From Candidatus Zixiibacteriota bacterium (GTDB taxonomy: Bacteria; Zixibacteria; MSB-5A5; WJJR01): a DNA stretch of 64,000 nucleotides. The notes under the pieces were generated by a model that was not told the DNA's origin, searched no databases, and worked only from the letters and a program-made list of their open reading frames with translations. Numbering within the stretch: position 1 is the first letter of the stretch; each line of letters opens with the position of its first letter. The translations under genes and the position numbers were made by a program. The stretch spans positions 108,581 through 172,580 of the forward strand of contig JBFMGX010000005.1 of the NCBI GenBank assembly GCA_040752595.1, read 5' to 3'. Below are positions 1-64,000 of this stretch, one piece after another.

Positions 1-113
1 ACGATCAGGACGGCCACCAGACCCCGCAGCCACCATCCCCCCTGATGGAAGATCCAGAGGAGGGCGGGGATCGCCACAATGGCGACCAAGAGACGGATTA
101 AGAAGGCACGCAT
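1..113 (-). CDS. cdsA: Phosphatidate cytidylyltransferase, N-terminal fragment
   Basis: The gene runs off the left edge, so only about 37 codons are visible. They begin with an ATG at 113 and encode MRAFLIRLLVAIVAIPALLW followed by a Gly/Trp-rich hydrophobic stretch. This is the usual start of CdsA, the inner-membrane enzyme that makes CDP-diacylglycerol from phosphatidate and CTP. It lies directly downstream of uppS on the same strand, and frr-uppS-cdsA is a very common bacterial gene order. The call rests on the N-terminal pattern plus neighbourhood; the catalytic part is outside the window. Confidence 0.75.
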   Translation of the reverse strand, partial: MRAFLIRLLVAIVAIPALLWIFHQGGWWLRGLVAVLI

Positions 114-274
114 CTAGCGCATCTGGCGACTGAGGGGATGGCCAGTGTTCGGGAGGGCGAAGCTCCCGCTGAGCCGGGCTCGTCTGCGGTGATGAAGACC
201 TGCTCGGCAGGAGCCTCGCCCTCCCATGAAGGCCTGTGACTTGGCGACTGGCTCAACCTGACCCAACAACCACC

Positions 275-1075
275 TCAACCGCGCGGTTTGGTGACCAGGC
301 CGAAGCGGCGTTCGCGTGATTGGTAGTCAAGAACCGCGCGCAGGAAATCCTCGCGGCCGAAATCGGGCCAGAGCGTGTCGGTGATATACAACTCGGTGTA
401 GGATGTCTGCCAGAGCAGGAAATTCGAGAGCCGACGCTCACCCGAGGTGCGGATGAGGAGGTCTGGATCAGGGAGCCCGTTGGTCTGCAGAAAGCGCGTG
501 AAGATCTGTTCGTCGATCGCCTCGGGGTCGATCACACCATCCCGCACCTTGGCCGCAATCTGCCGGACGGCGTGCAGGATCTCGGTCCGGCCGGAGTAGT
601 TGAGCGCCAGATTCAGCACCAGCCCCGTGTTCTCACGCGTCCGCTCGATCGCCTCCGTGACCGCCGCCCGTCGCGACGGCGGCAGGGCATCGATATCTCC
701 GGTCGTGATCAGGCGCACGTTCTGCTCGGCCAACTCACGCAGCTCGCGCTTGGTCGTTTCGTACAACAGACGCATGATCGCCGAGATCTCGCGTTTGGGC
801 CGTCCCCAGTTCTCGGTCGAGAAGGCAAAGAGGGTCAGGGCGGCGATCTTCACTTCGTCCGCCGCCATGACGACGCGCTTGACGGCGCCGACGCCGGCAC
901 GATGCCCGGCCGAACGCGGCAGACCACGACGTTGCGCCCAGCGACCATTGCCGTCCATGATGATCGCCACATGCCGGGGGACCGGGTGGGGTCCCGCCAG
1001 GACGCACCGCAAAAGATCGTCGGTCGACGATCCCGTCGTTGGCAGACAGCGTTGGCCGGTCGCGACCTTCGACAT
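275..1075 (-). CDS. uppS: Undecaprenyl diphosphate synthase (cis-prenyltransferase)
   Basis: UppS condenses eight isopentenyl diphosphates onto farnesyl diphosphate to make the C55 lipid carrier for peptidoglycan and O-antigen synthesis, in the cytosol at the membrane. The 266-aa protein shows the diphosphate-binding MDGNGRWA motif near residues 40-47 (catalytic Asp about 41), FSTENW near 85-90, and the C-terminal DLLIRTSGERRLSNFLLWQ block with the conserved Arg and Ser residues. The start ATG has GAGG five bases upstream and follows the frr stop by seven bases, so the two genes are probably cotranslated. The N-terminal 33 residues before the core are slightly long for the family. Confidence 0.97.
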   Translation of the reverse strand: MSKVATGQRCLPTTGSSTDDLLRCVLAGPHPVPRHVAIIMDGNGRWAQRRGLPRSAGHRAGVGAVKRVVMAADEVKIAALTLFAFSTENWGRPKREISAIMRLLYETTKRELRELAEQNVRLITTGDIDALPPSRRAAVTEAIERTRENTGLVLNLALNYSGRTEILHAVRQIAAKVRDGVIDPEAIDEQIFTRFLQTNGLPDPDLLIRTSGERRLSNFLLWQTSYTELYITDTLWPDFGREDFLRAVLDYQSRERRFGLVTKPRG

Positions 1076-1082
1076 CCGTTCC

Positions 1083-1649
1083 TCAGACCTCCATCACTTC
1101 CGCTTCCTTCGCCGTCACGAGCTTGTCGATCTCGGCGATGAACTCGTCCGTGAACTTCTGGATTTCCTCGGTGGCGCGATGGTGTTCATCCTCCGAGACG
1201 ATCTTGTCCTTCTCCGCCTTCTTGAGATGGTCATTGGCGTCGCGGCGGATGTTGCGGATGGCCACCCGTCCCTCTTCCGCGTGCTTCTTGACCAGCTTCA
1301 CCATGTCCCGGCGTCGTTCCTCGTTCAGCGGCGGCACCGGGATGCGGATCAGGTTCCCTTCGACCACCGGATTGAAGCCCAACTCGGCCTTCTGAATGGC
1401 CTTTACGATTTCACCGGTCAGCGGTTTCTCCCACGGCTGGACCAACAGCAGTCGCGGTTCCGGTGCCGAGAGCGAAGCGACCTGATTGAGCGGGGTCGGG
1501 TTGCCGTAGTAGGTCACGCGAACGGTGTCCAACAGCGCGACGCTCGCCTTGCCGGTGCGAATCGTGCCCAGTTCCCGTCTGATGGCCGCAACGGCCTTCT
1601 GCATGTGGTCCTTGGCATCGGCTTTAATGGTGGCGGCGGATATGGCCAT
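1083..1649 (-). CDS. frr: Ribosome recycling factor
   Basis: RRF splits the post-termination ribosome together with EF-G. The 188-aa product is a standard RRF length. It contains the conserved AAIRRELGTIRTGKAS N-terminal helix, the central LNQVASLSAPEPRLLLVQPW strand region and the VRIAIRNIRRDAND-type hinge and long helix. An in-frame GTG exists at 1655, but GGGAGGG sits seven bases before the ATG at 1649, which decides the start. It lies between pyrH and uppS in the usual order, although a 316-bp spacer with a palindromic repeat separates it from pyrH. Confidence 0.97.
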   Translation of the reverse strand: MAISAATIKADAKDHMQKAVAAIRRELGTIRTGKASVALLDTVRVTYYGNPTPLNQVASLSAPEPRLLLVQPWEKPLTGEIVKAIQKAELGFNPVVEGNLIRIPVPPLNEERRRDMVKLVKKHAEEGRVAIRNIRRDANDHLKKAEKDKIVSEDEHHRATEEIQKFTDEFIAEIDKLVTAKEAEVMEV

Positions 1650-1965
1650 GATCACACCCTCCCGGTAATCGTTCGACCTTCAACAGCACGCAACTGACAC
1701 CCGGCGAAAAATATGTGCCCACGCGGGGAATCGGCAAGGCAAAACGCCCCATCGGCAACCGTCAGAGACACGCGCCGATGGGCAATCTGAGCGGTCCGGT
1801 CCCCACTCTCCACCGCCGGTGCACAGACACTTGCGCCGGGTGGGGGCACCCGGCGCTGCGAAACGGGGTTCTTGTCAACACGTCGCGGGATCGACGGCAT
1901 CAACCACACCTTCGCACTCCCATTCGTGATACACTGTATCCCCGGGAACGGACTCCGAGGCGATG
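1650..1965. other. pyrH-frr spacer carrying a palindromic repeat
   Basis: This 316-bp stretch between pyrH and frr shows no convincing coding sequence. The one open frame on the minus strand runs through the palindrome at 1833-1856 and resembles no protein family. The perfect GCGCCGGGT/ACCCGGCGC hairpin may attenuate or stabilise the operon transcript. Confidence 0.6.
1833..1856. repeat. Palindromic repeat, GCGCCGGGT family, copy 1
   Basis: Nine-base perfect arms (1833-1841 and 1848-1856) surround a G-rich six-base loop. The same arms with a nearly identical loop recur at 30985-31008, so this is a dispersed element and not a chance hairpin. Confidence 0.75.
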
Positions 1966-2724
1966 TCACTGGGGCGTGACGACCGTGCCCAGGGGCTCGC
2001 CGGCGACGACGCGACCGAGATTCCCCTCACCGGTCAGATCGAACACGATGATCGGTATGTTGTGGTCCATGCACATCGAAAGCGCGGTGGCGTCCATCAC
2101 CCGCAGCCGACGCGTCAAGGCCTCGGTGAACGTCAACGATTCAAAGCGCGTCGCGGTCTTGTCAATCACCGGGTCCGCGGAATAGACGCCGTCGACCTTG
2201 GTCCCCTTCAGGATCACATCCGCACCGATCTCCAGGGCCCGCAGGGCGGCCGCCGTGTCGGTCGTGAAGTAGGGATGGCCTGTGCCCGCCGCCAGGAGCA
2301 CGATCCGTCCCTTCTCGAGGTGACGCGTCGCCCGGCGGCGAATGTACGGTTCGCCTACCGATGCCATCGGCAACGCCGTCAGCACCCGCGTCGCGGCGTC
2401 GATTCTCTCCAGCGCATCCTGCATCGCCAGGGCATTGATCACGGTGCCGAGCATCCCCATCTGGTCGGCCACGGCGCGATCCATCCCCCGCGCCGCCGTG
2501 GCGACACCCCGGTAGATGTTGCCGCCGCCCAAGACAACCGCGACCTCAAGACCCCGGTCGCGGACGGACTTGATCTGCCCGGCCAGCGAACCGAGGATTT
2601 CCAGGTCGATTCCCCAACCGGTGGGCCCGGCCAGGATTTCGCCGGAGACTTTCAGCAGAATGCGATGAAACCCACCTGAGGTGAACCGGCCCCGTGCGCT
2701 ATGGGCGGCATCGCCACCGCTCAT
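1966..2724 (-). CDS. pyrH: Uridylate kinase (UMP kinase)
   Basis: PyrH phosphorylates UMP to UDP and is the first step toward UTP and CTP from UMP. It belongs to the amino-acid-kinase fold, not the eukaryotic NMP kinase family. The 252-aa product has the N-terminal LLKVSGE loop, [11 protein letters not shown], the [20 protein letters not shown] helix and the nucleotide-binding [17 protein letters not shown] segment, ending in [16 protein letters not shown] at 2745 overlaps the tsf stop codon. The ATG at 2724 is preceded by GGAG at five bases, so that start is preferred; the alternative adds seven residues. Confidence 0.96.
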
Positions 2725-2744
2725 GACGGCTCCGCGATCCGCCA

Positions 2745-3338
2745 CTACTCGCCGAGGCGAAAACGGACGAAACGTTTGACGACCATGTTCTCACCCAGCC
2801 GCGCGATCATCCCCTGCACCAGGTCGCCCACGCTCTTGTCCGGGTCCTTGACATAGGCCTGCTCCAGAAGGCAGGACTCGGCATAGAATTTCTCCAGCTT
2901 GCCGTCGACGATCTTGTCGAGGATCTTCTCCGGCTTCCCCTCATTGATCGCCTGTTGACGGTAGATCTGCCGCTCGCTCTCGACCAGCGCCGAATCGAGT
3001 TCCTCGCGCCGCACCGCGGTCGGATTGGCGGCGGCCACCTGCATAGCGATCTCCTTGGCCAGTTGCCGGAATTCATCGGTGCGCGCCACAAAGTCGGTTT
3101 CGCAGTTGATCTCCACCAAGACACCCAACTTGTCGCCCGGGTGGATGTATGCGAAAACCAGCCCCTCCTTAGTGGCCCGTCCGGCCTTGCCGGCGGCGCG
3201 TGCCAGACCTTTCTCCCGCAGGTAGGCGATCGCCCGTTCCGGATCCCCGCCGCTTTCACTGAGGGCCTTCTTGCAATCCATCATGCCGGCGCCGGTTCGT
3301 TCCCGCAGCGCTTTCACATCGGCAGCCGATATCGACAT
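2745..3338 (-). CDS. tsf: Translation elongation factor Ts
   Basis: EF-Ts is the guanine nucleotide exchange factor for EF-Tu. The 197-aa product is the short form of the family. It has the N-terminal UBA-like domain with [19 protein letters not shown], the core CETDFVART motif that contacts EF-Tu, and a C-terminal [11 protein letters not shown] tail. The ATG at 3338 follows AGAGGGG with a four-base gap; the open frame extends eleven codons further upstream without a ribosome site. It lies downstream of rpsB as in most bacteria. Confidence 0.97.
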
Positions 3339-3411
3339 CGTTCCCCTCTCACGCAGAAGTCTTTGTGTCACAGGTCTTCAGGAGTTGTCAGAGAAGCTCT
3401 CCCACAACGGG

Positions 3412-3530
3412 AGATTGCTTCGTCGGTGGTTCGCTACCGCGAATCACCTCCTCGCAATGACGTTGTGAGTTTTTGGTCGGCTGGCTGTCGTTGCGAGGAA
3501 GTCCGCCTCGGCGGACGACGAAGCAACCGC
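3412..3530. repeat. Inverted pair of a dispersed repeat between rpsB and tsf
   Basis: The left half (about 3412-3467) ends in CTCGCAATGACG, and the right half (about 3489-3530) starts with GTCGTTGCGAGGAAG and ends with GACGAAGCAACCG. They are inverted copies of one element of the type GTCATTGCGAGGAnG...GACGAAGCAAT, each with an internal small palindrome. Transcribed together they could fold into a roughly 40-bp imperfect hairpin separating rpsB from tsf. Confidence 0.7.
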
Positions 3531-3600
3531 CCGACAGACAGAATTCCCTCCCAGTCAACTTCTTCAACACGCCCTTCAGATCCGTGCGTCGGTCCCAAGA

Positions 3601-4380
3601 TCACTTCCCGGCCTCATCGGTGCCCGCCGCACTCCAGGCGCGTTCCCCGACCATCGCACCGGCCTCCGGCCTGACTTCCTCATCCGCAACGTCCTTGCGC
3701 CGGCTGCCGGCGCCCTCGATCACCGCGCCGGCGACCGCACCGGTCAACAGGCGGATCGATTTGATCGCATCGTCGTTTCCGGCAATCGGGAAATCGATCG
3801 GATCCGGGTCGGAGTTGGTGTCGACGATGGCGACGATGGGAATGCCCAGCTTGCTCGCCTCGGCGACGGCGATGCGCTCCTTGCGTGTGTCGACCACGTA
3901 GAGCAGACCGGGAAGACGCCCCATGTCCTTGATCCCGCCGAGGACCTTCTCCAGCCGTTCGATCTCCTTCTCGAGTTTGAGGCGCTCCTTCTTGGTGAGC
4001 TTCTCGAAGGTGCCGTCCTCGCGCATGGTCTCCAGATCGCGGAGCCGCTTGACCGACTGGCGGATCGTCGTGAAGTTCGTCAGCATGCCGCCCAGCCAGC
4101 GCTCGGTGACGCAGAACTGCCCGCAGCGCTGCGATTCGGCCGAGATCACGTCCTTGGCCTGCTTCTTCGTGCCGACGAAGAGGACCGGCCGTCCTTCCAT
4201 GGCGACCTCGCGCGCCTTGCGACAGGCGGCCTCCAGCGAGATCAGCGTCTTGCGCAGATCGATGATGTAGATGCCGTTACGCGCGGTGAAGATGAAGGGC
4301 TTCATCTTCGGATTCCAGCGCTTGGTCTGGTGGCCGAAGTGCACTCCGGCGTCGAGCAGATCCTTGACTTCGATGGGCAC
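3601..4380 (-). CDS. rpsB: 30S ribosomal protein S2
   Basis: S2 binds late to the small subunit and is needed for S1 attachment. The product has [23 protein letters not shown] at the start, [14 protein letters not shown], the [20 protein letters not shown] segment, the charged coiled-coil hairpin near residues 115-150, and the [20 protein letters not shown] motif. A C-terminal tail of about 35 residues beyond the core is variable in the family. GTG codons at 4386 and 4380 are both in frame; GAGG five bases before the second favours 4380 (259 aa). Confidence 0.97.
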
Positions 4381-4547
4381 GTTCACCTCGTGACATGGGT
4401 TTTGTGTTGCCTGGCCAACTCCACCACACGCCGCTGGTCACCATCCCACGGGCAGGAAGCCCGACCCGGGATGATTTCGGCGTGTGTGTGTCAAGAGCCG
4501 CCGCATCGCGACGGCTTCCGTTGTCATCCTCGTTCAGGTGCCGCTGA

Positions 4548-4940
4548 CTAACGCTTCGAATACTGGAAGCGCTTACGCGCCTTCACCTGACCGTACTTCT
4601 TGCGTTCCACCGCGCGGGCGTCGCGCTCCAGGAAACCGGCCCGTTTGAGCTTCGGTCGCCAATCCGGATTCATCGCCTGCAGGGCGCGGGAGATTCCCAG
4701 GCGTAGAGCTCCCGCCTGGCCCGATTTTCCGCCGCCTTCCGCATAGCAGATGATGTCGACCTGCCCCTTGGCCTCGACCAGCCGCAACGGCTGCTCGATC
4801 AACATCACGAGCGTCTCGCGATGGAAGTACTCGTCCAGGGTCAGACCGTTGACGACGAACCGTCCGGTTCCCATTTGCAGTCCGACTCGTGCCGTCGCCT
4901 CTTTGCGTCGGCCGGTGGCCCAGAATGTGTCGACCGCCAA
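4548..4940 (-). CDS. rpsI: 30S ribosomal protein S9
   Basis: S9 sits in the head of the 30S subunit with its basic tail reaching toward the P-site tRNA. The 130-aa product starts in the [14 protein letters not shown] motif, contains [19 protein letters not shown] and ends in [17 protein letters not shown], with the conserved terminal Ser-Lys-Arg. The start is a TTG with GGAGG four to five bases upstream. It follows rplM, the standard L13-S9 pair. Confidence 0.97.
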
Positions 4941-5001
4941 GTATCCTCCAGCTCTCTCTTGGTTCTTCCGTGGTCTTGCCCCGGCTCCGCCCTCAACCGT
5001 G

Positions 5002-5433
5002 TCAACTCAGGACCAACGGCTGCGGCTTCTGTGCCGCATGCGGGTGCGTCTCACCCGCGTAGACGTGCAGCTTGCGTATCAGACGACGCCCGAGGCGGTT
5101 CTTCGGCAGCATGCCGCGGACAGCGCGGCGCACCAATTCCTCCGGACGGCGATCCCGCAGCTTCCCGAGCGTTTCCCATTTCGCACCGCCAGGATATCCC
5201 GAGTAGTGGAAATAGGTCTTTTCCGTCTCTTTGCCGCCGGTCGTCCGCACTTTGGCTGCGTTCAGGACGATCACGAAGTCGCCCACATCGAGATGCGGCG
5301 TGTACTGCGGCTTTGTCTTGCCGCGCAGCACGCGGGCGATTCTCGCCGCGGCGCGACCGAGAACCTGATCGGCCACGTCGACCGTGTACCAGTCGCGCTG
5401 AATGCTGTCGGCCTTGGGAATGTACGTCTTCAT
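5002..5433 (-). CDS. rplM: 50S ribosomal protein L13
   Basis: L13 is an early 50S assembly protein. The 143-aa product begins [20 protein letters not shown], has [15 protein letters not shown], the VVLNAAKVR-like segment, [12 protein letters not shown] and the [20 protein letters not shown] block. The ATG at 5433 has GGAAGGG six bases upstream; the reading frame continues 21 codons further up through the promoter and is not translated. First gene of the L13-S9 transcription unit. Confidence 0.97.
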
Positions 5434-5467
5434 CAATTGCCCTTCCCCATCCAAAGACAAAACACCA

Positions 5468-5496
5468 AATTTATCACCACGCCCGTGTACTGTCAA
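5468..5496 (-). promoter_or_regulatory. Sigma70-type promoter for rplM-rpsI
   Basis: On the minus strand a perfect TTGACA (5496-5491) is followed after exactly 17 bases by TAAATT (5473-5468). The predicted start of transcription falls near 5461, about 28 bases before the rplM ATG, which leaves room for the ribosome site. Confidence 0.75.
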
Positions 5497-5511
5497 CAGA
5501 CAACTATCTCT

Positions 5512-6366
5512 TCACATCCCTGCCCCAACGTTCTCTTCCTGAGACTTTTCAGTCACATGCTGACTGAATGCCGCCAATCGGTCGAAGAAGTTCTCCCCGG
5601 CAACCTGATACAGATCGTTGTGCCTGCCCCCTGGAATCGGCCATAATTCCTTGACTCCCATCGCGATAGCGAACAGAACCGAGGCGTCTTCCACGGGGAC
5701 CGTTTTGTCGTCGGTCCCGTGCATGATCAGGACCGGCAGGTGGAGCTTCGCGAGATTGGCCTCATTGTCGAAGCGGTAGTCCATGGCCCACCCCACCGGC
5801 AGACCGAACATGATGCGCTGCCCCATTCGCGCCGCGGAACGGAACGCGGCCTCCAGAATCAACCCGGCACACGGCCGGCGTGTCGCCAACTCAGTGGCCA
5901 CCGCCCCGCCGATGGAATGCCCCCAGAGAACAATCCTGTGCGGCGCGACGCCGAGCGATGCGGTCATGTAGGCGTGTGCCGCCTCGGCATCAAGGTACAC
6001 ACCGGCCTCGGAGGGGCTCCCGTCGGACTCGCCTGTCCCCCGGTAGTTGAAAGCTACCACCCCCAGGCCGTGGAGGGCGACCGCCGAAAGCAACTCCGTA
6101 CGGTCAGCCAGATTCCCCGCATTCCCACAGAAGTAAAGGAGGACCGGACCGGTGGCCGGCAGGCGTGAGTGCCACCCAGTGATCCTGACTCCGTCCGCGG
6201 TGGCCGTTGAGAACGAGGAGAACCCTGGGGGAGGAGGCGTAGCCCCTGTTTGCGGACGAAACGCGACACGTGGCTCTACCCAACGAACCGTCAACTTGAG
6301 GGCGACAGCCAGAAGCGCTATTCCCACAACCCAAGCCAAGACCGTCATCGGCACGCCGCGCACCAT
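5512..6366 (-). CDS. Membrane-anchored alpha/beta hydrolase (BEM46/ABHD13-like)
   Basis: A serine hydrolase of unknown substrate. An N-terminal hydrophobic helix (about residues 6-25) likely anchors it to the membrane, with the catalytic domain after a Pro-rich linker. Visible parts are the oxyanion-loop region LLYFCGNAGN, the strand-turn FNYRGTGESDGSPSEAG, nucleophile elbow GHSIGG (Ser about 151), acid-loop GTDDKTVP (Asp about 218) and GGRHND (His about 248). The spacing matches the BEM46-like family, which lacks a known physiological substrate. In-frame starts include a TTG at 6390 inside a terminator-like hairpin, and ATGs at 6366 and 6348; 6366 is chosen. Confidence 0.8.
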   Translation of the reverse strand: MVRGVPMTVLAWVVGIALLAVALKLTVRWVEPRVAFRPQTGATPPPPGFSSFSTATADGVRITGWHSRLPATGPVLLYFCGNAGNLADRTELLSAVALHGLGVVAFNYRGTGESDGSPSEAGVYLDAEAAHAYMTASLGVAPHRIVLWGHSIGGAVATELATRRPCAGLILEAAFRSAARMGQRIMFGLPVGWAMDYRFDNEANLAKLHLPVLIMHGTDDKTVPVEDASVLFAIAMGVKELWPIPGGRHNDLYQVAGENFFDRLAAFSQHVTEKSQEENVGAGM

Positions 6367-6387
6367 CCCAACAAGGAACCCCTGAAA

Positions 6388-6403
6388 CAAGGCGTAAGCC
6401 TTG
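6388..6403 (-). terminator. Short hairpin downstream of the subtilase gene
   Basis: On the minus strand CAAGGC and GCCTTG form a six-base stem with a four-base loop, followed by TTTC. It lies 68 bases after the subtilase stop codon. The stem is short, so this is a weak terminator candidate. Confidence 0.4.
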
Positions 6404-6470
6404 CCTCAACCCCTGATCCGGAGTGTAGGGAAAATCGTCGGTCAGAAAAACGGGATTCGCGTCGGGTCTT

Positions 6471-9422
6471 CTATTTGAGGAGGACCAACGTGCGGATTTC
6501 GGCCGGCCGCCCGGCCATCGTCAGCCGTGCGAAATAGATCCCGGACGCCAACGCACGTCCCTGACCACTGCCGCCATCCCAGTTGAGCAGATGCCGACCG
6601 CTCGGGAGAACGCCGTCGACCAGCGTCGTGACATGCCGTCCGAGAACGTCTACGATCTCCAATCGCACCGATTCCTCACCGGAACCCGCAATGGTCACCG
6701 GAATGGTCGTCTGAGCATTGAAGGGATTCGGGTAGTTGTGACCCAAGGCGAAGGATGGGGGAGGCTCGATGTCGCCACCATTGTCACCGATGCCGCTTGT
6801 CCTCAGCCAGCGATCGCGGGCGGTCCCTGATGCCTCTGTGAAGGACTCAGTGTTCGGAGCAACAATGAAGGCCACGGCCACGACCAGGGACTCGCCGGCG
6901 TTCACAGTGACCGGCGCCGTGGCCAGTGCCGCCAGGTAGTCCCCTGCCGTTGTCGGCGCTTCGGAGCTCCCCGGCGCCATGTCGCCTCGCTTCACGGCCT
7001 CCGTGAGCGCGAGCTTGCCGCCGTACGGGTTGGCGAGGAACCGACGCGCCGAGAAGGCAGCATTGATCGGGGTCAGACCGGCGACCGCCTCCGAGTTGTC
7101 GGTACCGTGATAGACGCCGCCGGACGCAGGATCGTGGTGGACGCGTTCGTCAATCGCTCCACCGACCCCCGGAATGTCGATGTCGAGAAGCCACCCGATT
7201 TGCAGCCCCTGGATCACCGCTGCCGTGCGGTTGTGAATCGTCCAAGTCACGGTCACGCACTCAGCACCACTGCTGTCGCGGCAGTACTCGGCCGACGGCG
7301 ATACGAGCACACCAACCGGCCAAGCGGCCCGACTATCATCGAATTGCAGAGTCGAAGTACTGGCCGCCGCAACGCCTTGGGATCCCGTCACCGGCGAGAA
7401 ATCGAAGGGTGATCCCCCGTCGCTCCGACGCGAGGCATCGGCGAATCCGCCGCTCTCTGACGCGACCATCAGGGCCGCCTCGTAGAGCAGATTGCCGCTG
7501 AAGTGTTGCGCGCGCCATCCCGAGCCGCCGGCATCGAGACTTGAGCCGGGACCGAGTCCGAGCTGCCCGATGTTCGAGAGCGACATCCCCATTGTGCCGT
7601 CGCCGACGTGCTCGATCACAGATCCCGCCGGTAATCCACACGGCACGGCAAATGTGTCGACCCAGTTCCCCAGGTGCGGATCTCCGGTCAGGGACAACTC
7701 GAAACGGATCGAGTCCCCTGCTCGCATGCCCGCCGGAACGGAAACGATGAACGGGGCATAGGCGTTGTCGACGGTCAGTCCCACGGGAAGCGTATCGAAG
7801 CGCGCCGTGTCTACCGGCAACATGACACCCGGAGTCATAGAGCAGAGCCGGGCCTGAACGTGCGCGGCTTCCGCCCCGGTGGCGACCAGTGACACGACCA
7901 GTGGACCGGTCTCGCCGCGCGCCAGGATCTGATCACCGGTCGCATCGGGCGCGACCGTGGCGACAATGATGGTCGGAGCCACCGCCGCAGGCAGGGCGGC
8001 GAGCGCCGCTCCCAAGTCCAGCATCCCGTGCCCGGAGGCGTTATCTTCACCAACCGGATCGACATCACGGGCCGTCGCCATGAGGGCTGTCTTGATCTCC
8101 TCCGGCGTCAGGTCCGGGTTGTACTGGCGCAGGAGGGCCACCGCCCCGGCCAGATGCGGGGCCGACATCGAGGTCCCACTGATCAACTTGTAGGATTGCC
8201 CTTTGTAGGCCGAGCGGATGTTCACACCGGGGGCAACCAACTCCGGCTTGACCGAGACGCCATCGCAGGCCGAGGGACCGCGGCTGGAGAACGGAGGCAC
8301 AGTGAGAACGGGCGTGGTCGCGTCGACCGCTCCGATCGAGAAGCACGAGGTGGGCGACACCGCACGGTCGGCCGGATTGCGCAGTGACATCGAGTATGGC
8401 CCTTCGTTCCCGGCGGCAAACACGCAGACGATTCCCATCGCCTCGACATGATCGATGGCGTCAAAGAACAGCGAGTCGCATGCATTGATGATCTGTTGCG
8501 AGACGCCCCAGGAGTTGCAGACCACGTCGGGGACATCGGCTGTCGTGGCCGGATCACCATCGGGATCGGCGACCCACTCCAGTGCGGCCAGAATATCGGC
8601 AAAGGTCGCCGACAGAGAGCGCCCGCGGTCGATCACGGCGGCGTTGATCCACTCGGCATCCGGAGCCATGCCGATCGTATCGGCGCCATCGCGCCCCACG
8701 GCGATTCCCATGACGTGCGTGCCGTGGCCGTTGTTGTCGGCCGGCACTGGCGTGTGGAAGGGATCGAACCAGGCGGCAGCCGTGTCACCGTGCATCCCCC
8801 GCCAGCGATCCTTCAAGGCCGGATGGCTCCCCTCCACACCGGTATCGATCGAAGCCACGAGCCGACCGCGTCCGGTCAACCCCCGCGACCAAAGGGCACG
8901 CGCGCCCACGACCGCCAGGTTTTCCTGCGCACCGACAGCGGCCGCCGTGGCATCGGTGACCGAAACCGGCCGCATCAACTCGACCGCGGGATTCAGACTA
9001 ATCGCCGCAACGTCATCGCGTTCGGCGAGGGTGAGTAGAGCGGGGAGGTCGGCGCGGACGTGGAGGGCATTGGTGATCCAGAAGCTGCTGATGAGCGTGG
9101 CGTGACCCGGCAGCGATGCGATTGCGGCTGTGAGTCTGGACTGTGTGTGCACGGCCTCATCGTGAAGAAGGACGCCGACGCGGGCATGCCGTTCACCGAG
9201 ACTGCGCGACGCCGACGCGGCGAGCGTGAGCTTTTCACCCGACTTGCGCGATCCGCGCGGCGCCACCAGGAGATCAAAGGTCGCCGTCGATGACGCCTGG
9301 GAAAGCGCCGACACCAACGACGGCGTCAGAACGGACAACTGGCGGGGTGATAATTCCCCGGCCGCAAGGGACGCCGACCATGCCATCAGAGACGCTAAGA
9401 CTGGGATCGTGACGACTTTCAT
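6471..9422 (-). CDS. Secreted subtilisin-family (S8) serine protease with C-terminal sorting-type domain
   Basis: A 983-aa exported endopeptidase. A signal peptide (about residues 1-22, ending ASLAAG) is followed by an inhibitor-like prodomain, then the S8 domain with Asp in SIDTGVEGSHP (about 193), His in NNGHGTHVMG (about 233) and Ser in SGTSMSAPHLAG (about 418). A long beta-rich region follows. The last ~85 residues carry the FlgD-like pattern: LGHNYPNPFNAQTT, VLGRHVTTLVDG, WDGG, SGIYFARL and a final LVLLK. This tail resembles type IX secretion-type C-terminal domains, so surface delivery is inferred. The ATG at 9422 is chosen over an in-frame TTG three codons upstream. A sigma54-like element lies at 9440-9455. 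Confidence 0.93.
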   Translation of the reverse strand: MKVVTIPVLASLMAWSASLAAGELSPRQLSVLTPSLVSALSQASSTATFDLLVAPRGSRKSGEKLTLAASASRSLGERHARVGVLLHDEAVHTQSRLTAAIASLPGHATLISSFWITNALHVRADLPALLTLAERDDVAAISLNPAVELMRPVSVTDATAAAVGAQENLAVVGARALWSRGLTGRGRLVASIDTGVEGSHPALKDRWRGMHGDTAAAWFDPFHTPVPADNNGHGTHVMGIAVGRDGADTIGMAPDAEWINAAVIDRGRSLSATFADILAALEWVADPDGDPATTADVPDVVCNSWGVSQQIINACDSLFFDAIDHVEAMGIVCVFAAGNEGPYSMSLRNPADRAVSPTSCFSIGAVDATTPVLTVPPFSSRGPSACDGVSVKPELVAPGVNIRSAYKGQSYKLISGTSMSAPHLAGAVALLRQYNPDLTPEEIKTALMATARDVDPVGEDNASGHGMLDLGAALAALPAAVAPTIIVATVAPDATGDQILARGETGPLVVSLVATGAEAAHVQARLCSMTPGVMLPVDTARFDTLPVGLTVDNAYAPFIVSVPAGMRAGDSIRFELSLTGDPHLGNWVDTFAVPCGLPAGSVIEHVGDGTMGMSLSNIGQLGLGPGSSLDAGGSGWRAQHFSGNLLYEAALMVASESGGFADASRRSDGGSPFDFSPVTGSQGVAAASTSTLQFDDSRAAWPVGVLVSPSAEYCRDSSGAECVTVTWTIHNRTAAVIQGLQIGWLLDIDIPGVGGAIDERVHHDPASGGVYHGTDNSEAVAGLTPINAAFSARRFLANPYGGKLALTEAVKRGDMAPGSSEAPTTAGDYLAALATAPVTVNAGESLVVAVAFIVAPNTESFTEASGTARDRWLRTSGIGDNGGDIEPPPSFALGHNYPNPFNAQTTIPVTIAGSGEESVRLEIVDVLGRHVTTLVDGVLPSGRHLLNWDGGSGQGRALASGIYFARLTMAGRPAEIRTLVLLK

Positions 9423-9439
9423 TCTATCCAAGACTCGAG

Positions 9440-9455
9440 CGCAAGCGGAATGCCG
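9440..9455 (-). promoter_or_regulatory. Sigma54-like -24/-12 element upstream of the subtilase
   Basis: The minus strand reads CGGCATTCCGCTTGCG, with GG and GC separated by the required ten bases and GGCA/TTGC matching the consensus TGGCAC-N5-TTGCW. Transcription would start only about seven bases before the ATG at 9422, which argues for a nearly leaderless message or for a chance match. Confidence 0.35.
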
Positions 9456-9721
9456 CTGCTCAAAATCTAATCAATGTTTGGGAAGATGGGCCCCTCTTTT
9501 CCAGGACGTCGTAAGCGATTGCGGCCGCTTAGGTTGGCACAACACACACAACGGCACGAACACCCACGACTGCATCAGACCACAGCTATCGGCACGGTGT
9601 TGCATGATTTGCAGGGCGTTGCAGAATCGCGGGCCGTCGCGCGCCAGAGTCGAAAGGAACCCAGACGGGTGACACGGAAGAGGCTAGGAGTCGATAGACT
9701 CTGTTGTGTCGCATAGGGGAG

Positions 9722-9748
9722 GCCCCGGCCGATTGAGTCGGCCGGGGC
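9722..9748. repeat. Perfect GC-rich hairpin
   Basis: Arms GCCCCGGCCGA (9722-9732) and TCGGCCGGGGC (9738-9748) pair perfectly over a five-base loop. An A-run, not a T-run, follows on the plus strand, so it is not a canonical terminator for either neighbour. Confidence 0.6.
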
Positions 9749-10073
9749 GAAAAACCCTACAGGCCCCATGGGTTGGGAGGGGTTATTGCGCGAGGAAGAA
9801 CTGAGCGTCGGACGCGAATCGGAGGTTCGTGAGCATGTTTTAGACCACCGACGTCACCATTCGCAAGTCCCCTGCCGGACTGGGGACCCGGTCCATTAGC
9901 CCGAAACGCCGCTCTGGACGTCAGGTATCCGGCAGTTGATCAGCGGCTTGCGGCCCATGTTCGAACAGCGCGCAGCGCGCCCGAGCTCTGCGAGACTCTG
10001 CCACCGTGCAGACGAATTCACATTCCCGGCACTCGGGCGACAGGTCATGGGGAGAGCGCCGACGCCATTCCCG

Positions 10074-10102
10074 GTGACGGAGCCGCACCGCGATTGTATA
10101 CT
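10074..10102 (+). promoter_or_regulatory. Sigma70-type promoter, possibly leaderless transcript
   Basis: GTGACG (10074-10079), 17-base spacer, TATACT (10097-10102). The predicted start of transcription is at 10108-10110, immediately before the ATG at 10111. No Shine-Dalgarno sequence with proper spacing precedes that ATG, so the message may be leaderless. Confidence 0.6.
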
Positions 10103-10110
10103 GGACGATC

Positions 10111-12396
10111 ATGGAGTCGCCCAAGGCAGCCGCTCGCCATCTCCGGCTGGGTCTGACTGCCGCACTGATCGTCGGCGCGGTGATTCGCGTGGTCTATCTG
10201 CTGCAGATTCGCGACAACCCGTTCTTTCTGCATCCGATCGCCGATGCCGCGCACTTCGACCGCTGGGCTGAACAGATCGCGGCGGGCGATCTGTGGGGCT
10301 CAGGTCCGTTCTTCCGTGCGCCGCTGTACGCCTACGCGCTCGCCCTCGTGTATTGGCTGTTGGGGCATGATCCGCTCGTTGTGCGCGGCATCCAGTTCAT
10401 TGTCGGGTTGGTCGGAGTTGCGGGGACGGCCATTCTGGCCCGGAGACTGTGGAATGACCGCGTCGGCGTGATCGCCGGTTGGTTGGCGGCGCTGTATCCG
10501 ACCGCGATCTACTATGAGGGCGAGCTCCTTTCGGACTTCCTCCTGCTCTCCATCACGCCGTTTCTCCTGTTGGCATGTCTCCATGCCGCGGCGCACAGAC
10601 GGGCCGGGGCCGTTGCTCTCGCGGGAGCTCTGACCGGCATTGCCGCGATTACGCGACCGACGGTGCTGGCCACGGTGCCCGTGTTGCTGGCGTTGCTGGT
10701 TCACGAGCCGATCCGTCAACGCCACTGGCGTACAGCACTGGGGCGGACGACGTTGTTCCTAGTGACAGCGGCGCTGATGATCGCACCGGTGACGCTCCGC
10801 AACGTCATGGTCGGCCACGACCGGGTCTGGATCGCCTGGCAGGGAGGCATCAATTTCGCCGTCGGCAATCATCGCGGCGCCGATGGGGTATCGGCCGCGA
10901 TGCCGCCTTGGGGGACCGCATGGACGGTCGCCGAGATCACGGCGGCGGCCGAGACGGCCGCCGGGCATCGTCTCAAGCCGTCCGAGGTCTCCCGCTACTG
11001 GACCGGGCGGGGATGGCAATTCTGGCGCGAATCCCCCGCCGCGGCCCTCCGACTCCTGGGTCGTAAGTTGCTGCTGTTTTGGCAGGATGCCGAGTACTCC
11101 AATAATCAGAGCCGGAGCTGGTTCCTCAGTCGCTGGGGACCGGTGTTGCTTGTTCTCCCCCTATCCTTCGGACTGCTGGTCGGATTCGGGGCCATCGGCT
11201 GGTTCTCCGCGAGGAGTTCACTTCCGCATCGCCTGATTCTACTATGGACGATACTATATGGAATAGCCGTCGCGGCGTTCTTCGTCAGCGACCGGTTTCG
11301 CCTGCCGGTCGTGCCGATCTGGATCGGCGCGGCCGCGGCGGGGCTGTCGTGGTTGTGGGACAGGTTCCGCCGGCGGCATTGGCGCGCCGCGGTCCCCGCG
11401 GCTGTGATCGTGCCGGCCCTGGTGCTTGTCGGCCGCTGCGACTTCTTTGACCTGCCGACGGAGTCTTTGCCGCGATCGTACCTGGCGTTGGGGAACATCC
11501 AACTCGAATCGGGACAGACGAGCGCGGCTCTGGCCTCATACGACACGGCGCTCGCCATCGACCCGGGGTACCCCGGACTCTGGATGGGACGCGGCGCCGC
11601 CCACTACCGCGCCGGACTTGTCGACTCGGCCGCTGAGGATTTCCGCCGCGAACTGCAGCGGCATCCTGCATCGCCGGAGGCGCTGACGAATCTGGCAGTT
11701 GCCCGACTGGACCTGGCCGATACGGCGACAGCACTGCTGCTGCTGGAACAGGCGCTGGCGGCAAGCCCACGTTTTCTACCCGCGGCGGTGAGCAAGGCAC
11801 GCGTTCTGCGTAGCCAGAACCGCCGGGAAGACGCCTACCAGACGCTCCGTCGGACCACCGATCCGACGTCCGGTCCGGACGCCCATCTCCTATTGGGAGT
11901 GCTGTCCATGGAATTGGGACGGTTGGAGGAGGCGGATTCGTTGTTCGCCACCGTCGTCCATGCGCCGGGACGCATCGTCGGCGCGGATGTCAGCCCCGAT
12001 GTCCCGCGGCTGCTTGGCGTCTCAGATCTCCACAGAGATCTGGCGCTCGCGCACTACAACCGTGGGGTCATTGCCGGCATGCGCCGAGTGTGGCGCGATG
12101 CCACAACAGAACTCAGATCCGCCGTGAATCTCGATCCTCAGTTGGCGCAAGCATGGTCGAATCTCGCACAGGCCTGCCTGCAAGTGGGTGCTGTTGATTC
12201 GGCCCTGGTGGCCGCACACCAGGCGGTTCACCTCGGGCCCGGAAACCCTGTCTACTTGACCACCCGAGCGATGGCCTACCTGTCCGCAGGCGACACTGCC
12301 GCCGCCGCCGCCGATGCCCGAGCCGCGTTGGACCACGACTCGAACTTCGCGCCTGCCATCGCTATTCTGCGCCGCATCAGCACCGACCGCCAGTGA
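10111..12396 (+). CDS. GT39-like membrane glycosyltransferase fused to C-terminal TPR repeats
   Basis: A 761-aa protein in two parts. Residues 1 to about 430 look like an ArnT/PMT-type glycosyltransferase using a lipid-linked sugar. They show an extracytoplasmic acidic loop (DAAHFDRWAEQ), the FFRAPLYAYALALVYWLLG segment, about ten hydrophobic helices, LYPTAIYYEGELLSDF, and TRPTVLATVPVLL. Residues about 455-761 contain about seven TPR-like helical pairs, such as SYLALGNIQLESGQTSAALA, and VYLTTRAMAYLSAGDTAAAA near the end. The TPR part is probably periplasmic and may dock a protein substrate or partner. The acceptor is unknown. It stands alone on the plus strand with its own promoter and terminator. 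Confidence 0.82.
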   Translation: MESPKAAARHLRLGLTAALIVGAVIRVVYLLQIRDNPFFLHPIADAAHFDRWAEQIAAGDLWGSGPFFRAPLYAYALALVYWLLGHDPLVVRGIQFIVGLVGVAGTAILARRLWNDRVGVIAGWLAALYPTAIYYEGELLSDFLLLSITPFLLLACLHAAAHRRAGAVALAGALTGIAAITRPTVLATVPVLLALLVHEPIRQRHWRTALGRTTLFLVTAALMIAPVTLRNVMVGHDRVWIAWQGGINFAVGNHRGADGVSAAMPPWGTAWTVAEITAAAETAAGHRLKPSEVSRYWTGRGWQFWRESPAAALRLLGRKLLLFWQDAEYSNNQSRSWFLSRWGPVLLVLPLSFGLLVGFGAIGWFSARSSLPHRLILLWTILYGIAVAAFFVSDRFRLPVVPIWIGAAAAGLSWLWDRFRRRHWRAAVPAAVIVPALVLVGRCDFFDLPTESLPRSYLALGNIQLESGQTSAALASYDTALAIDPGYPGLWMGRGAAHYRAGLVDSAAEDFRRELQRHPASPEALTNLAVARLDLADTATALLLLEQALAASPRFLPAAVSKARVLRSQNRREDAYQTLRRTTDPTSGPDAHLLLGVLSMELGRLEEADSLFATVVHAPGRIVGADVSPDVPRLLGVSDLHRDLALAHYNRGVIAGMRRVWRDATTELRSAVNLDPQLAQAWSNLAQACLQVGAVDSALVAAHQAVHLGPGNPVYLTTRAMAYLSAGDTAAAAADARAALDHDSNFAPAIAILRRISTDRQ

Positions 12397-12417
12397 CCAG
12401 CCGGATGAAGACGAAAG

Positions 12418-12447
12418 CCCCCGGGTTGGCAGCCTGCCACCCGGGGG
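12418..12447. terminator. Bidirectional terminator between convergent genes
   Basis: GCCCCCGGGT...ACCCGGGGGC forms a long, near-perfect stem. Read on the minus strand it is followed by TTTCGTC. It sits 22 bases after the glycosyltransferase stop and 27 bases after the stop of the convergent lipoprotein gene, so it can end both transcripts. Confidence 0.75.
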
Positions 12448-12473
12448 CGCGAAGTGAGTATCTGTCGATTGAA

Positions 12474-14594
12474 CTACGACTGGCTGAAGGGCAGGAAGAA
12501 CCACTCGGTCATCTTGATGAAGACCTCTTTCGCCTGCTCCTGCTTGATGAAGTACATCGGGAACGAGAAATACGCCGTCTTGTAGAGTGGTGCCGATTTG
12601 CTGGGGCCGACCATACGGACGGCCACGACCTTCTCGTGTGAGAACGACGCCCCGCCGCCAGGCGGAATCGGCCCGAGCGGACGCCAGCTTTGGAATACAT
12701 AGAGCGGCGACGAGCGCGCCCCGCGCACCAAGAAATCGACATCGGGGACGCCGACTGCAGCGAGGCAATTCTTGGAGCCACACAGGTTCACCTTGAACGT
12801 TGCCGGCAAATACATGCTGTCGATCCGCTCGTGGTCGACCTCCAACATCGTCGGCAAACCCGTTCCGGCCGGCGCGACCAGACGCGCCCCAATGAACTCA
12901 TCGTTGCTTGCCGGCGGCAATGGATCCTGCTGGTTGATCGGAATGGCAACCCGCTGCCAACCCGGATAGTACATCTGTTCGATGTCGAAATACTGACATG
13001 ACAACGGCCCCGTGTAGAACGGAGAAGTCTCACTGCACAGGTCCATCAGCATCGACGGACAGCCCTGACAGATCTCCGTAAAGGGCATGAACGTGTGTCG
13101 GCCGATAATCCAGAGCATCCCGCCGGCGTCCAGGTAGCGACGCAGCACCGCCTGAAGGCTGGGCTTTTTCCAAGGCGGGCTGATCGGATCGATGACATCA
13201 TCGCTCACCTGGATGACGAGACGATGTTGCGCCAGCATCTCGAGCGAGAGGTAGTTACCACAGCGCACCAGTTTTGGATCAGGGCAGTCCTGTTCCGGCG
13301 GCGGTCCGGCATTCCGCCACCACCAGTCTTCGAGCGTGTCGGCCTGGGCATTCGGCTCGCCGGTCTGGATGGCGGCCTGTTTGTAGGCGGCCTGAAGCAT
13401 CTCCACGAGGAACGCTTGGTTCGCCATGGGTGAGGCCTCTTGCGACTTGGTCGACGGATTGGTGAGGGCATCCGTGCCGTACCACGTGTCGTCGATCATC
13501 ATCACCTTGCGCTCGAACTTGGGGTAGATGGCCTTGAACGTGGCGATCGCCGGTGTCTCATCGGCGATGAAGGCGTCATCCCGCGCCCGCACAACAATGG
13601 AGAACCATCCGGAGCGCGTCCGTGTCGTGTCATTGAGTGGATCGGGCTGCCGGTCGGCGACACGCCAGAGGTTGTAGACGTATGTCGCTGTGTCGATCAC
13701 CCAGACACCCTGAAGGGTATCCGGGTTCCTGGACTCCCAGACCGGTTCCATCCCCAGCGTATCATCCAGAGTCGGAGGATGGTCGGCGATGTACGGGTAC
13801 GGTCCGAACACCCGCCAGTGGAATCTCAGATCCGGAGTCGTCGGCGGACGAAAGTCGAGGTTATCGGATCCGTCCCAGTTCAGTCGGATGCCGGAGTACG
13901 CTCCGGAGAGCCGCGGCAAAGAGATGTACTCCGTCACGCGGTCGAAACTGGACGGGATCTCGGTATCGGGCCAATGGTTGCGACGCGTGAACGAACGGTA
14001 CTTGGTCTTGGAGGTCGCGCCCCGGTCATCGATGGCGCGGAGAAACATGTACTGCGGGATCGTATCGGAGACGCAATCGACCGGTATGACCGAGTCGCGT
14101 GTGGCCCCCGAGATCGGATCCTGGACCTGAATCGTCTGCGAATCGCAATCGGCGATCAACGGCGATGCGTACAGTTTGACACGCTCACGGGTCGGATGGG
14201 TCACCGAATCGCTGAAGATCGAGATCCACCGTGGGTACTGGTCATTGAGCACGAACGCGATGAACTTGTCGACCGCGGGGAGATTCCCCGGCAGCGTCGC
14301 CGCCACGCTGTCGACTTGGGACTCGAGCACCACCGCATAGTCGTAGCGCACGATCCGCCCGTCGTTGTCGGTCCCATACCAATAGACCATGGGACTGGAG
14401 CCAAACTCCGTCCGGTCAGGCGGGACGTTCACCAGGAAGACCTCCGGCGGGTCGTTTTCCCCCGGACCGCCTTTATTGTCCAGCGTCCCGCAACCCAAGG
14501 GCAGCAGAACCGCCAGGGAAAGCCCCAAGGCAACTCCCCAGAGGAACAGGACCGATCGTCCTCTTCCGGCCAGTGTCCGATTCACAGAGATCAT
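12474..14594 (-). CDS. Large lipoprotein of unknown function (last gene of the TonB/PorV cluster)
   Basis: A 706-aa protein with a signal peptide and lipobox LLPLGC (Cys about 35), so probably lipid-anchored to the envelope. The mature N-terminus has a fibronectin-like stretch (YWYGTDNDGRIVRYDYAV), repeated later as FSIVVRARDDAFIADE-type text. From about residue 365 a Rossmann-like region appears (KVMMIDDTWYG, later HRLVIQVSDDV and LDAGGMLWIIGRHTF), reminiscent of GATase-like or ThuA-like modules. No catalytic triad could be assigned. GGAGG lies ten bases upstream of the ATG. It follows the PorV-like gene by 29 bases and is clearly in its operon. No recognised family name is claimed. Confidence 0.75.
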   Translation of the reverse strand: MISVNRTLAGRGRSVLFLWGVALGLSLAVLLPLGCGTLDNKGGPGENDPPEVFLVNVPPDRTEFGSSPMVYWYGTDNDGRIVRYDYAVVLESQVDSVAATLPGNLPAVDKFIAFVLNDQYPRWISIFSDSVTHPTRERVKLYASPLIADCDSQTIQVQDPISGATRDSVIPVDCVSDTIPQYMFLRAIDDRGATSKTKYRSFTRRNHWPDTEIPSSFDRVTEYISLPRLSGAYSGIRLNWDGSDNLDFRPPTTPDLRFHWRVFGPYPYIADHPPTLDDTLGMEPVWESRNPDTLQGVWVIDTATYVYNLWRVADRQPDPLNDTTRTRSGWFSIVVRARDDAFIADETPAIATFKAIYPKFERKVMMIDDTWYGTDALTNPSTKSQEASPMANQAFLVEMLQAAYKQAAIQTGEPNAQADTLEDWWWRNAGPPPEQDCPDPKLVRCGNYLSLEMLAQHRLVIQVSDDVIDPISPPWKKPSLQAVLRRYLDAGGMLWIIGRHTFMPFTEICQGCPSMLMDLCSETSPFYTGPLSCQYFDIEQMYYPGWQRVAIPINQQDPLPPASNDEFIGARLVAPAGTGLPTMLEVDHERIDSMYLPATFKVNLCGSKNCLAAVGVPDVDFLVRGARSSPLYVFQSWRPLGPIPPGGGASFSHEKVVAVRMVGPSKSAPLYKTAYFSFPMYFIKQEQAKEVFIKMTEWFFLPFSQS

Positions 14595-14623
14595 TGTGTC
14601 TCATCCTCCGAGGGACGTGCCCC

Positions 14624-15577
14624 TCAAAAGTCCACGGTCATCGAGAATCGATGGATCTGGTCGAGCGCGCCGAAATCCTGATAGCCATAGTCCAACCGGG
14701 CCGCCAGCTTCCCACCCAGCGCAAAGTGCACGCCGCCACCGAACGTGACGCCGCCGAGATCATGCTCGAACCGGTGGCCGATTCGCAGAGCCGCCAGATT
14801 CCGAAACATGTATTCGAAGCCGGTGTTGTACTTCTCGCGGTTATCGGCCGGATGGGCCCCCTCCAAGGCGAAGACCGCGTGATGCTGCGGGTTGTCGAGA
14901 ACGTCAATGGCACCACCGAACCGGAAGCTGATCGGCAGTGGATACGGCTGTGTGATGAACTTCATGTCCGGCCCGAAGTTCGTCAGCGTCATGACGATCT
15001 TGAAGTTGCGGAAGCCGGTATTGTACTGCGTGCCGACGTCCGCGGCCCATCCCGTGGAGCGCTCTTCCTCAAAGAGCTCATCGATGATCTTGACGGTGCC
15101 GCCGACGGAAAAGCGATCGGTCAAATAGCGGCCATACGAGAGCGACACCGCATAGTCTCTCGCCGTGAAGGTCCACCCGGGAGCGCCCATCTCGTACTCC
15201 GGCGTCGTGACCGGCATGTCACCGGCATCGAGGCCATAGTACGCCACCCCGAAGACGCCGCCGAACGCGACCGGCCAGGCAAGACCAACGAAAGAATAGC
15301 TGATGTCGGCCGGATAGTCGATCAATGAGACCATCACCTGTCGGTGATCCAGTTGGACCAACCCGGCGGGGTTGTAGTAGATCGCCGAGGCATCGTCCGC
15401 GATGGCGGCGAATGCCCCGCCCACGGCATCGGCGCGGGGCGAAACTCCGACTTCCAGGAACTGCGCCCCCGTGGTGCCGACCTTGTCCTGTGCACGGGCG
15501 GAACTGGGAGCTACGGCCAGCGACACGCACATGGCCACGACCCCCGCCCCGCCAATCAACCGTCGTCGCAATTCCAT
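14624..15577 (-). CDS. PorV/PorQ family outer-membrane protein (UPF0164-like)
   Basis: A 317-aa predicted outer-membrane beta barrel with a signal peptide ending SSARAQ. The N-terminal block TTGAQFLEVGVSPRADAVGG, followed by AFAAIADDASAIYYNPAGL, is the diagnostic signature of the PorV/PorQ family, and the C-terminus ends in alternating strands and a final Phe. In Bacteroidetes PorV shuttles type IX secretion substrates to the surface attachment complex, so a similar role for the adjacent sorting-domain protein is inferred. The ATG at 15577 has GAGG upstream; the longer frame has no ribosome site. Confidence 0.88.
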   Translation of the reverse strand: MELRRRLIGGAGVVAMCVSLAVAPSSARAQDKVGTTGAQFLEVGVSPRADAVGGAFAAIADDASAIYYNPAGLVQLDHRQVMVSLIDYPADISYSFVGLAWPVAFGGVFGVAYYGLDAGDMPVTTPEYEMGAPGWTFTARDYAVSLSYGRYLTDRFSVGGTVKIIDELFEEERSTGWAADVGTQYNTGFRNFKIVMTLTNFGPDMKFITQPYPLPISFRFGGAIDVLDNPQHHAVFALEGAHPADNREKYNTGFEYMFRNLAALRIGHRFEHDLGGVTFGGGVHFALGGKLAARLDYGYQDFGALDQIHRFSMTVDF

Positions 15578-15631
15578 ATCACATTCCTCACGTCTGCTTG
15601 CCGGCCCCAAATCCGTCGCGGTGCCACACTG

Positions 15632-18286
15632 TCACTTGATGATCACGATCTTGCCCACTTGCGAACCGAGACGCGAATCCACCTTGTAGATGTAGATCCC
15701 CGATGCCACGGCCTGCGTGTTGCGCGACACCAGGTCCCAAGAGATCTTGGACGGGTACTCCGACAGGTTCTTGTCCGGGTGATCCAGGGTGCGCACCAAG
15801 TCACCGTCGAGCGTATAGATGCTGATCGTCGCCGTGTCGGGGAGATTGATGAAGTGGATGCGCCGGTCACGCTCATCGAGCGGCTGACCCGACGATCTCT
15901 GGCTGGCCGTGCCCTCGTACCCCTGCTCGAAGTAGCTCGTGCGACGTCCGTCCGGTCCCACGTATGAGATCTTGTACGGATTGGGGTACGCCACGACCTT
16001 CACCGAATCCCGTTTGACGCCGCCGGAATCCCAATAGGCCTGTACGACGTCCGACGAGTAGATCGGAATGCCGTCGGTGCGGCACTGCCCCGGCGTCGTC
16101 TCCAACGGCGGCAGACTCTTCACCGGATCGCCGAAATCAAACGTCGTGACGGTCACGAAATAGTGTTTGGCGGGCAGAAGATTCGACAGGACGACTTCAT
16201 AGTCGCCATAAGTCCCCAAGTCGGTGTTGTAGACGGCCACGCGCTGGATGAGGTTCTTCACGGTGTCGCCGCCCACGACAAACTCATTCGCCATGTTGTA
16301 GTCCTGCGGGGCGAAGTAGGCGCACTTGTCGACTCCGGGCTCGGTGGAATCTGTATAGTGATAGCAGGTCGCGAATGAGGGAGCCGCATGGGCTTCGGGA
16401 TCAAACGTCGGGTCGTTGAATTCCGTGCGCCATTCCTCGAGCGTGTGCGGGGAGCCGGTGACGGACCATTCGAGTTTTGCGGGGTCCCACGTGTAGCGAC
16501 GGAAATCGACCTTGTCCCAACTGGCCAGAAGGGTGTAGTCCTCAGCCGACGGGACGTCGTCCTTCGAATTGCGCTCGGCGTAGTAGACCTTGTATCCCTC
16601 GAAATCCTGCGTCAGCGTCTGGGCATCGGTGGCCAACTCCGATTGGGCCCCCGACCAACTCACCACGAGCTCCTTGGGCCGTGAGGCCAGGGTCAGCGCG
16701 GCGCACGGCGGGGCGCTCGGGCCGCTGAAGTCCGGACAGCCGTCACCCGTGTAGTACACCCGCTCATGCGAGATCGAGTCGACGAAGTACTCGCCGCGGT
16801 ACCCCGCGGGATCTTCGTCGGTATCGACACCGAAGTTGTCAAAGACGAACCCCGCCCACCACGCGTTCCGCGCCAGATCGCTGAAGTACAGCTTGCTGTA
16901 GTACGCCTCGGGACGACTGGCGTCGAGCCTCTTGGTCGGGTCCCGGTGCAGACTGTCACCGGCAATCAACGCAAAAGTCAGTGGGACGGTTTCGCCGGGA
17001 TTGAGCACGGGGACCGGTCCGATCGCCAACACGCTGCGTGTATCGAGCCCGTCGGCGAGATTGTTGGCGGAGGGTGACGGCGGCTTCCATCCCTCGGCGG
17101 TATAGTTGATCGCACTGAACAACTGGCCATAGTCGAGTTCGTTATTCGACATATAGTAGTATTTCGCGCGGTCGCTGGAGGGTGTTCCATTGCCGCCATG
17201 ACCCAGGCCGCGCAGATCATCCAGCCGCCGGGGGCCCCAGTCGTTGACGGCCGTGCCGTCCGACGTCCACCAGTTGAATGTCCGGTGCGTCCCCGCCGGC
17301 CCGCGGAGTATGCGCAGCCCCATGACGCCGATGCAGGAACCGCGTGTGTACCGCCCGCCGCTGGGGTCGCCATCGTTGTCGGCGGCCCACGCCATGTCCA
17401 ACGTATCCAGATATGTGGGGCTCGTCGGATTCGGCCAGGTCCTCAAGAAACCGGAGATGTCGTCCGTGGCGTCGCCGGCCCCCTGCGTCTGCCACACGTC
17501 ATTGTCCATGAAGACGCCGAGCCACATCTTCTCGATGGGATGGTCGGTGATGTTCTTGATGGCGCAATCGACAATGACAAAACGTTGCGAGTACGTGTCG
17601 GACCCGGCGTGCGAGACTTGCGAGATTTCCAGCCCCATGGGCAGGTGAAGTCCCTGCCGCTCCGGATCGCCGGTGGCCGCCAACACCAGAGTGTCATAGA
17701 AGACGCAACCGCGAACCTGCGCCAGGGCCTTGCGCTTAAGGCCGAGGAACTCCCACAGACTGTCCTCCTTCGGCTGGCAGCCCAGCGGCGTGTGATCGGG
17801 GGGCAGACTTTCGGCCATGGGCGCAAACCCCCAGAGCTCGCCTCCGAAACCGGCCCATCCCTCATGGCCCAGACTCATGAGCGTGTCATTGCCGATGATC
17901 CCTCCGATCCATAGCGAACCGGTGAACAGGTAGTCGAGTCGCGATCCACCGGGAAACTCGAACGAGGGCGTGTAACTGAGCTTCAGCAATCCCTGGTCTC
18001 TGGGATCGAGGAAGAACCCCCCATGGTTGGAACCGAATCGCCCGTCGTTCGAGATCGTCGCCCAGATCTGCCCGATGTAGTGCGCCCGACGCGATTCCAC
18101 CAACGCGGCGGGTCGTGTCAGTTCCTGACGCCCCTTCAGGTCGGGAGACAGAGTCGGCGGGTTGTCCACGGCCATGGCCGGGACTGACACAATGAGGGCC
18201 GACATGAGAATGCCGCAGGCGACCTCGAACCAAAGCCGCCGTCGTGCGCGCCACGTATTCACAGTCCACGTCTCTGACACCATCAT
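15632..18286 (-). CDS. Large secreted protein with C-terminal FlgD-like sorting-type domain
   Basis: An 884-aa exported protein of unknown function. The start ATG at 18286 follows GGAG by five bases; the signal peptide has an unusually long n-region and ends VSVPAMAVD. The body is beta-rich and aromatic, with no enzyme motif seen, and includes a fibronectin-like stretch near LVVSWSGAQSELATD and another near KHYFVTVTTFDFGDP. The C-terminal ~100 residues carry VVAYPNPYKISYVG, HFINLPDTATISIYTLDGD, WDLVSRN, ASGIYIYKV and a final GKIVIIK, the same kind of tail as in the other exported proteins here. It lies 37 bases after the TonB receptor and 54 before the PorV-like gene. Confidence 0.85.
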   Translation of the reverse strand: MMVSETWTVNTWRARRRLWFEVACGILMSALIVSVPAMAVDNPPTLSPDLKGRQELTRPAALVESRRAHYIGQIWATISNDGRFGSNHGGFFLDPRDQGLLKLSYTPSFEFPGGSRLDYLFTGSLWIGGIIGNDTLMSLGHEGWAGFGGELWGFAPMAESLPPDHTPLGCQPKEDSLWEFLGLKRKALAQVRGCVFYDTLVLAATGDPERQGLHLPMGLEISQVSHAGSDTYSQRFVIVDCAIKNITDHPIEKMWLGVFMDNDVWQTQGAGDATDDISGFLRTWPNPTSPTYLDTLDMAWAADNDGDPSGGRYTRGSCIGVMGLRILRGPAGTHRTFNWWTSDGTAVNDWGPRRLDDLRGLGHGGNGTPSSDRAKYYYMSNNELDYGQLFSAINYTAEGWKPPSPSANNLADGLDTRSVLAIGPVPVLNPGETVPLTFALIAGDSLHRDPTKRLDASRPEAYYSKLYFSDLARNAWWAGFVFDNFGVDTDEDPAGYRGEYFVDSISHERVYYTGDGCPDFSGPSAPPCAALTLASRPKELVVSWSGAQSELATDAQTLTQDFEGYKVYYAERNSKDDVPSAEDYTLLASWDKVDFRRYTWDPAKLEWSVTGSPHTLEEWRTEFNDPTFDPEAHAAPSFATCYHYTDSTEPGVDKCAYFAPQDYNMANEFVVGGDTVKNLIQRVAVYNTDLGTYGDYEVVLSNLLPAKHYFVTVTTFDFGDPVKSLPPLETTPGQCRTDGIPIYSSDVVQAYWDSGGVKRDSVKVVAYPNPYKISYVGPDGRRTSYFEQGYEGTASQRSSGQPLDERDRRIHFINLPDTATISIYTLDGDLVRTLDHPDKNLSEYPSKISWDLVSRNTQAVASGIYIYKVDSRLGSQVGKIVIIK

Positions 18287-18323
18287 CCGTTCTCCTTCAA
18301 TGCCTTCCACGGCCACGGCCCGA

Positions 18324-21300
18324 TCAGAAGTTCACGCCCACGCCCACACGAACCTGGCGTCCCTCGCCCCAGTTGCGCGGATCAGGATCGCGTTCGCTCA
18401 GATAAATGACTCCCGGCCCCTGATTTTCGCCGGTCTCGGGGCGACCGGTCGCGGTGTAGACCGTCTGAATGTCGCGGTTGTCGAACAGGTTGTATACCCA
18501 GATCTCAAACGTGTAGTCGAGGCGGCCGAACTTGAAGTCCTTGTTGAACCGCAGATCGACGTTGCTGTGAGACGGGAAACGCTCCGAATTCGTCAGCGGG
18601 TCCTCGCCGCCGACCAACGTGCGTCGCACACCGGGATGGTCCTTGTCCGGCGTGTAGGGGAATCCCGAACCGAACTGCCAGAAGACGTTGAACCCGAAGT
18701 TATCGGGAATCCGCAAACCGAACAACTTCGGGTGGTCGCGGGCGGGAACGCGGACGTCGAGAATCAGGGTGATTTTGTGCCGCTCGTCCCAATCCAGCGG
18801 AAATTCCTGGATGCGGAAGCGGCCCCCGGTCCGGGCATAGAAGTTCTCAAAATAGTCCAGCGCTTCCGCCGACGATTTCCCGTAGGCATACGAGAAATTG
18901 TAGGTCATCGACCCGGAGACATAGTTGCCGTATCGCTTCTCCAGCTCGAGCTCCAACCCGCGGGCGCGCGAGTAGTCGGAGTTCTCGTAGTAGTTCCGTT
19001 CCAGACGGACGCCGATCTCCTTGGACTCGCTGACGCGACCGAAGTCGTCCGTGTAATACCCTTGGATCGACAACAAGTATTCCGGTGTCAGCATGTATTG
19101 CACGCCGAACTCGTACTTGATCGTCTTCGCAAAATCGAGGTTGACGTTGCCAAAGGTTCCCGTCACCGAATACAGTTGCGTTGAGCGACGGTACATCTGG
19201 TAGAGCTCGGGCAACTGGTAGAAGTGGCCGTAGTTGAAGAACACCTTGGCCTTGTCCGAGATGGGATAGGAGAAGGCAATGCGCGGCGCAAACTTGTCGC
19301 GATAGTCCTCGACACGACCCGTGTCTGAGAACAGCACGCGCGCCGACTCCTTGGCACCTGCCGATTGCACAAAGAACTCGTAGCGGAACCCCGCTTGGGC
19401 GATCATCTGCCCGTACTCCATCTTGTCCACGACATAGAAGGCCCCGGACTTGGGGGTCTGATGGTAGAAGTCGCGCACCGAGCCCCGTCCGGGGTAGGGC
19501 CCGCCGTCGTTCAGCGCGTTCACGTCGTACACGTAAGGCTGAAGCAGCTCATCGAATTTCAGGTCATAGGCCGAGTACGTCATGCCGACTTTGACCTCGT
19601 GCTCCCGACGAACCTGGCTGACCAGATCGACCTTGAGCGTCTTCGTCACCGGTGTGCGCACGTGCCAGACCGCGTCCTCGTCCCAGCCGTAGTCGTAGAA
19701 TCCCTCGGCGGCATCCCGACGCCCATTGCCGTTCCGGTCATAGTAGGGCTCCCCTTCATTATAATAGGCGTCGATGTTGGACCACTGTCCCGAAGGCGGC
19801 GTCGCGCTCGCGTCGAACGTCTCGTTCTGATTCAGGTCACGGAAGGGCACACCCGGGACCCACGTATCGCCGGGACTCTGGTACTTGCCGTCATACGAGA
19901 GATCCTCGAACGGCTCACCGAGGGGATACCCATTGATCGCCCCCGGCCCGTCCCAGACACCATTGTGGTTGACATCGGTGTATGGCTCGCCCAAGGACTG
20001 ATCGCCGTCAACGAACGGTTCCGGACGGTCGTTCGGAGTGCCTTCGACGGCATACGACTGGAGCTCGCGTCCGGGATCGTACATCCCATTGCGGTTACCG
20101 TCCAGGGTCAACAGGTCACCAACGTCGTATTGTCCGTTGTTGTTGGCGTCCATGAACTGCTCGCCGCTGTTGAAGTCGTAGCGGCCGTTGCCGTTGAAGT
20201 CATAGACTAGGCTGTCCCCGAGGAGTGGATCATCCTGCGGAGGCGGATTGAACACACCGTCCTCATTCCGGTCGAAATAGATGTCGCCGAAATTGTACCG
20301 CCCGTCGGGGTAGCTATCGACCCATTTCTCGGCCGGATCCCAGCGACCATTGCCGTTGCGGTCCAGATACTGGTCGGACTGGCTGGGGAACAGGAAATCG
20401 TCGGGATTCATCGTTCCACCCTGATCGGTGGGATCGCCGGGCCGCTGCCAGTAGTAGCGCGATGAGCGGGACATCAGGACCTCGTAGTAGGTCGAGGGAC
20501 CGAGGTTGTGCGTCCAGCGCAGACTGTAGGCATCGTTGCGATCTTCGATCCAAGGGTGGCTGTTGGGTGTGTACCGGTAGTTCCAACTCAGGGTGTTCGA
20601 CGACTGGGCGCGCTCGTAGGAACGCTTGAAGATACCGGTCATGCGGATGTCCGGATGCAACCGGTAAGTCAGCTTCACGAGGGCATTCCCGGCGTTTTCC
20701 TGCCGGTCGGGGATGATCATGCCGAGGAACTTCGTATTGCGATAGGTGGCCCGTGTGCTCGACGTCGTGTAGCGATTGAACCAAGTGTAAGTGTCGGAGC
20801 GGTCGAAGTCGAAGCTCAGAAAATACGAGAGCTTGTCGGCCATGTTCGGCAGACCGAGCTGGGGCAGCAGACGGCGCGTGATCAGCGGTTCCGGACCGCC
20901 CAAAGTGAACTCCAAGCGCTGGTAGTTGAAGGAATACTTGTTGAGCTTGTTGCTGCCGAAGTTGTCGGTGAAATACTGCACGTGCCCCTGCGTGACCGTA
21001 CGGTCGCCTTCTTTGGTGGACACGTTCACCAAACCCGACGTGCCGCCGTACTCCGGGGACCATGCCCCCTTCACGACAGACACGTTTTCGATCTCTGTCC
21101 CGGAGAGGTTCAACGAAGCGGTGGCGCCGCGGCCCCCCAGGGGGTCGGACATCGAGACGCCGTCCACCGTGTAGATCAATTCGGAGGAACGGCCCCCGCG
21201 GATATGGAAACGGTCATTGCGCACGGTGACTCCCGCGGTGGTCTTGAGGATATCGCCCACGTTCACCACGGGCATGGTCTTGATCTTTTCGGCGGTCACG

Positions 21301-21728
21301 TCACGCTTGGTCGAGGCCTGGTCCATCTGGATCATGTCTTGCTTGCCGATGACCTCGATCGGTTTGAGCTCGACCGCGCTCTCTTCCATCTCGAAATTGA
21401 CGTTCGTCGTCTGGTCGGGCTTGACGGTGACGTTACGGACGATGACGGCCGTCCGTCCGATCAACTGCGCCTCCACCGAGTGCTCTCCCGGGGGCACGGC
21501 CAGGATCGTGTACTTCCCATCCACGTCGGTCTTGGCGCCCAGAGTCGTGCCCTCGATCACCACCACGGCACCGGGAATCGCTTCCTTGGTTTTTTTGTCC
21601 ACCACGAGACCGGCGATCTTCCCAGTGACGCCCGCCTGCAGCGGTTCTGAAATGAGTAGGACCGCCAGCGCGATCAGACCCCAGCTCGCCAAAGTCCCGC
21701 CGCAACGCTTCATCCTGCGTTGGATCAT
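18324..21728 (-). CDS. TonB-dependent outer-membrane receptor with inserted calcium-loop-like repeats
   Basis: A 1134-aa receptor. GGAGG eight bases before the ATG at 21728 sets the start. Signal peptide to about residue 33, then a carboxypeptidase-regulatory-like beta domain (GKIAGLVVDKKTKEAIPGAV ...), then the plug domain with GDILKTTAGVTVRNDRFHIR, GGRSS and YTVDGVSMSDPLGG, then the barrel. Between about residues 445 and 685 lies a hydrophilic insert with about nine Asp/Asn-rich repeats of the type DxNGNGxxD (first LDRNGNGRWDPAEKW, last YDRNGNGRRDAAEG). These resemble dockerin or thrombospondin-3 calcium loops and are not usual in this family. The receptor is first in the operon with the sorting-domain protein, PorV-like protein and lipoprotein. 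The ligand is unknown. Confidence 0.9.
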   Translation of the reverse strand: MIQRRMKRCGGTLASWGLIALAVLLISEPLQAGVTGKIAGLVVDKKTKEAIPGAVVVIEGTTLGAKTDVDGKYTILAVPPGEHSVEAQLIGRTAVIVRNVTVKPDQTTNVNFEMEESAVELKPIEVIGKQDMIQMDQASTKRDVTAEKIKTMPVVNVGDILKTTAGVTVRNDRFHIRGGRSSELIYTVDGVSMSDPLGGRGATASLNLSGTEIENVSVVKGAWSPEYGGTSGLVNVSTKEGDRTVTQGHVQYFTDNFGSNKLNKYSFNYQRLEFTLGGPEPLITRRLLPQLGLPNMADKLSYFLSFDFDRSDTYTWFNRYTTSSTRATYRNTKFLGMIIPDRQENAGNALVKLTYRLHPDIRMTGIFKRSYERAQSSNTLSWNYRYTPNSHPWIEDRNDAYSLRWTHNLGPSTYYEVLMSRSSRYYWQRPGDPTDQGGTMNPDDFLFPSQSDQYLDRNGNGRWDPAEKWVDSYPDGRYNFGDIYFDRNEDGVFNPPPQDDPLLGDSLVYDFNGNGRYDFNSGEQFMDANNNGQYDVGDLLTLDGNRNGMYDPGRELQSYAVEGTPNDRPEPFVDGDQSLGEPYTDVNHNGVWDGPGAINGYPLGEPFEDLSYDGKYQSPGDTWVPGVPFRDLNQNETFDASATPPSGQWSNIDAYYNEGEPYYDRNGNGRRDAAEGFYDYGWDEDAVWHVRTPVTKTLKVDLVSQVRREHEVKVGMTYSAYDLKFDELLQPYVYDVNALNDGGPYPGRGSVRDFYHQTPKSGAFYVVDKMEYGQMIAQAGFRYEFFVQSAGAKESARVLFSDTGRVEDYRDKFAPRIAFSYPISDKAKVFFNYGHFYQLPELYQMYRRSTQLYSVTGTFGNVNLDFAKTIKYEFGVQYMLTPEYLLSIQGYYTDDFGRVSESKEIGVRLERNYYENSDYSRARGLELELEKRYGNYVSGSMTYNFSYAYGKSSAEALDYFENFYARTGGRFRIQEFPLDWDERHKITLILDVRVPARDHPKLFGLRIPDNFGFNVFWQFGSGFPYTPDKDHPGVRRTLVGGEDPLTNSERFPSHSNVDLRFNKDFKFGRLDYTFEIWVYNLFDNRDIQTVYTATGRPETGENQGPGVIYLSERDPDPRNWGEGRQVRVGVGVNF
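19690..20385 (-). repeat. Array of DxNGNGxxD-type coding repeats inside the TonB receptor
   Basis: About nine imperfect repeats encode acidic loops with D/N at positions 1, 3 and 5 and D/E near 9-12, such as DFNGNGRYDFNSGE, DANNNGQYDVGD and DVNHNGVWDGPG. The ligand spacing fits EF-hand-like calcium loops. They occupy roughly 230 residues in what should be an extracellular part of the barrel. Confidence 0.75.
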
Positions 21729-22037
21729 ACCGATATCCTCCCGGCGCGAATCACCGCCGTCCAAACCTCATTGCTTACCCAAGCATGACCTGCCGCAATG
21801 TCCGGCCCAGTCTCCATTCCCCTGCCCGACCCACCATGATGGCCGAAAGGCGGCCCGCCCGGCGGGAGGGCGAAACTCAAACTTGTTCTGCCATTCGACC
21901 TTAAGTCAAGGAGAAACGCCTCCATCCCATGCGCGGCGGGCTGGCTCACGGACATATTGCCAAGCCTGCGCCGCGGCCTGCCTCCCCACCCCGTTATTCG
22001 CGACGGCGGCCAATATTCCCGCGCCCCGCGTGTTTTC
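21729..22037. other. Spacer upstream of the TonB cluster
   Basis: About 309 bases with no supported gene. It includes a sigma54-like promoter (21794-21809) 66 bases before the TonB receptor start. The remainder, up to the lipoyl-ligase-like gene, shows only short GC-rich inverted segments. Confidence 0.55.
21794..21809 (-). promoter_or_regulatory. Sigma54-like promoter for the TonB/sorting-domain/PorV/lipoprotein operon
   Basis: The minus strand reads TGGGCCGGACATTGCG. GG and GC are ten bases apart and TGG..C...TTGC agrees with the consensus TGGCAC-N5-TTGCW in eight of ten key positions. The expected transcript start near 21783 leaves a 55-base leader that contains the good ribosome site. 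A sigma54 activator gene lies 1.3 kb away (23013-25967). Confidence 0.5.
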
Positions 22038-22871
22038 TCAGCATCGGCGGTGCCATCCGGTCCGCTGCCAAGCGGCCACCTGTCCCCCAACCTCGTGCAT
22101 GACGTCTGATCCAGGCTCCGAGGTGTCGAGGTCGACGGCAAAAGCCTTCTGGAACCCCCGCTGGAGCACAGCGGCCAGTTCGACCCAAGATGTACTGCGA
22201 TGATTCACCCCGAGATCGACCCAGCGTTGTTCGCGGGATTCCTCGGCCAAGCCGTTGGGTCCCAACGGCCAAAAGCGATCGTCGGGGTCAGGGGCTCGTT
22301 GATAGATCGTCCCATGTTGCAGAACTGCGGAGGGCTCAAGCAATTGTGCCGCGGCGACCAACTTGCCGCCACCGAGTCCCAACTCATGCCGGGTCAGCGA
22401 GCGACCGCAGAGCCCGTGCTGTCTTCCTGTCCGTGTGTCCGAAGCGCCGTCGTGCCGGGCCGGAAGCTCGGGATTGAGTCCCAGCTCTTCCGCGCCGGAA
22501 GCAAGAGCGCGGATGATGCGGGTGAAGATGGCACGGAATCCGACGGATGGACTTGCGGCGATGACGCGGCGGCCGCCGACCACCGCATAGTTGATTTCAT
22601 CCCGGTGTAACAGCGCGCCGCCGCCGGTCGGACGACGCACCCAGTCCCAACCATGGGCGGCACACGCCTCAGGATCAATCACGTGTCGCCAACGCTGGTG
22701 TCGTCCGATGGTTACCGCTGGGGGAACCATGCGATAGAACCGCAGGTAGGCAAGGCCGGGTCTGCGCTCACACCGCGCGAGCAGCACGGCATCCAGCGCC
22801 ATTTGAGTGGCGGCGTCGGCTTCCAAAGGAGGCAGGGAGTACCAGATGTGTTCGGCCGCAGAACGGGGCAT
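22038..22871 (-). CDS. Lipoate-protein ligase / octanoyltransferase family protein
   Basis: A 277-aa protein with the BPL/LplA/LipB catalytic fold, which transfers lipoyl, octanoyl or biotinyl groups to a target lysine. Visible are MALDAVLLARC at the start, LRFYRMVPPAVTIGRHQ, the RRPTGGGALLHRDEINYAVV signature, and LGGGKLVAAAQ with the conserved catalytic-type Lys. The SxGxxQ pattern fits the LplA/LipM branch better than BirA, and no DNA-binding domain is present. The small accessory domain of E. coli LplA appears to be missing. Substrate is not decided from sequence; no lipoate-dependent enzyme lies nearby. Confidence 0.8.
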   Translation of the reverse strand: MPRSAAEHIWYSLPPLEADAATQMALDAVLLARCERRPGLAYLRFYRMVPPAVTIGRHQRWRHVIDPEACAAHGWDWVRRPTGGGALLHRDEINYAVVGGRRVIAASPSVGFRAIFTRIIRALASGAEELGLNPELPARHDGASDTRTGRQHGLCGRSLTRHELGLGGGKLVAAAQLLEPSAVLQHGTIYQRAPDPDDRFWPLGPNGLAEESREQRWVDLGVNHRSTSWVELAAVLQRGFQKAFAVDLDTSEPGSDVMHEVGGQVAAWQRTGWHRRC

Positions 22872-22965
22872 GGCGCCGACCGGAATCTAATCCGCGTCCG
22901 GCCCGGCGGCAACGTCGGAACCAGCGAATCTCAGACCCATCACGGCGGGCCCATTGCAAAGGAAA

Positions 22966-22984
22966 CGCCCTCCCGAGGAGGGCG
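22966..22984 (-). terminator. Terminator of the sigma54 activator gene
   Basis: CGCCCTCC and GGAGGGCG form an eight-base stem with a three-base loop, followed on the minus strand by TTTCCTTT. It begins 29 bases after the stop of the activator gene. Confidence 0.65.
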
Positions 22985-23012
22985 GCAGCGACATCATCGA
23001 AACGAAAGTGGA

Positions 23013-25967
23013 TCAGTCCGTATCGATGTCGTAGATCTTCATTTTCAGCCGCAGCGTCGATTCGGGAATGTCCAGCCGTTGCGCGGCATGCTTTTTCACG
23101 CCGCCGCACTCCCCAAGAGCGCGGACGATGAACTGGCGCTCGATCCGGGCAATGTGATCGTAGAGGGAAAACCGTTCCGGCATCGGCTGGGCGGCGGGAA
23201 CCGACCCTGCGGGCGACTCCTCGGCGAACTTGCGCGAGAGACGATCCGGACCGATGACCGCTCCGGGCTCCGCCAAGAGGACCAGTTTGCGGATCTCGTT
23301 CTCCAGCTCACGCACGTTTCCCGGCCAGTGGTAGGCGCAGAGGACGCGTACGACCTCGGAAGACAACCGCACCGTCCGCCCCGTCTCCGCCGCTATGCCG
23401 TCGAGGAAGTGATCAATGAGCAGCGGGACGTCTTCACGGCGCTCGCGTAACGGCGGCAAGACAAACACCAGCGGCGTCAGGCGGTAGAAGAGATCCCGTC
23501 GGAAGGTGCCGCGTTCCATCTCCTGCGTCAGGTTCCGGTTGGTGGCCGAAATGACACGGACATTGACGGGACGCGGCTTCGTGTCGCCCAAGCGGAGCAC
23601 CTCTTTGGTTTCCAAGAGGCGCAACAACTTCGCCTGAATCGACAACGGCATTTCGCCGATCTCGTCGAGGAAGAACGTGCCGCCGTCGGCTTCTTCGAAC
23701 AGTCCGATCTTGTCGCGATCCGCCCCGGTATACGCCCCGCGTCGGGCACCGAACAACTCGCTCTCCAGCAGCGTTTCCGGCAGTGCCGCGCAGTTGACCT
23801 GCACGAATCGTTGATCGCGTCGATTGCCGGAGTAGTGGATGGCACGGGCCAACAGATCTTTGCCCGTTCCGGTCTCGCCCTGCAGGAGGATAGAGACATC
23901 GGCATCGACGATCAGCCGGGCCCGGGCCAAAATCTCCCGGAACGCCGCATTCTGCGTGATGATGCTGGGGAACTCGCACTCCCGCCCCAATTGGTCGCGC
24001 AGCCGTTGCACATCACGAAGCAATCCCTCGGAACGCAGCTTCATGGAACGCCAGGCGACGATCTCCGCATACGCCACCGCGAAATCGAGATCGCGGGGGC
24101 TGAAACCCGATTCTGAGTTTGCGGGTTCTTCGGCGATGCGATCGAGATAGAGAATCCCGGACGAGGCCGGCCCCAGCTCGACGGGGACCGAGATCACCGA
24201 CACCGGTGATCGACCGGTTTCATCGACCAGATGCGCCGTCAATTGCGGCGAACCAAGGAGAGACCAATGATAGCGTGGTTGATCGGTGGGCAACTCACGC
24301 TGATAGGCACTGGCCGCGAACGCCGCCACGCGCTGCGCGAAACCCTCGGAGCCGCCCGATTGTGCCACGACGCGGCCCGACCGCCGCCCGTCGGCGGTCA
24401 CTTCCAATAATAGGACACGCGAGGCGTTCAGCCGCGTACGACAGAATGCGATCGTCTGTTGCAGATCGTCGCCGGCGCTCTCGGCATGGGCCGCAGCGGC
24501 GAGCGACTCGGCCGTCCAAGGCATACCCACCAGGCGGAATTCATTGCGGGGTGACGTCGCGTGGCCGACACAATCCCCGTCCAGACCGGCGACCAATTCA
24601 CGCATCCGGTCGGGAGCGGCGCCGTTCGTGGGCATCGCCGCGATCAACCGGCGGGCCAAGGCGACGGCTTCAGTGATCTGCCCAGCACGGCGATAGCTGT
24701 CCACGGCAAGCCACTGTACATCGGTGATGTTGTCCGTGGCCCCGAGACGTGAGTACAACTGCACCGCTTCGTCCAGAGCGGCGGTCGGCGCTATATGGTC
24801 GGCCGGGGAAACCAGTGCCAGAACTTCCGAGCGGGCGATCGCCAAACGCGCACGTTCGTAGACATCCCCCACGAAGGTGAGGCACTCGGTCGCTTTCGCC
24901 AGTGTCGCCCGACTGTCGGTGTGATCACCGAGACGCGCCTGCGCGCGCGCCAGCACGCGGTACAGACAGCCGACCTCGGCGCGATCCCCGATCGCGATCG
25001 CGACAGCCAATCCCTGCTCGGCCAGCCGTTTGGCCTCCGGCCAATCCTGAAGGGCCGCTTCGCACTCCGCCAAGCCGCGCAGCGATTGCGAGACCATGTC
25101 ATTCTCGTCACTCAGACGACGGCCGATCTCCAGCGCGCGACGGAATGCTTCCTTGGCGGCGATCCAGTGTTTTTGCTCATACTGCCACCACCCGGAGTAT
25201 TCGAAATAGACTGCACGCTCGCGCACCAGGCCGGCATCTTCGATCACGGTGAGCGCCGCGTCCAACTGCGATGACGCCGCGCGGAAATCGTGACGCAGGA
25301 TGGCCAGGTACGCCATGGACAAGAGGTTGCGCCCAATGGACACACGATTGCCGGCCGACACCGCGCACTGATGGGCCGCCGACAACGCCTCTTGTGCCTC
25401 CGACCATCGGCCCTGCAGCAAGCAGACACGACCAGCATTGCCGAGGAGCATCGCCTCTTTTTCGGCGTCCTGCCGGCGACGCGCAATCTGGATGGCGTCA
25501 CTCAGGAAATCGTCGGCCGCCTCATACTCGCCACGGACAAAATGAATGCGCGCCAGTTCATTGTAGGCGCGCATCATCCCTGACTCATCGTCCAGGCGGC
25601 GGTAGATCGCCAGTGCGTCGCGGGCATGGATACGGGCGTTCTTGGTATCACCCAGCCCGAGGTAGGCCAGACCAAGAACGCTGTGTGCATCACCGAGGAA
25701 GTCGTCGGCCGCCGACGCTTGGAAGGCGATCAGACCGCGGCGTCCCCAATCGACGCCGTCCCGATACTCACCTGTCTCCGCCGCCAGCCGGGCCCGAAGC
25801 AGGCACCACACACCGTAGTCGGGTGACGAGCCCTCGCGGAGAGACTCCTCCCGGTGCACCTCCAGCAAGGCGGCTGCGGACGGCCAGTTCTTCTCGTCCA
25901 GCAAGACTTGGACCTGACGGAGCGGCGGACGCGGCATCACCGCGTCGTGGTGAGGAAGGGGCTTCAT
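23013..25967 (-). CDS. Sigma54-dependent activator with N-terminal TPR repeats and GAF domain
   Basis: A 984-aa enhancer-binding protein. Residues about 10-430 form roughly ten TPR helical pairs; about 470-650 is a GAF-like sensor; a short coiled coil follows. The AAA+ domain (about 665-895) has Walker A GETGTGKD, the sigma54-contact loop as GAYTGA (Phe replaced by Tyr), Walker [18 protein letters not shown] and the arginine-finger region FRRDLFYRL. The C-terminus is a Fis-type helix-turn-helix ([20 protein letters not shown]). There is no receiver domain, so the signal likely enters through TPR or GAF. The start lies 15 bases after the stop of the 113-aa exported peptide gene, in the same operon. 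Confidence 0.93.
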
Positions 25968-25982
25968 GTTTATCCGCTCGGG

Positions 25983-26324
25983 TTATCGCCGTCGCGAAAC
26001 GATGTTCTTTGACTTGCCGGTGAAGTTTGTGCTCTGGAGATGCCGGATGACGCGGAGCATCGCATCTCCCACCCACTTCACAGAGCCGGCCAGCATCGGC
26101 GTCGAGCCCACAACCAGCGGTGACTTGGTTATAGGCGCGCCCATGTCGGTCGGGTTCCCCGGCCCCGGGGGAGTGAATCCGTCGGTGGCCTGATCATCCC
26201 AAGGATGACCATCCGCAGGTGAACCACCCCCTGGACCGGGATCGTCCGCCACACATGGCGACCACGGCAGTGCCGCAAGCATCAGAGCCAAAGAGACGGC
26301 CAGGAACACACGCCATCGTGCCAT
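25983..26324 (-). CDS. Small exported protein cotranscribed with the TPR-sigma54 activator
   Basis: A 113-aa protein with AGGAGG six bases before its ATG, which rules out the longer open frame. A clear signal peptide (MARWRVFLAVSLALMLAALP, then WSPCVA) is followed by a Pro/Gly/Asp-rich linker (about residues 27-62), a moderately hydrophobic stretch (PITKSPLVVGSTPMLAGSVK) and a basic tail ending NIVSRRR. No known family is recognised. Its position 15 bases upstream of a TPR-containing regulator suggests it could be a signal or a sensor partner; that is inference. Confidence 0.7.
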   Translation of the reverse strand: MARWRVFLAVSLALMLAALPWSPCVADDPGPGGGSPADGHPWDDQATDGFTPPGPGNPTDMGAPITKSPLVVGSTPMLAGSVKWVGDAMLRVIRHLQSTNFTGKSKNIVSRRR

Positions 26325-27007
26325 CTTTTGCCTCCTTCCTGAGTGAATCACAAGTGTCGAGAATCTTCCGCCGTACGGGAACTCCTCTCGGGGTGGCAAT
26401 CGCATCAACTCCCCCGCGTCCCCGCGTATTAATAACAACCGCGCTATCTCTTCATTTGTCAAGGAGTTTGTTGCCCAGGCGTCGTTTCTTGCGTCGCAAA
26501 GTTTGCGCCGAGCAACTGGTGGACCAATGGACCAGCACACTCTGAAAGTCTCTTGACGAGTATCTCTGTTATTCTCCCCCACCTATCTGAATGATCCCCA
26601 TCCACACTGGGATTCGGGCCATACATGACTCCTTTCGAGTGTGCCATGAAGGCGCGAAATCGACATTCCGGTGCCGATGGAACTGCTCCTAACGCGTTGA
26701 AACACAACGTGGTGCGTCGTCGATCCACGAAAGAGCCGAGGCCAAACGAGCCTCAGGCACACCCTTTGCCAAAACCTGACTCGTCGATCAGAAGATCCGG
26801 GATGCAAGAGGGGGGAACCATGTTGGACCAATCCATCATCAGCCAGTCCGGTTCGAGCGCCAGAACGCGGCCCGTGGGGCACTGTCGCAGTTCACTACCC
26901 GCAAGCTCTTCTTGGGCTCAGCTGAGAATCGACCGCATGGATAAGACAAGGGCACTGCCAGATCTCATCTGGCGGCAGGTGCCATCAACGATGAAGGGAC
27001 GGTCCTG
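26325..27007. other. Divergent spacer between the peptide/sigma54 operon and the M6 protease
   Basis: About 680 bases. It contains the sigma54-like/palindromic element at 26494-26510. A plus-strand frame of 127 codons (26625-27008) reaches the M6 start but is compositionally unlike its neighbours and has no recognisable domain. No promoter for the protease could be assigned with confidence. Confidence 0.55.
26494..26510 (-). promoter_or_regulatory. Sigma54-like element overlapping a CGCAAA-G-TTTGCG palindrome
   Basis: The minus strand reads CGGCGCAAACTTTGCGA: GG and GC ten bases apart, with TTTGC at -12. The core is also a perfect inverted repeat CGCAAA/TTTGCG with a one-base centre, as in an operator. 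It lies about 170 bases before the exported-peptide start, so it may serve as promoter, activator site or neither. Confidence 0.3.
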
Positions 27008-28717
27008 ATGCGGCGCAGACACGTGGCCATTACGATCTGGGGGACAATTCTCGGCATCCTGTCACTGGGTGTCACGGGGGTGTTGTTTGAGGTCTCCGGG
27101 ATGCCGCCCTACCCGGGGGACGCCGACGGCGTCACCCGTTCGCCGCAATGGGCGGCGGGAGTCAATCGCTACGAGCAGATGCGGGCATCATTCGCCGCGC
27201 GCGGCATCGATCAACCGGGTGGGGGAATCGACCCGGCGTATCAACATGCCGGTCCGTTCAATCTGCTGGCCATTTGCGCGGACTTCTCCGACAAGACCTC
27301 GTCCGTCTCGGCCTACAAGTTCGACACTCTGATGTTCGGCGATCAGCCCTCGACCGTGCGCGACTTCTACAGTGAGATGTCCTATGGCACGCTCACCATG
27401 GTCACCGTCCATCTTCCTTCCACGATCGGCTGGCAGCGGCTCCCGCAGACGTACGCGTACTATGTGAACAACAACTTCGGTCTCGGGAGTTATCCGCAGA
27501 ACACGCAGAAGTTGTGCGAGGACCTGGTCGATCTGGTCGATCCCGTGGTCGATTTCGCAAACTACGACAACGACGGCGACGGGTATGTCGACGGAGTCGT
27601 GATCGTCCATGCCGGCCGCGGCGCCGAGTTCACGGGGCTGCAGACCGACATCTGGTCCCACAAGTGGGGGATTGTGCCTTCGCGTCTCAAGGATGGCGTG
27701 CGCATCAGCACATATTCCATCCAACCGGAGTATTGGAACACGCCTGGGGACATGACCATCGGCGTCTACGCGCACGAGATCGGCCACCTGTTCGGGTTGC
27801 CGGATCTCTATGATGTCGACGGCAGCTCGCGGGGCATCGGCAAGTGGTCGTTGATGGCCTCGGGTTCCTGGAATGGAACCTTGGGCAATTCGCCGGCTCA
27901 CATGGACGCGTGGTGCAAGGCCCAAGTGGGGTTCCTCACGCCGACGAATGTCGCGGCTAACATGGCCGGCGTTTCACTGCCGTCGGTGGAGACTTCCCCG
28001 ACCGTCTATCGGCTGTGGGCGGACGGCGCACTGGGGGATGAGTACTTCCTGATCGAGAACCGCGAGCGCGTGGGATACGACCTCGGACTGCCCGCGTCGG
28101 GACTTCTCATCTGGCACATCGACGATGCCGAGGTGACGAACACGAAGGAATGGTACCCGGGACATACATTGACCGGCCACTACCTGGTTGCGCTGGAACA
28201 GGCCGACGGCCTGTGGGAAATGGAGAAGAACATCGATTACGGCGACAGCGGCGATCCCTTCCCCGGCAGCACCTCCAAGACGACGTTCTCGGCGGCGAGT
28301 ACGCCGAATTCCCATGACTACGCAGGCACGCCGACGTATGTGACCATCACCAACATCTCGGCACCGGGGTCGCCGATGACCTGTGACTTCCAAGTCTCTT
28401 TGAGCGCCGGCGCGGGCGACGAGGAGGAGATCGGCCTCGACTGGGCGACGCAAGTCGACAACGCGCCGAATCCGTTCAACCCGGCCACGACCATCCGGTT
28501 TTCGAGTGCCGGAACCGATCATGCCGCGCTGCAGATCTATGACATTCTCGGACGCCATGTCGCCACACTGTTTTCCGGATCCCTGGCGCCGGGAATGCAC
28601 GAGGTCACGTGGGACGGCAGCGATGCCGCCGGACATGCCGTAGCATCAGGGATCTATTTCGCCCGCTTTACCGATGATCGCAGCACCGCCGTCCGCAAAA
28701 TGGTGCTGGTGCGATAG
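27008..28717 (+). CDS. Secreted M6-family zinc metalloprotease with C-terminal sorting-type domain
   Basis: A 569-aa exported protease of the immune-inhibitor-A (M6) type. An N-terminal hydrophobic segment (about residues 7-27) acts as signal peptide or anchor. The catalytic motif is HEIGHLFGLPDLYD (His, Glu, His and Asp of HExxHxxGxxD) near residues 258-271. A DNDGDGYVDG calcium-type loop precedes it, and WSLMASGSW provides the Met-turn region. The C-terminal ~85 residues are the FlgD-like tail: NAPNPFNPATTIRF, DILGRHVATLFSG, WDGSDAAGH, SGIYFARF and final VRKMVLVR. It is followed after 42 bases by a lipoprotein gene and probably cotranscribed. Confidence 0.92.
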   Translation: MRRRHVAITIWGTILGILSLGVTGVLFEVSGMPPYPGDADGVTRSPQWAAGVNRYEQMRASFAARGIDQPGGGIDPAYQHAGPFNLLAICADFSDKTSSVSAYKFDTLMFGDQPSTVRDFYSEMSYGTLTMVTVHLPSTIGWQRLPQTYAYYVNNNFGLGSYPQNTQKLCEDLVDLVDPVVDFANYDNDGDGYVDGVVIVHAGRGAEFTGLQTDIWSHKWGIVPSRLKDGVRISTYSIQPEYWNTPGDMTIGVYAHEIGHLFGLPDLYDVDGSSRGIGKWSLMASGSWNGTLGNSPAHMDAWCKAQVGFLTPTNVAANMAGVSLPSVETSPTVYRLWADGALGDEYFLIENRERVGYDLGLPASGLLIWHIDDAEVTNTKEWYPGHTLTGHYLVALEQADGLWEMEKNIDYGDSGDPFPGSTSKTTFSAASTPNSHDYAGTPTYVTITNISAPGSPMTCDFQVSLSAGAGDEEEIGLDWATQVDNAPNPFNPATTIRFSSAGTDHAALQIYDILGRHVATLFSGSLAPGMHEVTWDGSDAAGHAVASGIYFARFTDDRSTAVRKMVLVR

Positions 28718-28759
28718 AACCACGACCGGAGACCACAGGACACGTGAAGGGGAGGAATC

Positions 28760-29497
28760 ATGAAGAGAATGTTGGCTGTCGTGTCGACCGCACTGATCGC
28801 TGTGGGGGGATGGGGGTGCGGCGGCGATTCCGGATCCGGTCCTGCACCGGGTGCATCCACGAACTGGGCTGTCGAGATTCGCACGGTTGCTTCGGACGGT
28901 CCGGGGGTCATCGACGACGAAGCGCAACGTCTGCCGACGGCTTTGCCGGGCGAGCCCGATTCGGTTACGATCACGGGCGGCGCTCTCGTGCTCCGGTCAC
29001 TGCGGCTGACCGCCACCGCGACCGCCGTCGACACGAACATCACGGCGGAGGATGAAAGTCGCGACCAAAACGATGCGGATATCAGTCATCCCGGTCCCTA
29101 TCTGCTCGCCTTTGACGGCAACGAGGATGACCTCGGCACCGCCGTTGTTCCCGCCGGGACCTACGAATGTCTGAAGTTCGTCATACAGCCGGGACTCACC
29201 GGTGACATGGCGGGCCGTGCCATCGCCGTCACGGGAACGATCTGGCGCGACGGTCGGGGGGAGAACTACATCTTTGCGACGGACTATGCGTCCGAGTTCT
29301 TGGTGAACGGGAGCTTCTCGGTGCCATCCGGCGCCGCGGCAACTGGGCACTTGGTCTTTGCGGCTGATCGCTGGTTCCGCACCGGTCCGCGATGGCTCGA
29401 CCCAAACCAAACCAGCAATCGCCGTACCATAATTGAGAACATACGCCGCAACATCTCGGCGCATCTTGAGGTTGTCCCAGTGGGGACTCTGCAATGA
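28760..29497 (+). CDS. Lipoprotein of unknown function
   Basis: A 245-aa lipoprotein: GGAGG five bases upstream of the ATG, signal peptide MKRMLAVVSTALIAVGGWGC with the lipobox Cys at residue 20, then a Gly/Ser/Pro linker. The mature part is a beta-rich domain with VVPAGTYECLKFVIQPG and ATGHLVFAADRWF. The 'xVPAGTYxxxKFxI' arrangement recalls DUF4382-like envelope proteins, but this is not certain. It sits in one unit with the M6 protease; a substrate-binding or protective role is possible but not shown. Confidence 0.7.
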   Translation: MKRMLAVVSTALIAVGGWGCGGDSGSGPAPGASTNWAVEIRTVASDGPGVIDDEAQRLPTALPGEPDSVTITGGALVLRSLRLTATATAVDTNITAEDESRDQNDADISHPGPYLLAFDGNEDDLGTAVVPAGTYECLKFVIQPGLTGDMAGRAIAVTGTIWRDGRGENYIFATDYASEFLVNGSFSVPSGAAATGHLVFAADRWFRTGPRWLDPNQTSNRRTIIENIRRNISAHLEVVPVGTLQ

Positions 29498-29873
29498 CCG
29501 ACTGAGGCGACATGTGGGGGCGGAAGGTCGGGGGAACGTTTTGCCCCCCCCCAAAACCAGTACTCTGGCCGACCTCCCCCTTGAAATCCACGGGGTGTCC
29601 TCGACCGGGACACCCCGTCACTTTGCTCCTGGAGCTTTGGTTCGTTTCAGATCCGTCACGATCTTATCTGTCGAAGTCACCGAAGCTGGCATGCAATAGC
29701 AGTAGTACTGACACACACGGCTGAAGTGCGGGACTGTCTGCGGAGTTGCCCGCCGGCTGCGGCCGCCCCGATCGGGATGCGCCCTGTCAATCTTTTCTCT
29801 CTCCTGTCACGAAGATCGAGAAGAGAATTGCCTGGCTCTGCATCGGCCTGTAACCTGACTCAGTGGCGGTACT
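29498..29873. other. Spacer between lipoprotein and proline dehydrogenase genes
   Basis: About 376 bases without a supported gene. It holds a run of about ten C (near 29544), a strong terminator hairpin (29590-29618) and, ahead of the proline dehydrogenase, only a weak promoter match (TTGCCT, 17 bases, TAACCT at 29828-29856). Confidence 0.55.
29590..29618 (+). terminator. Terminator-like hairpin after the M6 protease/lipoprotein unit
   Basis: ACGGGGTGTCC (29590-29600) and GGACACCCCGT (29608-29618) pair perfectly over 11 bases with a seven-base loop. Only a short T-run follows (CACTTTGC). It lies 93 bases after the lipoprotein stop. Confidence 0.6.
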
Positions 29874-30914
29874 ATGAACTTGCGCGAACGCACCGTTGAG
29901 CTTTTGCCCAAGCAGGCGATCCGGCTGTTCGCGGGTCCATACGTCGCCGGCAACTCAATGGAGGCGGCGCTGGCGAAGGCGCGCGAGCTCGCCCACGCGG
30001 GAGTGGCCGCCACGGTTGACGTGCTGGGTGAAGATGCCGCCTCCGTGGGCGATATTGAGCACTATATCGAGATCTACACGAACCTGATCACCGCGATTGC
30101 CAATGACGCCCGGTTCAGCAAACTGGCGGAGCGGCTGCGTCCGTCGATCAGTCTGAAGCCCTCATCGTTTGCGATCGCGCCCAAAGACCAAGCGGGACTC
30201 GTCGTGAATCCGGCCGCGGTCGATTGGGACGGTTGTGCCACGGCAGTCGCCCGTGTCGTCGGCACGGCGGCGGCGCATCATATCCGTGCCACGATCGACA
30301 TGGAGAATCACCAGTGGACCGACTTCACGCTGGCACTGCACCGGCGGCTGTTTGCCCAGCACGGGCGTGGCGTCGGCACCGTGCTCCAATCGCGACTGTT
30401 ACGCACTGCCGCCGACGTGGAGGCGCTCCCGGACGGATGTCGCATTCGCCTCTGCATCGGCATCTACGATGAACCGACCAACTTGGCGGTGACCGACGTG
30501 GCGGAGATGAAGCGTAGAATGCTGCCTTTGGCACAGCGTCTCCTCGCAAAGGGCGCATTCCTCGAGTTTGCCACGCACGACGTGCCGCTGATCCACCGCT
30601 TTGTCCACGAAGTCGTCATTCCCGCCGGTGTCGGCCCGGGTTGCTTCGAGACACAAACGTTGCTCGGCGTCCCGCGCCAGCACCTCATCCACAAGCTCAC
30701 GACCGGAGACTACTTCAGCGGCCTCAACGGCGCTCCCGGTGAGGCGGCGGCCCTGCAAAACGGCATCGTGCACCGCCTATATGTGCCGTTCGCCGAGGAC
30801 TGGGACAAGGCCATCGCCTACTCGCGCCGCCGTCTGCGCCACTGCCCGAGTCTCTTCTGGACCGGGTTTATCAACGCTCCCCGCGTCCTCTACTATTCAC
30901 TGTTCAGCAAGTAG
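29874..30914 (+). CDS. Proline dehydrogenase (monofunctional)
   Basis: FAD-dependent oxidation of L-proline to pyrroline-5-carboxylate, the first step of proline catabolism. The 346-aa length fits the monofunctional family, without the P5C dehydrogenase part of PutA. Diagnostic segments are GVAATVDVLGED, SLKPSSFA, RATIDMEN, LQSRLLRTAADVEAL, FLEFATHDVPLI, FETQTLLGVPRQ and the C-terminal YVPFAEDWDKAIAYSRRRL, where the two Arg bind the substrate carboxylate. No P5C dehydrogenase gene is adjacent. Confidence 0.93.
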   Translation: MNLRERTVELLPKQAIRLFAGPYVAGNSMEAALAKARELAHAGVAATVDVLGEDAASVGDIEHYIEIYTNLITAIANDARFSKLAERLRPSISLKPSSFAIAPKDQAGLVVNPAAVDWDGCATAVARVVGTAAAHHIRATIDMENHQWTDFTLALHRRLFAQHGRGVGTVLQSRLLRTAADVEALPDGCRIRLCIGIYDEPTNLAVTDVAEMKRRMLPLAQRLLAKGAFLEFATHDVPLIHRFVHEVVIPAGVGPGCFETQTLLGVPRQHLIHKLTTGDYFSGLNGAPGEAAALQNGIVHRLYVPFAEDWDKAIAYSRRRLRHCPSLFWTGFINAPRVLYYSLFSK

Positions 30915-30964
30915 CCAAGCACAGCAGAATCGGTTTCACAAGCTTGGAGGTGCGGTCGGGGGGG

Positions 30965-30984
30965 CCCCCCCCCCCCCCCCCCCC
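30965..30984. repeat. C20 homopolymer tract
   Basis: Twenty consecutive C on the plus strand, preceded by a G-run and followed directly by the GCGCCGGGT palindrome. It is in non-coding DNA between convergent genes. Such tracts are length-unstable in replication and sequencing, so exact length is unsafe. Confidence 0.8.
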
Positions 30985-31008
30985 GCGCCGGGTGTGGGCA
31001 CCCGGCGC
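30985..31008. repeat. Palindromic repeat, GCGCCGGGT family, copy 2
   Basis: Arms 30985-30993 and 31000-31008 are identical to those at 1833-1856 and the loop differs by about one base. It lies between the convergent proline dehydrogenase and terC genes and may act as terminator for either. Confidence 0.75.
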
Positions 31009-31089
31009 CACAGAGCCACGAGATCGCGTCCCTGGTTGTGGAACCGATTGATTCCCGGTCGGGGGTGCTGCGCTCCTGACGCGAACCAC

Positions 31090-32094
31090 TCAAGCCCGCG
31101 GCTCTGTCTTCGTGTTGCGGCGACGACGGAGGCGCCGCTTCTCCCGCGGCAGCCCGTCCGGCAGTGCCGGTCGCAGGAACGACAACGCGATCGATCCACC
31201 CAGGAGAAGGGCCACGATCCCCAGCGACACGGCAATGGGTATTTCGATGCGCCAGGAGATCAGCATCTTGACACCGATGAAGGCGAGCACCAGCCCCAGC
31301 CCGTACTTCAGGTAGTGGAACTTGTCGATGATGCCGGCCAGGAGGAAGAACAGCGAGCGCAGGCCAAGGATTGCAAACACGTTGGAGGTCAGAACAATGA
31401 ACGGATCACGCGTCACGCCGAAGATCGCGGGTATGGAATCGAGTGCAAAGACCACATCCATCGCTTCGACCATGACCAGGACGGCGAACAACGGCGTGGC
31501 GGCCAATCCCTCGGGACGGCGCACAAAGAACCGCTGGGCCTGATAGTCCCGTGTGATCGGCATGACACGGCGCAGCCACCTGAGGACCGGGTTGTGCTCC
31601 GGGTGCACACCGCTTTCCTCCTGCACGGCGAGCTTGATTCCGGTGAACAGGAGAAAAGCGCCGAAGACATAGATGATCCAGTGGAATCGCGCCAAAAGCG
31701 CGGCCCCCGTGATGATGAACACCCCGCGCAGGACAATCGCGCCGAGGATGCCAAAGAACAGTGTGCGATGCTGATACTGGGGCGGGACCTGGAAGTAACG
31801 GAAGATGACGACGATGACGAAGACGTTGTCGAGACTCAACGCCTCTTCCACCAGGTACCCGGTGGCGAATTCCAGCGCGCTCTGTGTGCCCAGTTTGAAG
31901 TAGACAAAGAGATTGAACAGCACCGCCAGCCCGACCCAGAAGCACACCCATTTCAGTGCCTCCTTGGGAGCGATGGCGTGGGGACGGCGATGGAACCAGA
32001 ACAGGTCCAGGGCCAGCAGGAGGAGAACCAAGACGATGAAGCCGATCCAAAAGACCGGGCCTTCGACACTGCCGAACACGGCGGGGGGGATCAT
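31090..32094 (-). CDS. TerC/Alx-family integral membrane protein
   Basis: A 334-aa protein with about nine transmembrane helices, of the TerC/Alx family linked to manganese export, pH response and metalation of exported proteins. Signature elements are FWFHRRPHAIAPKEALKW, TGYLVEEALSLDNVFVI with its membrane-embedded acidic residues, and VMVEAMDVVFALDSIPAIF. The tail ends in a basic cluster (EKRRLRRRRNTK). Its ATG overlaps the TGA of the upstream GAF gene by four bases, indicating translational coupling. The true substrate cannot be read from sequence. Confidence 0.9.
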   Translation of the reverse strand: MIPPAVFGSVEGPVFWIGFIVLVLLLLALDLFWFHRRPHAIAPKEALKWVCFWVGLAVLFNLFVYFKLGTQSALEFATGYLVEEALSLDNVFVIVVIFRYFQVPPQYQHRTLFFGILGAIVLRGVFIITGAALLARFHWIIYVFGAFLLFTGIKLAVQEESGVHPEHNPVLRWLRRVMPITRDYQAQRFFVRRPEGLAATPLFAVLVMVEAMDVVFALDSIPAIFGVTRDPFIVLTSNVFAILGLRSLFFLLAGIIDKFHYLKYGLGLVLAFIGVKMLISWRIEIPIAVSLGIVALLLGGSIALSFLRPALPDGLPREKRRLRRRRNTKTEPRA

Positions 32095-32570
32095 CTGTCA
32101 GTGGCTCGGCGGTCGATCCGTCTGAGGACCGGGACCAGGAGCGTCGCGGCGGCTTCCAGCAGCCGGCGATCCGTGTCATCGAACGCATCGGGTTGATCGG
32201 AGTCGATATCGATCTCGCCGAGGCATTCGCTCCCGGACATGATCGGTACAACAATCTCCGATTTGGTCTCCAGAGAACAGGCCAAGAACCGTGGATCGGC
32301 ATTCACGTCGGGGACGATAATGGTCGCCTGCTGCGATGCCGCCGCCCCGCAGATTCCCTTGTTCAGCGGGATGCGCGTGTGCGGCGAGGGCTTCCCCCGG
32401 TATGGTCCGAGGACGAGTTCCGCGCCGTCCAGAAGGTAGATGCCGACCCAGGTGTAGTGGCGCACGCGCTCGTGCAGCATCGCCACGACCCGGTCCAACA
32501 CGTCATTGGGGAGGCCACCGGTCCCAAGCATCTCGATGATTTCCCTGAGCAGGGCTTGACTGTCCAACAC
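32091..32570 (-). CDS. GAF-domain protein of the free-methionine-R-sulfoxide reductase (fRMsr) family
   Basis: A 159-aa single-domain GAF protein closely following the fRMsr (E. coli YebR/MsrC) pattern: YTWVGIYLLDGAELVLGPYR, then NKGICGAAASQ (Cys about 74), VPDVNADPRFLACS (Cys about 98), KSEIVVPI and LGEIDIDSDQPDAFDDTD. fRMsr enzymes reduce free methionine-R-sulfoxide using two or three Cys. The family's earliest Cys, in the 'GKxAC' position, is replaced here (GKPSPHTRIP), so activity may be altered. The open frame extends through an adjacent dispersed repeat; the GTG at 32570 with GAGGG upstream is taken as the start. Coupled to terC. Confidence 0.82.
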   Translation of the reverse strand: MLDSQALLREIIEMLGTGGLPNDVLDRVVAMLHERVRHYTWVGIYLLDGAELVLGPYRGKPSPHTRIPLNKGICGAAASQQATIIVPDVNADPRFLACSLETKSEIVVPIMSGSECLGEIDIDSDQPDAFDDTDRRLLEAAATLLVPVLRRIDRRATDR

Positions 32571-32615
32571 TGACCCTCGCGACTCTAGTAAGTTGCCAAT
32601 AGACCATCCCACACT

Positions 32616-32709
32616 GTCATTCTGAACCCGCCGCTCTTCGGCGGGGTGAAGAATCTGCTGTTTCTTCATAGGGGAAGGAAAGCAGATGCTTCGCTTCGCT
32701 CAGCATGAC
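32616..32709. repeat. Dispersed palindromic element, GTCATTCTGA family, copy 1
   Basis: Begins GTCATTCTGAACC and ends GCTCAGCATGAC, imperfect inverted ends, with internal AATCTGCTGTT/AGCAGATGCTT inverted segments. Nearly identical to 48351-48445. It makes a false N-terminal extension on the fRMsr-like gene. Confidence 0.85.
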
Positions 32710-32766
32710 AAACCTATCCTCCCGGCTTCATGAGGTGCCCGTCGGCGACCTGCTGGGACTTGAGGA

Positions 32767-32786
32767 CAAGGGGCTTCAGCCCCTTG
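32767..32786. repeat. CAAGGGGCTT-AGCCCCTTG palindrome, copy 1
   Basis: CAAGGGGCTTCAGCCCCTTG, preceded by GAGGA. The same 20-base design recurs at 36239, 36342, 49462, 53967 and, as variants, 63634 and 63679. Confidence 0.75.
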
Positions 32787-32797
32787 ACACGCAACCT

Positions 32798-33805
32798 TCA
32801 ACGACCCACCGCATTGACTGCTCTGCGTATCGCGGCGACATTCTCATCCGGCGCGGTCACCGGAATGGCGCATCCCGGACCGACCGCAAAGGGAATATCG
32901 CCATTCTCACTGATCAGACGCAGGATCTTCTGTTCCAGGATGTCTGGCGTGTCGTTCACAAGCTCGCTCATGTAGGGGACACCACCCATGACCGGACGAC
33001 CCAAAGCCGCATGGCCATCGCACAGCGAGGGATTGTCCGGATCGGTGGCATCCCAGTTGACCAGCGCGGCCGGGAACTCGCGATACTCGGCCAGATGGAT
33101 CTTCGTGTCGCAGACGTGCAGAACATTGAAAGCATCACCGCCGGCGGCATCCCAAACCAAGCGGTCGTACGGCAGCGCGAAGCGTCGGAGTTCATCCACG
33201 GTCAGGCGCTCCGCCGAGGCCCATTGCGTCGTGGCGAAGAAAACCCCATCGGCGCCGGCGTTGCGCATTTCGACCACCAAATCGGCAAAGGTCGTGGCGA
33301 TCGCGGTCAGCGCCCACTCGACGGCGTCCGGTACCGTACGCAGGTGTTCCTGCAACACCGCGTCCGTCGGTACCATATCCCCCGCGATCGAGATCGGGTT
33401 GAAGACCGTCATGACGATGCGAAACGGCGGCGGGAGCGCCCGACGAATGCGCGCGATCGCACGCAACTGGAAGTCGAACATCGGGTGCTTCACGGACACA
33501 GGCGCGACCTTGGCCCAGTCTTCGGGGTTGCTGATCGGGAAACCGACCCGCTCGGGTTTGGTCAGTTCATCGGGGCTGGGGCGCATGATGACACCCCACG
33601 GTTCATAGTGGTATGAGGCGCGCGGGTTGATCTTCAGGAGATCCCAGTCGAAGCGCTTCTGCCAGGTGACCATGGCCTCGACAAAACGATCAAGGTCATC
33701 CTCATCGCGATAGAAATGCCGCCACAACGCGACGGGTGGCCGGTCGGGTTTGACGCCATCGATCAACGCCTGGAGGCGTTCGGTGTGATTGAGGTGCTCG
33801 ATCAC
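32798..33805 (-). CDS. Uroporphyrinogen decarboxylase (URO-D) family protein
   Basis: A 335-aa TIM-barrel protein of the URO-D superfamily. Visible are RLQALIDGVKPDRPPVALWRH at the start, DLLKINPRASYHYEPWG, MTVFNPISIAGDM, the GADGVFFATTQWAS segment, and CDTKIHLAEYREFPAALVNWD plus GRPVMGGVP toward the end. The canonical HemE N-terminal RQAGRYLPEY motif is absent, so true heme biosynthesis is unlikely. Such divergent members include corrinoid and thiol methyltransferases and uncharacterised enzymes. It begins with GTG at 33805, 68 bases after mlaD on the same strand. Confidence 0.82.
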   Translation of the reverse strand: MIEHLNHTERLQALIDGVKPDRPPVALWRHFYRDEDDLDRFVEAMVTWQKRFDWDLLKINPRASYHYEPWGVIMRPSPDELTKPERVGFPISNPEDWAKVAPVSVKHPMFDFQLRAIARIRRALPPPFRIVMTVFNPISIAGDMVPTDAVLQEHLRTVPDAVEWALTAIATTFADLVVEMRNAGADGVFFATTQWASAERLTVDELRRFALPYDRLVWDAAGGDAFNVLHVCDTKIHLAEYREFPAALVNWDATDPDNPSLCDGHAALGRPVMGGVPYMSELVNDTPDILEQKILRLISENGDIPFAVGPGCAIPVTAPDENVAAIRRAVNAVGR

Positions 33806-33873
33806 TGTGGTCCGTCTGACGCCAACGGCATCCGTTCGCAGGAGACCCTCATCACCACGGGCGAAGGATCCGA

Positions 33874-34812
33874 TCAGAACACGCTCACCTTGAAGTATTT
33901 CTTCGGATTGGCGGTGATATCGTCGATCAACAGCCGGGTCTCTTTCACCAAATCCCGTGCTTCAACATAAAGAGACGAATCGGCCGAGAGCCTGCCCAGA
34001 GTCCCCTGGCCCTGCTCCCAACGACTCACGAGTGCATGGGCGCGTCGGGACACATCGGTGAGCTCCACATAGAGCGCCGAGTCCCAGACCAGATGCGACA
34101 ATGTGCCGCCGCCGTGCAGCACGCCATGAGAGAGCGAGTCGAAGGAACGGGCGGTTCCCTCCATCGCGGTCACCAGCCGTTCCTGGGCCTTCCCCAGATC
34201 GACCAGCAACCGCCGCGAGGCGATGACGACCGAGTCGATCGCATCCGATGAACTCCCATTGGTGGTCAGCCGACCGAGATACCCCTCGCCGCGCTCGACC
34301 CTGGTCAGGATCGCACTGAGGTGTCCGAGCGAGGCATTGAGATTGTCCATCATCTCCGGCGCATTGGCAAAGGCGGTGGTCAGGTCCCCGGCAATGGTCG
34401 ATTTCAACGTCGCGCCCGGAGTGGCGGGTGGGTCTCCGGGCGCTCGCAACGTGACCGACAGGTACTTGTCTCCCATCAGCCCGACCGTTCCAATCGCCGC
34501 CGTCGATGAATCGGAGACCAGGGCCCACGCGTCGTCCGTAATGCGGAATTGCACACGGATGCTCCCCGGACGGTCGCGCTGCACGAACTCGATGCCGGTG
34601 ACTCGCCCCACCTCGATCCCACCGAGCCACACGGGGGAGCCGCTCACCAAGCCGCCGACATCGTCAAAATACGTCTCCAGGGATTTCGTCTTCTCAAAGA
34701 CCGTCATCCCTGTTCCCTTGAACGCGGCCCACAGGAGCACGGCAAACGCGAAGAGAATCACGATACCGACCCGGACTTCACCCCAGGGAACTCGTCCGCT
34801 ACGCCGCATCAC
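33874..34812 (-). CDS. mlaD: MlaD/MCE-family lipid-transport substrate-binding protein
   Basis: A 312-aa protein with one N-terminal transmembrane helix (EVRVGIVILFAFAVLLWAAF) followed by an MCE domain (LETYFDDVGGLVSGSPVWLG, then GIEVGRVTGIEF and GTVGLMGDKYLSV). MCE domains form hexameric rings that carry phospholipids between the two membranes. The C-terminal half (about residues 155-300) is a helical region with heptad-like repeats, as in MCE proteins with long tails. Start codons GTG at 34812 and ATG at 34809 are adjacent. It works with MlaF and MlaE encoded upstream. Confidence 0.92.
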   Translation of the reverse strand: MMRRSGRVPWGEVRVGIVILFAFAVLLWAAFKGTGMTVFEKTKSLETYFDDVGGLVSGSPVWLGGIEVGRVTGIEFVQRDRPGSIRVQFRITDDAWALVSDSSTAAIGTVGLMGDKYLSVTLRAPGDPPATPGATLKSTIAGDLTTAFANAPEMMDNLNASLGHLSAILTRVERGEGYLGRLTTNGSSSDAIDSVVIASRRLLVDLGKAQERLVTAMEGTARSFDSLSHGVLHGGGTLSHLVWDSALYVELTDVSRRAHALVSRWEQGQGTLGRLSADSSLYVEARDLVKETRLLIDDITANPKKYFKVSVF

Positions 34813-34841
34813 TCGTCACCGCCATTCCGTCCGCCCGCCGA

Positions 34842-35165
34842 TCACCCGACCGCCTGACGACCGCACGAGCCGGGATCACACCCGTGCGTGCAGTTGTTGC
34901 CGCGCACATCCCAGACTTCGTCGCGCTCCGCCAGCCACGCGAGTGAATCGGCGTGCATGTCGGTCAACGCCGGTAGCTCCAGGATCATTTTGTGCATGTC
35001 GATCTCGAGCTGCCGATCATCCGGCATCGGCGCCATGTCCATGATGCCCTCCCACCGCCGGTAGAAGGACTTCACGTTTGCCAGGTCCTTTGTCCGGAGC
35101 ACGACCGCCAGCTCGCGAACATACTGGATGGCCACGGCATCAATGGCACTGCAACAACGACTCAC
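34842..35165 (-). CDS. Small conserved-looking protein with Cys/His-rich C-terminus, in the mla operon
   Basis: A 107-aa soluble protein of unknown function. The first 85 residues are amphipathic and helical (IDAVAIQYVRELAVVLRTKD, YRRWEGIMDMAPMPDD, ILELPALTDMHADSLAWLAE). The C-terminus has NNCTHGCDPGSCG, three Cys and one His spaced as a possible metal site. It lies between mlaF and mlaD on the same strand, 29 bases before mlaD, suggesting a role linked to lipid transport. The family was not recognised. Confidence 0.6.
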   Translation of the reverse strand: MSRCCSAIDAVAIQYVRELAVVLRTKDLANVKSFYRRWEGIMDMAPMPDDRQLEIDMHKMILELPALTDMHADSLAWLAERDEVWDVRGNNCTHGCDPGSCGRQAVG

Positions 35166-35246
35166 GTCAGCTCCCTTCGGGCATCTGACAGAATGAGATG
35201 CCCAATGTGCGCTGGGGCTTTGGTTCGTGTGATGCGACGGTGACTA

Positions 35247-35381
35247 CCCCTCACCCTACCCTCTCCCCCGAGGGGAGAGGGGAAGAAACTGATCCTCCTC
35301 TCCCTTCCAGGGGGAGGGGGAACGATAACCTCTCCCTCCGGGAGAGGTCGATCCGTCCGGAGGACGGATCGGGTGAGGGAG
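35247..35381. repeat. Dispersed palindromic element, CCTCACCC/CTCTCCC family, copy 1
   Basis: Contains CTCTCCCCCGAGGGGAGAG, CTCTCCCTCCGGGAGAG and GATCCGTCCGGAGGACGGATC palindromes in series, framed by CCTCACCC and GGGTGAGGG. Related copies are at 46211-46326 and 51436-51486. Confidence 0.8.
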
Positions 35382-35418
35382 TGTTTCTGACCGTTCATTG
35401 TTGTCAAAATCCCTTGGT

Positions 35419-36186
35419 TCACGCCTTTCCTATCCCCGGCAATGCCCGCACCGAATCGACAAAGGGCGACAGAAACGCCTGCACGTCGGGATGACCGGAT
35501 CGCACCAGACCGATCCCATCGCCATCGAATACGACCCGGCCGTCATGCAGGACAATAAAGTGATCGGTGACCTCAAAAGCATCGGCGATCTGATGGGTCA
35601 CGACGATGGAGGAAACGCCTTTGACATCGCGCAGCTTGACGATCATGTCGGTGATGGCGCGCGTCGAGATCGGGTCAAGACCGGTGGTCGGCTCGTCGTA
35701 CAACATAATCCAGGGGTCGACCGCGGCCACCGCCCGGCCGATCGCCACTCGTCTCTGCATCCCCCCCGACAGCAAATCGGGCAACAGATCAATCAGGTCC
35801 TCGGACAGATTCAGAAACCGGAGCGTCTGCCGCACGGTGTCCTCGATCTCATCCAGGGGCTGGTCGGTATGTTCCAGCAACGTGTAGCCGATGTTCTCAC
35901 CGACCGTCATCGAATCGAACAGCGCTCCCCCCTGAAAGACAAAGCCGATGCGCGGTCGCACGCGCTGCCAGTCACTCTCCCGGGCACGGGTCATCTCCTC
36001 GCCGTTGACAAAGACGCGCCCCTGCCTCGGCTGGATCAATCCAGAGACTAGCTTGAGGATCGTGCTTTTCCCCGATCCCGACACGCCGAGAACGACAACC
36101 GTCTCCCCCGGCGCGACGTGAAAGGTGACGTCGCGGAGGACCGGTGTGTCACCGTAGGCGAAGCTGACGTTCTCGAAGCGGATCAT
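35419..36186 (-). CDS. mlaF: ABC transporter ATP-binding protein, Mla type
   Basis: The 255-aa ATPase of the retrograde phospholipid transporter. Walker A GVSGSGKST (about residues 34-42), Q-loop in GFVFQGGALFDSMTVGENI, signature LSGGMQRRVAIGRA, Walker B IMLYDEPTTGLD and the switch His in VVTHQ. The 'FQxGALFDSxTVxENV' wording is typical of MlaF. It is upstream of mlaD and downstream of mlaE, with repeat-filled spacers of about 220-250 bases on both sides. Confidence 0.94.
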   Translation of the reverse strand: MIRFENVSFAYGDTPVLRDVTFHVAPGETVVVLGVSGSGKSTILKLVSGLIQPRQGRVFVNGEEMTRARESDWQRVRPRIGFVFQGGALFDSMTVGENIGYTLLEHTDQPLDEIEDTVRQTLRFLNLSEDLIDLLPDLLSGGMQRRVAIGRAVAAVDPWIMLYDEPTTGLDPISTRAITDMIVKLRDVKGVSSIVVTHQIADAFEVTDHFIVLHDGRVVFDGDGIGLVRSGHPDVQAFLSPFVDSVRALPGIGKA

Positions 36187-36238
36187 AAGTTCAATGCGGT
36201 CAGATATCCGCTGCCCCCCGGCAACAGGGGAGTGAGGA

Positions 36239-36258
36239 CAAGGGGCTTAAGCCCCTTG
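36239..36258. repeat. CAAGGGGCTTAAGCCCCTTG palindrome, copy 2
   Basis: Perfect 20-base palindrome in the mlaE-mlaF spacer, preceded by GAGGA. It is paired with an identical copy at 36342-36361; the flanking GAGGA and TCCTC bases make an outer inverted repeat of about 130 bp. Confidence 0.8.
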
Positions 36259-36341
36259 TTGGCCAAGATCGGCTGTCGACTCGACATTGGCGGTGATCCC
36301 GCACGCGGCAACAAACGAATCAAACCATGACCATCGGTAAA

Positions 36342-36361
36342 CAAGGGGCTTAAGCCCCTTG
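36342..36361. repeat. CAAGGGGCTTAAGCCCCTTG palindrome, copy 3
   Basis: Identical to the copy at 36239-36258 and followed by TCCTC, so the pair lies in inverted arrangement within one mla spacer. Confidence 0.8.
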
Positions 36362-36409
36362 TCCTCGTGACGCGGCGTCCTCTCTGAAGATCGTCGCTCA
36401 TCGCCATCG

Positions 36410-37189
36410 CTACAACAACCCCTTCAACTGCGGCACCAACAGCCGCGTGAACAGGAAATTGATGAACAGGATCGTGATCGAGCAGGCGACCACGGAATCG
36501 GTCGTCGACCGCCCCACCCCCTTGGTTCCGCCCACCGTGCGGAACCCCATGAATGTGGAGATCGTCGCGATGATCACGGCAAAGAGAAACGGCTTGGCCA
36601 GTCCGATGATGAAGTTCCCCAGGTTGAGCTTGTTGATCACGTTCGTCATATAGGCGGTCCCCGAGATGTGCGCGATGTACACCGCGATCAGGTATCCACC
36701 CGCCAGACCGACGAAATCGCAGATGATGGTTAGAACCGGCATCACGATGAAGATGGCCCAGAAGCGGGGCACTGCCAGCTTGCGGATGGGATCGACGCCG
36801 AACGCCTTGAGAGCGTCGATCTGCTCGGAGGATTTCATCGACCCCAATTCGGCGGTGATCCCGGCCGCCACCCGGGCGGCGACCATCAGGCCGGTCAGCA
36901 CCGGACCCAGTTCCCGCACGATGGCGATCACCATGACGCGGCCGAGGTAGTTCTTGGAGCCGAAGTCGGCCAGCTCAATCGAGAACTGCAACGCCATCCC
37001 CTGCCCGGCGAAGACACCGGTCAAGACGACCAGGAACAGAGAGCCGACGCCGAGAAAGTACATCTGCTCCAGCACTTCAAAGGCATAGAACGGCCGTCCG
37101 AACAGACGGGCGATCAGGCGCCCGGAGTAGAAGAACAACTCCTGCACGTCCCAAGCGAACCGCCTCAAAATGCCTGTCAGGGCCAACAT
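36410..37189 (-). CDS. mlaE: Mla-type lipid ABC transporter permease
   Basis: The 259-aa permease of the MlaFEDB-type complex in the inner membrane. It has five to six hydrophobic segments and the family core: FLVVLTGVFAGQGMALQFSI, VIAIVRELGPVLTGLMVAAR, the coupling-helix region AGITAELGSMKSSEQIDAL, VDPIRKLAVPRFWA and TVGGTKGVGRSTTDSVVA near the end. It is the first mla gene and divergent from the TPP-riboswitch unit; a TATATT -10-like hexamer lies in the spacer just upstream, without a clear -35. Confidence 0.94.
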   Translation of the reverse strand: MLALTGILRRFAWDVQELFFYSGRLIARLFGRPFYAFEVLEQMYFLGVGSLFLVVLTGVFAGQGMALQFSIELADFGSKNYLGRVMVIAIVRELGPVLTGLMVAARVAAGITAELGSMKSSEQIDALKAFGVDPIRKLAVPRFWAIFIVMPVLTIICDFVGLAGGYLIAVYIAHISGTAYMTNVINKLNLGNFIIGLAKPFLFAVIIATISTFMGFRTVGGTKGVGRSTTDSVVACSITILFINFLFTRLLVPQLKGLL

Positions 37190-37330
37190 GAGTATCTGCC
37201 CGCCGCCGACTTCAGTCCGACAATATACGACTCACCCCTCCAAAAAGGAGCGCTTTGCGCTGGGTTCAGCAGTGTCGCCATGGATTTCGCTTGCGACCGG
37301 AGCGGCCGCTGCGTAGGTTCTATGCGCCTG

Positions 37331-37410
37331 TGTTCGTGGGGATGGTCCCGTAAACGGGGCCTGAGATCATACCCCTCGAACCTGATCCGGATAATGCCGG
37401 CGTAGGGAAC
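37331..37410 (+). ncRNA. TPP (thiamin pyrophosphate) riboswitch aptamer
   Basis: The conserved THI-element text is present: a P2/P3 arm with GGGG...CTGAGATCATACCCC, then the pyrophosphate-sensor half AACCTGATCCGGATAATGCC followed by GGCGTAGGGAAC. TGTTC at 37331 can pair with GGGAAC at 37405-37410 as P1. It lies about 110 bases before the TonB receptor on the same strand, with a terminator between, so binding of TPP should switch off the receptor gene. Confidence 0.95.
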
Positions 37411-37421
37411 GGACCAGGTGA

Positions 37422-37445
37422 GTGCCCGGAGAGACATCCGGGCAC
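37422..37445 (+). promoter_or_regulatory. Hairpin in the TPP riboswitch expression platform
   Basis: GTGCCCGG (37422-37429) and CCGGGCAC (37438-37445) form a perfect eight-base stem between the aptamer and the terminator. It may be a spacer hairpin or part of the switching structure. Confidence 0.5.
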
Positions 37446-37455
37446 CAACAAGACA

Positions 37456-37490
37456 CCGTTTCCGCCTGCCCGGAAACGGTTTTTCGTTTT
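37456..37490 (+). terminator. Intrinsic terminator of the TPP riboswitch
   Basis: CCGTTTCCG (37456-37464) and CGGAAACGG (37471-37479) form a nine-base stem with a six-base loop, followed by TTTTTCGTTTT. Its place between aptamer and start codon fits transcriptional attenuation by TPP. Confidence 0.88.
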
Positions 37491-37522
37491 GGCGTTTCGG
37501 GCCCCGGGAGAGGACTATTCCC

Positions 37523-40018
37523 ATGTCACGCCGGAAGATGTCTGTAATCCAGGCGTCACGACCGATCTTGGCCACCGCCCTCATCTGGATGGCCGGCGCA
37601 CGGCCTGCGCACGCGACAGATCTCAACGGCAAAGTCGTAGACGCCCAGACCGGCCGATCGGTTGCGGCGGCCACGGTCAGCATTGCCGGGACCTCCCGGG
37701 CAACCGCTGCCGCAGACGATGGTGCATTCACCTTCGAAGGTGTGCCCGAGGGCCCTGTTGAGCTGGTTGTCCGTCACGTCGCCTACCATCCCTGGCGGCA
37801 GCGTCTGACGCCGTCCGAGGTCCCGGAGATCGTACGCCTGCAGCCGCTGATCCTGGAAGGTCAGGGCATTGTCGTCACCGGTACCCGGGCGGTACGCGGC
37901 CAGTCGCCGGTCGCCTTTGAGAATGTCACCCGCCGTGAGATCGACCGCGCCCACTACGCCCAAGATCTCCCGGTCCTGCTGTCCGAAAGCCCCGGTGTCT
38001 ACACGTCTTCCGACAACGGGAACGGCATCGGGTACTCATATCTGTCGATCCGCGGCTTTCCCCAGCGCCGTGTCTCCGTGCTCGTCAACGGCGTGCCTCT
38101 GAATGATCCCGAGTCGCATGAAGTGTACTGGATCGATCTCCCCGACCTGGCCGAGAACCTCGAGGATGCGCAGATTCAGCGCGGCGTGGGAACGACTCTG
38201 TATGGCTCCAACTCGATCGGCGGCACCGTCAATCTCCTCACCAGCTATCTGGCTCCAAACCGACGGACATCGGTGTCGTCGGGGGTCGGCGCCTATGGCA
38301 CGCGCCGATTCTCGGTCGCGTTCAATTCCGGGCTGATCGACGCCCGCCACAGCGTGTATGGGCGGTTTTCCCGCATCGTTTCGGATGGATATCGCGACCA
38401 TTCCTGGACCGATGTGTGGTCGTACTTCTTCTCCGCCGCGCGATTCGATGAGAAGTGGACGAACCGCCTCAACATCTTCGGCGGCCCCGAACAGACACAC
38501 CTCGCCTACAAGGGCATTCCACGCCGGTTCATCGACGGTGACACGACCTTCACCTTCAATGGCCGTCGACCGACGGGCGAACCCGATGTCGACCGCCGCT
38601 ACAATCCCTTTGAATGGTCCGGTGAGACCGACAATTTCAACCAACCACAGTACCAACTCCTGACGGAGTTTCGTCCGGATTCGATGTGGCGGCTTGAGAA
38701 CACGTCATACTACATCAAGGGACGCGGGTTCTATGATCAACTACGCTCCGATGAGAAGTACGCGAAATACCATCTGATCTCTCCGGACGCCTTCCGCAGC
38801 CGCGCCGATCAACTGTGGCGACGGCGTTGGGTGGACAACGACTTCTGGGGACTCATACCCAAGATCACGCGTCGTCACACAAACGGCGAGATAGCGGTCG
38901 GCGGCGAGTTCAACCGTCTCACCGCCCGACACTGGGGCGAAGCGCAGTCCGTGATCCCGGCGCCGGCGGATTTCGTCCCCGGGCAACGGTATCATGACTA
39001 CGAAGGCGCCAAGACCGTGGCGTCGGTCTTCGCCCAAGAAGTGCTGGCTCCCGCGCCGCGGATTACCGTGACCGGTGCCGTGTCCTACTCGTTCAAAAGG
39101 TATGAGTTGCGACACAATCGCTTTGCCAATGGATACGGACAGCGCGTGGAGCACACGACCGACTACAATCTGATCTCACCGCGGCTGGGATTGACCGTTT
39201 CGGCCGCGCCCGGGATTTCGGTCTTCGGGAGCGTCAGCTACAACTCCCAAGAGCCGATCAACGACGAGATCTTCGATCCCCAGGATTTCGGGGCCAATGC
39301 CGGCGACTTCTTCCGCGACACGACGCGCCGCGCCGATGGCGTCCTCGTCGGCAGTGATCCGGTCATGAAACCGGAAAAGCTCCTCGACTGGGAATGGGGT
39401 GTGACGGTCCGGCGCGATCGCTGGCGCGCGCAAGTCAACCTCTTCCACATGCGGTTCCATGATGAAATCGTCTGGGGCGGCGGTCTGAGCGACGACGGCG
39501 AGCCGATCCGCGGCAACGCGTCACGAACGGTCCATCAGGGAATCGAACTGACAGCCAACGCCGATCTGGGACTGGGGTTGTCGGTCTCCGGCAATGCCGC
39601 TGTGTACGACAACACGTTCGACAAGTTTACGGAGTACACTTGGGACCCGGACCATCCGATCGTCGACCGCTCCGGCAACATCATCGCCGGGTTTCCCACG
39701 CACCTGGCCAACGTGCGCGTGAACTACGACCAACGCTATGTCGGCCTGAGCGGGCACGTCTTCGCCGCCGGCCGGCTGTACATCGACAACTCGGAATCCC
39801 GCGCGGCCTCGATTGCTCCGTACGAGACTATCGACCTGCGCGCCGAGGTGAAGCTCGAACCATTGATCGGCTGGCCGGGCATGAGTTTCTTCTGTCAGGC
39901 AAACAACGTGCTGGACGAAGAGTACGAGACGAGCGGGTATCTGGACGATGACGGCACGCCGCTGTTCATTCCCGCGGCCAAACGCAATGTGTATGTCGGC
40001 CTGCGGGTGCGGCTATAG
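37523..40018 (+). CDS. TonB-dependent outer-membrane receptor, predicted thiamin-related uptake
   Basis: An 831-aa receptor with a signal peptide ending ARPAHA, a carboxypeptidase-regulatory-like domain (LNGKVVDAQTGRSVAAATVS), a plug domain (VLLSESPGVYTSS, YLSIRGFPQRRVSVLVNGV, GSNSIGGTVNLLT) and a 22-strand-type barrel ending in VYVGLRVRL. The ATG at 37523 follows AGAGGA by about nine bases. Control by a TPP riboswitch, and the SSS symporter that follows, predict thiamin or a thiamin precursor as ligand. TonB receptors under THI elements were predicted for Bacteroidetes by comparative genomics (OMR1-type); ligand here is inference. Confidence 0.9.
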   Translation: MSRRKMSVIQASRPILATALIWMAGARPAHATDLNGKVVDAQTGRSVAAATVSIAGTSRATAAADDGAFTFEGVPEGPVELVVRHVAYHPWRQRLTPSEVPEIVRLQPLILEGQGIVVTGTRAVRGQSPVAFENVTRREIDRAHYAQDLPVLLSESPGVYTSSDNGNGIGYSYLSIRGFPQRRVSVLVNGVPLNDPESHEVYWIDLPDLAENLEDAQIQRGVGTTLYGSNSIGGTVNLLTSYLAPNRRTSVSSGVGAYGTRRFSVAFNSGLIDARHSVYGRFSRIVSDGYRDHSWTDVWSYFFSAARFDEKWTNRLNIFGGPEQTHLAYKGIPRRFIDGDTTFTFNGRRPTGEPDVDRRYNPFEWSGETDNFNQPQYQLLTEFRPDSMWRLENTSYYIKGRGFYDQLRSDEKYAKYHLISPDAFRSRADQLWRRRWVDNDFWGLIPKITRRHTNGEIAVGGEFNRLTARHWGEAQSVIPAPADFVPGQRYHDYEGAKTVASVFAQEVLAPAPRITVTGAVSYSFKRYELRHNRFANGYGQRVEHTTDYNLISPRLGLTVSAAPGISVFGSVSYNSQEPINDEIFDPQDFGANAGDFFRDTTRRADGVLVGSDPVMKPEKLLDWEWGVTVRRDRWRAQVNLFHMRFHDEIVWGGGLSDDGEPIRGNASRTVHQGIELTANADLGLGLSVSGNAAVYDNTFDKFTEYTWDPDHPIVDRSGNIIAGFPTHLANVRVNYDQRYVGLSGHVFAAGRLYIDNSESRAASIAPYETIDLRAEVKLEPLIGWPGMSFFCQANNVLDEEYETSGYLDDDGTPLFIPAAKRNVYVGLRVRL

Positions 40019-40043
40019 GAACAAAGCGGAAGACGATGTCTGT

Positions 40044-40128
40044 GTCATCCCGAACGAAGTGAGGGATCTGCTTTCCAGGTCCGATGGCAGGCCGTCAACA
40101 GCAAACCCCTCGCTACGCTCGGGGTGAC
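40044..40128. repeat. Dispersed palindromic element, GTCATTCTGA family, copy 2 (diverged)
   Basis: Begins GTCATCCCGAACGAAGTGAGGGATCTGC and ends CGCTACGCTCGGGGTGAC, inverted ends as in the other copies. It separates the TonB receptor from the symporter gene. Confidence 0.7.
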
Positions 40129-40174
40129 ATCTGCCTGACTATTCATCCCGACTTCCCGAACCCAGGCAACCGCC

Positions 40175-41569
40175 GTGACCCTCCATCCCCTCGACTGGAC
40201 CATCGTGGGCGCCTTCTTCGCCTTCCAGGCATACCTCGGCTTCCGCTCCCGTCGTGTGCCAAGGCGGATGGACGCGGCCGACTACCTTCTGGGGGGACGC
40301 CGACTGACGCTCCCCGTGTTCGTCGCGTCGCTGGTATCCACCTGGTATGGCGGCATCCTCGGGGTCGGCGAGTACTCGTTCAAGTACGGCATCTCGAACT
40401 GGCTGGTCTTCGGCGTCCCGTACTATCTCTGGGCGACGATCTTCGCTCTGTTCCTGGCCCGGCCGACGCGCCGCACGCATTTCATCTCCCTTCCCGATCA
40501 TCTCGGCGCCGCGTATGGACGCACCCCGGCGTTGATGGGCGCGATTATCGTCTTCGTGATGACGGTGCCGGCCGCTTATGTCCTCATTCTCGGCGACCTC
40601 GGGCGCATGCTTCTAAACTGGCCGACCTGGGTCGGCGCGACACTGAGCGTCGTCTTGTCGAGTGTCTACCTCATCACCGGCGGGTTTCGGTCCGCGGTGC
40701 GCGTCGATGTGCTGCAGTTCCTTTGCATGCTCGTCGGCTTCGCCTTGATCCTGCCGTTTGCCTTCCACCAGTACGGCGGATGGTCGTTCATCGCCGGCCA
40801 TGTTCCGGCGACACACCTCACGTGGCACGGCGGCAACTCCGGCTGGTTCGTGCTCTCATGGTACTTCATCGCCGCCACCACCATGGTCGAACCCGCCTTC
40901 TACCAACGTTGCTATGCCACCGAGACCGAGCAGATTGCCCGAAAAGGGATCTTCTGGTCGATCGCCTTCTGGGTCGTCTTCGATTTCATGACGACAACTG
41001 CCGGTCTCTACGCCCGCGCCGCGATCGCCGATCTCCGCGATCCCAAGACCGCCTATGTCGCCTTGGCGACCCGGCTGCTTCCCCCCGGGGTGCTGGGTCT
41101 GTTCATGGTGGGAGTGATCGCCACGGCCGTTTCCACCGTCGACTCCTACATGTTCATCTCGGCGACGGCATTGGGTCGCGATCTTCTCTCGCGCCTGCGA
41201 CCGTTGACCGATCACGGCGTCAAGACCGCCACACGGTGGGGCGTCGTCGTCTCTTCCGCGTCGGCTGTCACGCTGGCGCTTTCATCGACATCGGTGATTG
41301 CGCTCTGGCGGGACCTCGGCTCGATCGGCGTGCCGGCACTGCTGTTGCCGGTCATCGCCAGCTTCGTGCCCCGGTTGCGTCGTCCGCCGGCGCGCGCGGT
41401 GATTTTCTGGATCGCCTGCCCCGCGACGGTCGCGGCGCTGTGGATCGGAACACGCATCGTCCGCGGGAGCTACCCCTATGGCATCGAGCCGATCTTCCCG
41501 GCGCTGATGGTGTCGATCGCGTTTGCGGTGGCACTGATCCGAACAAAGTCAGGAGCTCGGGGCTCCTGA
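40175..41569 (+). CDS. Sodium:solute symporter (SSS) family transporter, predicted thiamin or precursor uptake
   Basis: A 464-aa inner-membrane protein with about 12-13 helices. SSS features are AADYLLGGRRLTLPVFVASL, VSTWYGG, the conserved YLITGGFRSAVRVDVLQFL, MVEPAFYQRCYA and GLFMVGVIATAVSTVDSYMF, the last containing the sodium-site Ser/Thr. It starts with GTG at 40175 with only a weak CAGG site. It is 156 bases after the TPP-controlled TonB receptor; SSS proteins under THI elements (called ThiV in comparative genomics) have been proposed as thiamin-precursor carriers. The substrate remains inferred. Confidence 0.85.
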   Translation: MTLHPLDWTIVGAFFAFQAYLGFRSRRVPRRMDAADYLLGGRRLTLPVFVASLVSTWYGGILGVGEYSFKYGISNWLVFGVPYYLWATIFALFLARPTRRTHFISLPDHLGAAYGRTPALMGAIIVFVMTVPAAYVLILGDLGRMLLNWPTWVGATLSVVLSSVYLITGGFRSAVRVDVLQFLCMLVGFALILPFAFHQYGGWSFIAGHVPATHLTWHGGNSGWFVLSWYFIAATTMVEPAFYQRCYATETEQIARKGIFWSIAFWVVFDFMTTTAGLYARAAIADLRDPKTAYVALATRLLPPGVLGLFMVGVIATAVSTVDSYMFISATALGRDLLSRLRPLTDHGVKTATRWGVVVSSASAVTLALSSTSVIALWRDLGSIGVPALLLPVIASFVPRLRRPPARAVIFWIACPATVAALWIGTRIVRGSYPYGIEPIFPALMVSIAFAVALIRTKSGARGS

Positions 41570-41591
41570 CCTACGGAAATGAAAGACGCGT

Positions 41592-41641
41592 GTAGGGGCG
41601 CATCGCGATGCGCCCGAGAGCCGTTGGCGAACGGCCCCTAC
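41592..41641. repeat. GTAGGGGC...GCCCCTAC inverted repeat
   Basis: GTAGGGGC (41592-41599) pairs with GCCCCTAC at the far end; inside lie GGGCGCATCGCGATGCGCCC and GCCGTTGGCGAACGGC palindromes. Fragments with GCCCCTACG ends recur near 54015-54025 and 57674-57681. It serves as the end region of both convergent genes. Confidence 0.65.
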
Positions 41642-42690
41642 AAACGCACAGTGGACAACAGCGCTTCATCCGCGGGCGGGACGACGAGGCCTTTGGTCTC
41701 CTCGCCGCGCTGTAAGGTCACCTCGATGTGCGGATCGTGTTTGCGGTCGCAGTAGCGGGCGGTGATCGCCGCCGCGTTCTCCAAATCGTCATCCGTCGGC
41801 GTGCCGCGCACCAGCACGATCGGTGAGCCGGTCCCCATGACCTCCAATCGCCAGTCGTTCGGCCCGGCATAGGCGGCGATCTTGGCATTGTCGGTTTGGT
41901 CGCGTCCGACAATGATCTTCGTTGCCACTGACAATCGAAAGTGCCGGCCGACTTGCAGCAGATTCAGATCGGTGAAGTCGACATGCGTCTGGTGACCCAG
42001 AAGATCGCGGAGTTTCTTTGAGTACTCCGGGTCAGTCAACAGGCACCCGGAGGCGGGCGTCGGGAAGTTCTCCAGCCCGAATTGCCGGGCCAACTCGAAC
42101 TGCCGTTTGCGCCCGCGACCGGAAATCGCCTCCAACTGCTCGCGATCAATCTTCCCCTCCAGCTCGGGGATGGTCGGCGGCAACAGCTTTGCCGACAGCG
42201 GCCGGAGGAGCCGTCCCTTCAAACGTGCCTCGCGTTCGGTTAGATACAACCTCGGCAGGCGCTGTGAGAACGGGCGCTGCCCGAGCACCTCCCCGGTGAT
42301 GACCGCATCGGCACCGACTGTCTCCATGTATTCCCGCGCTTCGGTCAGCATGAGGATGCGGCAGTCGACACAGGGATTCATGTTCTGGCCATACCCATAA
42401 ACCGGGTCCTGCACGATCTGGACGAACTTCTCCGCCAAGTGCACAAGCTTGACGTCGAACCCGAACTGCTGCGCGGCCGGATACGGGTTCGAGGAGCACG
42501 ACGAGCGGTCGGAGAGATCGCAGCCGAAGTGCGTCATGAAGGTGAGCGCGGTGACCCGTACATTCTGACGCAACATGAGCAGCACGGCCAGGCATGAATC
42601 GAGCCCGCCGGAAAAGCAGGCGATGACATGGGCCTTCGGAGGAGCCGGGAAATCGGCCAGAGTGTCCATCGGCATCGCGGTTGAGGTCAT
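41638..42690 (-). CDS. PP-loop tRNA-thiolation-like protein with NFACT-type C-terminal domain
   Basis: A 350-aa protein in two parts. The N-terminal ATP pyrophosphatase domain has the PP-loop CFSGGLDSCLA (about residues 25-35) and NMNPCVDCRILML with a CxxC pair, as in MnmA/ThiI-like tRNA sulfur transferases. The C-terminal ~110 residues (DFTDLNLLQVGRHFRLSVAT, IIVGRDQTDNAKIAAYAG, then IVLVRGTPTDDDLENAAAIT) match the NFACT-R/DUF814-type RNA-binding domain. The combination suggests modification of an RNA, but the exact base is unknown. The open frame runs 80 codons further upstream through repeats; 42690 is chosen, with ATGs at 42675 and 42669 also possible. Confidence 0.8.
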   Translation of the reverse strand: MTSTAMPMDTLADFPAPPKAHVIACFSGGLDSCLAVLLMLRQNVRVTALTFMTHFGCDLSDRSSCSSNPYPAAQQFGFDVKLVHLAEKFVQIVQDPVYGYGQNMNPCVDCRILMLTEAREYMETVGADAVITGEVLGQRPFSQRLPRLYLTEREARLKGRLLRPLSAKLLPPTIPELEGKIDREQLEAISGRGRKRQFELARQFGLENFPTPASGCLLTDPEYSKKLRDLLGHQTHVDFTDLNLLQVGRHFRLSVATKIIVGRDQTDNAKIAAYAGPNDWRLEVMGTGSPIVLVRGTPTDDDLENAAAITARYCDRKHDPHIEVTLQRGEETKGLVVPPADEALLSTVRL

Positions 42691-42769
42691 CCGATGCAAT
42701 ACGCGTGTCCGCGCACAACTGTTGCCGGAGGAAAATGGTAGGCGAAGCCCACCCCACCATGATGTGTGG

Positions 42770-42787
42770 GTCAGCCCTCGGGCTGAC
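42770..42787. repeat. GTCAGCCC-GGGCTGAC palindrome, copy 1
   Basis: GTCAGCCCTCGGGCTGAC, followed by CTCGGACCCGCAGGGTCCGTCCGAG-like nested arms. It lies in the nuoN downstream spacer together with a second copy. Confidence 0.7.
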
Positions 42788-42856
42788 CTCGGACCCGCAG
42801 GGTCCGTCCGAGTCCTGGTGGCGAAGGGAATGATCGCCCGCCGATGGCGGGCGAAC

Positions 42857-42874
42857 GTCAGCCCAAGGGCTGAC
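42857..42874. repeat. GTCAGCCC-GGGCTGAC palindrome, copy 2
   Basis: GTCAGCCCAAGGGCTGAC, 70 bases from copy 1 and differing only in the two centre bases. Preceded by the small palindrome CCCGCC-GATG-GGCGGG. Confidence 0.7.
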
Positions 42875-42978
42875 CGGCACGCAGGGAATCGACACTTCTT
42901 GGCCCGTACATCTACGGCAGGACTACGCACGAGCCAGCGTAGTGTGGGCCACCCACACCGCTACATCCGTGGGACGGT

Positions 42979-44406
42979 TCAGAGCAACCAGAACAACGAT
43001 TTCCCCGCCCAATCGAGGAAGGGTTGCGGAGCAATCCCAGGAAGTAGGGCGACGACGGCGGACAATGCCAAGGCCGGACGCAGACCGCCGGGGACTCGCT
43101 GGATGGCCGATTCAGCTTCTGTGGTCGGCCACATCCACATCGCCACGACGACGCGCAGGTAGTAATAGACCGAAAGCGCCGAGAAGAGCACCGCCCAGAT
43201 CACCAGTCCGACATACCCCGCCCTGACCGCCTCGGAGAAGAGGACGAATTTGCCGGCGAAGCCGACCGTCGGCGGGATTCCGGCGAGCGCAAACATGAAC
43301 AGGGAGAGAACTCCCGCCAGCCAGGGATGGCGCCGTCCGAGACCCGCGACCGAATCGAGAGTGGGTGAGGCCCCGGCGTGTCCGAGGGCGCAGAGAACCG
43401 CGAACCCACCGACCGACATCCCAGCATACCCCAGCAAATAGAAACCGATCGCGCCGATCGAACCCGCCTGCCCGGCGCACAACCCCACCAGTGCATACCC
43501 CATGTGCGCGATGCCGGAGTAGGCCAAAAGACGCTTCAGATCGCGTTGCCGCAGAGCCCAGAGGTTTCCCACGAACATCGACAGCCAGGCAATCCCCCAC
43601 AACAGGCCGGTGACCGGGAGACCTTGAAACGCAGTCAGCGTCAGGCGCACCAGAAGCCCGAGCGCCGCCGCCTTCGGCGCCGCGGAGAAGAAGGCCACGG
43701 TCGGCGTCGGCGCCCCGGCATAGACATCCGGAGCCCAAGCGTGGAAGGGGACCGCTGCGATCTTGAACAGGAAGCCGATGCCGATCAAGACTGCGCCGAT
43801 CCAGACGAGGAGATCGTGCGCGACCCCCTCGGCGATCGCCTGACCGATCCGTTCGAGCGTGAACGACCCGGTGCCGCCATAGACCAGCGCGATCCCAAAC
43901 AGCAAGAACCCGGAAGCAAATGCCCCATTCAGGAAGTACTTGGCACCGGCTTCCACCGCCTCATCGGAACGCACCTGCCCGGCCGCCATGGCATAGAGCG
44001 GCAGGGAGAGAATCTCCAGTCCCAGGAAGAACACCGCCATATGCGCGCCGATCACGAGCAAATCCATGCCGATGATCGAGACGAGCATCAGGCCATGAAA
44101 CTCCGATCCAAATACGCCGGCGCTACCGCGGTTCTTCCACGAGCCCGCGGACGTCAGTGCGGCGAGAAAGGCGCCGAGGTAGATGACCAGGCGAAAGAGA
44201 TTGGCATAGCGGTCGGCGAGGATCATTCCGGCGAAGCCGGCTTCGATCCGATCAAACTGAACCATCGTCACCACCGCCGCGGCCGCGATGAACAGCGCCG
44301 CCAGCCACCCGAGATTGCGGCGCGCCCCGGAGGACACATCCACGATCATGACAATGAACGCGCCCGCGCACAGGACGAGTTCCGGCGCGATGGCGGCGAA
44401 GTTCAT
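42979..44406 (-). CDS. nuoN: NADH-quinone oxidoreductase subunit N
   Basis: An antiporter-like membrane subunit of complex I (475 aa, about 14 helices) that contributes to proton pumping. Visible are the conserved membrane Lys/Glu and broken-helix segments: GMDLLVIGAHMAVFFLGLEILSLPLYAMAA, AGAKYFLNGAFASGFLLFG, PFHAWAPDVYAGAPTPTVAFF and LLAYSGIAHMGYALVGL. Its ATG overlaps the nuoM stop by four bases. Last gene of the nuoJKLMN unit. Confidence 0.96.
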   Translation of the reverse strand: MNFAAIAPELVLCAGAFIVMIVDVSSGARRNLGWLAALFIAAAAVVTMVQFDRIEAGFAGMILADRYANLFRLVIYLGAFLAALTSAGSWKNRGSAGVFGSEFHGLMLVSIIGMDLLVIGAHMAVFFLGLEILSLPLYAMAAGQVRSDEAVEAGAKYFLNGAFASGFLLFGIALVYGGTGSFTLERIGQAIAEGVAHDLLVWIGAVLIGIGFLFKIAAVPFHAWAPDVYAGAPTPTVAFFSAAPKAAALGLLVRLTLTAFQGLPVTGLLWGIAWLSMFVGNLWALRQRDLKRLLAYSGIAHMGYALVGLCAGQAGSIGAIGFYLLGYAGMSVGGFAVLCALGHAGASPTLDSVAGLGRRHPWLAGVLSLFMFALAGIPPTVGFAGKFVLFSEAVRAGYVGLVIWAVLFSALSVYYYLRVVVAMWMWPTTEAESAIQRVPGGLRPALALSAVVALLPGIAPQPFLDWAGKSLFWLL

Positions 44407-45983
44407 CGCCCGCCCTCCATCGGTGGCACAGGACCATTCCGGGTGCGACCGGCCAATGAATCGGCCGCCTGCACGAGTGTGCCGCAGTTCTCGGACGGAT
44501 GTTGGATCAACTCGACGCGGCGCGCCTGCCCGAGCCAGTTCTGCAGGTCCGGCGTGATCCGATCCAGAAACGGCCGCGGATACACGCCGATCCAGACGAT
44601 CAATACCACCAGCGGCACGAGCGTGGCCAGCTCGCGCTTCCCGAGATCGGGGATCGACTCATTCTCCGCATGGACGACCGGCCCGTAGAAGACGCGCAGT
44701 ACCAGCCACAGCATGTACGCCGCCGCCAGGATCACCGCCGTGGTCGACAGAATCGCGAGCACCGGTCGCGCCTGAAACGAACCCAGAAGGATGAGGAACT
44801 CACCGACAAATCCATTCGTCCCCGGCAAGCCGATGGACGAAAGCGCCACGATCAAAAATCCGATCGTGAACACCGGAACCGTGGCGAAGAGGCCGCCATA
44901 GTCGGCGATCTGCCGCGTGTGCCGCCGCTCATAGATCATTCCGACCAAAAGGAACAGCGCCCCGGTCGAGATGCCGTGGTTCACCTGTTGCAGGAGCGAT
45001 CCGGAGAGACCGACCAGATTGAGTGCCATCATCCCCAATATCACGAAGCCGAGATGCGAAACGGAGGAATAGGCGATCAGACTCTTCATGTCGGTCTGGA
45101 TCAACGTCATTGCGGCCCCATAGACGATGCCGATCACCGCCAGCACCCAGAGGAGATCACTGAGCGCGGCGAATCCCGATGGGAACAACGGCACCGCAAA
45201 GCGGAGGAACCCATAGGTTCCCAGCTTCAGGAGCACGCCCGCCAGCATCACCGATCCGGCCGCCGGCGCCTGCACATGGGCATCCGGCAGCCAGGTGTGG
45301 AAGGGGAACATCGGCACCTTGATGGCGAACGCCAGCGCAAAGGCGGCAAACAACCAGACCTGCGTCGAGGCGGGTACCTCGAACTTGTACCAGTCAAACA
45401 GATTGAAGGTGGCGTGTCCGGAAACAGAGCCGAAGTTGTACATCCACAGGATCGCCACCAACATCAGAAGCGAACCCGCCATCGTGTACAGCACGAATTT
45501 GATGGTGGCATAGATCCGGCGCTCGCCGCCCCAGACGCCGATGAGGAAGTACATCGGCACCAGCATCGCCTCCCAGAAGATGTAGAAGAGGAAGACGTCG
45601 GTGGCGCAGAAGGCGCCGATGATGCCGGTCTCCAGGAATAGTAGAGAGGCATAGTATCCGCGCCGACCGTTCTGAATGGCGGAGAGGGAGGACACCACGC
45701 CGATCAGCGTGAGCAGACAGGTCAACAGAACGAGCAAGAGTGAGATCCCATCGATGCCGACCTGATAGGCGATGCCGAAGCGCGGGATCCAGGGAACGCT
45801 TTCGACGAACTGGAACCCGGCGCCGGGCACAAATCCGAACCAGAGCCACAGCGACGCGATCAACTCAACAGCGGCACCGCATGCGGCCGCCCATCCGATG
45901 CGCGTCGGACGATCATCCCGCCACACCAAAAGCAGAACGCCCACCAGCGCCGGCCAGAATATGAGGAAACTCAGAAGACCCAT
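44403..45983 (-). CDS. nuoM: NADH-quinone oxidoreductase subunit M
   Basis: A second antiporter-like subunit of complex I (526 aa). Segments include YQVGIDGISLLLVLLTCLLT, FLFYIFWEAMLVPMYFLIGVWG (membrane Glu), TFNLFDWYKFEV, KVPMFPFHTWLPDAHVQAPA, SLIAYSSVSHLGFVILGM and HGISTGALFLLVGMIYERRHTR. The C-terminal ~35 residues extend past the last helix and carry ...ADSLAGRTRNGPVPPM. A GTG four codons upstream (45995) is an alternative start. A 385-base repeat-bearing spacer separates it from nuoL. Confidence 0.96.
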   Translation of the reverse strand: MGLLSFLIFWPALVGVLLLVWRDDRPTRIGWAAACGAAVELIASLWLWFGFVPGAGFQFVESVPWIPRFGIAYQVGIDGISLLLVLLTCLLTLIGVVSSLSAIQNGRRGYYASLLFLETGIIGAFCATDVFLFYIFWEAMLVPMYFLIGVWGGERRIYATIKFVLYTMAGSLLMLVAILWMYNFGSVSGHATFNLFDWYKFEVPASTQVWLFAAFALAFAIKVPMFPFHTWLPDAHVQAPAAGSVMLAGVLLKLGTYGFLRFAVPLFPSGFAALSDLLWVLAVIGIVYGAAMTLIQTDMKSLIAYSSVSHLGFVILGMMALNLVGLSGSLLQQVNHGISTGALFLLVGMIYERRHTRQIADYGGLFATVPVFTIGFLIVALSSIGLPGTNGFVGEFLILLGSFQARPVLAILSTTAVILAAAYMLWLVLRVFYGPVVHAENESIPDLGKRELATLVPLVVLIVWIGVYPRPFLDRITPDLQNWLGQARRVELIQHPSENCGTLVQAADSLAGRTRNGPVPPMEGGR

Positions 45984-46055
45984 AGTGTCTCGCACTCTCA
46001 GACGGTTCTAACAGGTTGCTGAAAAACGCAGAGGACGTGGATCGGTCCCACCATT

Positions 46056-46157
46056 GTCATCCTGAGCCCGCCTTTGGCGGACGAAGGATCTGCTTTTCGC
46101 CCCGTGAAACCAACAGCAGATTCTTCGCCCCGCCAAAGAGCGGCGGGGCTCAGAATG
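46056..46157. repeat. Dispersed palindromic element, GTCATTCTGA family, copy 3
   Basis: GTCATCCTGAGCCCGCC at one end and GGCGGGGCTCAGAATGAC at the other form inverted ends, with AGGATCTGCTTTT / AACAGCAGATTCTT inside. Confidence 0.8.
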
Positions 46158-46210
46158 ACACGGATGGTCCTTTTTCAGCATCCTGCCAACAAGACGAATC
46201 GGCGGAAGGG

Positions 46211-46326
46211 CTCCCTCACCCGATCCGTCCTACGGACGGATCGACCTCTCCCGAAGGGAGAGGTCAAGTGAAAACCTCTCCCTCCGGGAGAGGTCGCCTG
46301 GACCGGAGGTCCAGGCAGGTGAGGGA
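46211..46326. repeat. Dispersed palindromic element, CTCACCC/CTCTCCC family, copy 2
   Basis: CTCCCTCACCCGATCCGTCC at one end and CAGGTGAGGG at the other, enclosing CTCTCCCGAAGGGAGAG, CTCTCCCTCCGGGAGAG and CCTGGACCGGAGGTCCAGG palindromes. Confidence 0.8.
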
Positions 46327-46368
46327 ACAACAACCGACAACTCACGATCCATGCCTCCCGTGCATCGG

Positions 46369-48303
46369 TCAATACCCGCCGCGCACGAACGTCAGCAGCG
46401 CCCACCCCAGCGCCACGACGCATCCGAATGCGAAGGTCACCACGCCCCAGCGGAAACGCCCGGTCGACAGACGGACGCCGCGCGCCGCCAGATGTTGCGC
46501 CAACGCCGCCAGCCCGTTGGCCGCGCCGTCGATGATCAACAGATCGAAATACCGATATATGACGCGCGAGACGCCGACCAATGGCCGGACGATGACGGCG
46601 TCATAGATCTCATCCACCCAGTACTTGTTGTAGACGAGACGGTGCAATCCCGTGAATCGTGTCCGGACCGCCTCGGCTCGCGCCGGTGACTGCACATACC
46701 ACCGATACGCCCAGCCAATGCCCGCAAGACCCAAAAGAACCGAGACGGCCATCAGGCCATATTCAATCGCATGCGACGCCTCGTGCACTTCCAAGTGCAA
46801 CGCCTCATCCGCCGACACGAAAACCGGTGCGAGGAAACGCTCGAACCACGCGCCCCCGCCCAGAATCGCCGGCCAGCCGATCCATCCACCGACGATCGAG
46901 AGGACTCCAAGCACGGTGAGCGGAAGTGCCATCGATCGGGGCGACTCATGCGGATGGACCTCGTGGCCAAAACGCGGCTCCCCATGGAAGGCCAGGAAGA
47001 CCAAACGGAACATGTAGAACGCGGTGAGCAGCGCGGTGATCGACGCTGCGACCCAGAGAATCCAGTGGCCCAGAGGCGATGAGAACGATTTCCAGAGGAT
47101 CTCGTCCTTGGAGACAAACCCCGCCAGTGGAGGAATCCCGGCAATCGCCAGCGCCGCCACAACGAAGGTCCAGTAAGTGGTCGGCATGAACCGTCGCAGG
47201 CCGCCCATCCTGCGCAGGTCCTGCTCATTGGTCAGCGCGTGGATGACGCTCCCCGCCCCGAGAAACAGCAGCGCCTTGAAGAAGGCATGGGTCATCAGAT
47301 GGAAGATGCCGGCGGCAAATGCGCCGACTCCCAAGGCGAGGAACATGTACCCCAACTGGCTGATCGTCGAATAGGCCAGCACCTTCTTGATGTCGTTCTG
47401 CACCAGCGCCATCGACGCGGCAAAAAGCGCGGTGGCGGCGCCGATGATGGCGACAACCAACAACGTGACCGGCGCCGAGGCAAAGATCACCGAACACCGC
47501 GCCACCATGTACACACCGGCGGTGACCATTGTCGCAGCATGGATCAATGCCGACACCGGTGTCGGACCCTCCATTGCATCGGGAAGCCAGACATAGAGCG
47601 GAATCTGCGCCGATTTACCGGTCGCTCCCATGAAGAGCAACAGACCGATGGCGGTCATGGTGCCGCCGAGCGTCGCCGCCATCACCGGCGCGCGCTCAAA
47701 GACCTCCAGGAAGCGAACGGTCCCGAAGCTGCGGAAGATGAGGAAGATGGCGATCGCGAAGCCGAAGTCGCCGATGCGATTGACGATGAAAGCCTTCATC
47801 CCCGCCTTCGCGGCAGAGGGACGGCGGAACCAGAATCCGATCAGCAAATACGAGCAGAGCCCGACGCCCTCCCAGCCGACGTACAGAACCAGGAAGTTGT
47901 CGGCGAGGACCAAGAGAAGCATGAAGAAGACGAAGAGATTGAGAAACGAGAAATAACGCGGCTGATCGGGATCGTGCCCCATGTATCCGATCGAGTAGAC
48001 ATGAATGAGAAAACTCACGCCGGAGACGACGAGGATCATCACCGCGGACAACGGATCCAGCAACAACCCGAAGGGAACATGGAAATCGCCGACCACGATC
48101 CAGTCGAAGGGCGCGGCGATGAAGCGCCGTCCCTCCAATCCCAAGAGTGCGGCGAACGCGCCGACCGAAATGACGAACGAGATCAGGACACTCAGGCACC
48201 CGACAACGCCGGATGTCTGTTTGCCCCAGCGCCGCCCGAAGAAGCCGTTGAGGAGGAATCCCAACAGCGGCCAGAGCGGTATGGTCCAGACGAGTGAGAG
48301 CAT
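46369..48303 (-). CDS. nuoL: NADH-quinone oxidoreductase subunit L
   Basis: The distal antiporter-like subunit of complex I (644 aa), including the long lateral helix at the C-terminus. Segments include FGLLLDPLSAVMILVVSGVS, NFLVLYVGWEGVGLCSYLLI (membrane Glu), IPLYVWLPDAMEGPTPVSAL, IHAATMVTAGVYMVAR, KKVLAYSTISQLGYMFLALG and HAFFKALLFLGAGSVIHAL. The tail YNKYWVDEIYDAVIVRPLVG is the typical lateral-helix end. A repeat element occupies most of the 195-base gap to nuoK. Confidence 0.97.
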   Translation of the reverse strand: MLSLVWTIPLWPLLGFLLNGFFGRRWGKQTSGVVGCLSVLISFVISVGAFAALLGLEGRRFIAAPFDWIVVGDFHVPFGLLLDPLSAVMILVVSGVSFLIHVYSIGYMGHDPDQPRYFSFLNLFVFFMLLLVLADNFLVLYVGWEGVGLCSYLLIGFWFRRPSAAKAGMKAFIVNRIGDFGFAIAIFLIFRSFGTVRFLEVFERAPVMAATLGGTMTAIGLLLFMGATGKSAQIPLYVWLPDAMEGPTPVSALIHAATMVTAGVYMVARCSVIFASAPVTLLVVAIIGAATALFAASMALVQNDIKKVLAYSTISQLGYMFLALGVGAFAAGIFHLMTHAFFKALLFLGAGSVIHALTNEQDLRRMGGLRRFMPTTYWTFVVAALAIAGIPPLAGFVSKDEILWKSFSSPLGHWILWVAASITALLTAFYMFRLVFLAFHGEPRFGHEVHPHESPRSMALPLTVLGVLSIVGGWIGWPAILGGGAWFERFLAPVFVSADEALHLEVHEASHAIEYGLMAVSVLLGLAGIGWAYRWYVQSPARAEAVRTRFTGLHRLVYNKYWVDEIYDAVIVRPLVGVSRVIYRYFDLLIIDGAANGLAALAQHLAARGVRLSTGRFRWGVVTFAFGCVVALGWALLTFVRGGY

Positions 48304-48350
48304 GTCAGGCTGTCATCAATCGCCCATTGGGCTGAAGTACGGAGAATCCT

Positions 48351-48445
48351 GTCATTCTGAACCCCGACGCTCTTTGGCGGGGTGAAGAATCTGCTGTTTC
48401 TTCTATAGGGGAGGAAAGCAGATGCTTCGCTTCGCTCAGCATGAC
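48351..48445. repeat. Dispersed palindromic element, GTCATTCTGA family, copy 4
   Basis: Almost identical over its length to 32616-32709 (GTCATTCTGAACCCCG... to ...GCTCAGCATGAC), the best-matching pair of the family. It lies between nuoK and nuoL. Confidence 0.88.
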
Positions 48446-48498
48446 AACTCTATCCTCTCACGGCACTTGAGATGCATCGACCAGACAACGAGGGCGAT

Positions 48499-48807
48499 TC
48501 ATCCCTTCAATAGATTCAATCCATCGATATTGATCGAACCCTTGCGTCGATAGACCGCCACGAGGATCGCCAACCCGACCGACGCTTCCGCTGCCGCCAC
48601 GGTCAAGACGAAGAAGACCATCAACTGCCCGCCCATGTCGCCATACACGCGCGAAAACACGACCAGGAGCAGATTAGCGGCATTCAGCATCAGTTCGACG
48701 CTCATCAGCGTGACGATCGCATTGCGGTTGATCAGCACGCCGATGACACCGATGACAAAGAGGATACCCGCCAAGACGAGGTAGTGTTCGAGGGGGACCG
48801 GCAGCAT
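48499..48807 (-). CDS. nuoK: NADH-quinone oxidoreductase subunit K
   Basis: A 102-aa, three-helix membrane subunit of complex I. PLEHYLVLAGILFVIGVIGV, then NRNAIVTLMSVELMLNAANLLLV with the essential membrane Glu, and AAAEASVGLAILVAVYRRKGSI are diagnostic. A ribosome site (GGAGG) sits in the end of nuoJ, whose stop is three bases before this start. Confidence 0.97.
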   Translation of the reverse strand: MLPVPLEHYLVLAGILFVIGVIGVLINRNAIVTLMSVELMLNAANLLLVVFSRVYGDMGGQLMVFFVLTVAAAEASVGLAILVAVYRRKGSINIDGLNLLKG

Positions 48808-48809
48808 GT

Positions 48810-49325
48810 CTATGCCTCCTCCGGGTCATTCGGCGCCTTGGCGCGTGTGACGACCACCGCCGCCAGCGCCGCCGCCAGAAGCAGAAGCGAGGTCAACTCG
48901 AAGGCAAAGAGATAGTCGCCGAACAGGGCGCGTCCCACCGATTGCACGCTGCCGAGCTCCGGCGTGGCCGCCTCCACCCGGGCGGTCGAGCCGCCAAAGA
49001 CGATGATCAACTCCGCCAAGAGCACCGCCCCCGCCAGCGATCCCAAAAACAGCACGCCGGGTAACGGGTCGGGTCCGAACTCATCGCGTCGCAGATTGAG
49101 CATCATGACGACGAAGAGAAACAGCACCATGATCGCGCCGGCGTAGATGATGATCTGCAGCGCCGCGATGAACTCCGCCGACAATTGCAGGAAGAGAACC
49201 GCCAGCGCCACCAGCGTGATAATCAGGTGCAAGACCGCGGCCACCGGGCTGCGCAGCGTGATGACCCGCAACGCCGCCACCACCGCGACGATCGCTGCCA
49301 CCCAGAAGACGATCAGATTTCCCAC
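48810..49325 (-). CDS. nuoJ: NADH-quinone oxidoreductase subunit J
   Basis: A 171-aa, five-helix membrane subunit of complex I. Recognisable are the first helices NPVAAVLHLI-like text (SPVAAVLHLIITLVALAVLF), LSAEFIAALQIIIYAGAIMV and LFLFVVMMLNLRRDE. Starts with GTG at 49325. This is the first gene of the nuo unit here: nuoA to nuoI, including nuoH and the peripheral-arm subunits, are not upstream. Confidence 0.96.
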   Translation of the reverse strand: MGNLIVFWVAAIVAVVAALRVITLRSPVAAVLHLIITLVALAVLFLQLSAEFIAALQIIIYAGAIMVLFLFVVMMLNLRRDEFGPDPLPGVLFLGSLAGAVLLAELIIVFGGSTARVEAATPELGSVQSVGRALFGDYLFAFELTSLLLLAAALAAVVVTRAKAPNDPEEA

Positions 49326-49388
49326 AAGAGACTCTCGTCACAATCCCGGAGACAACGTCACGCCATTCCCCGGCGCCAAGACCGTGAA

Positions 49389-49417
49389 AGTATGGACCCG
49401 CCTCCCGGACCAGTCAA
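49389..49417 (-). promoter_or_regulatory. Sigma70-type promoter for nuoJKLMN
   Basis: TTGACT (49417-49412), 17-base spacer, CATACT (49394-49389) on the minus strand. The predicted start of transcription near 49382 gives a leader of about 57 bases before nuoJ. It supports nuoJ as the first gene of a separate transcription unit. Confidence 0.6.
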
Positions 49418-49461
49418 CAGCGAAATGCCCCACCCCCAAGGCACGAAAGCACCCGTGCGGA

Positions 49462-49481
49462 CAAGGCGCTTCAGCCCCTTG
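49462..49481. repeat. CAAGGCGCTTCAGCCCCTTG palindrome, copy 4
   Basis: A one-mismatch member of the CAAGGGGCTT family between nuoJ and the upstream secreted-protein gene, where it may help terminate the latter. Confidence 0.65.
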
Positions 49482-49510
49482 CGACAACGTCGAGTTGTGC
49501 CGGAGTTCGG

Positions 49511-51193
49511 CTATTTCAGCAGGACGATTTTGACAGTCGCAGACCGACGGGCCGCCATCAGCCGCGCGAAATACACACCCGATGGGACCGAGTGACCGTT
49601 GGCATCGGTGCCGTCCCAGACAATGCCTGAAGCCGCATTGAGAGCAGATGGATCGAACTCCCGCACCCGTTGGCCGAGGATGTTGAAGATCTCCAGCCGT
49701 GACGGTTCGATGGCATCGCTCCAGGAGAGACGGACGGCGGAGTTGAAGGGATTGGGGACGGCATTGAGGGCGAGGTCCACATCAGGCACGGGACTCTGTT
49801 CATTCTCCCTGACCGCAGTGTATGCGTCCGGCATCCACACATAGAGCGTCGAATCGGCGACATAGAACATGTCACGCTTGCCGGGGATGAGAAGAGGCCC
49901 GGTGTGGAGTTCAGCCCTCGGCATGTCCTTAAGCGTGTCGGTCACCGATCCTGTCAGTGGATCGCGGATTTCCCATGCGGCGGAACCTGCCAATGGGAGG
50001 ATCAAGTCATCCTGAGCGTCACCTGTGATGTCGTACGCGGTCACACCCAGATACCTCCCCACTCCTCCCCCGCACATTGAACAGTTTACGAGAGTCTGAA
50101 GCCATGCCGACCGGCCATCCGAGTAGCAGGCGCGGACGTACTCCTCTGCGCCGGCACCGTCTCCGCTCATGGAATATACATAGAACACGAGGATTGGCTC
50201 CCCATTCCCTCCTGAGGAGAGAAACACATCAGCCGAGCGCAGGCCCCATAGCATAAAGGGGAGTTGAAGATGTATCTGGCGAGCAGGCAGATCAATCGCG
50301 ACTTCCTCACTCCAGTGATTATCGACGACGCGCAGTGATTGCTCGTACCACCCCCACTCTCCGGCCCCAGTTGTGTGGCTGAAATACCCGTTGCTTTCGT
50401 AGACTGCAAGATGAGAGCCCCCTGAATCAGGGAAACCCTCCACTCGGAGAACGCGCCCAAGCCCACCGGGTATGCGCCCATGCTCCAAGCCGTTCCACAT
50501 TCCGTACACACTCCACTGACGCGAGTTACCGGATTGACAGGAGATCAGCGGAAGCCCACCCGAGCCGAACGTGTCGCAACTATACGATCCGGTATACCTC
50601 AACCAGCCGACCAACGGCTCTCCCGTACTGTCACTGCCCCAAACAATGACGGCCACTGGGGCGTATTCCTGCGTCCATAGGAGCGAATCGAGGCCACGCC
50701 GAGGGTCATAGTAACGCATGGATTGCGCGGCCCTGTATGCGTATTCCAAGGTGCCATCCCCGTTCCAGTCGCCGACGCCCCACTGGTCGCCGACAACAGG
50801 CAATTCCCGTGGTCCATCCACCCACCGCATGAAGCTGGGATCGAAGACGCCCACGCGTGTCGGTGTCCCCGACACCGTGATCGCCAACTCCCACGTGCCA
50901 TCATCATCGACATCGACAGGGAACCATGCTGCAACGGGATAGCCCAGCTCGACACGCGCAAAACCGCGATCGTTCGGCAAGAATCTCAACCCGCAGGAGA
51001 TACAATTGCGCGTCCACGGTGGCGCCGTCCGTGCTGGGTCGAAGCGGATGATTCGATCTTCTATGGGTGGCGTCCAAACTGGTTGGGTACGTATGGTCGG
51101 TCCCACCGGCTCGGGGACCCATGCGACGGACACAGCAATACCGGCTGCCGTCAACGCGAGTACCGCAATTGCCGTCCGAACAGAACCTCGCAT
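49511..51193 (-). CDS. Secreted FG-GAP/VCBS-like protein with C-terminal sorting-type domain
   Basis: A 560-aa exported protein. GGAGG eight bases before the ATG at 51193 sets the start; a signal peptide (VRTAIAVLALTAAGIAVSVA) follows. The body contains FG-GAP-like calcium motifs (PVDVDDDGTWELAITV, GDWNGDGTLEYAY and AYDITGDAQDDLILPL), suggesting a beta-propeller. Two Cys pairs (CISC, CSMC) are present. The C-terminal ~80 residues are the FlgD-like tail: LNAVPNPFNSAVRLSW, NILGQRVREFD, WDGTDANGH, SGVYFARLM and final VKIVLLK. Binding partner unknown. Confidence 0.85.
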   Translation of the reverse strand: MRGSVRTAIAVLALTAAGIAVSVAWVPEPVGPTIRTQPVWTPPIEDRIIRFDPARTAPPWTRNCISCGLRFLPNDRGFARVELGYPVAAWFPVDVDDDGTWELAITVSGTPTRVGVFDPSFMRWVDGPRELPVVGDQWGVGDWNGDGTLEYAYRAAQSMRYYDPRRGLDSLLWTQEYAPVAVIVWGSDSTGEPLVGWLRYTGSYSCDTFGSGGLPLISCQSGNSRQWSVYGMWNGLEHGRIPGGLGRVLRVEGFPDSGGSHLAVYESNGYFSHTTGAGEWGWYEQSLRVVDNHWSEEVAIDLPARQIHLQLPFMLWGLRSADVFLSSGGNGEPILVFYVYSMSGDGAGAEEYVRACYSDGRSAWLQTLVNCSMCGGGVGRYLGVTAYDITGDAQDDLILPLAGSAAWEIRDPLTGSVTDTLKDMPRAELHTGPLLIPGKRDMFYVADSTLYVWMPDAYTAVRENEQSPVPDVDLALNAVPNPFNSAVRLSWSDAIEPSRLEIFNILGQRVREFDPSALNAASGIVWDGTDANGHSVPSGVYFARLMAARRSATVKIVLLK

Positions 51194-51325
51194 AGCCACA
51201 TCCTCCAGTCCAGAGGTGCGCGGCGAAGGGGCACGTCCAACAGTAATCTGCGGGATTATGTCGTTTTGTCAACTGTGTATTCGAGCCTGGGAGCACCGCG
51301 TCAATTGTCGGATCGAATCGCTTCT

Positions 51326-51403
51326 GTCACCCCGAACGGAGTGAGGGGTCTGCTGTTCAAACGGAAGAGCCAGAAGCAGATGCCTCACTTCGTTCGGCAT
51401 GAC
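51326..51403. repeat. Dispersed palindromic element, GTCATTCTGA family, copy 5 (diverged)
   Basis: GTCACCCCGAACGGAGTGAGGGGTCTGC at one end, CAGATGCCTCACTTCGTTCGG then CATGAC at the other. Closest in wording to the copy at 40044-40128. Confidence 0.7.
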
Positions 51404-51435
51404 GGGGGCAGGCCGGTCCTAGTAGCACGAGTGAT

Positions 51436-51486
51436 TCCCTCACTCGATCCGCCTACGGCGGATCGACCTCTCCCGGAGGGAGAGGT
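51436..51486. repeat. Dispersed palindromic element, CTCACCC/CTCTCCC family, copy 3 (short)
   Basis: TCCCTCACTCGATCCGCC...GGCGGATCGACCTCTCCCGGAGGGAGAGG, lacking the second half of the longer copies. It lies just beyond the stop of the helicase gene. Confidence 0.7.
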
Positions 51487-51490
51487 TAGA

Positions 51491-53818
51491 TCAATCAATC
51501 CCGCCTTCGTGGCGGTCCAACTGCGCCACCGGTTCGAGAGTGCGGCGCGTCATCGACAGGTCGGCGGTGGCGGCGGCGAAACGGAGGAGCGCTGATGCGC
51601 CCTGTTTGCCATGCTCGCCGACTTCCATCTCGGGACCGACACAGGAGGGGCAACCGGTCTGACAGGGACACTCGGTGATCAGACGCGCTGTCTCGGTGAA
51701 CAGCTCGCCGGCCATCTCGAAGATCTTCTGCGAGAAGCCGACGCCGCCGGGGATGTTGTCATAGAGGTAGATTGTCGGTAAACCAGAGTGCGGCGCCCGC
51801 ACCTGCGAGAACGCGCCCAAATCGCGCGGGTCGGACATCACCCACAAGGGCGCCATCTGCCCCAAGGCATTGGCGGCGGCACGGAGAATTTCGCCAGTGT
51901 GTCCCGGAAGGAAGCCGAGCTTGACGGCGACATCGGCATCGAAATCGATCCAAAACGCCGTCGTGTGCATCTCCTGCTCGGGGAGATTGATCTTCCCGGA
52001 GCCGACATTCTCATGCGTGTGGAAACGAATCTTCTTGTAGAGTACCGCCATGGTGGTCAAGGCGACATCACCGTGGCCCAAACGAGCATCGGGCGTCTGG
52101 CGCGACTTCTCGACGGTCAGAATCTTCAGATCGGTCTTGGTCTCGGCGTCAGTAAAGTAGTCGACGTCGACTTCCTTGACATAAGCGCGACGTCCCTCCC
52201 AGTCGAGTTCCTCAACCTGATACTGCTCGGCGCCGTGCAGGTAGATCGCCTCGAGATGCAAAAAGACCGGCGCGGCGAAGAAGTCGACCTCGCCGATGAC
52301 GCGATTGTTGTCGGTGCGATTGTGAATCACGAAGTTTTCCGGCGACGCCGAGCGCAACGACACTTCGCCGGCGGGGTATATCTCCGAGGTCCAGAAGTAC
52401 CGCCCCGAGGATTGTGTGAGGACGCGGTTCTTCTCCAGATACTCCAGAAGCGGCGCGGTCAGATCGACGCCGAACGGTTCATCGGCGCCGAAGGGAAGCT
52501 CAAAGGCCGCGCACTTGAGATGCGACATCAGCACAACAAGATTCGTCGGATCGACGATTCCTGATTCGACACTGCGTCCCAACAGATACTCGGGATGACG
52601 CATCAGGAATTGGTCGACCGGCGACGAATTGGCCACCAGGATCGCCGCCGACATCCCGGAGCGCCGTCCGGCGCGTCCGATCTGCTGCCGCATCGAGGCG
52701 ATCTTCCCCGGATATCCGGTGAGAATCGCCACATCGAGCGCGCCGACATCAATCCCCAATTCGAGCGCATTGGTCGAGACCACGCCCTTGACGGAGCCGC
52801 GTCGCAGCCCTTCCTCGATGCCGCGGCGTTCATTCGGGAGATACCCGCCACGATACCCTTCGACGAGGTTGGGGTTATGTCCGCGTTGCTTCAGATATTC
52901 GCGCAGGTAGGTCAGAATCACCTCCACCGAACGGCGCATGCGGGCAAAGACAATCGTGGAGATGCCGTGGCTGAGAAACTCGGTCGCCAGCTTGTTGGCC
53001 ACCGAGAGCGACGAACGGCGGATGCCCAGCGCGGGATTGACGATCGGTGGGTTGTAGAGGATGACGTGTTTCTCAGCGGTCGGGGCGCCGTTCTTGTCGA
53101 TCACAACGAACGTGCGTCCGGTGATTTTCTCCGCCAGTTCACCGGGATTGTGGATGGTCGCCGAGCATGATATGAACTGCGGATCGGAATTGTAGAATGA
53201 TGCCACACGCAACAGCCGTCGGATCACATTCCCCAGATGCGAACCGAAGACGCCCCGATAGTGATGCAGCTCATCAATGACGACAAACCGGAGATTCTCG
53301 AAGAGCTTCACCCACTTGGTGTGATGCGGCAGAATCCCCGCATGCAGCATGTCGGGATTGGTGATGACGATCTGCCCGGCGATGCGCACCGCCCGGCGCG
53401 CGGTCGAGGGCGTGTCGCCATCGAAGGTGTGCGTCTTGATGTCGACGCCGAGACGCGCGGTCAAATCGAGCAACTCTGCCTTCTGATCCTGCGCCAGTGC
53501 CTTGGTGGGGAACAGATACAACGCCCGGGCCGTTGGGTCCTTCAGAATTGCATCCAGCACTGGTAGATTATAGCACAGTGTCTTGCCCGATGCGGTCGGG
53601 GTGACGACGACGAGATTCTGCTTCTGCGCAGCAACTTCCGCCGCTTCGGCCTGATGACGATAGAGCCGCGCGATCCCGCCTTGCCGATATGCGGCGACGA
53701 GACGCGCATCAATCGTGTCCGGAAAACCACGGTATTCCCCGTCCGAAGCGGGGATTGTGTGCCAGTGCTCGACCAAAGGGTCGTCGCGCAGGCGATCGAG
53801 GATCTGTTCGAGGGTCAT
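51491..53818 (-). CDS. MrfA/YprA-like superfamily 2 helicase with DUF1998-type Cys cluster
   Basis: A 775-aa DNA-type helicase. RecA domain 1 has the Q-motif region RLYRHQAEA, Walker A TPTASGKTLCYNLP, LYLFPTKALAQDQ, ITNPDMLH and DELHHYRGVFGSH (DExH); domain 2 has IVFARMRRSVEVI, VVSTNALELGIDVG and QQIGRAGRRSG. The C-terminal zinc-type cluster is ECPCQTGCPSCVG, followed by a helical end. The arrangement matches B. subtilis MrfA, a helicase acting with nuclease MrfB in mitomycin C crosslink repair. No MrfB-like nuclease is adjacent, so role in repair is inferred. Confidence 0.9.
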   Translation of the reverse strand: MTLEQILDRLRDDPLVEHWHTIPASDGEYRGFPDTIDARLVAAYRQGGIARLYRHQAEAAEVAAQKQNLVVVTPTASGKTLCYNLPVLDAILKDPTARALYLFPTKALAQDQKAELLDLTARLGVDIKTHTFDGDTPSTARRAVRIAGQIVITNPDMLHAGILPHHTKWVKLFENLRFVVIDELHHYRGVFGSHLGNVIRRLLRVASFYNSDPQFISCSATIHNPGELAEKITGRTFVVIDKNGAPTAEKHVILYNPPIVNPALGIRRSSLSVANKLATEFLSHGISTIVFARMRRSVEVILTYLREYLKQRGHNPNLVEGYRGGYLPNERRGIEEGLRRGSVKGVVSTNALELGIDVGALDVAILTGYPGKIASMRQQIGRAGRRSGMSAAILVANSSPVDQFLMRHPEYLLGRSVESGIVDPTNLVVLMSHLKCAAFELPFGADEPFGVDLTAPLLEYLEKNRVLTQSSGRYFWTSEIYPAGEVSLRSASPENFVIHNRTDNNRVIGEVDFFAAPVFLHLEAIYLHGAEQYQVEELDWEGRRAYVKEVDVDYFTDAETKTDLKILTVEKSRQTPDARLGHGDVALTTMAVLYKKIRFHTHENVGSGKINLPEQEMHTTAFWIDFDADVAVKLGFLPGHTGEILRAAANALGQMAPLWVMSDPRDLGAFSQVRAPHSGLPTIYLYDNIPGGVGFSQKIFEMAGELFTETARLITECPCQTGCPSCVGPEMEVGEHGKQGASALLRFAAATADLSMTRRTLEPVAQLDRHEGGID

Positions 53819-54124
53819 GGAGACGGCCTATGGTCGCGGATTGCGGTGCGCGTGAATCGACGGCGACCACCTGTGTGGTAACCAGTGGGCCGCCTGTCGT
53901 CCATCATTTTCTTGGCCGTCCGCACAGGTCGGCCCGGATTGCGTGTCGCCGGACCAGAGTGGTGGACAAGGGGCTTATGCCCTTGTTTGCCGCTGGGGTT
54001 ATTCGAGCACGGCAGGCCGTGCCCCTACGGACAAAATCCAACATGCGTGGCCGCGATCTGTGATCGCGGCTCCGCGGAGCGGGACGATCAGACACAGACC
54101 GCGATCGGAGATCGCGGCCACACG
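53819..54124. other. Spacer with several palindromic repeats
   Basis: About 306 bases between the archaemetzincin-like gene and the helicase gene, with no supported gene. It holds a CAAGGGGCTTATGCCCTTG palindrome (53967-53985), GCACGGCAGGCCGTGC (54008-54023), and GTGGCCGCGATCTGTGATCG / CGATCGGAGATCGCGGCCAC arranged as an inverted pair (about 54042-54122). Confidence 0.65.
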
Positions 54125-54673
54125 TCACACACCCTGCCGCACCAGTCGTCGCTGGCAATTGTCGCAGAACTTTTCCGCCTTGGCGTCGGTGTCGCGCATC
54201 GAGACAGACTGGTACATCACGCAGCGCGGGTTGTGACAGACCACCAGATGGTGCAACTGCCCGATCACGTGGATCGCCTCCTTCAGGGCCCGGGAGTAGA
54301 TCTGCTTGTCGTCCTCCCCCATGCCATAGAATTCCTGCCTCAGGCGATAGAACGACACCACCGCGCATCCCGACTGCGGGTCGGCCTCGCCATACACGAA
54401 GGGGTGTGTCGGCATGTAGAGGTCTTCCTCGGTGATGCCGAGGATCTTCTCGGTGTCGTTCTGGCGCAGCAATTCGAGCTTGGCCAGGATCACAGTGGAG
54501 TAATACTGGCCGCGCTCCTCGCTTTCGGCCTCATCGGGGAGTTCCATCCCCTGCAGGATGTCGACCCCCGACGAGAAGACGACCGACAAATTGGCGGCCA
54601 GCTTGTTGATCTGGTAGAAATCCAGATCGCCAAGCGGGACCACGATGATCTTGCCGCGTGATTTCATCTTCAC
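54125..54673 (-). CDS. Archaemetzincin-like protein lacking the catalytic HExxH motif
   Basis: A 182-aa protein whose fold and C-terminus follow archaemetzincins (AmzA-type zinc proteases): IIVVPLGDLDFYQINKLAAN, ILGITEEDLYMP, FVYGEADPQSGCAVVSFYRL, and the structural four-Cys site CHNPRCVM ... KFCDNC (Cys 146, 151, 170, 173). The expected catalytic HExxHxxGxxHC is replaced by HVIGQLHHLVVC (residues 135-146): Glu to Val, second His to Gln, Gly to His and third His to Val. I re-read the codons and the frame is intact, so this is an apparent pseudoenzyme and not a frameshift. ATG at 54667 is an alternative start. It lies 27 bases after the 59-aa Cys protein gene. Confidence 0.75.
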   Translation of the reverse strand: MKMKSRGKIIVVPLGDLDFYQINKLAANLSVVFSSGVDILQGMELPDEAESEERGQYYSTVILAKLELLRQNDTEKILGITEEDLYMPTHPFVYGEADPQSGCAVVSFYRLRQEFYGMGEDDKQIYSRALKEAIHVIGQLHHLVVCHNPRCVMYQSVSMRDTDAKAEKFCDNCQRRLVRQGV

Positions 54674-54700
54674 CCGTGTGGCTGGGCCGGGAGACGACGG

Positions 54701-54880
54701 TCAGGAGGCCTGAAAGAACCGACTCTCCGAGCCGTCGGGGCGAATCTCGATCGTCATCCTACCGGCGCATTTCGGGCAGTACGCCACGTACGCGGTCTTC
54801 AGCGCGTTCAGATACGCCCGCACATAGACACGACAGCACTTGAAGTACACACCGACAAATTCGCGCCGGACCCGCCCCAC
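54701..54880 (-). CDS. 59-aa Cys-rich small protein with CPKC motif
   Basis: A short gene starting with GTG at 54880, with AGGA seven bases upstream and an in-frame stop three codons before the ribosome site. The product reads MGRVRREFVGVYFKCCRVYV, RAYLNALKTAYVAYCPKCAG, RMTIEIRPDGSESRFFQAS. CC at residues 15-16 and CPKC at 35-38 give a likely zinc-ribbon-type site, and the C-terminal DGSESRFF is strand-like. The wording resembles small conserved bacterial proteins of unknown function with 'YFKCC...CPKC...SRFF'. It precedes the archaemetzincin-like gene by 27 bases in one unit. Confidence 0.75.
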   Translation of the reverse strand: MGRVRREFVGVYFKCCRVYVRAYLNALKTAYVAYCPKCAGRMTIEIRPDGSESRFFQAS

Positions 54881-54958
54881 TTCGGAATCCTAAATGACGC
54901 TTCCCATTGAATCAACCTCTTTAACAGGGCCGCAGAGCGCTGGAAAAGCCAGGGTATT

Positions 54959-55081
54959 GTCATTTTGAGCCGCGCCGCCCTATGGCGGGGCGAAGAACCT
55001 GCTGTTGTCCTTACGAAGACAAACAGCAGATCCTTCACTTCATCTTGCCCGCTGACGCGGGCAAGATTCGTTCAGGATGAC
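54959..55081. repeat. Dispersed palindromic element, GTCATTCTGA family, copy 6
   Basis: GTCATTTTGAGCCGCGCC at one end and CGTTCAGGATGAC at the other, with AACCTGCTGTTG / CAAACAGCAGATCC inside and a nested CTTGCCCGC-TGAC-GCGGGCAAG palindrome. Confidence 0.8.
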
Positions 55082-55114
55082 AGTGTTGGGCGTTCCATGC
55101 CTATCCTACGTTCC

Positions 55115-56089
55115 TCACTGCCTTACCCACAACGCCCCCAGCGCCGCCGCGCCGATGAACCCGGCATCGTTGCCCAACGCCGCTTTGCCGACTCGGAGGG
55201 TTTTCCCTTCGGCGGAAAAGGCATGGACATGTATCCGCCCGGCGACCTGACTCAACCAGAATCCGGACGTGTCCGCGTCGGCCAGACCGCCGCCGATGAT
55301 CAGCGCTTCGGGATCGAAGAGATTGACCGCGCTGAGAATCCCCATCGCCAGTTCATGGGCTGAAGCCGTGAGCAGGGCGCGCGCATCCTGATCGCCCGAC
55401 GTGAAGGCCTCAAACACCGCCGCCACGGTCATGATGCCGCCATCGCGACGCCGCAGGCGTGCGAGAGTACCCGCCGGCGCATCGTCGGCAGCGCCATTCG
55501 CCTTGCGCACGACGGCATTGGCGGAGGCGTACAGCTCGAGGCAGCCGTGATTGCCACAGGGACACCGCGGGCCATGCCAGTCGATGGTGACATGCCCCAG
55601 CTCGGCCCCGTTGCCGTTCGGGCCAGAGAAGATGTGGCCATCGACGATGAACCCGCTGCCGATCCCGGAACCGACGGTAATACAGATCAGGTTGTCGATC
55701 CCGCGCCCGGCACCATAGCAGTGCTCCGCCCATGCGGCGCAGTTGGCATCGTTGTCGATCGCGGTCGGCAACTCGGTCGCGCGTTGGACGACATCAACCA
55801 GATTCACACCGATGATCGTGGTCAGATTCGGCGTCGGCGGCTGGACGACGTGCGTGCGGGGATTGATCGTCCCCGGCGAGCCGATCCCGATCGACACCGG
55901 CCTGTGCCCGGCCTGTGCCGCCCAGTCGATCATCGCCCGCGCACAATCGACGATCCCATCCAGCGTCGCGGCCTGACCTTCGTTGCCTCGTGTGGGTGCA
56001 CGGTCGGAAAAGAGGATGTGCCCCTCCGGGTCAATCGCGCCGTACTTGACCCAAGTCCCGCCGATGTCGATGCCGAGATGGATGTTCAT
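55115..56089 (-). CDS. ROK-family sugar kinase (glucokinase-like)
   Basis: A 324-aa ROK protein, probably phosphorylating glucose or an N-acetylated hexose at the first step of use. It has the N-terminal phosphate loop LGIDIGGTWVKYG, the substrate loop AIDNDANCAAWAEH with catalytic Asp, ITVGSGIGSGFIVDGHIFSG, the sugar-binding GAELGHVTI, and the zinc motif CPCGNHGCLE typical of ROK. No DNA-binding domain is present, so it is an enzyme, not an NagC/Mlc-type repressor. Start at ATG 56089 instead of the frame's upstream codons, which precede the conserved N-terminus without need. Confidence 0.9.
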   Translation of the reverse strand: MNIHLGIDIGGTWVKYGAIDPEGHILFSDRAPTRGNEGQAATLDGIVDCARAMIDWAAQAGHRPVSIGIGSPGTINPRTHVVQPPTPNLTTIIGVNLVDVVQRATELPTAIDNDANCAAWAEHCYGAGRGIDNLICITVGSGIGSGFIVDGHIFSGPNGNGAELGHVTIDWHGPRCPCGNHGCLELYASANAVVRKANGAADDAPAGTLARLRRRDGGIMTVAAVFEAFTSGDQDARALLTASAHELAMGILSAVNLFDPEALIIGGGLADADTSGFWLSQVAGRIHVHAFSAEGKTLRVGKAALGNDAGFIGAAALGALWVRQ

Positions 56090-56154
56090 TTCGGGTGGGG
56101 CGGGCGTCACCCGCCATCAGGGGGCCAAAGGCCCCTGCCTACTAATGTGAGTTC

Positions 56155-56206
56155 AGGAGGCCAGACATTCCTGTCTGGCCGGACAGGCAGGAATGCCTGT
56201 CCTCCT
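56155..56206. repeat. AGGAGG...CCTCCT inverted repeat
   Basis: AGGAGGCCAGACATTCCTG and its near-complement CAGGAATGCCTGTCCTCCT enclose CCAGACATTCCTGTCTGG-type nested pairs. A partial copy (GGAGGACAGACATTCCTGGG) lies at about 63858. It follows the aminotransferase-ROK spacer. Confidence 0.65.
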
Positions 56207-56283
56207 AACGGTCGCGCGAGTTCTGAGCCGCAAGCAGGCATTCGCAGCCCTCAACGAACGATGGAACTCAGTCGAAGAGAATA

Positions 56284-57516
56284 TCAACACCGCCCCGGAT
56301 ACGCCTGCAACGCCGCCGCCAGCACTGTCATCGCTTTGTCCAGTTCCGGTTTCTCCAGAACATAGGCAATCCGCGCTTCGTTCAGACCTTTCCCCGGTGA
56401 GGCGTAGAACCCCGCCCCTGGCGCCAGCATCACGGTTTGCCCGTCATGAACGAAATCGGTGAGCATCCACTGGCAGAAACGATCGGCGTCATCGATCGGC
56501 AGCGTGGCCATGAGATAGAAGGCCCCCGACGGTTTCTCGCAGTGGACGCCGGGGATCTTGACCAGACGATCGTAGAGCAGATCGCGGCGCCCCTGATACT
56601 CGGCGGCCAGATGGGCATAGTAGTCGGGGCCCAAGTCCATCAACTTCGCAGCGGCGATCTGCTCGATCGTGGCGGTGCACAGCCGCGCCTGCCCCAGCCG
56701 CAAGACCCCGGCGATGATCGCCTCATTGCGCGAGATCAATGCCCCGATGCGCGCTCCGCAGGCAGAAAAACGCTTCGAGATCGAGTCGAGCATGATCACC
56801 CGCTGCCCGACCTGCGGGAACTGCCAGATTGAGGTGTGCGGCGCGCCATAACAGAACTCGCGGTAGACCTCATCCGATAGGATGTACAGGTTGTGCGCCT
56901 CGGCGATCTGCACGACGGTGGCGATCTCGTCGCGTGTGAGCACGGTCCCGGTCGGGTTGTTGGGGGAACAGATCAGGATGGCGCGCGTCCGGGAATCGAT
57001 GGCAGCTTCGATCTGACTCCGCGCCGGCAGACAGTATCCCCGCCTGGGGTCGGCCGCAATCGGCCGCAGCTCGACATTGACCATCAGACCCAGCGAGTAG
57101 TAGTTGGTGTAGAACGGCTCGGAGACGATGACATTGTCCCCCGGGTCGCAGGTCAACACGAAGGCGAAGACGATCGCCTCAGAGCCGCCGGTCGTGATTT
57201 GGATCTGCTCGGTCGTGATGTCCAGCCCCTTGGCGACATAGTAGCGCGACCACGCCTTGAGGAGATCGGCGTGCCCCTGGGAATTCCCATAGGCCAACAC
57301 CGGCGCCTGGAAATCCCGGATGGCCGCGAAGAACTCCGGCGGCGTGGGAACATCCGGCTGACCGATGTTGAGATGATAGACCTTAATCCCGCGTTTCTTC
57401 GCCTCGTCCGCGTAGACGGTCAACTTGCGAATGGGCGACGGCGGCACGCGCTTGCCCCGGCTCGACACTGGCGCCTGTGGACCGACATCGGTCTTGATCG
57501 GAGTGGAAACACTCAT
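56284..57516 (-). CDS. Class I/II PLP-dependent aminotransferase (aspartate aminotransferase-like)
   Basis: A 410-aa fold-type-I aminotransferase. Visible are KVYHLNIGQPDVPTPPEF, LAYGNSQGHADLLKAWSRYY, ITTGGSEAIVFAFVLTCDPG, the cofactor ring contact in ICSPNNPTGTVL, SDEVYREFCYG, and the Schiff-base Lys in LDSISKRFSACGARIG (Lys about 248). The C-terminus has the carboxylate-binding Arg in LNEARIAYVL. It groups with the broad AspC/Ala-glyoxylate type; amino donor and acceptor are not decided. The nearest upstream gene lies beyond a repeat-bearing spacer. Confidence 0.9.
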   Translation of the reverse strand: MSVSTPIKTDVGPQAPVSSRGKRVPPSPIRKLTVYADEAKKRGIKVYHLNIGQPDVPTPPEFFAAIRDFQAPVLAYGNSQGHADLLKAWSRYYVAKGLDITTEQIQITTGGSEAIVFAFVLTCDPGDNVIVSEPFYTNYYSLGLMVNVELRPIAADPRRGYCLPARSQIEAAIDSRTRAILICSPNNPTGTVLTRDEIATVVQIAEAHNLYILSDEVYREFCYGAPHTSIWQFPQVGQRVIMLDSISKRFSACGARIGALISRNEAIIAGVLRLGQARLCTATIEQIAAAKLMDLGPDYYAHLAAEYQGRRDLLYDRLVKIPGVHCEKPSGAFYLMATLPIDDADRFCQWMLTDFVHDGQTVMLAPGAGFYASPGKGLNEARIAYVLEKPELDKAMTVLAAALQAYPGRC

Positions 57517-57701
57517 GGACGCCCTCCTGATGGTCGGCGATGCCCCTCCAACACAGTGTACGTGCCGTCAGGGGTCAGCGTCAACAAGGGGCGGACAAGG
57601 CGTCCCTTCGCCATGACAAAATCCAGCTCTACTGGGCACACTTTTTGGGATTGCGGGCCGCTCACGAGCGGCCCCTACGAAGAACACGCCCCGGCGGCGG
57701 G

Positions 57702-58346
57702 TCAGTTGTCGGGGGGGGGGGGGGGGGGCCCGCCCGGGGGGCTCGCGAGCGACCCGTCTGTGGACCGCCCAGCATGTCGACCCCACCATTCGACAGCAGC
57801 GCGCAGATCGGCCGCGACATACGCCGGGACCAGCGACAATGGCAGGAGCTTCTGCTCTTCGACACCGTATCCGGTCAGGACCAGCATGCCGGGGATGCCG
57901 ACCGCCTGCGCCAGGGCCACATCGCAGACACGGTCACCGACAACGAACGAAGCGGCCAGATCGATGGGGAATTCGCGACAGGCCTGCTCGATCATCCCCG
58001 GCGCGGGCTTGCGACATGTGCACGCGGACGCGGGGTCGGGTGCCGTGTCGTCGGCATAGTGCGGGCAGTAATAGATGTGGTCGATGCGGGCGCCACGCCG
58101 GGCAAACTCATCGACGACCCGTCGATTGACCGCCTCGACGGCCTCGGGTTCATAGTACCCGCGCGCCACGCCCGACTGATTCGACACGCCGATCACCCAG
58201 TAGCCCCAAGCGTTCAATTGTCGTACGGCCTCGGCGGCACCGGGCAACAACGCCACGCGATCCGGCGCACCCAGAAAGCCATACTCCACGATGAGCGTGC
58301 CATCGCGGTCCAGAAACGCCGCGGGACGTGACCCGTCGGAGATCAT
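57702..58346 (-). CDS. gmhB: D-glycero-D-manno-heptose-1,7-bisphosphate 7-phosphatase, tail altered by a repeat
   Basis: A HAD-superfamily phosphatase in the ADP-heptose pathway for LPS. FLDRDGTLIVEYGFLGAP carries the catalytic Asp pair (13, 15); SNQSGVARGYY is motif II, then CTCRKPAPGMIEQAC with Cys-type zinc ligands and Lys, and VVGDRVCDVALA is motif IV. The core ends near residue 190. The last ~24 residues (GRSTDGSLASPPGGPPPPPP...) run into a G18 homopolymer and repeat-like DNA, so this C-terminus is probably accidental or variable. Its ATG overlaps the upstream glycosyltransferase stop by four bases. Confidence 0.88.
   Translation of the reverse strand: MISDGSRPAAFLDRDGTLIVEYGFLGAPDRVALLPGAAEAVRQLNAWGYWVIGVSNQSGVARGYYEPEAVEAVNRRVVDEFARRGARIDHIYYCPHYADDTAPDPASACTCRKPAPGMIEQACREFPIDLAASFVVGDRVCDVALAQAVGIPGMLVLTGYGVEEQKLLPLSLVPAYVAADLRAAVEWWGRHAGRSTDGSLASPPGGPPPPPPDN
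57711..57728. repeat. G18 homopolymer tract at the gmhB 3' end
   Basis: Eighteen G on the plus strand, read as Pro codons CCC in gmhB. It is followed by GC-rich sequence with CGCTCGCGAGCG-like symmetry. Length changes would alter only the last few codons. Confidence 0.8.
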
Positions 58347-59368
58347 CGCGATGCCACCTCGGGGCCGGAGGCCAGATGGGGAGCGATTGTCCGGCCAATC
58401 TTGCCCATGTCGAGTTCCTCGAAGCAGAAGCGACGCTCACGATAGCATGGCGCCTTCCCATGGCGATGGCAGGGGGAACACCATGTGCCCGCATGAAACG
58501 CGGCCGACCCCGGCCCCAGCGGTGCGAAGCCGAGGGAGGGATGTGTGGGACCGAAGAGCCCAAACGTCGGCACGCCGAGGGCGGCGGCCACATGCATCAA
58601 TCCGGAATCGGAGCTTGCGAAGGCCGACAATGCCGCGATCTCCACCATCGCGTCACGAAGCGAAAGACCGCAGCGGGACGCAAAGTCGATCGCGGGAATC
58701 CTCTCCCCCAGCGCCGCCATGAATGGCTCGATGTCCCTGCGATCCGATTCCATGCCGAAGATGCGCACGGCATCCAGGCTGCCCGGCTCCAGCCCAAGCA
58801 CGAGCCGTGCCCATTGCTCCGGGGGGACGGCCTTGGTCGGATGTCGCGCCCCCCAGCCGATCCCGAGCGCCCGCGGCCATTTCTGGCGCAGCGCATGGGC
58901 ACATTCCTGTTCGCCGGCCGACAGGCAGAGTCGCGGTTTGCCGGCCAAGGGTGGGCCGCCGGGAAACCGCACCGCCTCGAGGTAACCCGCCAACGTCGAC
59001 AGCGGTCGCTCCAGCCCGCGCTTGCGCCAGACCATGCCCAAACGACGGGAGAACTGCTTATCCACCTTCGTGACCAGGCGGCTCTTGACGCGGCGGTTCA
59101 GGGACCCTGAGCGCCATGAACGGTGCAGGTCGATCACGCGGTCGAAGACGACCCCGCTCCACTGCGCCGTGAACGAACGCCATCCCTGACGATGGTCATA
59201 GCCGGCCACGGTCAAGGGGAGATCGTAGTGATCGTAGAGAACGGCGTACTCGGCCTTTGTGGCCAGAACGACTTGCGCCTCGGGGTGCGCCCTCACCAGG
59301 GCACGCACGGCCGCACCGGCGAGCACGACATCGCCCAGCGATGAGAAGCGGATGACGAGAATGAGCAT
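58343..59368 (-). CDS. Glycosyltransferase family 9 (heptosyltransferase-type)
   Basis: A 341-aa GT9 enzyme transferring ADP-heptose to lipid A-core. ILVIRFSSLGDVVLAGAAVR at the N-terminus is the family signature, followed by the Rossmann text RVIDLHRSWRSG. The C-terminal donor domain has LGIGWGARHPTKAVPPEQW, the ASSDSGLMHVAAALGVPTF motif and LFGPTHPSLGFAPL. Cys-rich CSPCHRHGKAPCY resembles the WaaF-type tail. It overlaps gmhB by four bases, a sensible pair. Whether it is the first or second heptosyltransferase is not settled. Confidence 0.9.
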   Translation of the reverse strand: MLILVIRFSSLGDVVLAGAAVRALVRAHPEAQVVLATKAEYAVLYDHYDLPLTVAGYDHRQGWRSFTAQWSGVVFDRVIDLHRSWRSGSLNRRVKSRLVTKVDKQFSRRLGMVWRKRGLERPLSTLAGYLEAVRFPGGPPLAGKPRLCLSAGEQECAHALRQKWPRALGIGWGARHPTKAVPPEQWARLVLGLEPGSLDAVRIFGMESDRRDIEPFMAALGERIPAIDFASRCGLSLRDAMVEIAALSAFASSDSGLMHVAAALGVPTFGLFGPTHPSLGFAPLGPGSAAFHAGTWCSPCHRHGKAPCYRERRFCFEELDMGKIGRTIAPHLASGPEVASR

Positions 59369-59395
59369 GCTGCGGCTGTGCCCACTCCATGGCCG

Positions 59396-60178
59396 CTATA
59401 TCAGCAAAACGGACAGGAAGCCGACCAGCAGACAATAGACCCCGAACCACGCGAAGCGACCGCGCTGCAGCGTAGCGAAGACCGTTCGCAACGCCACCAG
59501 ACCGGTCAACGCCGCGACAATGGCACCGATCAGATGCGCCGAACCCAGACTCCCCGTTCCCCACGCATCCTTCAATCCCAGGATCGCGGCGCCGCCGACG
59601 GCGGGAATCGAGAGCAGAAACGAGAATTCGGCCGCTTTGGCCGGCGCGACGCCGAGCATGCACCCAGTGGCGATGGTCGACCCCGAGCGCGACACGCCGG
59701 GGAGAATGGCCACGGCTTGGGCGCAGCCGATCCACCAGGCGCGGCCACCACCGACATCAAGGTGACCGACAGGAAAGAGCTTCATCACCAACAGCAATAC
59801 GCCCGTCACCATCAGGAGCGCGGCGCCCATGCGCGGCGCCGCGAAGACCGCTTCGATCTGGGTCTTGAACAAGAGACCGATGATTCCGGCCGGGATCGAG
59901 CCGATCACGAGCAGGAGCAGCAGACGCCTCGCTGCGCGCGGCGACGCGGCCGGGCGCGGGCGACCAAGCAAACCCAAGAACAGATCGGCAAGCTGCCGAT
60001 GGAAGTAGATCAAGACGGCCAGCAACGTGCCGACGTGCACGGCGATGTCGAAGGTGAGCATGTCGGACGGTAACCCGATCCAGTGCTCGACCAGCACCAG
60101 GTGGCCGGAACTGGAGACGGGTAGGAATTCGGTCAGTCCCTGCACCGCGCCGAGAAGGATCGCATCCCAAGTCGTCAT
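59396..60178 (-). CDS. uppP: Undecaprenyl-diphosphatase (BacA/UppP)
   Basis: A 260-aa inner-membrane enzyme that dephosphorylates undecaprenyl diphosphate for reuse and gives bacitracin resistance. Signature blocks are AILLGAVQGLTEFLPVSSSG (with EFLPVSSSGH), LTFDIAVHVGTLLAVLIYF, AVAILPGVSRSGSTIATG and SFLLSIPAVGGAAIL. It complements uppS in this window. A TTG three codons upstream is an alternative start; the ATG at 60178 has only weak ribosome-site support. Confidence 0.95.
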   Translation of the reverse strand: MTTWDAILLGAVQGLTEFLPVSSSGHLVLVEHWIGLPSDMLTFDIAVHVGTLLAVLIYFHRQLADLFLGLLGRPRPAASPRAARRLLLLLVIGSIPAGIIGLLFKTQIEAVFAAPRMGAALLMVTGVLLLVMKLFPVGHLDVGGGRAWWIGCAQAVAILPGVSRSGSTIATGCMLGVAPAKAAEFSFLLSIPAVGGAAILGLKDAWGTGSLGSAHLIGAIVAALTGLVALRTVFATLQRGRFAWFGVYCLLVGFLSVLLI

Positions 60179-60209
60179 GAGGTGCAAAGATAGCAGGTGC
60201 GACGGGCGC

Positions 60210-60842
60210 TCAGAGCTTGAAATTCAAACCGATAATGATCCCCAACTCATCGTCGAGCACGACCTCTCCCAGCACGTCGATCAGATCAGTGATCTCCCAT
60301 TTCAACCCTGCCTGCGCGCCGATCTGAAACTCGGTCTCGCTGGCACCGTTCGACACCGACTCCATGCGCATGTTGACGGCGCCATAGGGACTCAGGTACC
60401 CGCCGTTGGACACCGTGTAGTCCCGGGAAATCACCACCGACCCACCCAACTGAAGAAGCGTGGCACCACCGTACGAGAAGAACCCGACACGCGGTCCCAG
60501 TCCCAGATCGAACGGGTCGCGACTGGCGGCCGACATTACTGTGAATTTCAGGTCTCCCCCGAATCCAACACCCACGTCGCCGCCGCCGTCGGGATCGACG
60601 ACGCCGAACTGCAACCCGCCGTCGCCCTGGGAGAAGAGACCGCGTCGGTACTGACCGAAGAAGCCCGTGGAGTTCTCAAAGACCCCGAGAAAGCCGCCGA
60701 TGTCCTGTGTGCCGCGGTCCAAGGGCCGGGCGGTCGAGACCTGCCCAAAGAGCGATTGCGCTTCCGCCCGCTGTGAATGTCCGGCACCGAGACCTATTCC
60801 AACAGCCATGCCGATGACCGTCCAATGTCTCCATTTGGCCAC
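60210..60842 (-). CDS. Small outer-membrane beta-barrel protein of unknown function
   Basis: A 210-aa protein starting at GTG 60842: AAGGAGG lies about six bases upstream, which overrides the longer ATG frame. Signal peptide MAKWRHWTVIGMAVGIGLGA, then cleavage near RAEAQ. The mature part is Gly-rich with alternating hydrophobic strands (GFGGDLKFTVMS, GLGPRVGFFSYGGATLL, LGGSVVISRDYTV, EFQIGAQAGLKWE) and ends GIIIGLNFKL, as for an 8- to 10-strand barrel. No specific family is recognised. Confidence 0.7.
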   Translation of the reverse strand: MAKWRHWTVIGMAVGIGLGAGHSQRAEAQSLFGQVSTARPLDRGTQDIGGFLGVFENSTGFFGQYRRGLFSQGDGGLQFGVVDPDGGGDVGVGFGGDLKFTVMSAASRDPFDLGLGPRVGFFSYGGATLLQLGGSVVISRDYTVSNGGYLSPYGAVNMRMESVSNGASETEFQIGAQAGLKWEITDLIDVLGEVVLDDELGIIIGLNFKL

Positions 60843-60984
60843 GTGACCCCTCCTTAGCATCAGCGATTGTGCTCCCGTTTCCATACCAGCGTTGTACGGC
60901 GCTGGGACGCCGCAGTTTCCTGCGCGGCAGATCATCACGGACGGATACCGCTTGGTCCACCATGGCCCGTCTGGCCCTCAAACG

Positions 60985-61707
60985 TCAATGTCCAAGCATC
61001 CAATGGGCCAAGTAGAACGCCGCCACCCCGGCCACGACGCCCAACGGGGCCAACGGCGTCCGACGCCTGTTCACCTCCGGCAGCAGATCGGTGGCCGCCA
61101 CATAGATCAACGAACCGGCGGAAATCCCCAAGGCGGGACCGATCCATCCCCGCGACGGCAACACGCTGTACAGGAGGCCTCCCACCACGCACGCCACCCC
61201 CAGGATCAGACCGGCCCGGAGTGCGGCCCTCCGTGTCCCGCCGGTGGCGCTCACGATCGATGCGGCCGTGAATCCACTGGGGATCTTGTGCCAGACCATG
61301 GCCAGGAATACAAGCCAGCCCAGACGCAGATCGGTTTGCATGGCGACGACAATGGCAATCCCATCGACCACGGAATGCACGCCCAACCCCAGGGTGGCCG
61401 CAATCCCGACTTGGGCCCTCAACCCGGCGTGCGTCTCCTGTCCATAGTGAAAGTGCGTCGTGAACACGTGTTCAAACATATGGACGATCAGAAATCCGGC
61501 CAGCACCCAAGCCGCGGCCCATGGGGTATGCTCTTGGGCTCTGGGGAACATATCCACCAGCGCCACCGCCAGCATGAATCCCGCGCCCGTTCCCAACAGC
61601 AGACGCAATGCCTGATCTTCCCAGCGACTGCGTAGGAGGAAGAACCCGGCACCGGCCAGATTGGAGAGTGCGGCTGCGATCAGAAAGATGAGAGTGTGAG
61701 CATCCAT
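60985..61707 (-). CDS. ZIP-family divalent metal transporter
   Basis: A 240-aa inner-membrane protein with eight predicted helices, probably importing zinc, iron or similar ions. Helix 4 carries GLGVHSVVDGIAIVVAMQ (HxxxD) and helix 5 VWHKIPSGFTAASIV (HKxPxG), the metal-path signature of ZIP proteins. A His cluster HFHYGQETH in the middle loop may also bind metal. Only the ATG at 61707 begins directly at helix 1; the longer frame lacks support. Confidence 0.9.
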   Translation of the reverse strand: MDAHTLIFLIAAALSNLAGAGFFLLRSRWEDQALRLLLGTGAGFMLAVALVDMFPRAQEHTPWAAAWVLAGFLIVHMFEHVFTTHFHYGQETHAGLRAQVGIAATLGLGVHSVVDGIAIVVAMQTDLRLGWLVFLAMVWHKIPSGFTAASIVSATGGTRRAALRAGLILGVACVVGGLLYSVLPSRGWIGPALGISAGSLIYVAATDLLPEVNRRRTPLAPLGVVAGVAAFYLAHWMLGH

Positions 61708-61852
61708 ATGGCTGGTTGCCTCGCGGCACGATAACGCCGTCATGCATCCGCGGCAACTGGTAACGCACGACCCTGTCGAGGGAAAGGCACAAAACGAAGC
61801 GGCGCGCGGCACCGGGAAGGGCCACGCGCCAGACAGTACGCGATGAAGCGCT

Positions 61853-62242
<390 letters not shown>

Positions 62243-62581
62243 GATGGCTGCCCCCGTACAGTCTCTCTTTGTGTTGTCGACCCCAGAGCCCTGCGACTTG
62301 ATTTCAGTCCGAATATGCGCGCGGAGGCCGCCGCTCACCGAGAGCCAAGCAGCGCCAGCAACGCATTGCGAGACAATTGGTTGCCGAATCGTGCGCGCGA
62401 CCACAACCGGCACCATGTTCTGCTACAATTGTTGTCCGATTTCCAACCTGCCCTTGGCCACGTTCGTACTCCCTCCTCGCAGAAGGCGCTTCGCTCGGGG
62501 GACCGATTGCCGTAGAATGGGCTGCCCGCAGAGCAACCGGGCGACGGTGTTGACAGATGATCGAGGAGTAATCTGACGCGC
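62243..62581. other. Divergent spacer between response regulator and rlmN
   Basis: About 339 bases with no supported gene. A TACAAT hexamer (62424-62429) lies on the plus strand without a good -35 at 17 bases, so it is only a weak promoter candidate for rlmN. Confidence 0.5.
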
Positions 62582-63610
62582 ATGAATCTGCTCGGCCAGC
62601 CCCTCCCGACATTGATCGAAGCGATGGCTTCGCTCGGTGAACCTCCCCATCGCGCCCGGCAATTGGTGCGCTGGATCTACCGTAGACGGATCTTCGACTT
62701 TGCCGCCATGACCGATCTGTCCGCGGCATTGCGACGTCGCCTCTCCGACCGATTCGAAATCGCCATGCCGTCGCCCGCCGCGCACCAGATCGCGACTGAT
62801 GGAACTGAGAAACTCCTCTTCCGCGACGATGACAGCGTGTGGGAGGCCGTGTTGATGCGCGATGGCCCCAGACGGACGGTTTGTGTGTCGACCCAATCGG
62901 GGTGCGGGCTGGGTTGCCGGTTTTGCGCGACCGCGACTTTGGGATTCGGACGGAACCTCTCACCCGGCGAGATCATTGGTCAGATCATCACCTCCGGTCA
63001 ACTCCTCCCCGCTGGTGAACGGGTGACCAACGTCGTCTTCATGGGTATGGGTGAGCCGTTGCAGAACTTCGACGCGGTCAAGACGGTGTTGGACCTGATC
63101 GCCGCCGACTGGGGATTGGACATCTCGCATCGGCGCACTACGGTATCGACCGTCGGACTGGTTCCAGAGATTCACCGTTGGGCCGAAGAGAAGATCAAAG
63201 CCAACCTGGCCATCTCGCTGTCCGCCGCCGATGATGAACTGCGCTCGCGCCTGATGCCGATCAACCGCAAGTGGCCGCTGGCCGCGCTCAAGGAGGCGGC
63301 CATCGCCGTGACACGCGCCACCGGTCGAAGAATCACATTCGAGTACATCCTCATTGATGGTGTGAATGACTCCATCGCCGACGCGAAGAAACTGGTCCGC
63401 TTCGTGCATGGGATCCCCTGCAAGATCAACCTGATTCGCTTCCACCCGCATCCCGGCTCGGAGTTCCGCCGCCCGTCCGAGGAGCGAGTGATCGCCTTCC
63501 GCGACTATCTCTATCCCCGTTGCCCCGCAGTCAATGTCCGCAAGTCATTCGGCCTCGACATCGCCGCCGCCTGCGGACAATTGGCGGGACAGATGACTCC
63601 TGTGGCGTAG
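62582..63610 (+). CDS. rlmN: Dual-specificity 23S rRNA/tRNA adenine C2-methyltransferase RlmN
   Basis: A 342-aa radical-SAM enzyme that methylates C2 of A2503 in 23S rRNA and A37 in some tRNAs. It has the [4Fe-4S] motif CGLGCRFC (Cys 108, 112, 115), FMGMGEPLQNFDAV, the AISLSAADDELRSRLMPINR strand, and ITFEYILIDGVNDS. The catalytic Cys that carries the protein-bound methyl is in IAAACGQLAG (about 331). The nearest AGGAG is 14 bases upstream of this ATG, too far, but no better start exists. Confidence 0.96.
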   Translation: MNLLGQPLPTLIEAMASLGEPPHRARQLVRWIYRRRIFDFAAMTDLSAALRRRLSDRFEIAMPSPAAHQIATDGTEKLLFRDDDSVWEAVLMRDGPRRTVCVSTQSGCGLGCRFCATATLGFGRNLSPGEIIGQIITSGQLLPAGERVTNVVFMGMGEPLQNFDAVKTVLDLIAADWGLDISHRRTTVSTVGLVPEIHRWAEEKIKANLAISLSAADDELRSRLMPINRKWPLAALKEAAIAVTRATGRRITFEYILIDGVNDSIADAKKLVRFVHGIPCKINLIRFHPHPGSEFRRPSEERVIAFRDYLYPRCPAVNVRKSFGLDIAAACGQLAGQMTPVA

Positions 63611-63631
63611 GGTGCGTGCTCTGCACGCACC
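63611..63631 (+). terminator. Hairpin directly after rlmN
   Basis: GGTGCGTGC (63611-63619) and GCACGCACC (63623-63631) pair perfectly with a three-base loop, beginning at the base after the stop codon. There is no T-run, so it may be a repeat or a hairpin protecting the 3' end. Confidence 0.5.
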
Positions 63632-64000
63632 GGCAGCGGGCTGAAGCCCGCTGTCCTCGAAGCGAAGGTATTCGTGGACAGGGGGCTTTCAGCCCCCTGC
63701 GATGCCCTTGGGCGACGGGTGCCATGCACAAGCCCGCCGGCCGACGGCCGGAGAGCTTGTGCGTGCCATGGCATCCGACGGCGGGACACGCACAAACGAG
63801 TTTGTGCGTGGCACCCGCGTGTAGGGTGCGTTCTTTGCAAGCACCATGGTTGTGCAAGGAGGACAGACATTCCTGGGCCTGTTGAAGAACCCCCTACTTC
63901 ATCCCCACAAAGGAGAACCGCGGAGCCGGTTCTGTCATGGGACGTCGCCGCCACGTTTTTCTTGTGCGGGTCACGCGTATGGACGCGCTGAGGCGCTGTG
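63611..64000. other. Repeat-rich region at the right edge
   Basis: No gene is supported up to the window end. Palindromes occur at 63611-63631, 63634-63653 (CAGCGGGCTGAAGCCCGCTG) and 63679-63699 (CAGGGGGCTTTCAGCCCCCTG). Beyond lie several ACGCACAA/TTGTGCGT pieces around 63740-63815 and a partial AGGAGGACAGACATTCC copy near 63858. A frame opening at 63937 runs off the edge and cannot be judged. Confidence 0.6.

Follow-up and report, generated by a model that had tools for sequence, protein, structure and literature searches.

Among cargos of the type IX secretion system (T9SS) with type B tails, a substrate gene followed by the gene for its own SprF shuttle is an established pattern (PMC12618676, PMC9143113). 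In the attachment complex of P. gingivalis, PorV holds PorU and PorQ holds PorZ (PMC5562754). For Bacteroidota, a single PorV is said to serve all type A tails, and dedicated shuttles are those of the PorP/SprF kind, which serve type B tails. A literature search by title and abstract for operons joining PorV to TonB receptors gave nothing relevant, and a search for Zixibacteria with a T9SS gave nothing in the collection of papers searched. The unit described here, from a 64,000-nucleotide stretch of DNA of a Candidatus Zixiibacteriota bacterium (the window), joins a PorV/PorQ-family barrel to a TonB receptor, an exported cargo and a predicted lipoprotein. Nearly all Zixibacteria carry this fixed gene set, in which an exported surface protein appears to be held on its own barrel beside an energised receptor.

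Gene content and borders of the unit

A preceding sequence-only reading had proposed four closely spaced minus-strand genes. The four open reading frames, here called TBDT, SORT, PORV and LIPO, were located as described, with 37, 54 and 29 bases separating stops from ATG starts; all features given below lie on the minus strand. TBDT (18324–21728, 1134 aa) comprises a signal peptide, a CarboxypepD-reg domain, a plug and a barrel. Its matches to PF13715 (CarbopepD_reg_2, 64 bits) and PF07715 (Plug, 48 bits) both exceed the Pfam cut-offs, and the combination of a Plug with an N-terminal carboxypeptidase-like domain identifies it as a TonB-dependent receptor; against the SusC-type receptor model TIGR04056 it scores 69.8 bits, below the cut-off of 368. 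An insert at about residues 456–672 (19713–20363), predicted to be extracellular, carries seven DxNxNG calcium-type loops, and the count of seven D/NxD/NxD/NG motifs, compared with a mean of 0.27 in shuffles of the TBDT protein, upholds the earlier recognition of a calcium-type insert. At least five such motifs are present in each of 31 of 31 TBDT orthologues, and none was found in the paralogous receptors TBDT44/45 or in the Rhodothermus receptor discussed below.

LIPO (12474–14594, 706 aa; pLDDT of the predicted structure 85) has an Ig-like N-terminal and an alpha/beta C-terminal part, and its prediction as a lipoprotein is supported by Cys35, which is invariant across 41 orthologues. It matches no Pfam or NCBIfam model, those of SusD families included, and the Foldseek matches listed for its model were Ig-rich proteins and, weakly, dimethylformamidase-type enzymes. 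A SusD-like role for LIPO was rejected on these grounds.

The strong terminator proposed 3' of LIPO is present as a terminator-like hairpin (12417–12448), common to the unit and a convergent plus-strand gene; a 75-base stretch folds at -31 kcal/mol. At the other border, the sigma54-like sequence TGGGCCGGACATTGC does lie upstream of TBDT (21795–21809), but its reading as a functional promoter was not supported. The pattern occurs three times in the window (0.96 expected), and sites of this kind upstream of 73 orthologous receptors amount to 52%, compared with 38% in shuffles, which is hardly any enrichment. Sigma54 control was rejected because the site is neither conserved among orthologous receptors nor clearly above chance in the window.

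The cargo tail and its candidate barrel

SORT (15632–18286, 884 aa; pLDDT of the predicted structure 75) belongs to a multi-copy family of exported proteins. Its C-terminal T9SS-type sorting domain (residues 805–884; 15632–15874) has the subtype pattern 'GDLV...SRN..SGIY..GKIVIIK'; as the sequence-only reading had noted, it is FlgD/T9SS-like, at scores below the curated cut-offs. For Por_Secre_tail (type A cargo), SORT reaches 15 against 27 bits with PF18962 (Pfam) and 19.9 against 23 with TIGR04183 (NCBIfam), and the tail also gives weak matches to the NCBIfam models of PorU and PorZ. In Foldseek, the SORT model matched PorU and PorZ at E values of 3.5e-6 and 8e-4, respectively, with low TM-scores. 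GH116/GH94-type enzymes were matched with a probability of 1.0, TM-scores of about 0.2 and an alignment of part of the chain, so that the resemblance concerns at most part of SORT, and a glycosidase assignment was rejected.

The notion that the unit delivers one dedicated surface protein did not hold. The SORT family is present in 133 of 133 genomes, usually in several copies each, and the genome of the window carries five further full-length copies and one fragment; moreover, about half of the phylum has an operon that lacks SORT. Three SORT copies (C4a, C4b and C11a) have tails that are 99–100% identical, with N-terminal domains of just 40–46% identity. A profile of the tail subtype picked out nine loci in the window's genome at 45–133 bits, the next best scoring 23.6. 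Seven of the nine are SORT family members, and the remaining two are the cargos of the two other TBDT–PorV operons, whose tails are recognised by the SORT tail.

PORV (14624–15577, 317 aa) is a PorV/PorQ-family outer-membrane barrel, scoring 198.4 bits against NF033709 (PorV/PorQ family, NCBIfam; cut-off 90), in agreement with the signature recognised earlier. Its profile matches the solved F. johnsoniae PorV in the PDB (E 6.5e-22), and its scores lie below the canonical equivalog cut-offs (50 against 250 bits for PorV, 111 against 220 for PorQ). The BamG model NF053685 gave no match to PORV at E values up to 0.1; a protein on contig C47, with 58.9 bits against a cut-off of 250, is the better BamG candidate. 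A BamG/BamH identity of PORV and LIPO was rejected on the family models and on the PDB profile, which matched PorV and not BamG.

Pfam matches to Toluene_X and PorV also place PORV in the FadL superfamily, and a separate PorV-family gene comes after PorU on contig C4, with a PorV equivalog score of 176 bits compared with 50 for PORV. Both features would suit a plain uptake system in which a hydrophobic ligand passes through PORV as a FadL-type channel and the canonical PorV, whose gene follows PorU, takes care of the SORT tail. This explanation is judged improbable, given the clear PorV-family membership of PORV and a tail subtype that tracks TBDT–PorV operons rather than canonical cargo.

Conservation and recurrence in Zixibacteria and Rhodothermus

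The distribution of the operon was searched with PORV as the query; the LIPO alignment did not offer enough conserved stretches. Across Zixibacteria, PORV is preceded by TBDT in 74 of 75 testable loci and followed by LIPO in all 75, with LIPO orthologues in 112 of 133 genomes. Only one half of the phylum has SORT in the position between the receptor and barrel genes; in the other half, SORT genes are located elsewhere, often in tandem arrays. The constant core of the unit is TBDT–PORV–LIPO. The wider neighbourhood (LPLA, REGU and PMTT) is conserved too, as might be seen if chance or shared location alone had brought the genes together without a joint function. That view is largely refuted and retains very little probability, since gaps within the unit are mostly tens of bases or fewer even between genomes that have diverged far, with variable gaps on the flanks, and since the trio of receptor, cargo and barrel recurs at other genomic sites and in a second phylum.

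The three core genes are near-universal and remain together in 45 of 45 tree rows of the SORT-less clade, and LIPO is mostly single copy with conserved flanks. These observations favour a core outer-membrane machine, for transport or biogenesis, that is independent of SORT, with SORT as a passenger gene that the operon gained or lost a single time. Such a machine is considered rather unlikely: it leaves unexplained why a cargo with the same tail occupies the same slot in the paralogous and Rhodothermus operons, and PORV resembles PorV, not BamG. Nevertheless, because TBDT, PORV and LIPO stay together without SORT in about half of the phylum, PORV may have a job other than SORT anchoring.

Zixibacteria also have a recurrent second operon, a paralogous TBDT–cargo–PorV set whose cargo body is unrelated; in 20 sampled loci, the receptor lies upstream in all 20 and a PorV downstream in 18. 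The same trio is carried by plasmid pRMAR01 of Rhodothermus marinus, whose cargo, RMAR_RS14115, shows strong similarity to SORT limited to the tail (E 2e-15 for the match of the two tails); the neighbouring PorV-family gene is RMAR_RS14110. The barrel gene stands directly downstream of the cargo gene in the window, at C44 and C45, in Rhodothermus and in 18 of the 20 paralogous loci, and the operonic cargos of the window, paralogous and Rhodothermus trios have one common tail subtype. More generally, the recurrence of receptor, cargo and barrel with other cargos and in another phylum suggests that this part of the unit is a general but undescribed surface module.

The translocon SprA is encoded in the same genome (TIGR04189, 635.6 bits; cut-off 200), as is the sortase PorU, over its curated cut-off, and SprA is present in 79 of 79 good genomes of the phylum. 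PorP/SprF shuttles (PF11751) had no match in the window's genome and exceed the cut-off in 14 of 133 genomes. Calling the unit self-contained was too strong, because export still requires SprA, which is encoded elsewhere. Since the gene order is kept phylum-wide and repeated as paralogous loci, and T9SS genes are present, neither the scattering of homologues nor the lack of type IX machinery that the sequence-only reading had named as counter-evidence was found for the unit.

A model for the unit and its relation to known systems

Based on these data, the favoured model would have SORT exported through SprA and its C-terminal domain collected and held by the PORV of the neighbouring gene, as PorQ holds PorZ or SprF holds SprB. 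For proteins bearing this tail subtype, PORV would then be both cognate shuttle and anchor, and it would probably serve the solo SORT copies too. Held in a complex beside the calcium-loop receptor, SORT would capture or process a ligand that TBDT imports, and LIPO may be a further partner of the surface module. A SusCD-like uptake role is a plausible prediction. Whether cognate cargo–shuttle pairs of PorV-family barrels coupled to TonB receptors constitute a cell-surface module, and with it a new T9SS cargo-anchoring variant, is regarded as evenly balanced.

Several observations count against the cognate-pair reading. The SORT tail falls under the type A cut-off, and the tree neither unites the PORVs of both operon types in a single clade nor settles whether operonic PORVs have a common origin. 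The paralogous locus L242 has no adjoining PorV, no TBDT precedes PORV in one genome (L094/L151), and other PorV-like genes stand behind cargos bearing different tails.

A broader proposal is advanced tentatively, as possible though doubtful: pairs of a PorV/PorQ-type barrel and a cargo of one tail subtype would join a TonB receptor in forming an energised uptake complex, a T9SS-based counterpart of SusCD that is general in Zixibacteria, present in Rhodothermota and equipped with exchangeable cargo bodies. Should dedicated pairs with PorV-family barrels exist, the rule of one PorV for all would be valid for just some members of the FCB group, and the subtype of a tail together with the adjoining barrel would predict the pairing of exported proteins and receptors in many uncultured genomes. 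The idea of dedicated pairs can be put to the test in Rhodothermus marinus, a cultured organism that carries the trio.

The unit resembles SusCD and RagAB in that a predicted surface partner accompanies a TonB receptor; unlike them, it has a receptor far below the SusC cut-off, an exported partner with a T9SS tail in place of a lipid anchor, and a lipoprotein that matches no SusD family. BamG–BamH of the Bacteroidota BAM complex (PMC12611786) likewise combines a widely conserved FadL-type barrel and surface lipoprotein, but PORV lacks a match to the BamG model and BamH is absent among the Foldseek matches listed for LIPO. In the PorU–PorV and PorQ–PorZ pairs of P. gingivalis (PMC5562754), PorV-family barrels hold T9SS-exported proteins, as is predicted here, and PORV is the more PorQ-like in its equivalog scores (111 bits, compared with 50 for PorV). 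The barrel described here is, however, operonic with a TonB receptor, its cargos are neither PorU nor PorZ, and no sign of sortase function was seen. With the type B SprB–SprF arrangement of F. johnsoniae (PMC12618676, PMC9143113), the unit shares a cargo gene directly followed by a FadL-superfamily barrel gene, several cargo–barrel pairs per genome, and orphan cargos that might be served by a common shuttle; it differs in that the barrel is of the PorV/PorQ and not the PorP/SprF family, the tail is FlgD/type A-like, and the operon includes a TonB receptor.

Genes and products of the unit

The minus-strand operon encodes a TonB receptor (TBDT, 18324-21728; 1134 aa, with a carboxypeptidase-regulatory domain and a plug), an exported protein with a C-terminal FlgD/T9SS-like domain (SORT, 15632-18286; 884 aa), a PorV/PorQ-family barrel (PORV, 14624-15577; 317 aa) and a predicted lipoprotein (LIPO, 12474-14594; 706 aa). 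Re-reading of the sequence confirmed the four closely spaced genes (gaps of 29-54 bases) of the sequence-only reading, with 37, 54 and 29 bases separating TBDT/SORT, SORT/PORV and PORV/LIPO, respectively. The terminator placed after LIPO coincides with a strong hairpin, but the proposed sigma54-like promoter did not hold up, the site being present but neither clearly above chance nor conserved. Relatives that carry titles are nearly all from Candidatus Zixiibacteriota (FCB group); the unit's own genome is a 2.94-Mb assembly of 50 contigs.

Among curated family models, PORV exceeds the cut-off of the PorV/PorQ family (198 bits; cut-off, 90) and lies below both the PorV and the PorQ equivalog cut-offs. 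The SORT tail is under the curated cut-offs, and LIPO, in which Cys35 is invariant in 41 orthologues, has no family match. The predicted LIPO structure (pLDDT 85) comprises an Ig-like N-terminal part followed by an alpha/beta part; among the Foldseek matches to LIPO there is no close homologue. The SORT model (pLDDT 75) aligned along part of its length with GH116/GH94-type enzymes (probability 1.0, low TM-score) and also matched PorU and PorZ. The TBDT insert contains at least five calcium-type loops in 31/31 orthologues; none occur in the receptors of the paralogous operons or of Rhodothermus.

Gene order across the phylum and beyond

LIPO was detected by single-sequence search in 112 of 133 phylum genomes, mostly metagenome assemblies, and in 71 of the 79 good ones. 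At 40 LIPO loci the order TBDT-(SORT)-PORV-LIPO was found wherever the contig was long enough, except at L116, a solo LIPO copy, and L094, which lacks TBDT. Many of these loci carry LPLA, a lipoyl-ligase-like gene, upstream, some with the sigma54-activator regulator REGU ahead of it, and many a convergent membrane/TPR gene (PMTT) downstream. In 80 loci fetched independently with PORV as search key, so that the counts for TBDT and LIPO are unbiased, TBDT lies upstream in 74 and LIPO is the next gene downstream in 75. All five loci without LIPO and five of the six without TBDT stop at a contig edge; the sixth, L151, truly lacks TBDT and belongs to the same genome as L094. In L094, the gene preceding PORV-LIPO (9221-12043) is interrupted by a stretch of N; it ends in a SORT-type tail, no SORT profile matches its N-terminal 675 aa, and it is perhaps a swapped cargo. 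In the window, a 984-aa regulator with TPR, sigma54-activator and Fis-type regions (23013-25967) adjoins LPLA, and its orthologue is retained near the unit in many genomes.

The order also recurs with other cargos, the repetition as paralogous loci for which the sequence-only reading proposed a test. Two contigs of the same genome, C44 and C45, carry TBDT-cargo-PorV operons whose cargo differs from SORT. In 20 such loci, fetched by cargo alone, TBDT is directly upstream in 20/20 and PORV directly downstream in 18/20; one exception is at a contig edge, and the other, L242, truly lacks PORV. Outside Zixibacteria, where the search covered a plasmid collection, Rhodothermus marinus plasmid pRMAR01 has the same order: RMAR_RS14120 (TonB-dependent receptor), RMAR_RS14115 (hypothetical protein, 1132 aa) and RMAR_RS14110 (PorV/PorQ family protein; 216 bits, over the family cut-off). 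In single-sequence comparison, strong similarity of RMAR_RS14115 to SORT is confined to the last 80 residues (E 2e-15).

A variable putative cargo with a shared tail

SORT is the variable part of the unit. On the receptor tree it lies within the operon in 23/24 rows of one clade and 0/45 of the other, a pattern for which two changes account. The family occurs in 133/133 phylum genomes, mostly in several copies. In the clade without operonic SORT, the arrays inspected hold 2 to 5 tandem genes and sometimes adjoin an M16 peptidase pair. At L207, L213, L214 and L216, 3-4 tandem SORT genes stand beside genes of 712-714 and 501-503 aa; at L207 both neighbours are M16 peptidases. Contig breaks directly upstream of PORV or LIPO are common (L088-L092, L098, L099), consistent with repeated SORT 3' ends, and SORT repeats probably cause such breaks in several assemblies.

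The own genome holds five further full-length SORT copies. Three of them (C4a, C4b and C11a; L043, L039 and L041) combine a variable head with a constant tail: identity is only 40-46% over residues 60-470, 92-93% over residues 471-799 and 99-100% in the tails, as if the heads had been exchanged, or had diverged, on a homogenised tail.

A tail profile constructed solely from SORT members scored 24-65 bits on 20 paralogous-cargo tails, 81 on the Rhodothermus tail and 14-29 on other T9SS-type tails at the same loci, a range that includes the weakest paralogous tail (L230, 23.6 bits). With the Rhodothermus tail added, the profile found nine loci in the own genome at 45-133 bits before a drop to 23.6: seven of the SORT family and two cargos, exactly those of the C44 and C45 operons. 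Separately, a 986-aa S8 subtilase in the window (6471-9431), whose FlgD-like tail is just below its cut-off, is likely a T9SS cargo. Large exported proteins with FlgD-like tails that have other PorV-like genes immediately downstream (L047, L048, L041) are possible further cargo-barrel pairs with different tail subtypes.

Secretion machinery and proposed cargo-PorV pairing

The PorU and SprA homologues sought in the same genome are both present over cut-off (PorU, 572 bits against 420; SprA, 636 against 200), and SprA occurs in 79/79 good genomes. PorP/SprF has no match in the own genome and exceeds its cut-off in only 14/133, mostly by a narrow margin. At L040 (9189-11918), the PorU gene is followed by a 909-aa ORF bearing PorV-type stretches at both ends, after which stands an inactivated-M6-like T9SS cargo. 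A BamG/BamH identity (PMC12611786) for PORV was tested and rejected; the own genome's best BamG candidate is a 544-aa FadL-type protein (L051, 7683-9317; NF053685, 58.9 of 250 bits; PDB 9hjm chain F, E 1.3e-3).

Tails, gene order and recurrence suggest that the cargo is exported by the T9SS and forms a cognate pair with the neighbouring PorV-family barrel. This pair would be held beside the TonB receptor; a physical complex with the receptor and a role in uptake would be a further inference. In P. gingivalis, T9SS-exported PorU and PorZ are held on the surface by PorV and PorQ (PMC5562754). In F. johnsoniae, PorV is said to serve all type A cargos, and type B cargos have SprF-like barrels encoded directly downstream (PMC12618676); type B cargo is anchored by PorP-like barrels (PMC9143113). 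The loci described here resemble type B cargo/SprF in arrangement but differ in that the barrels belong to the PorV/PorQ family, the tail is type A-like and a TonB receptor is coupled, and it is from this combination that cognate cargo-PorV pairs are proposed.
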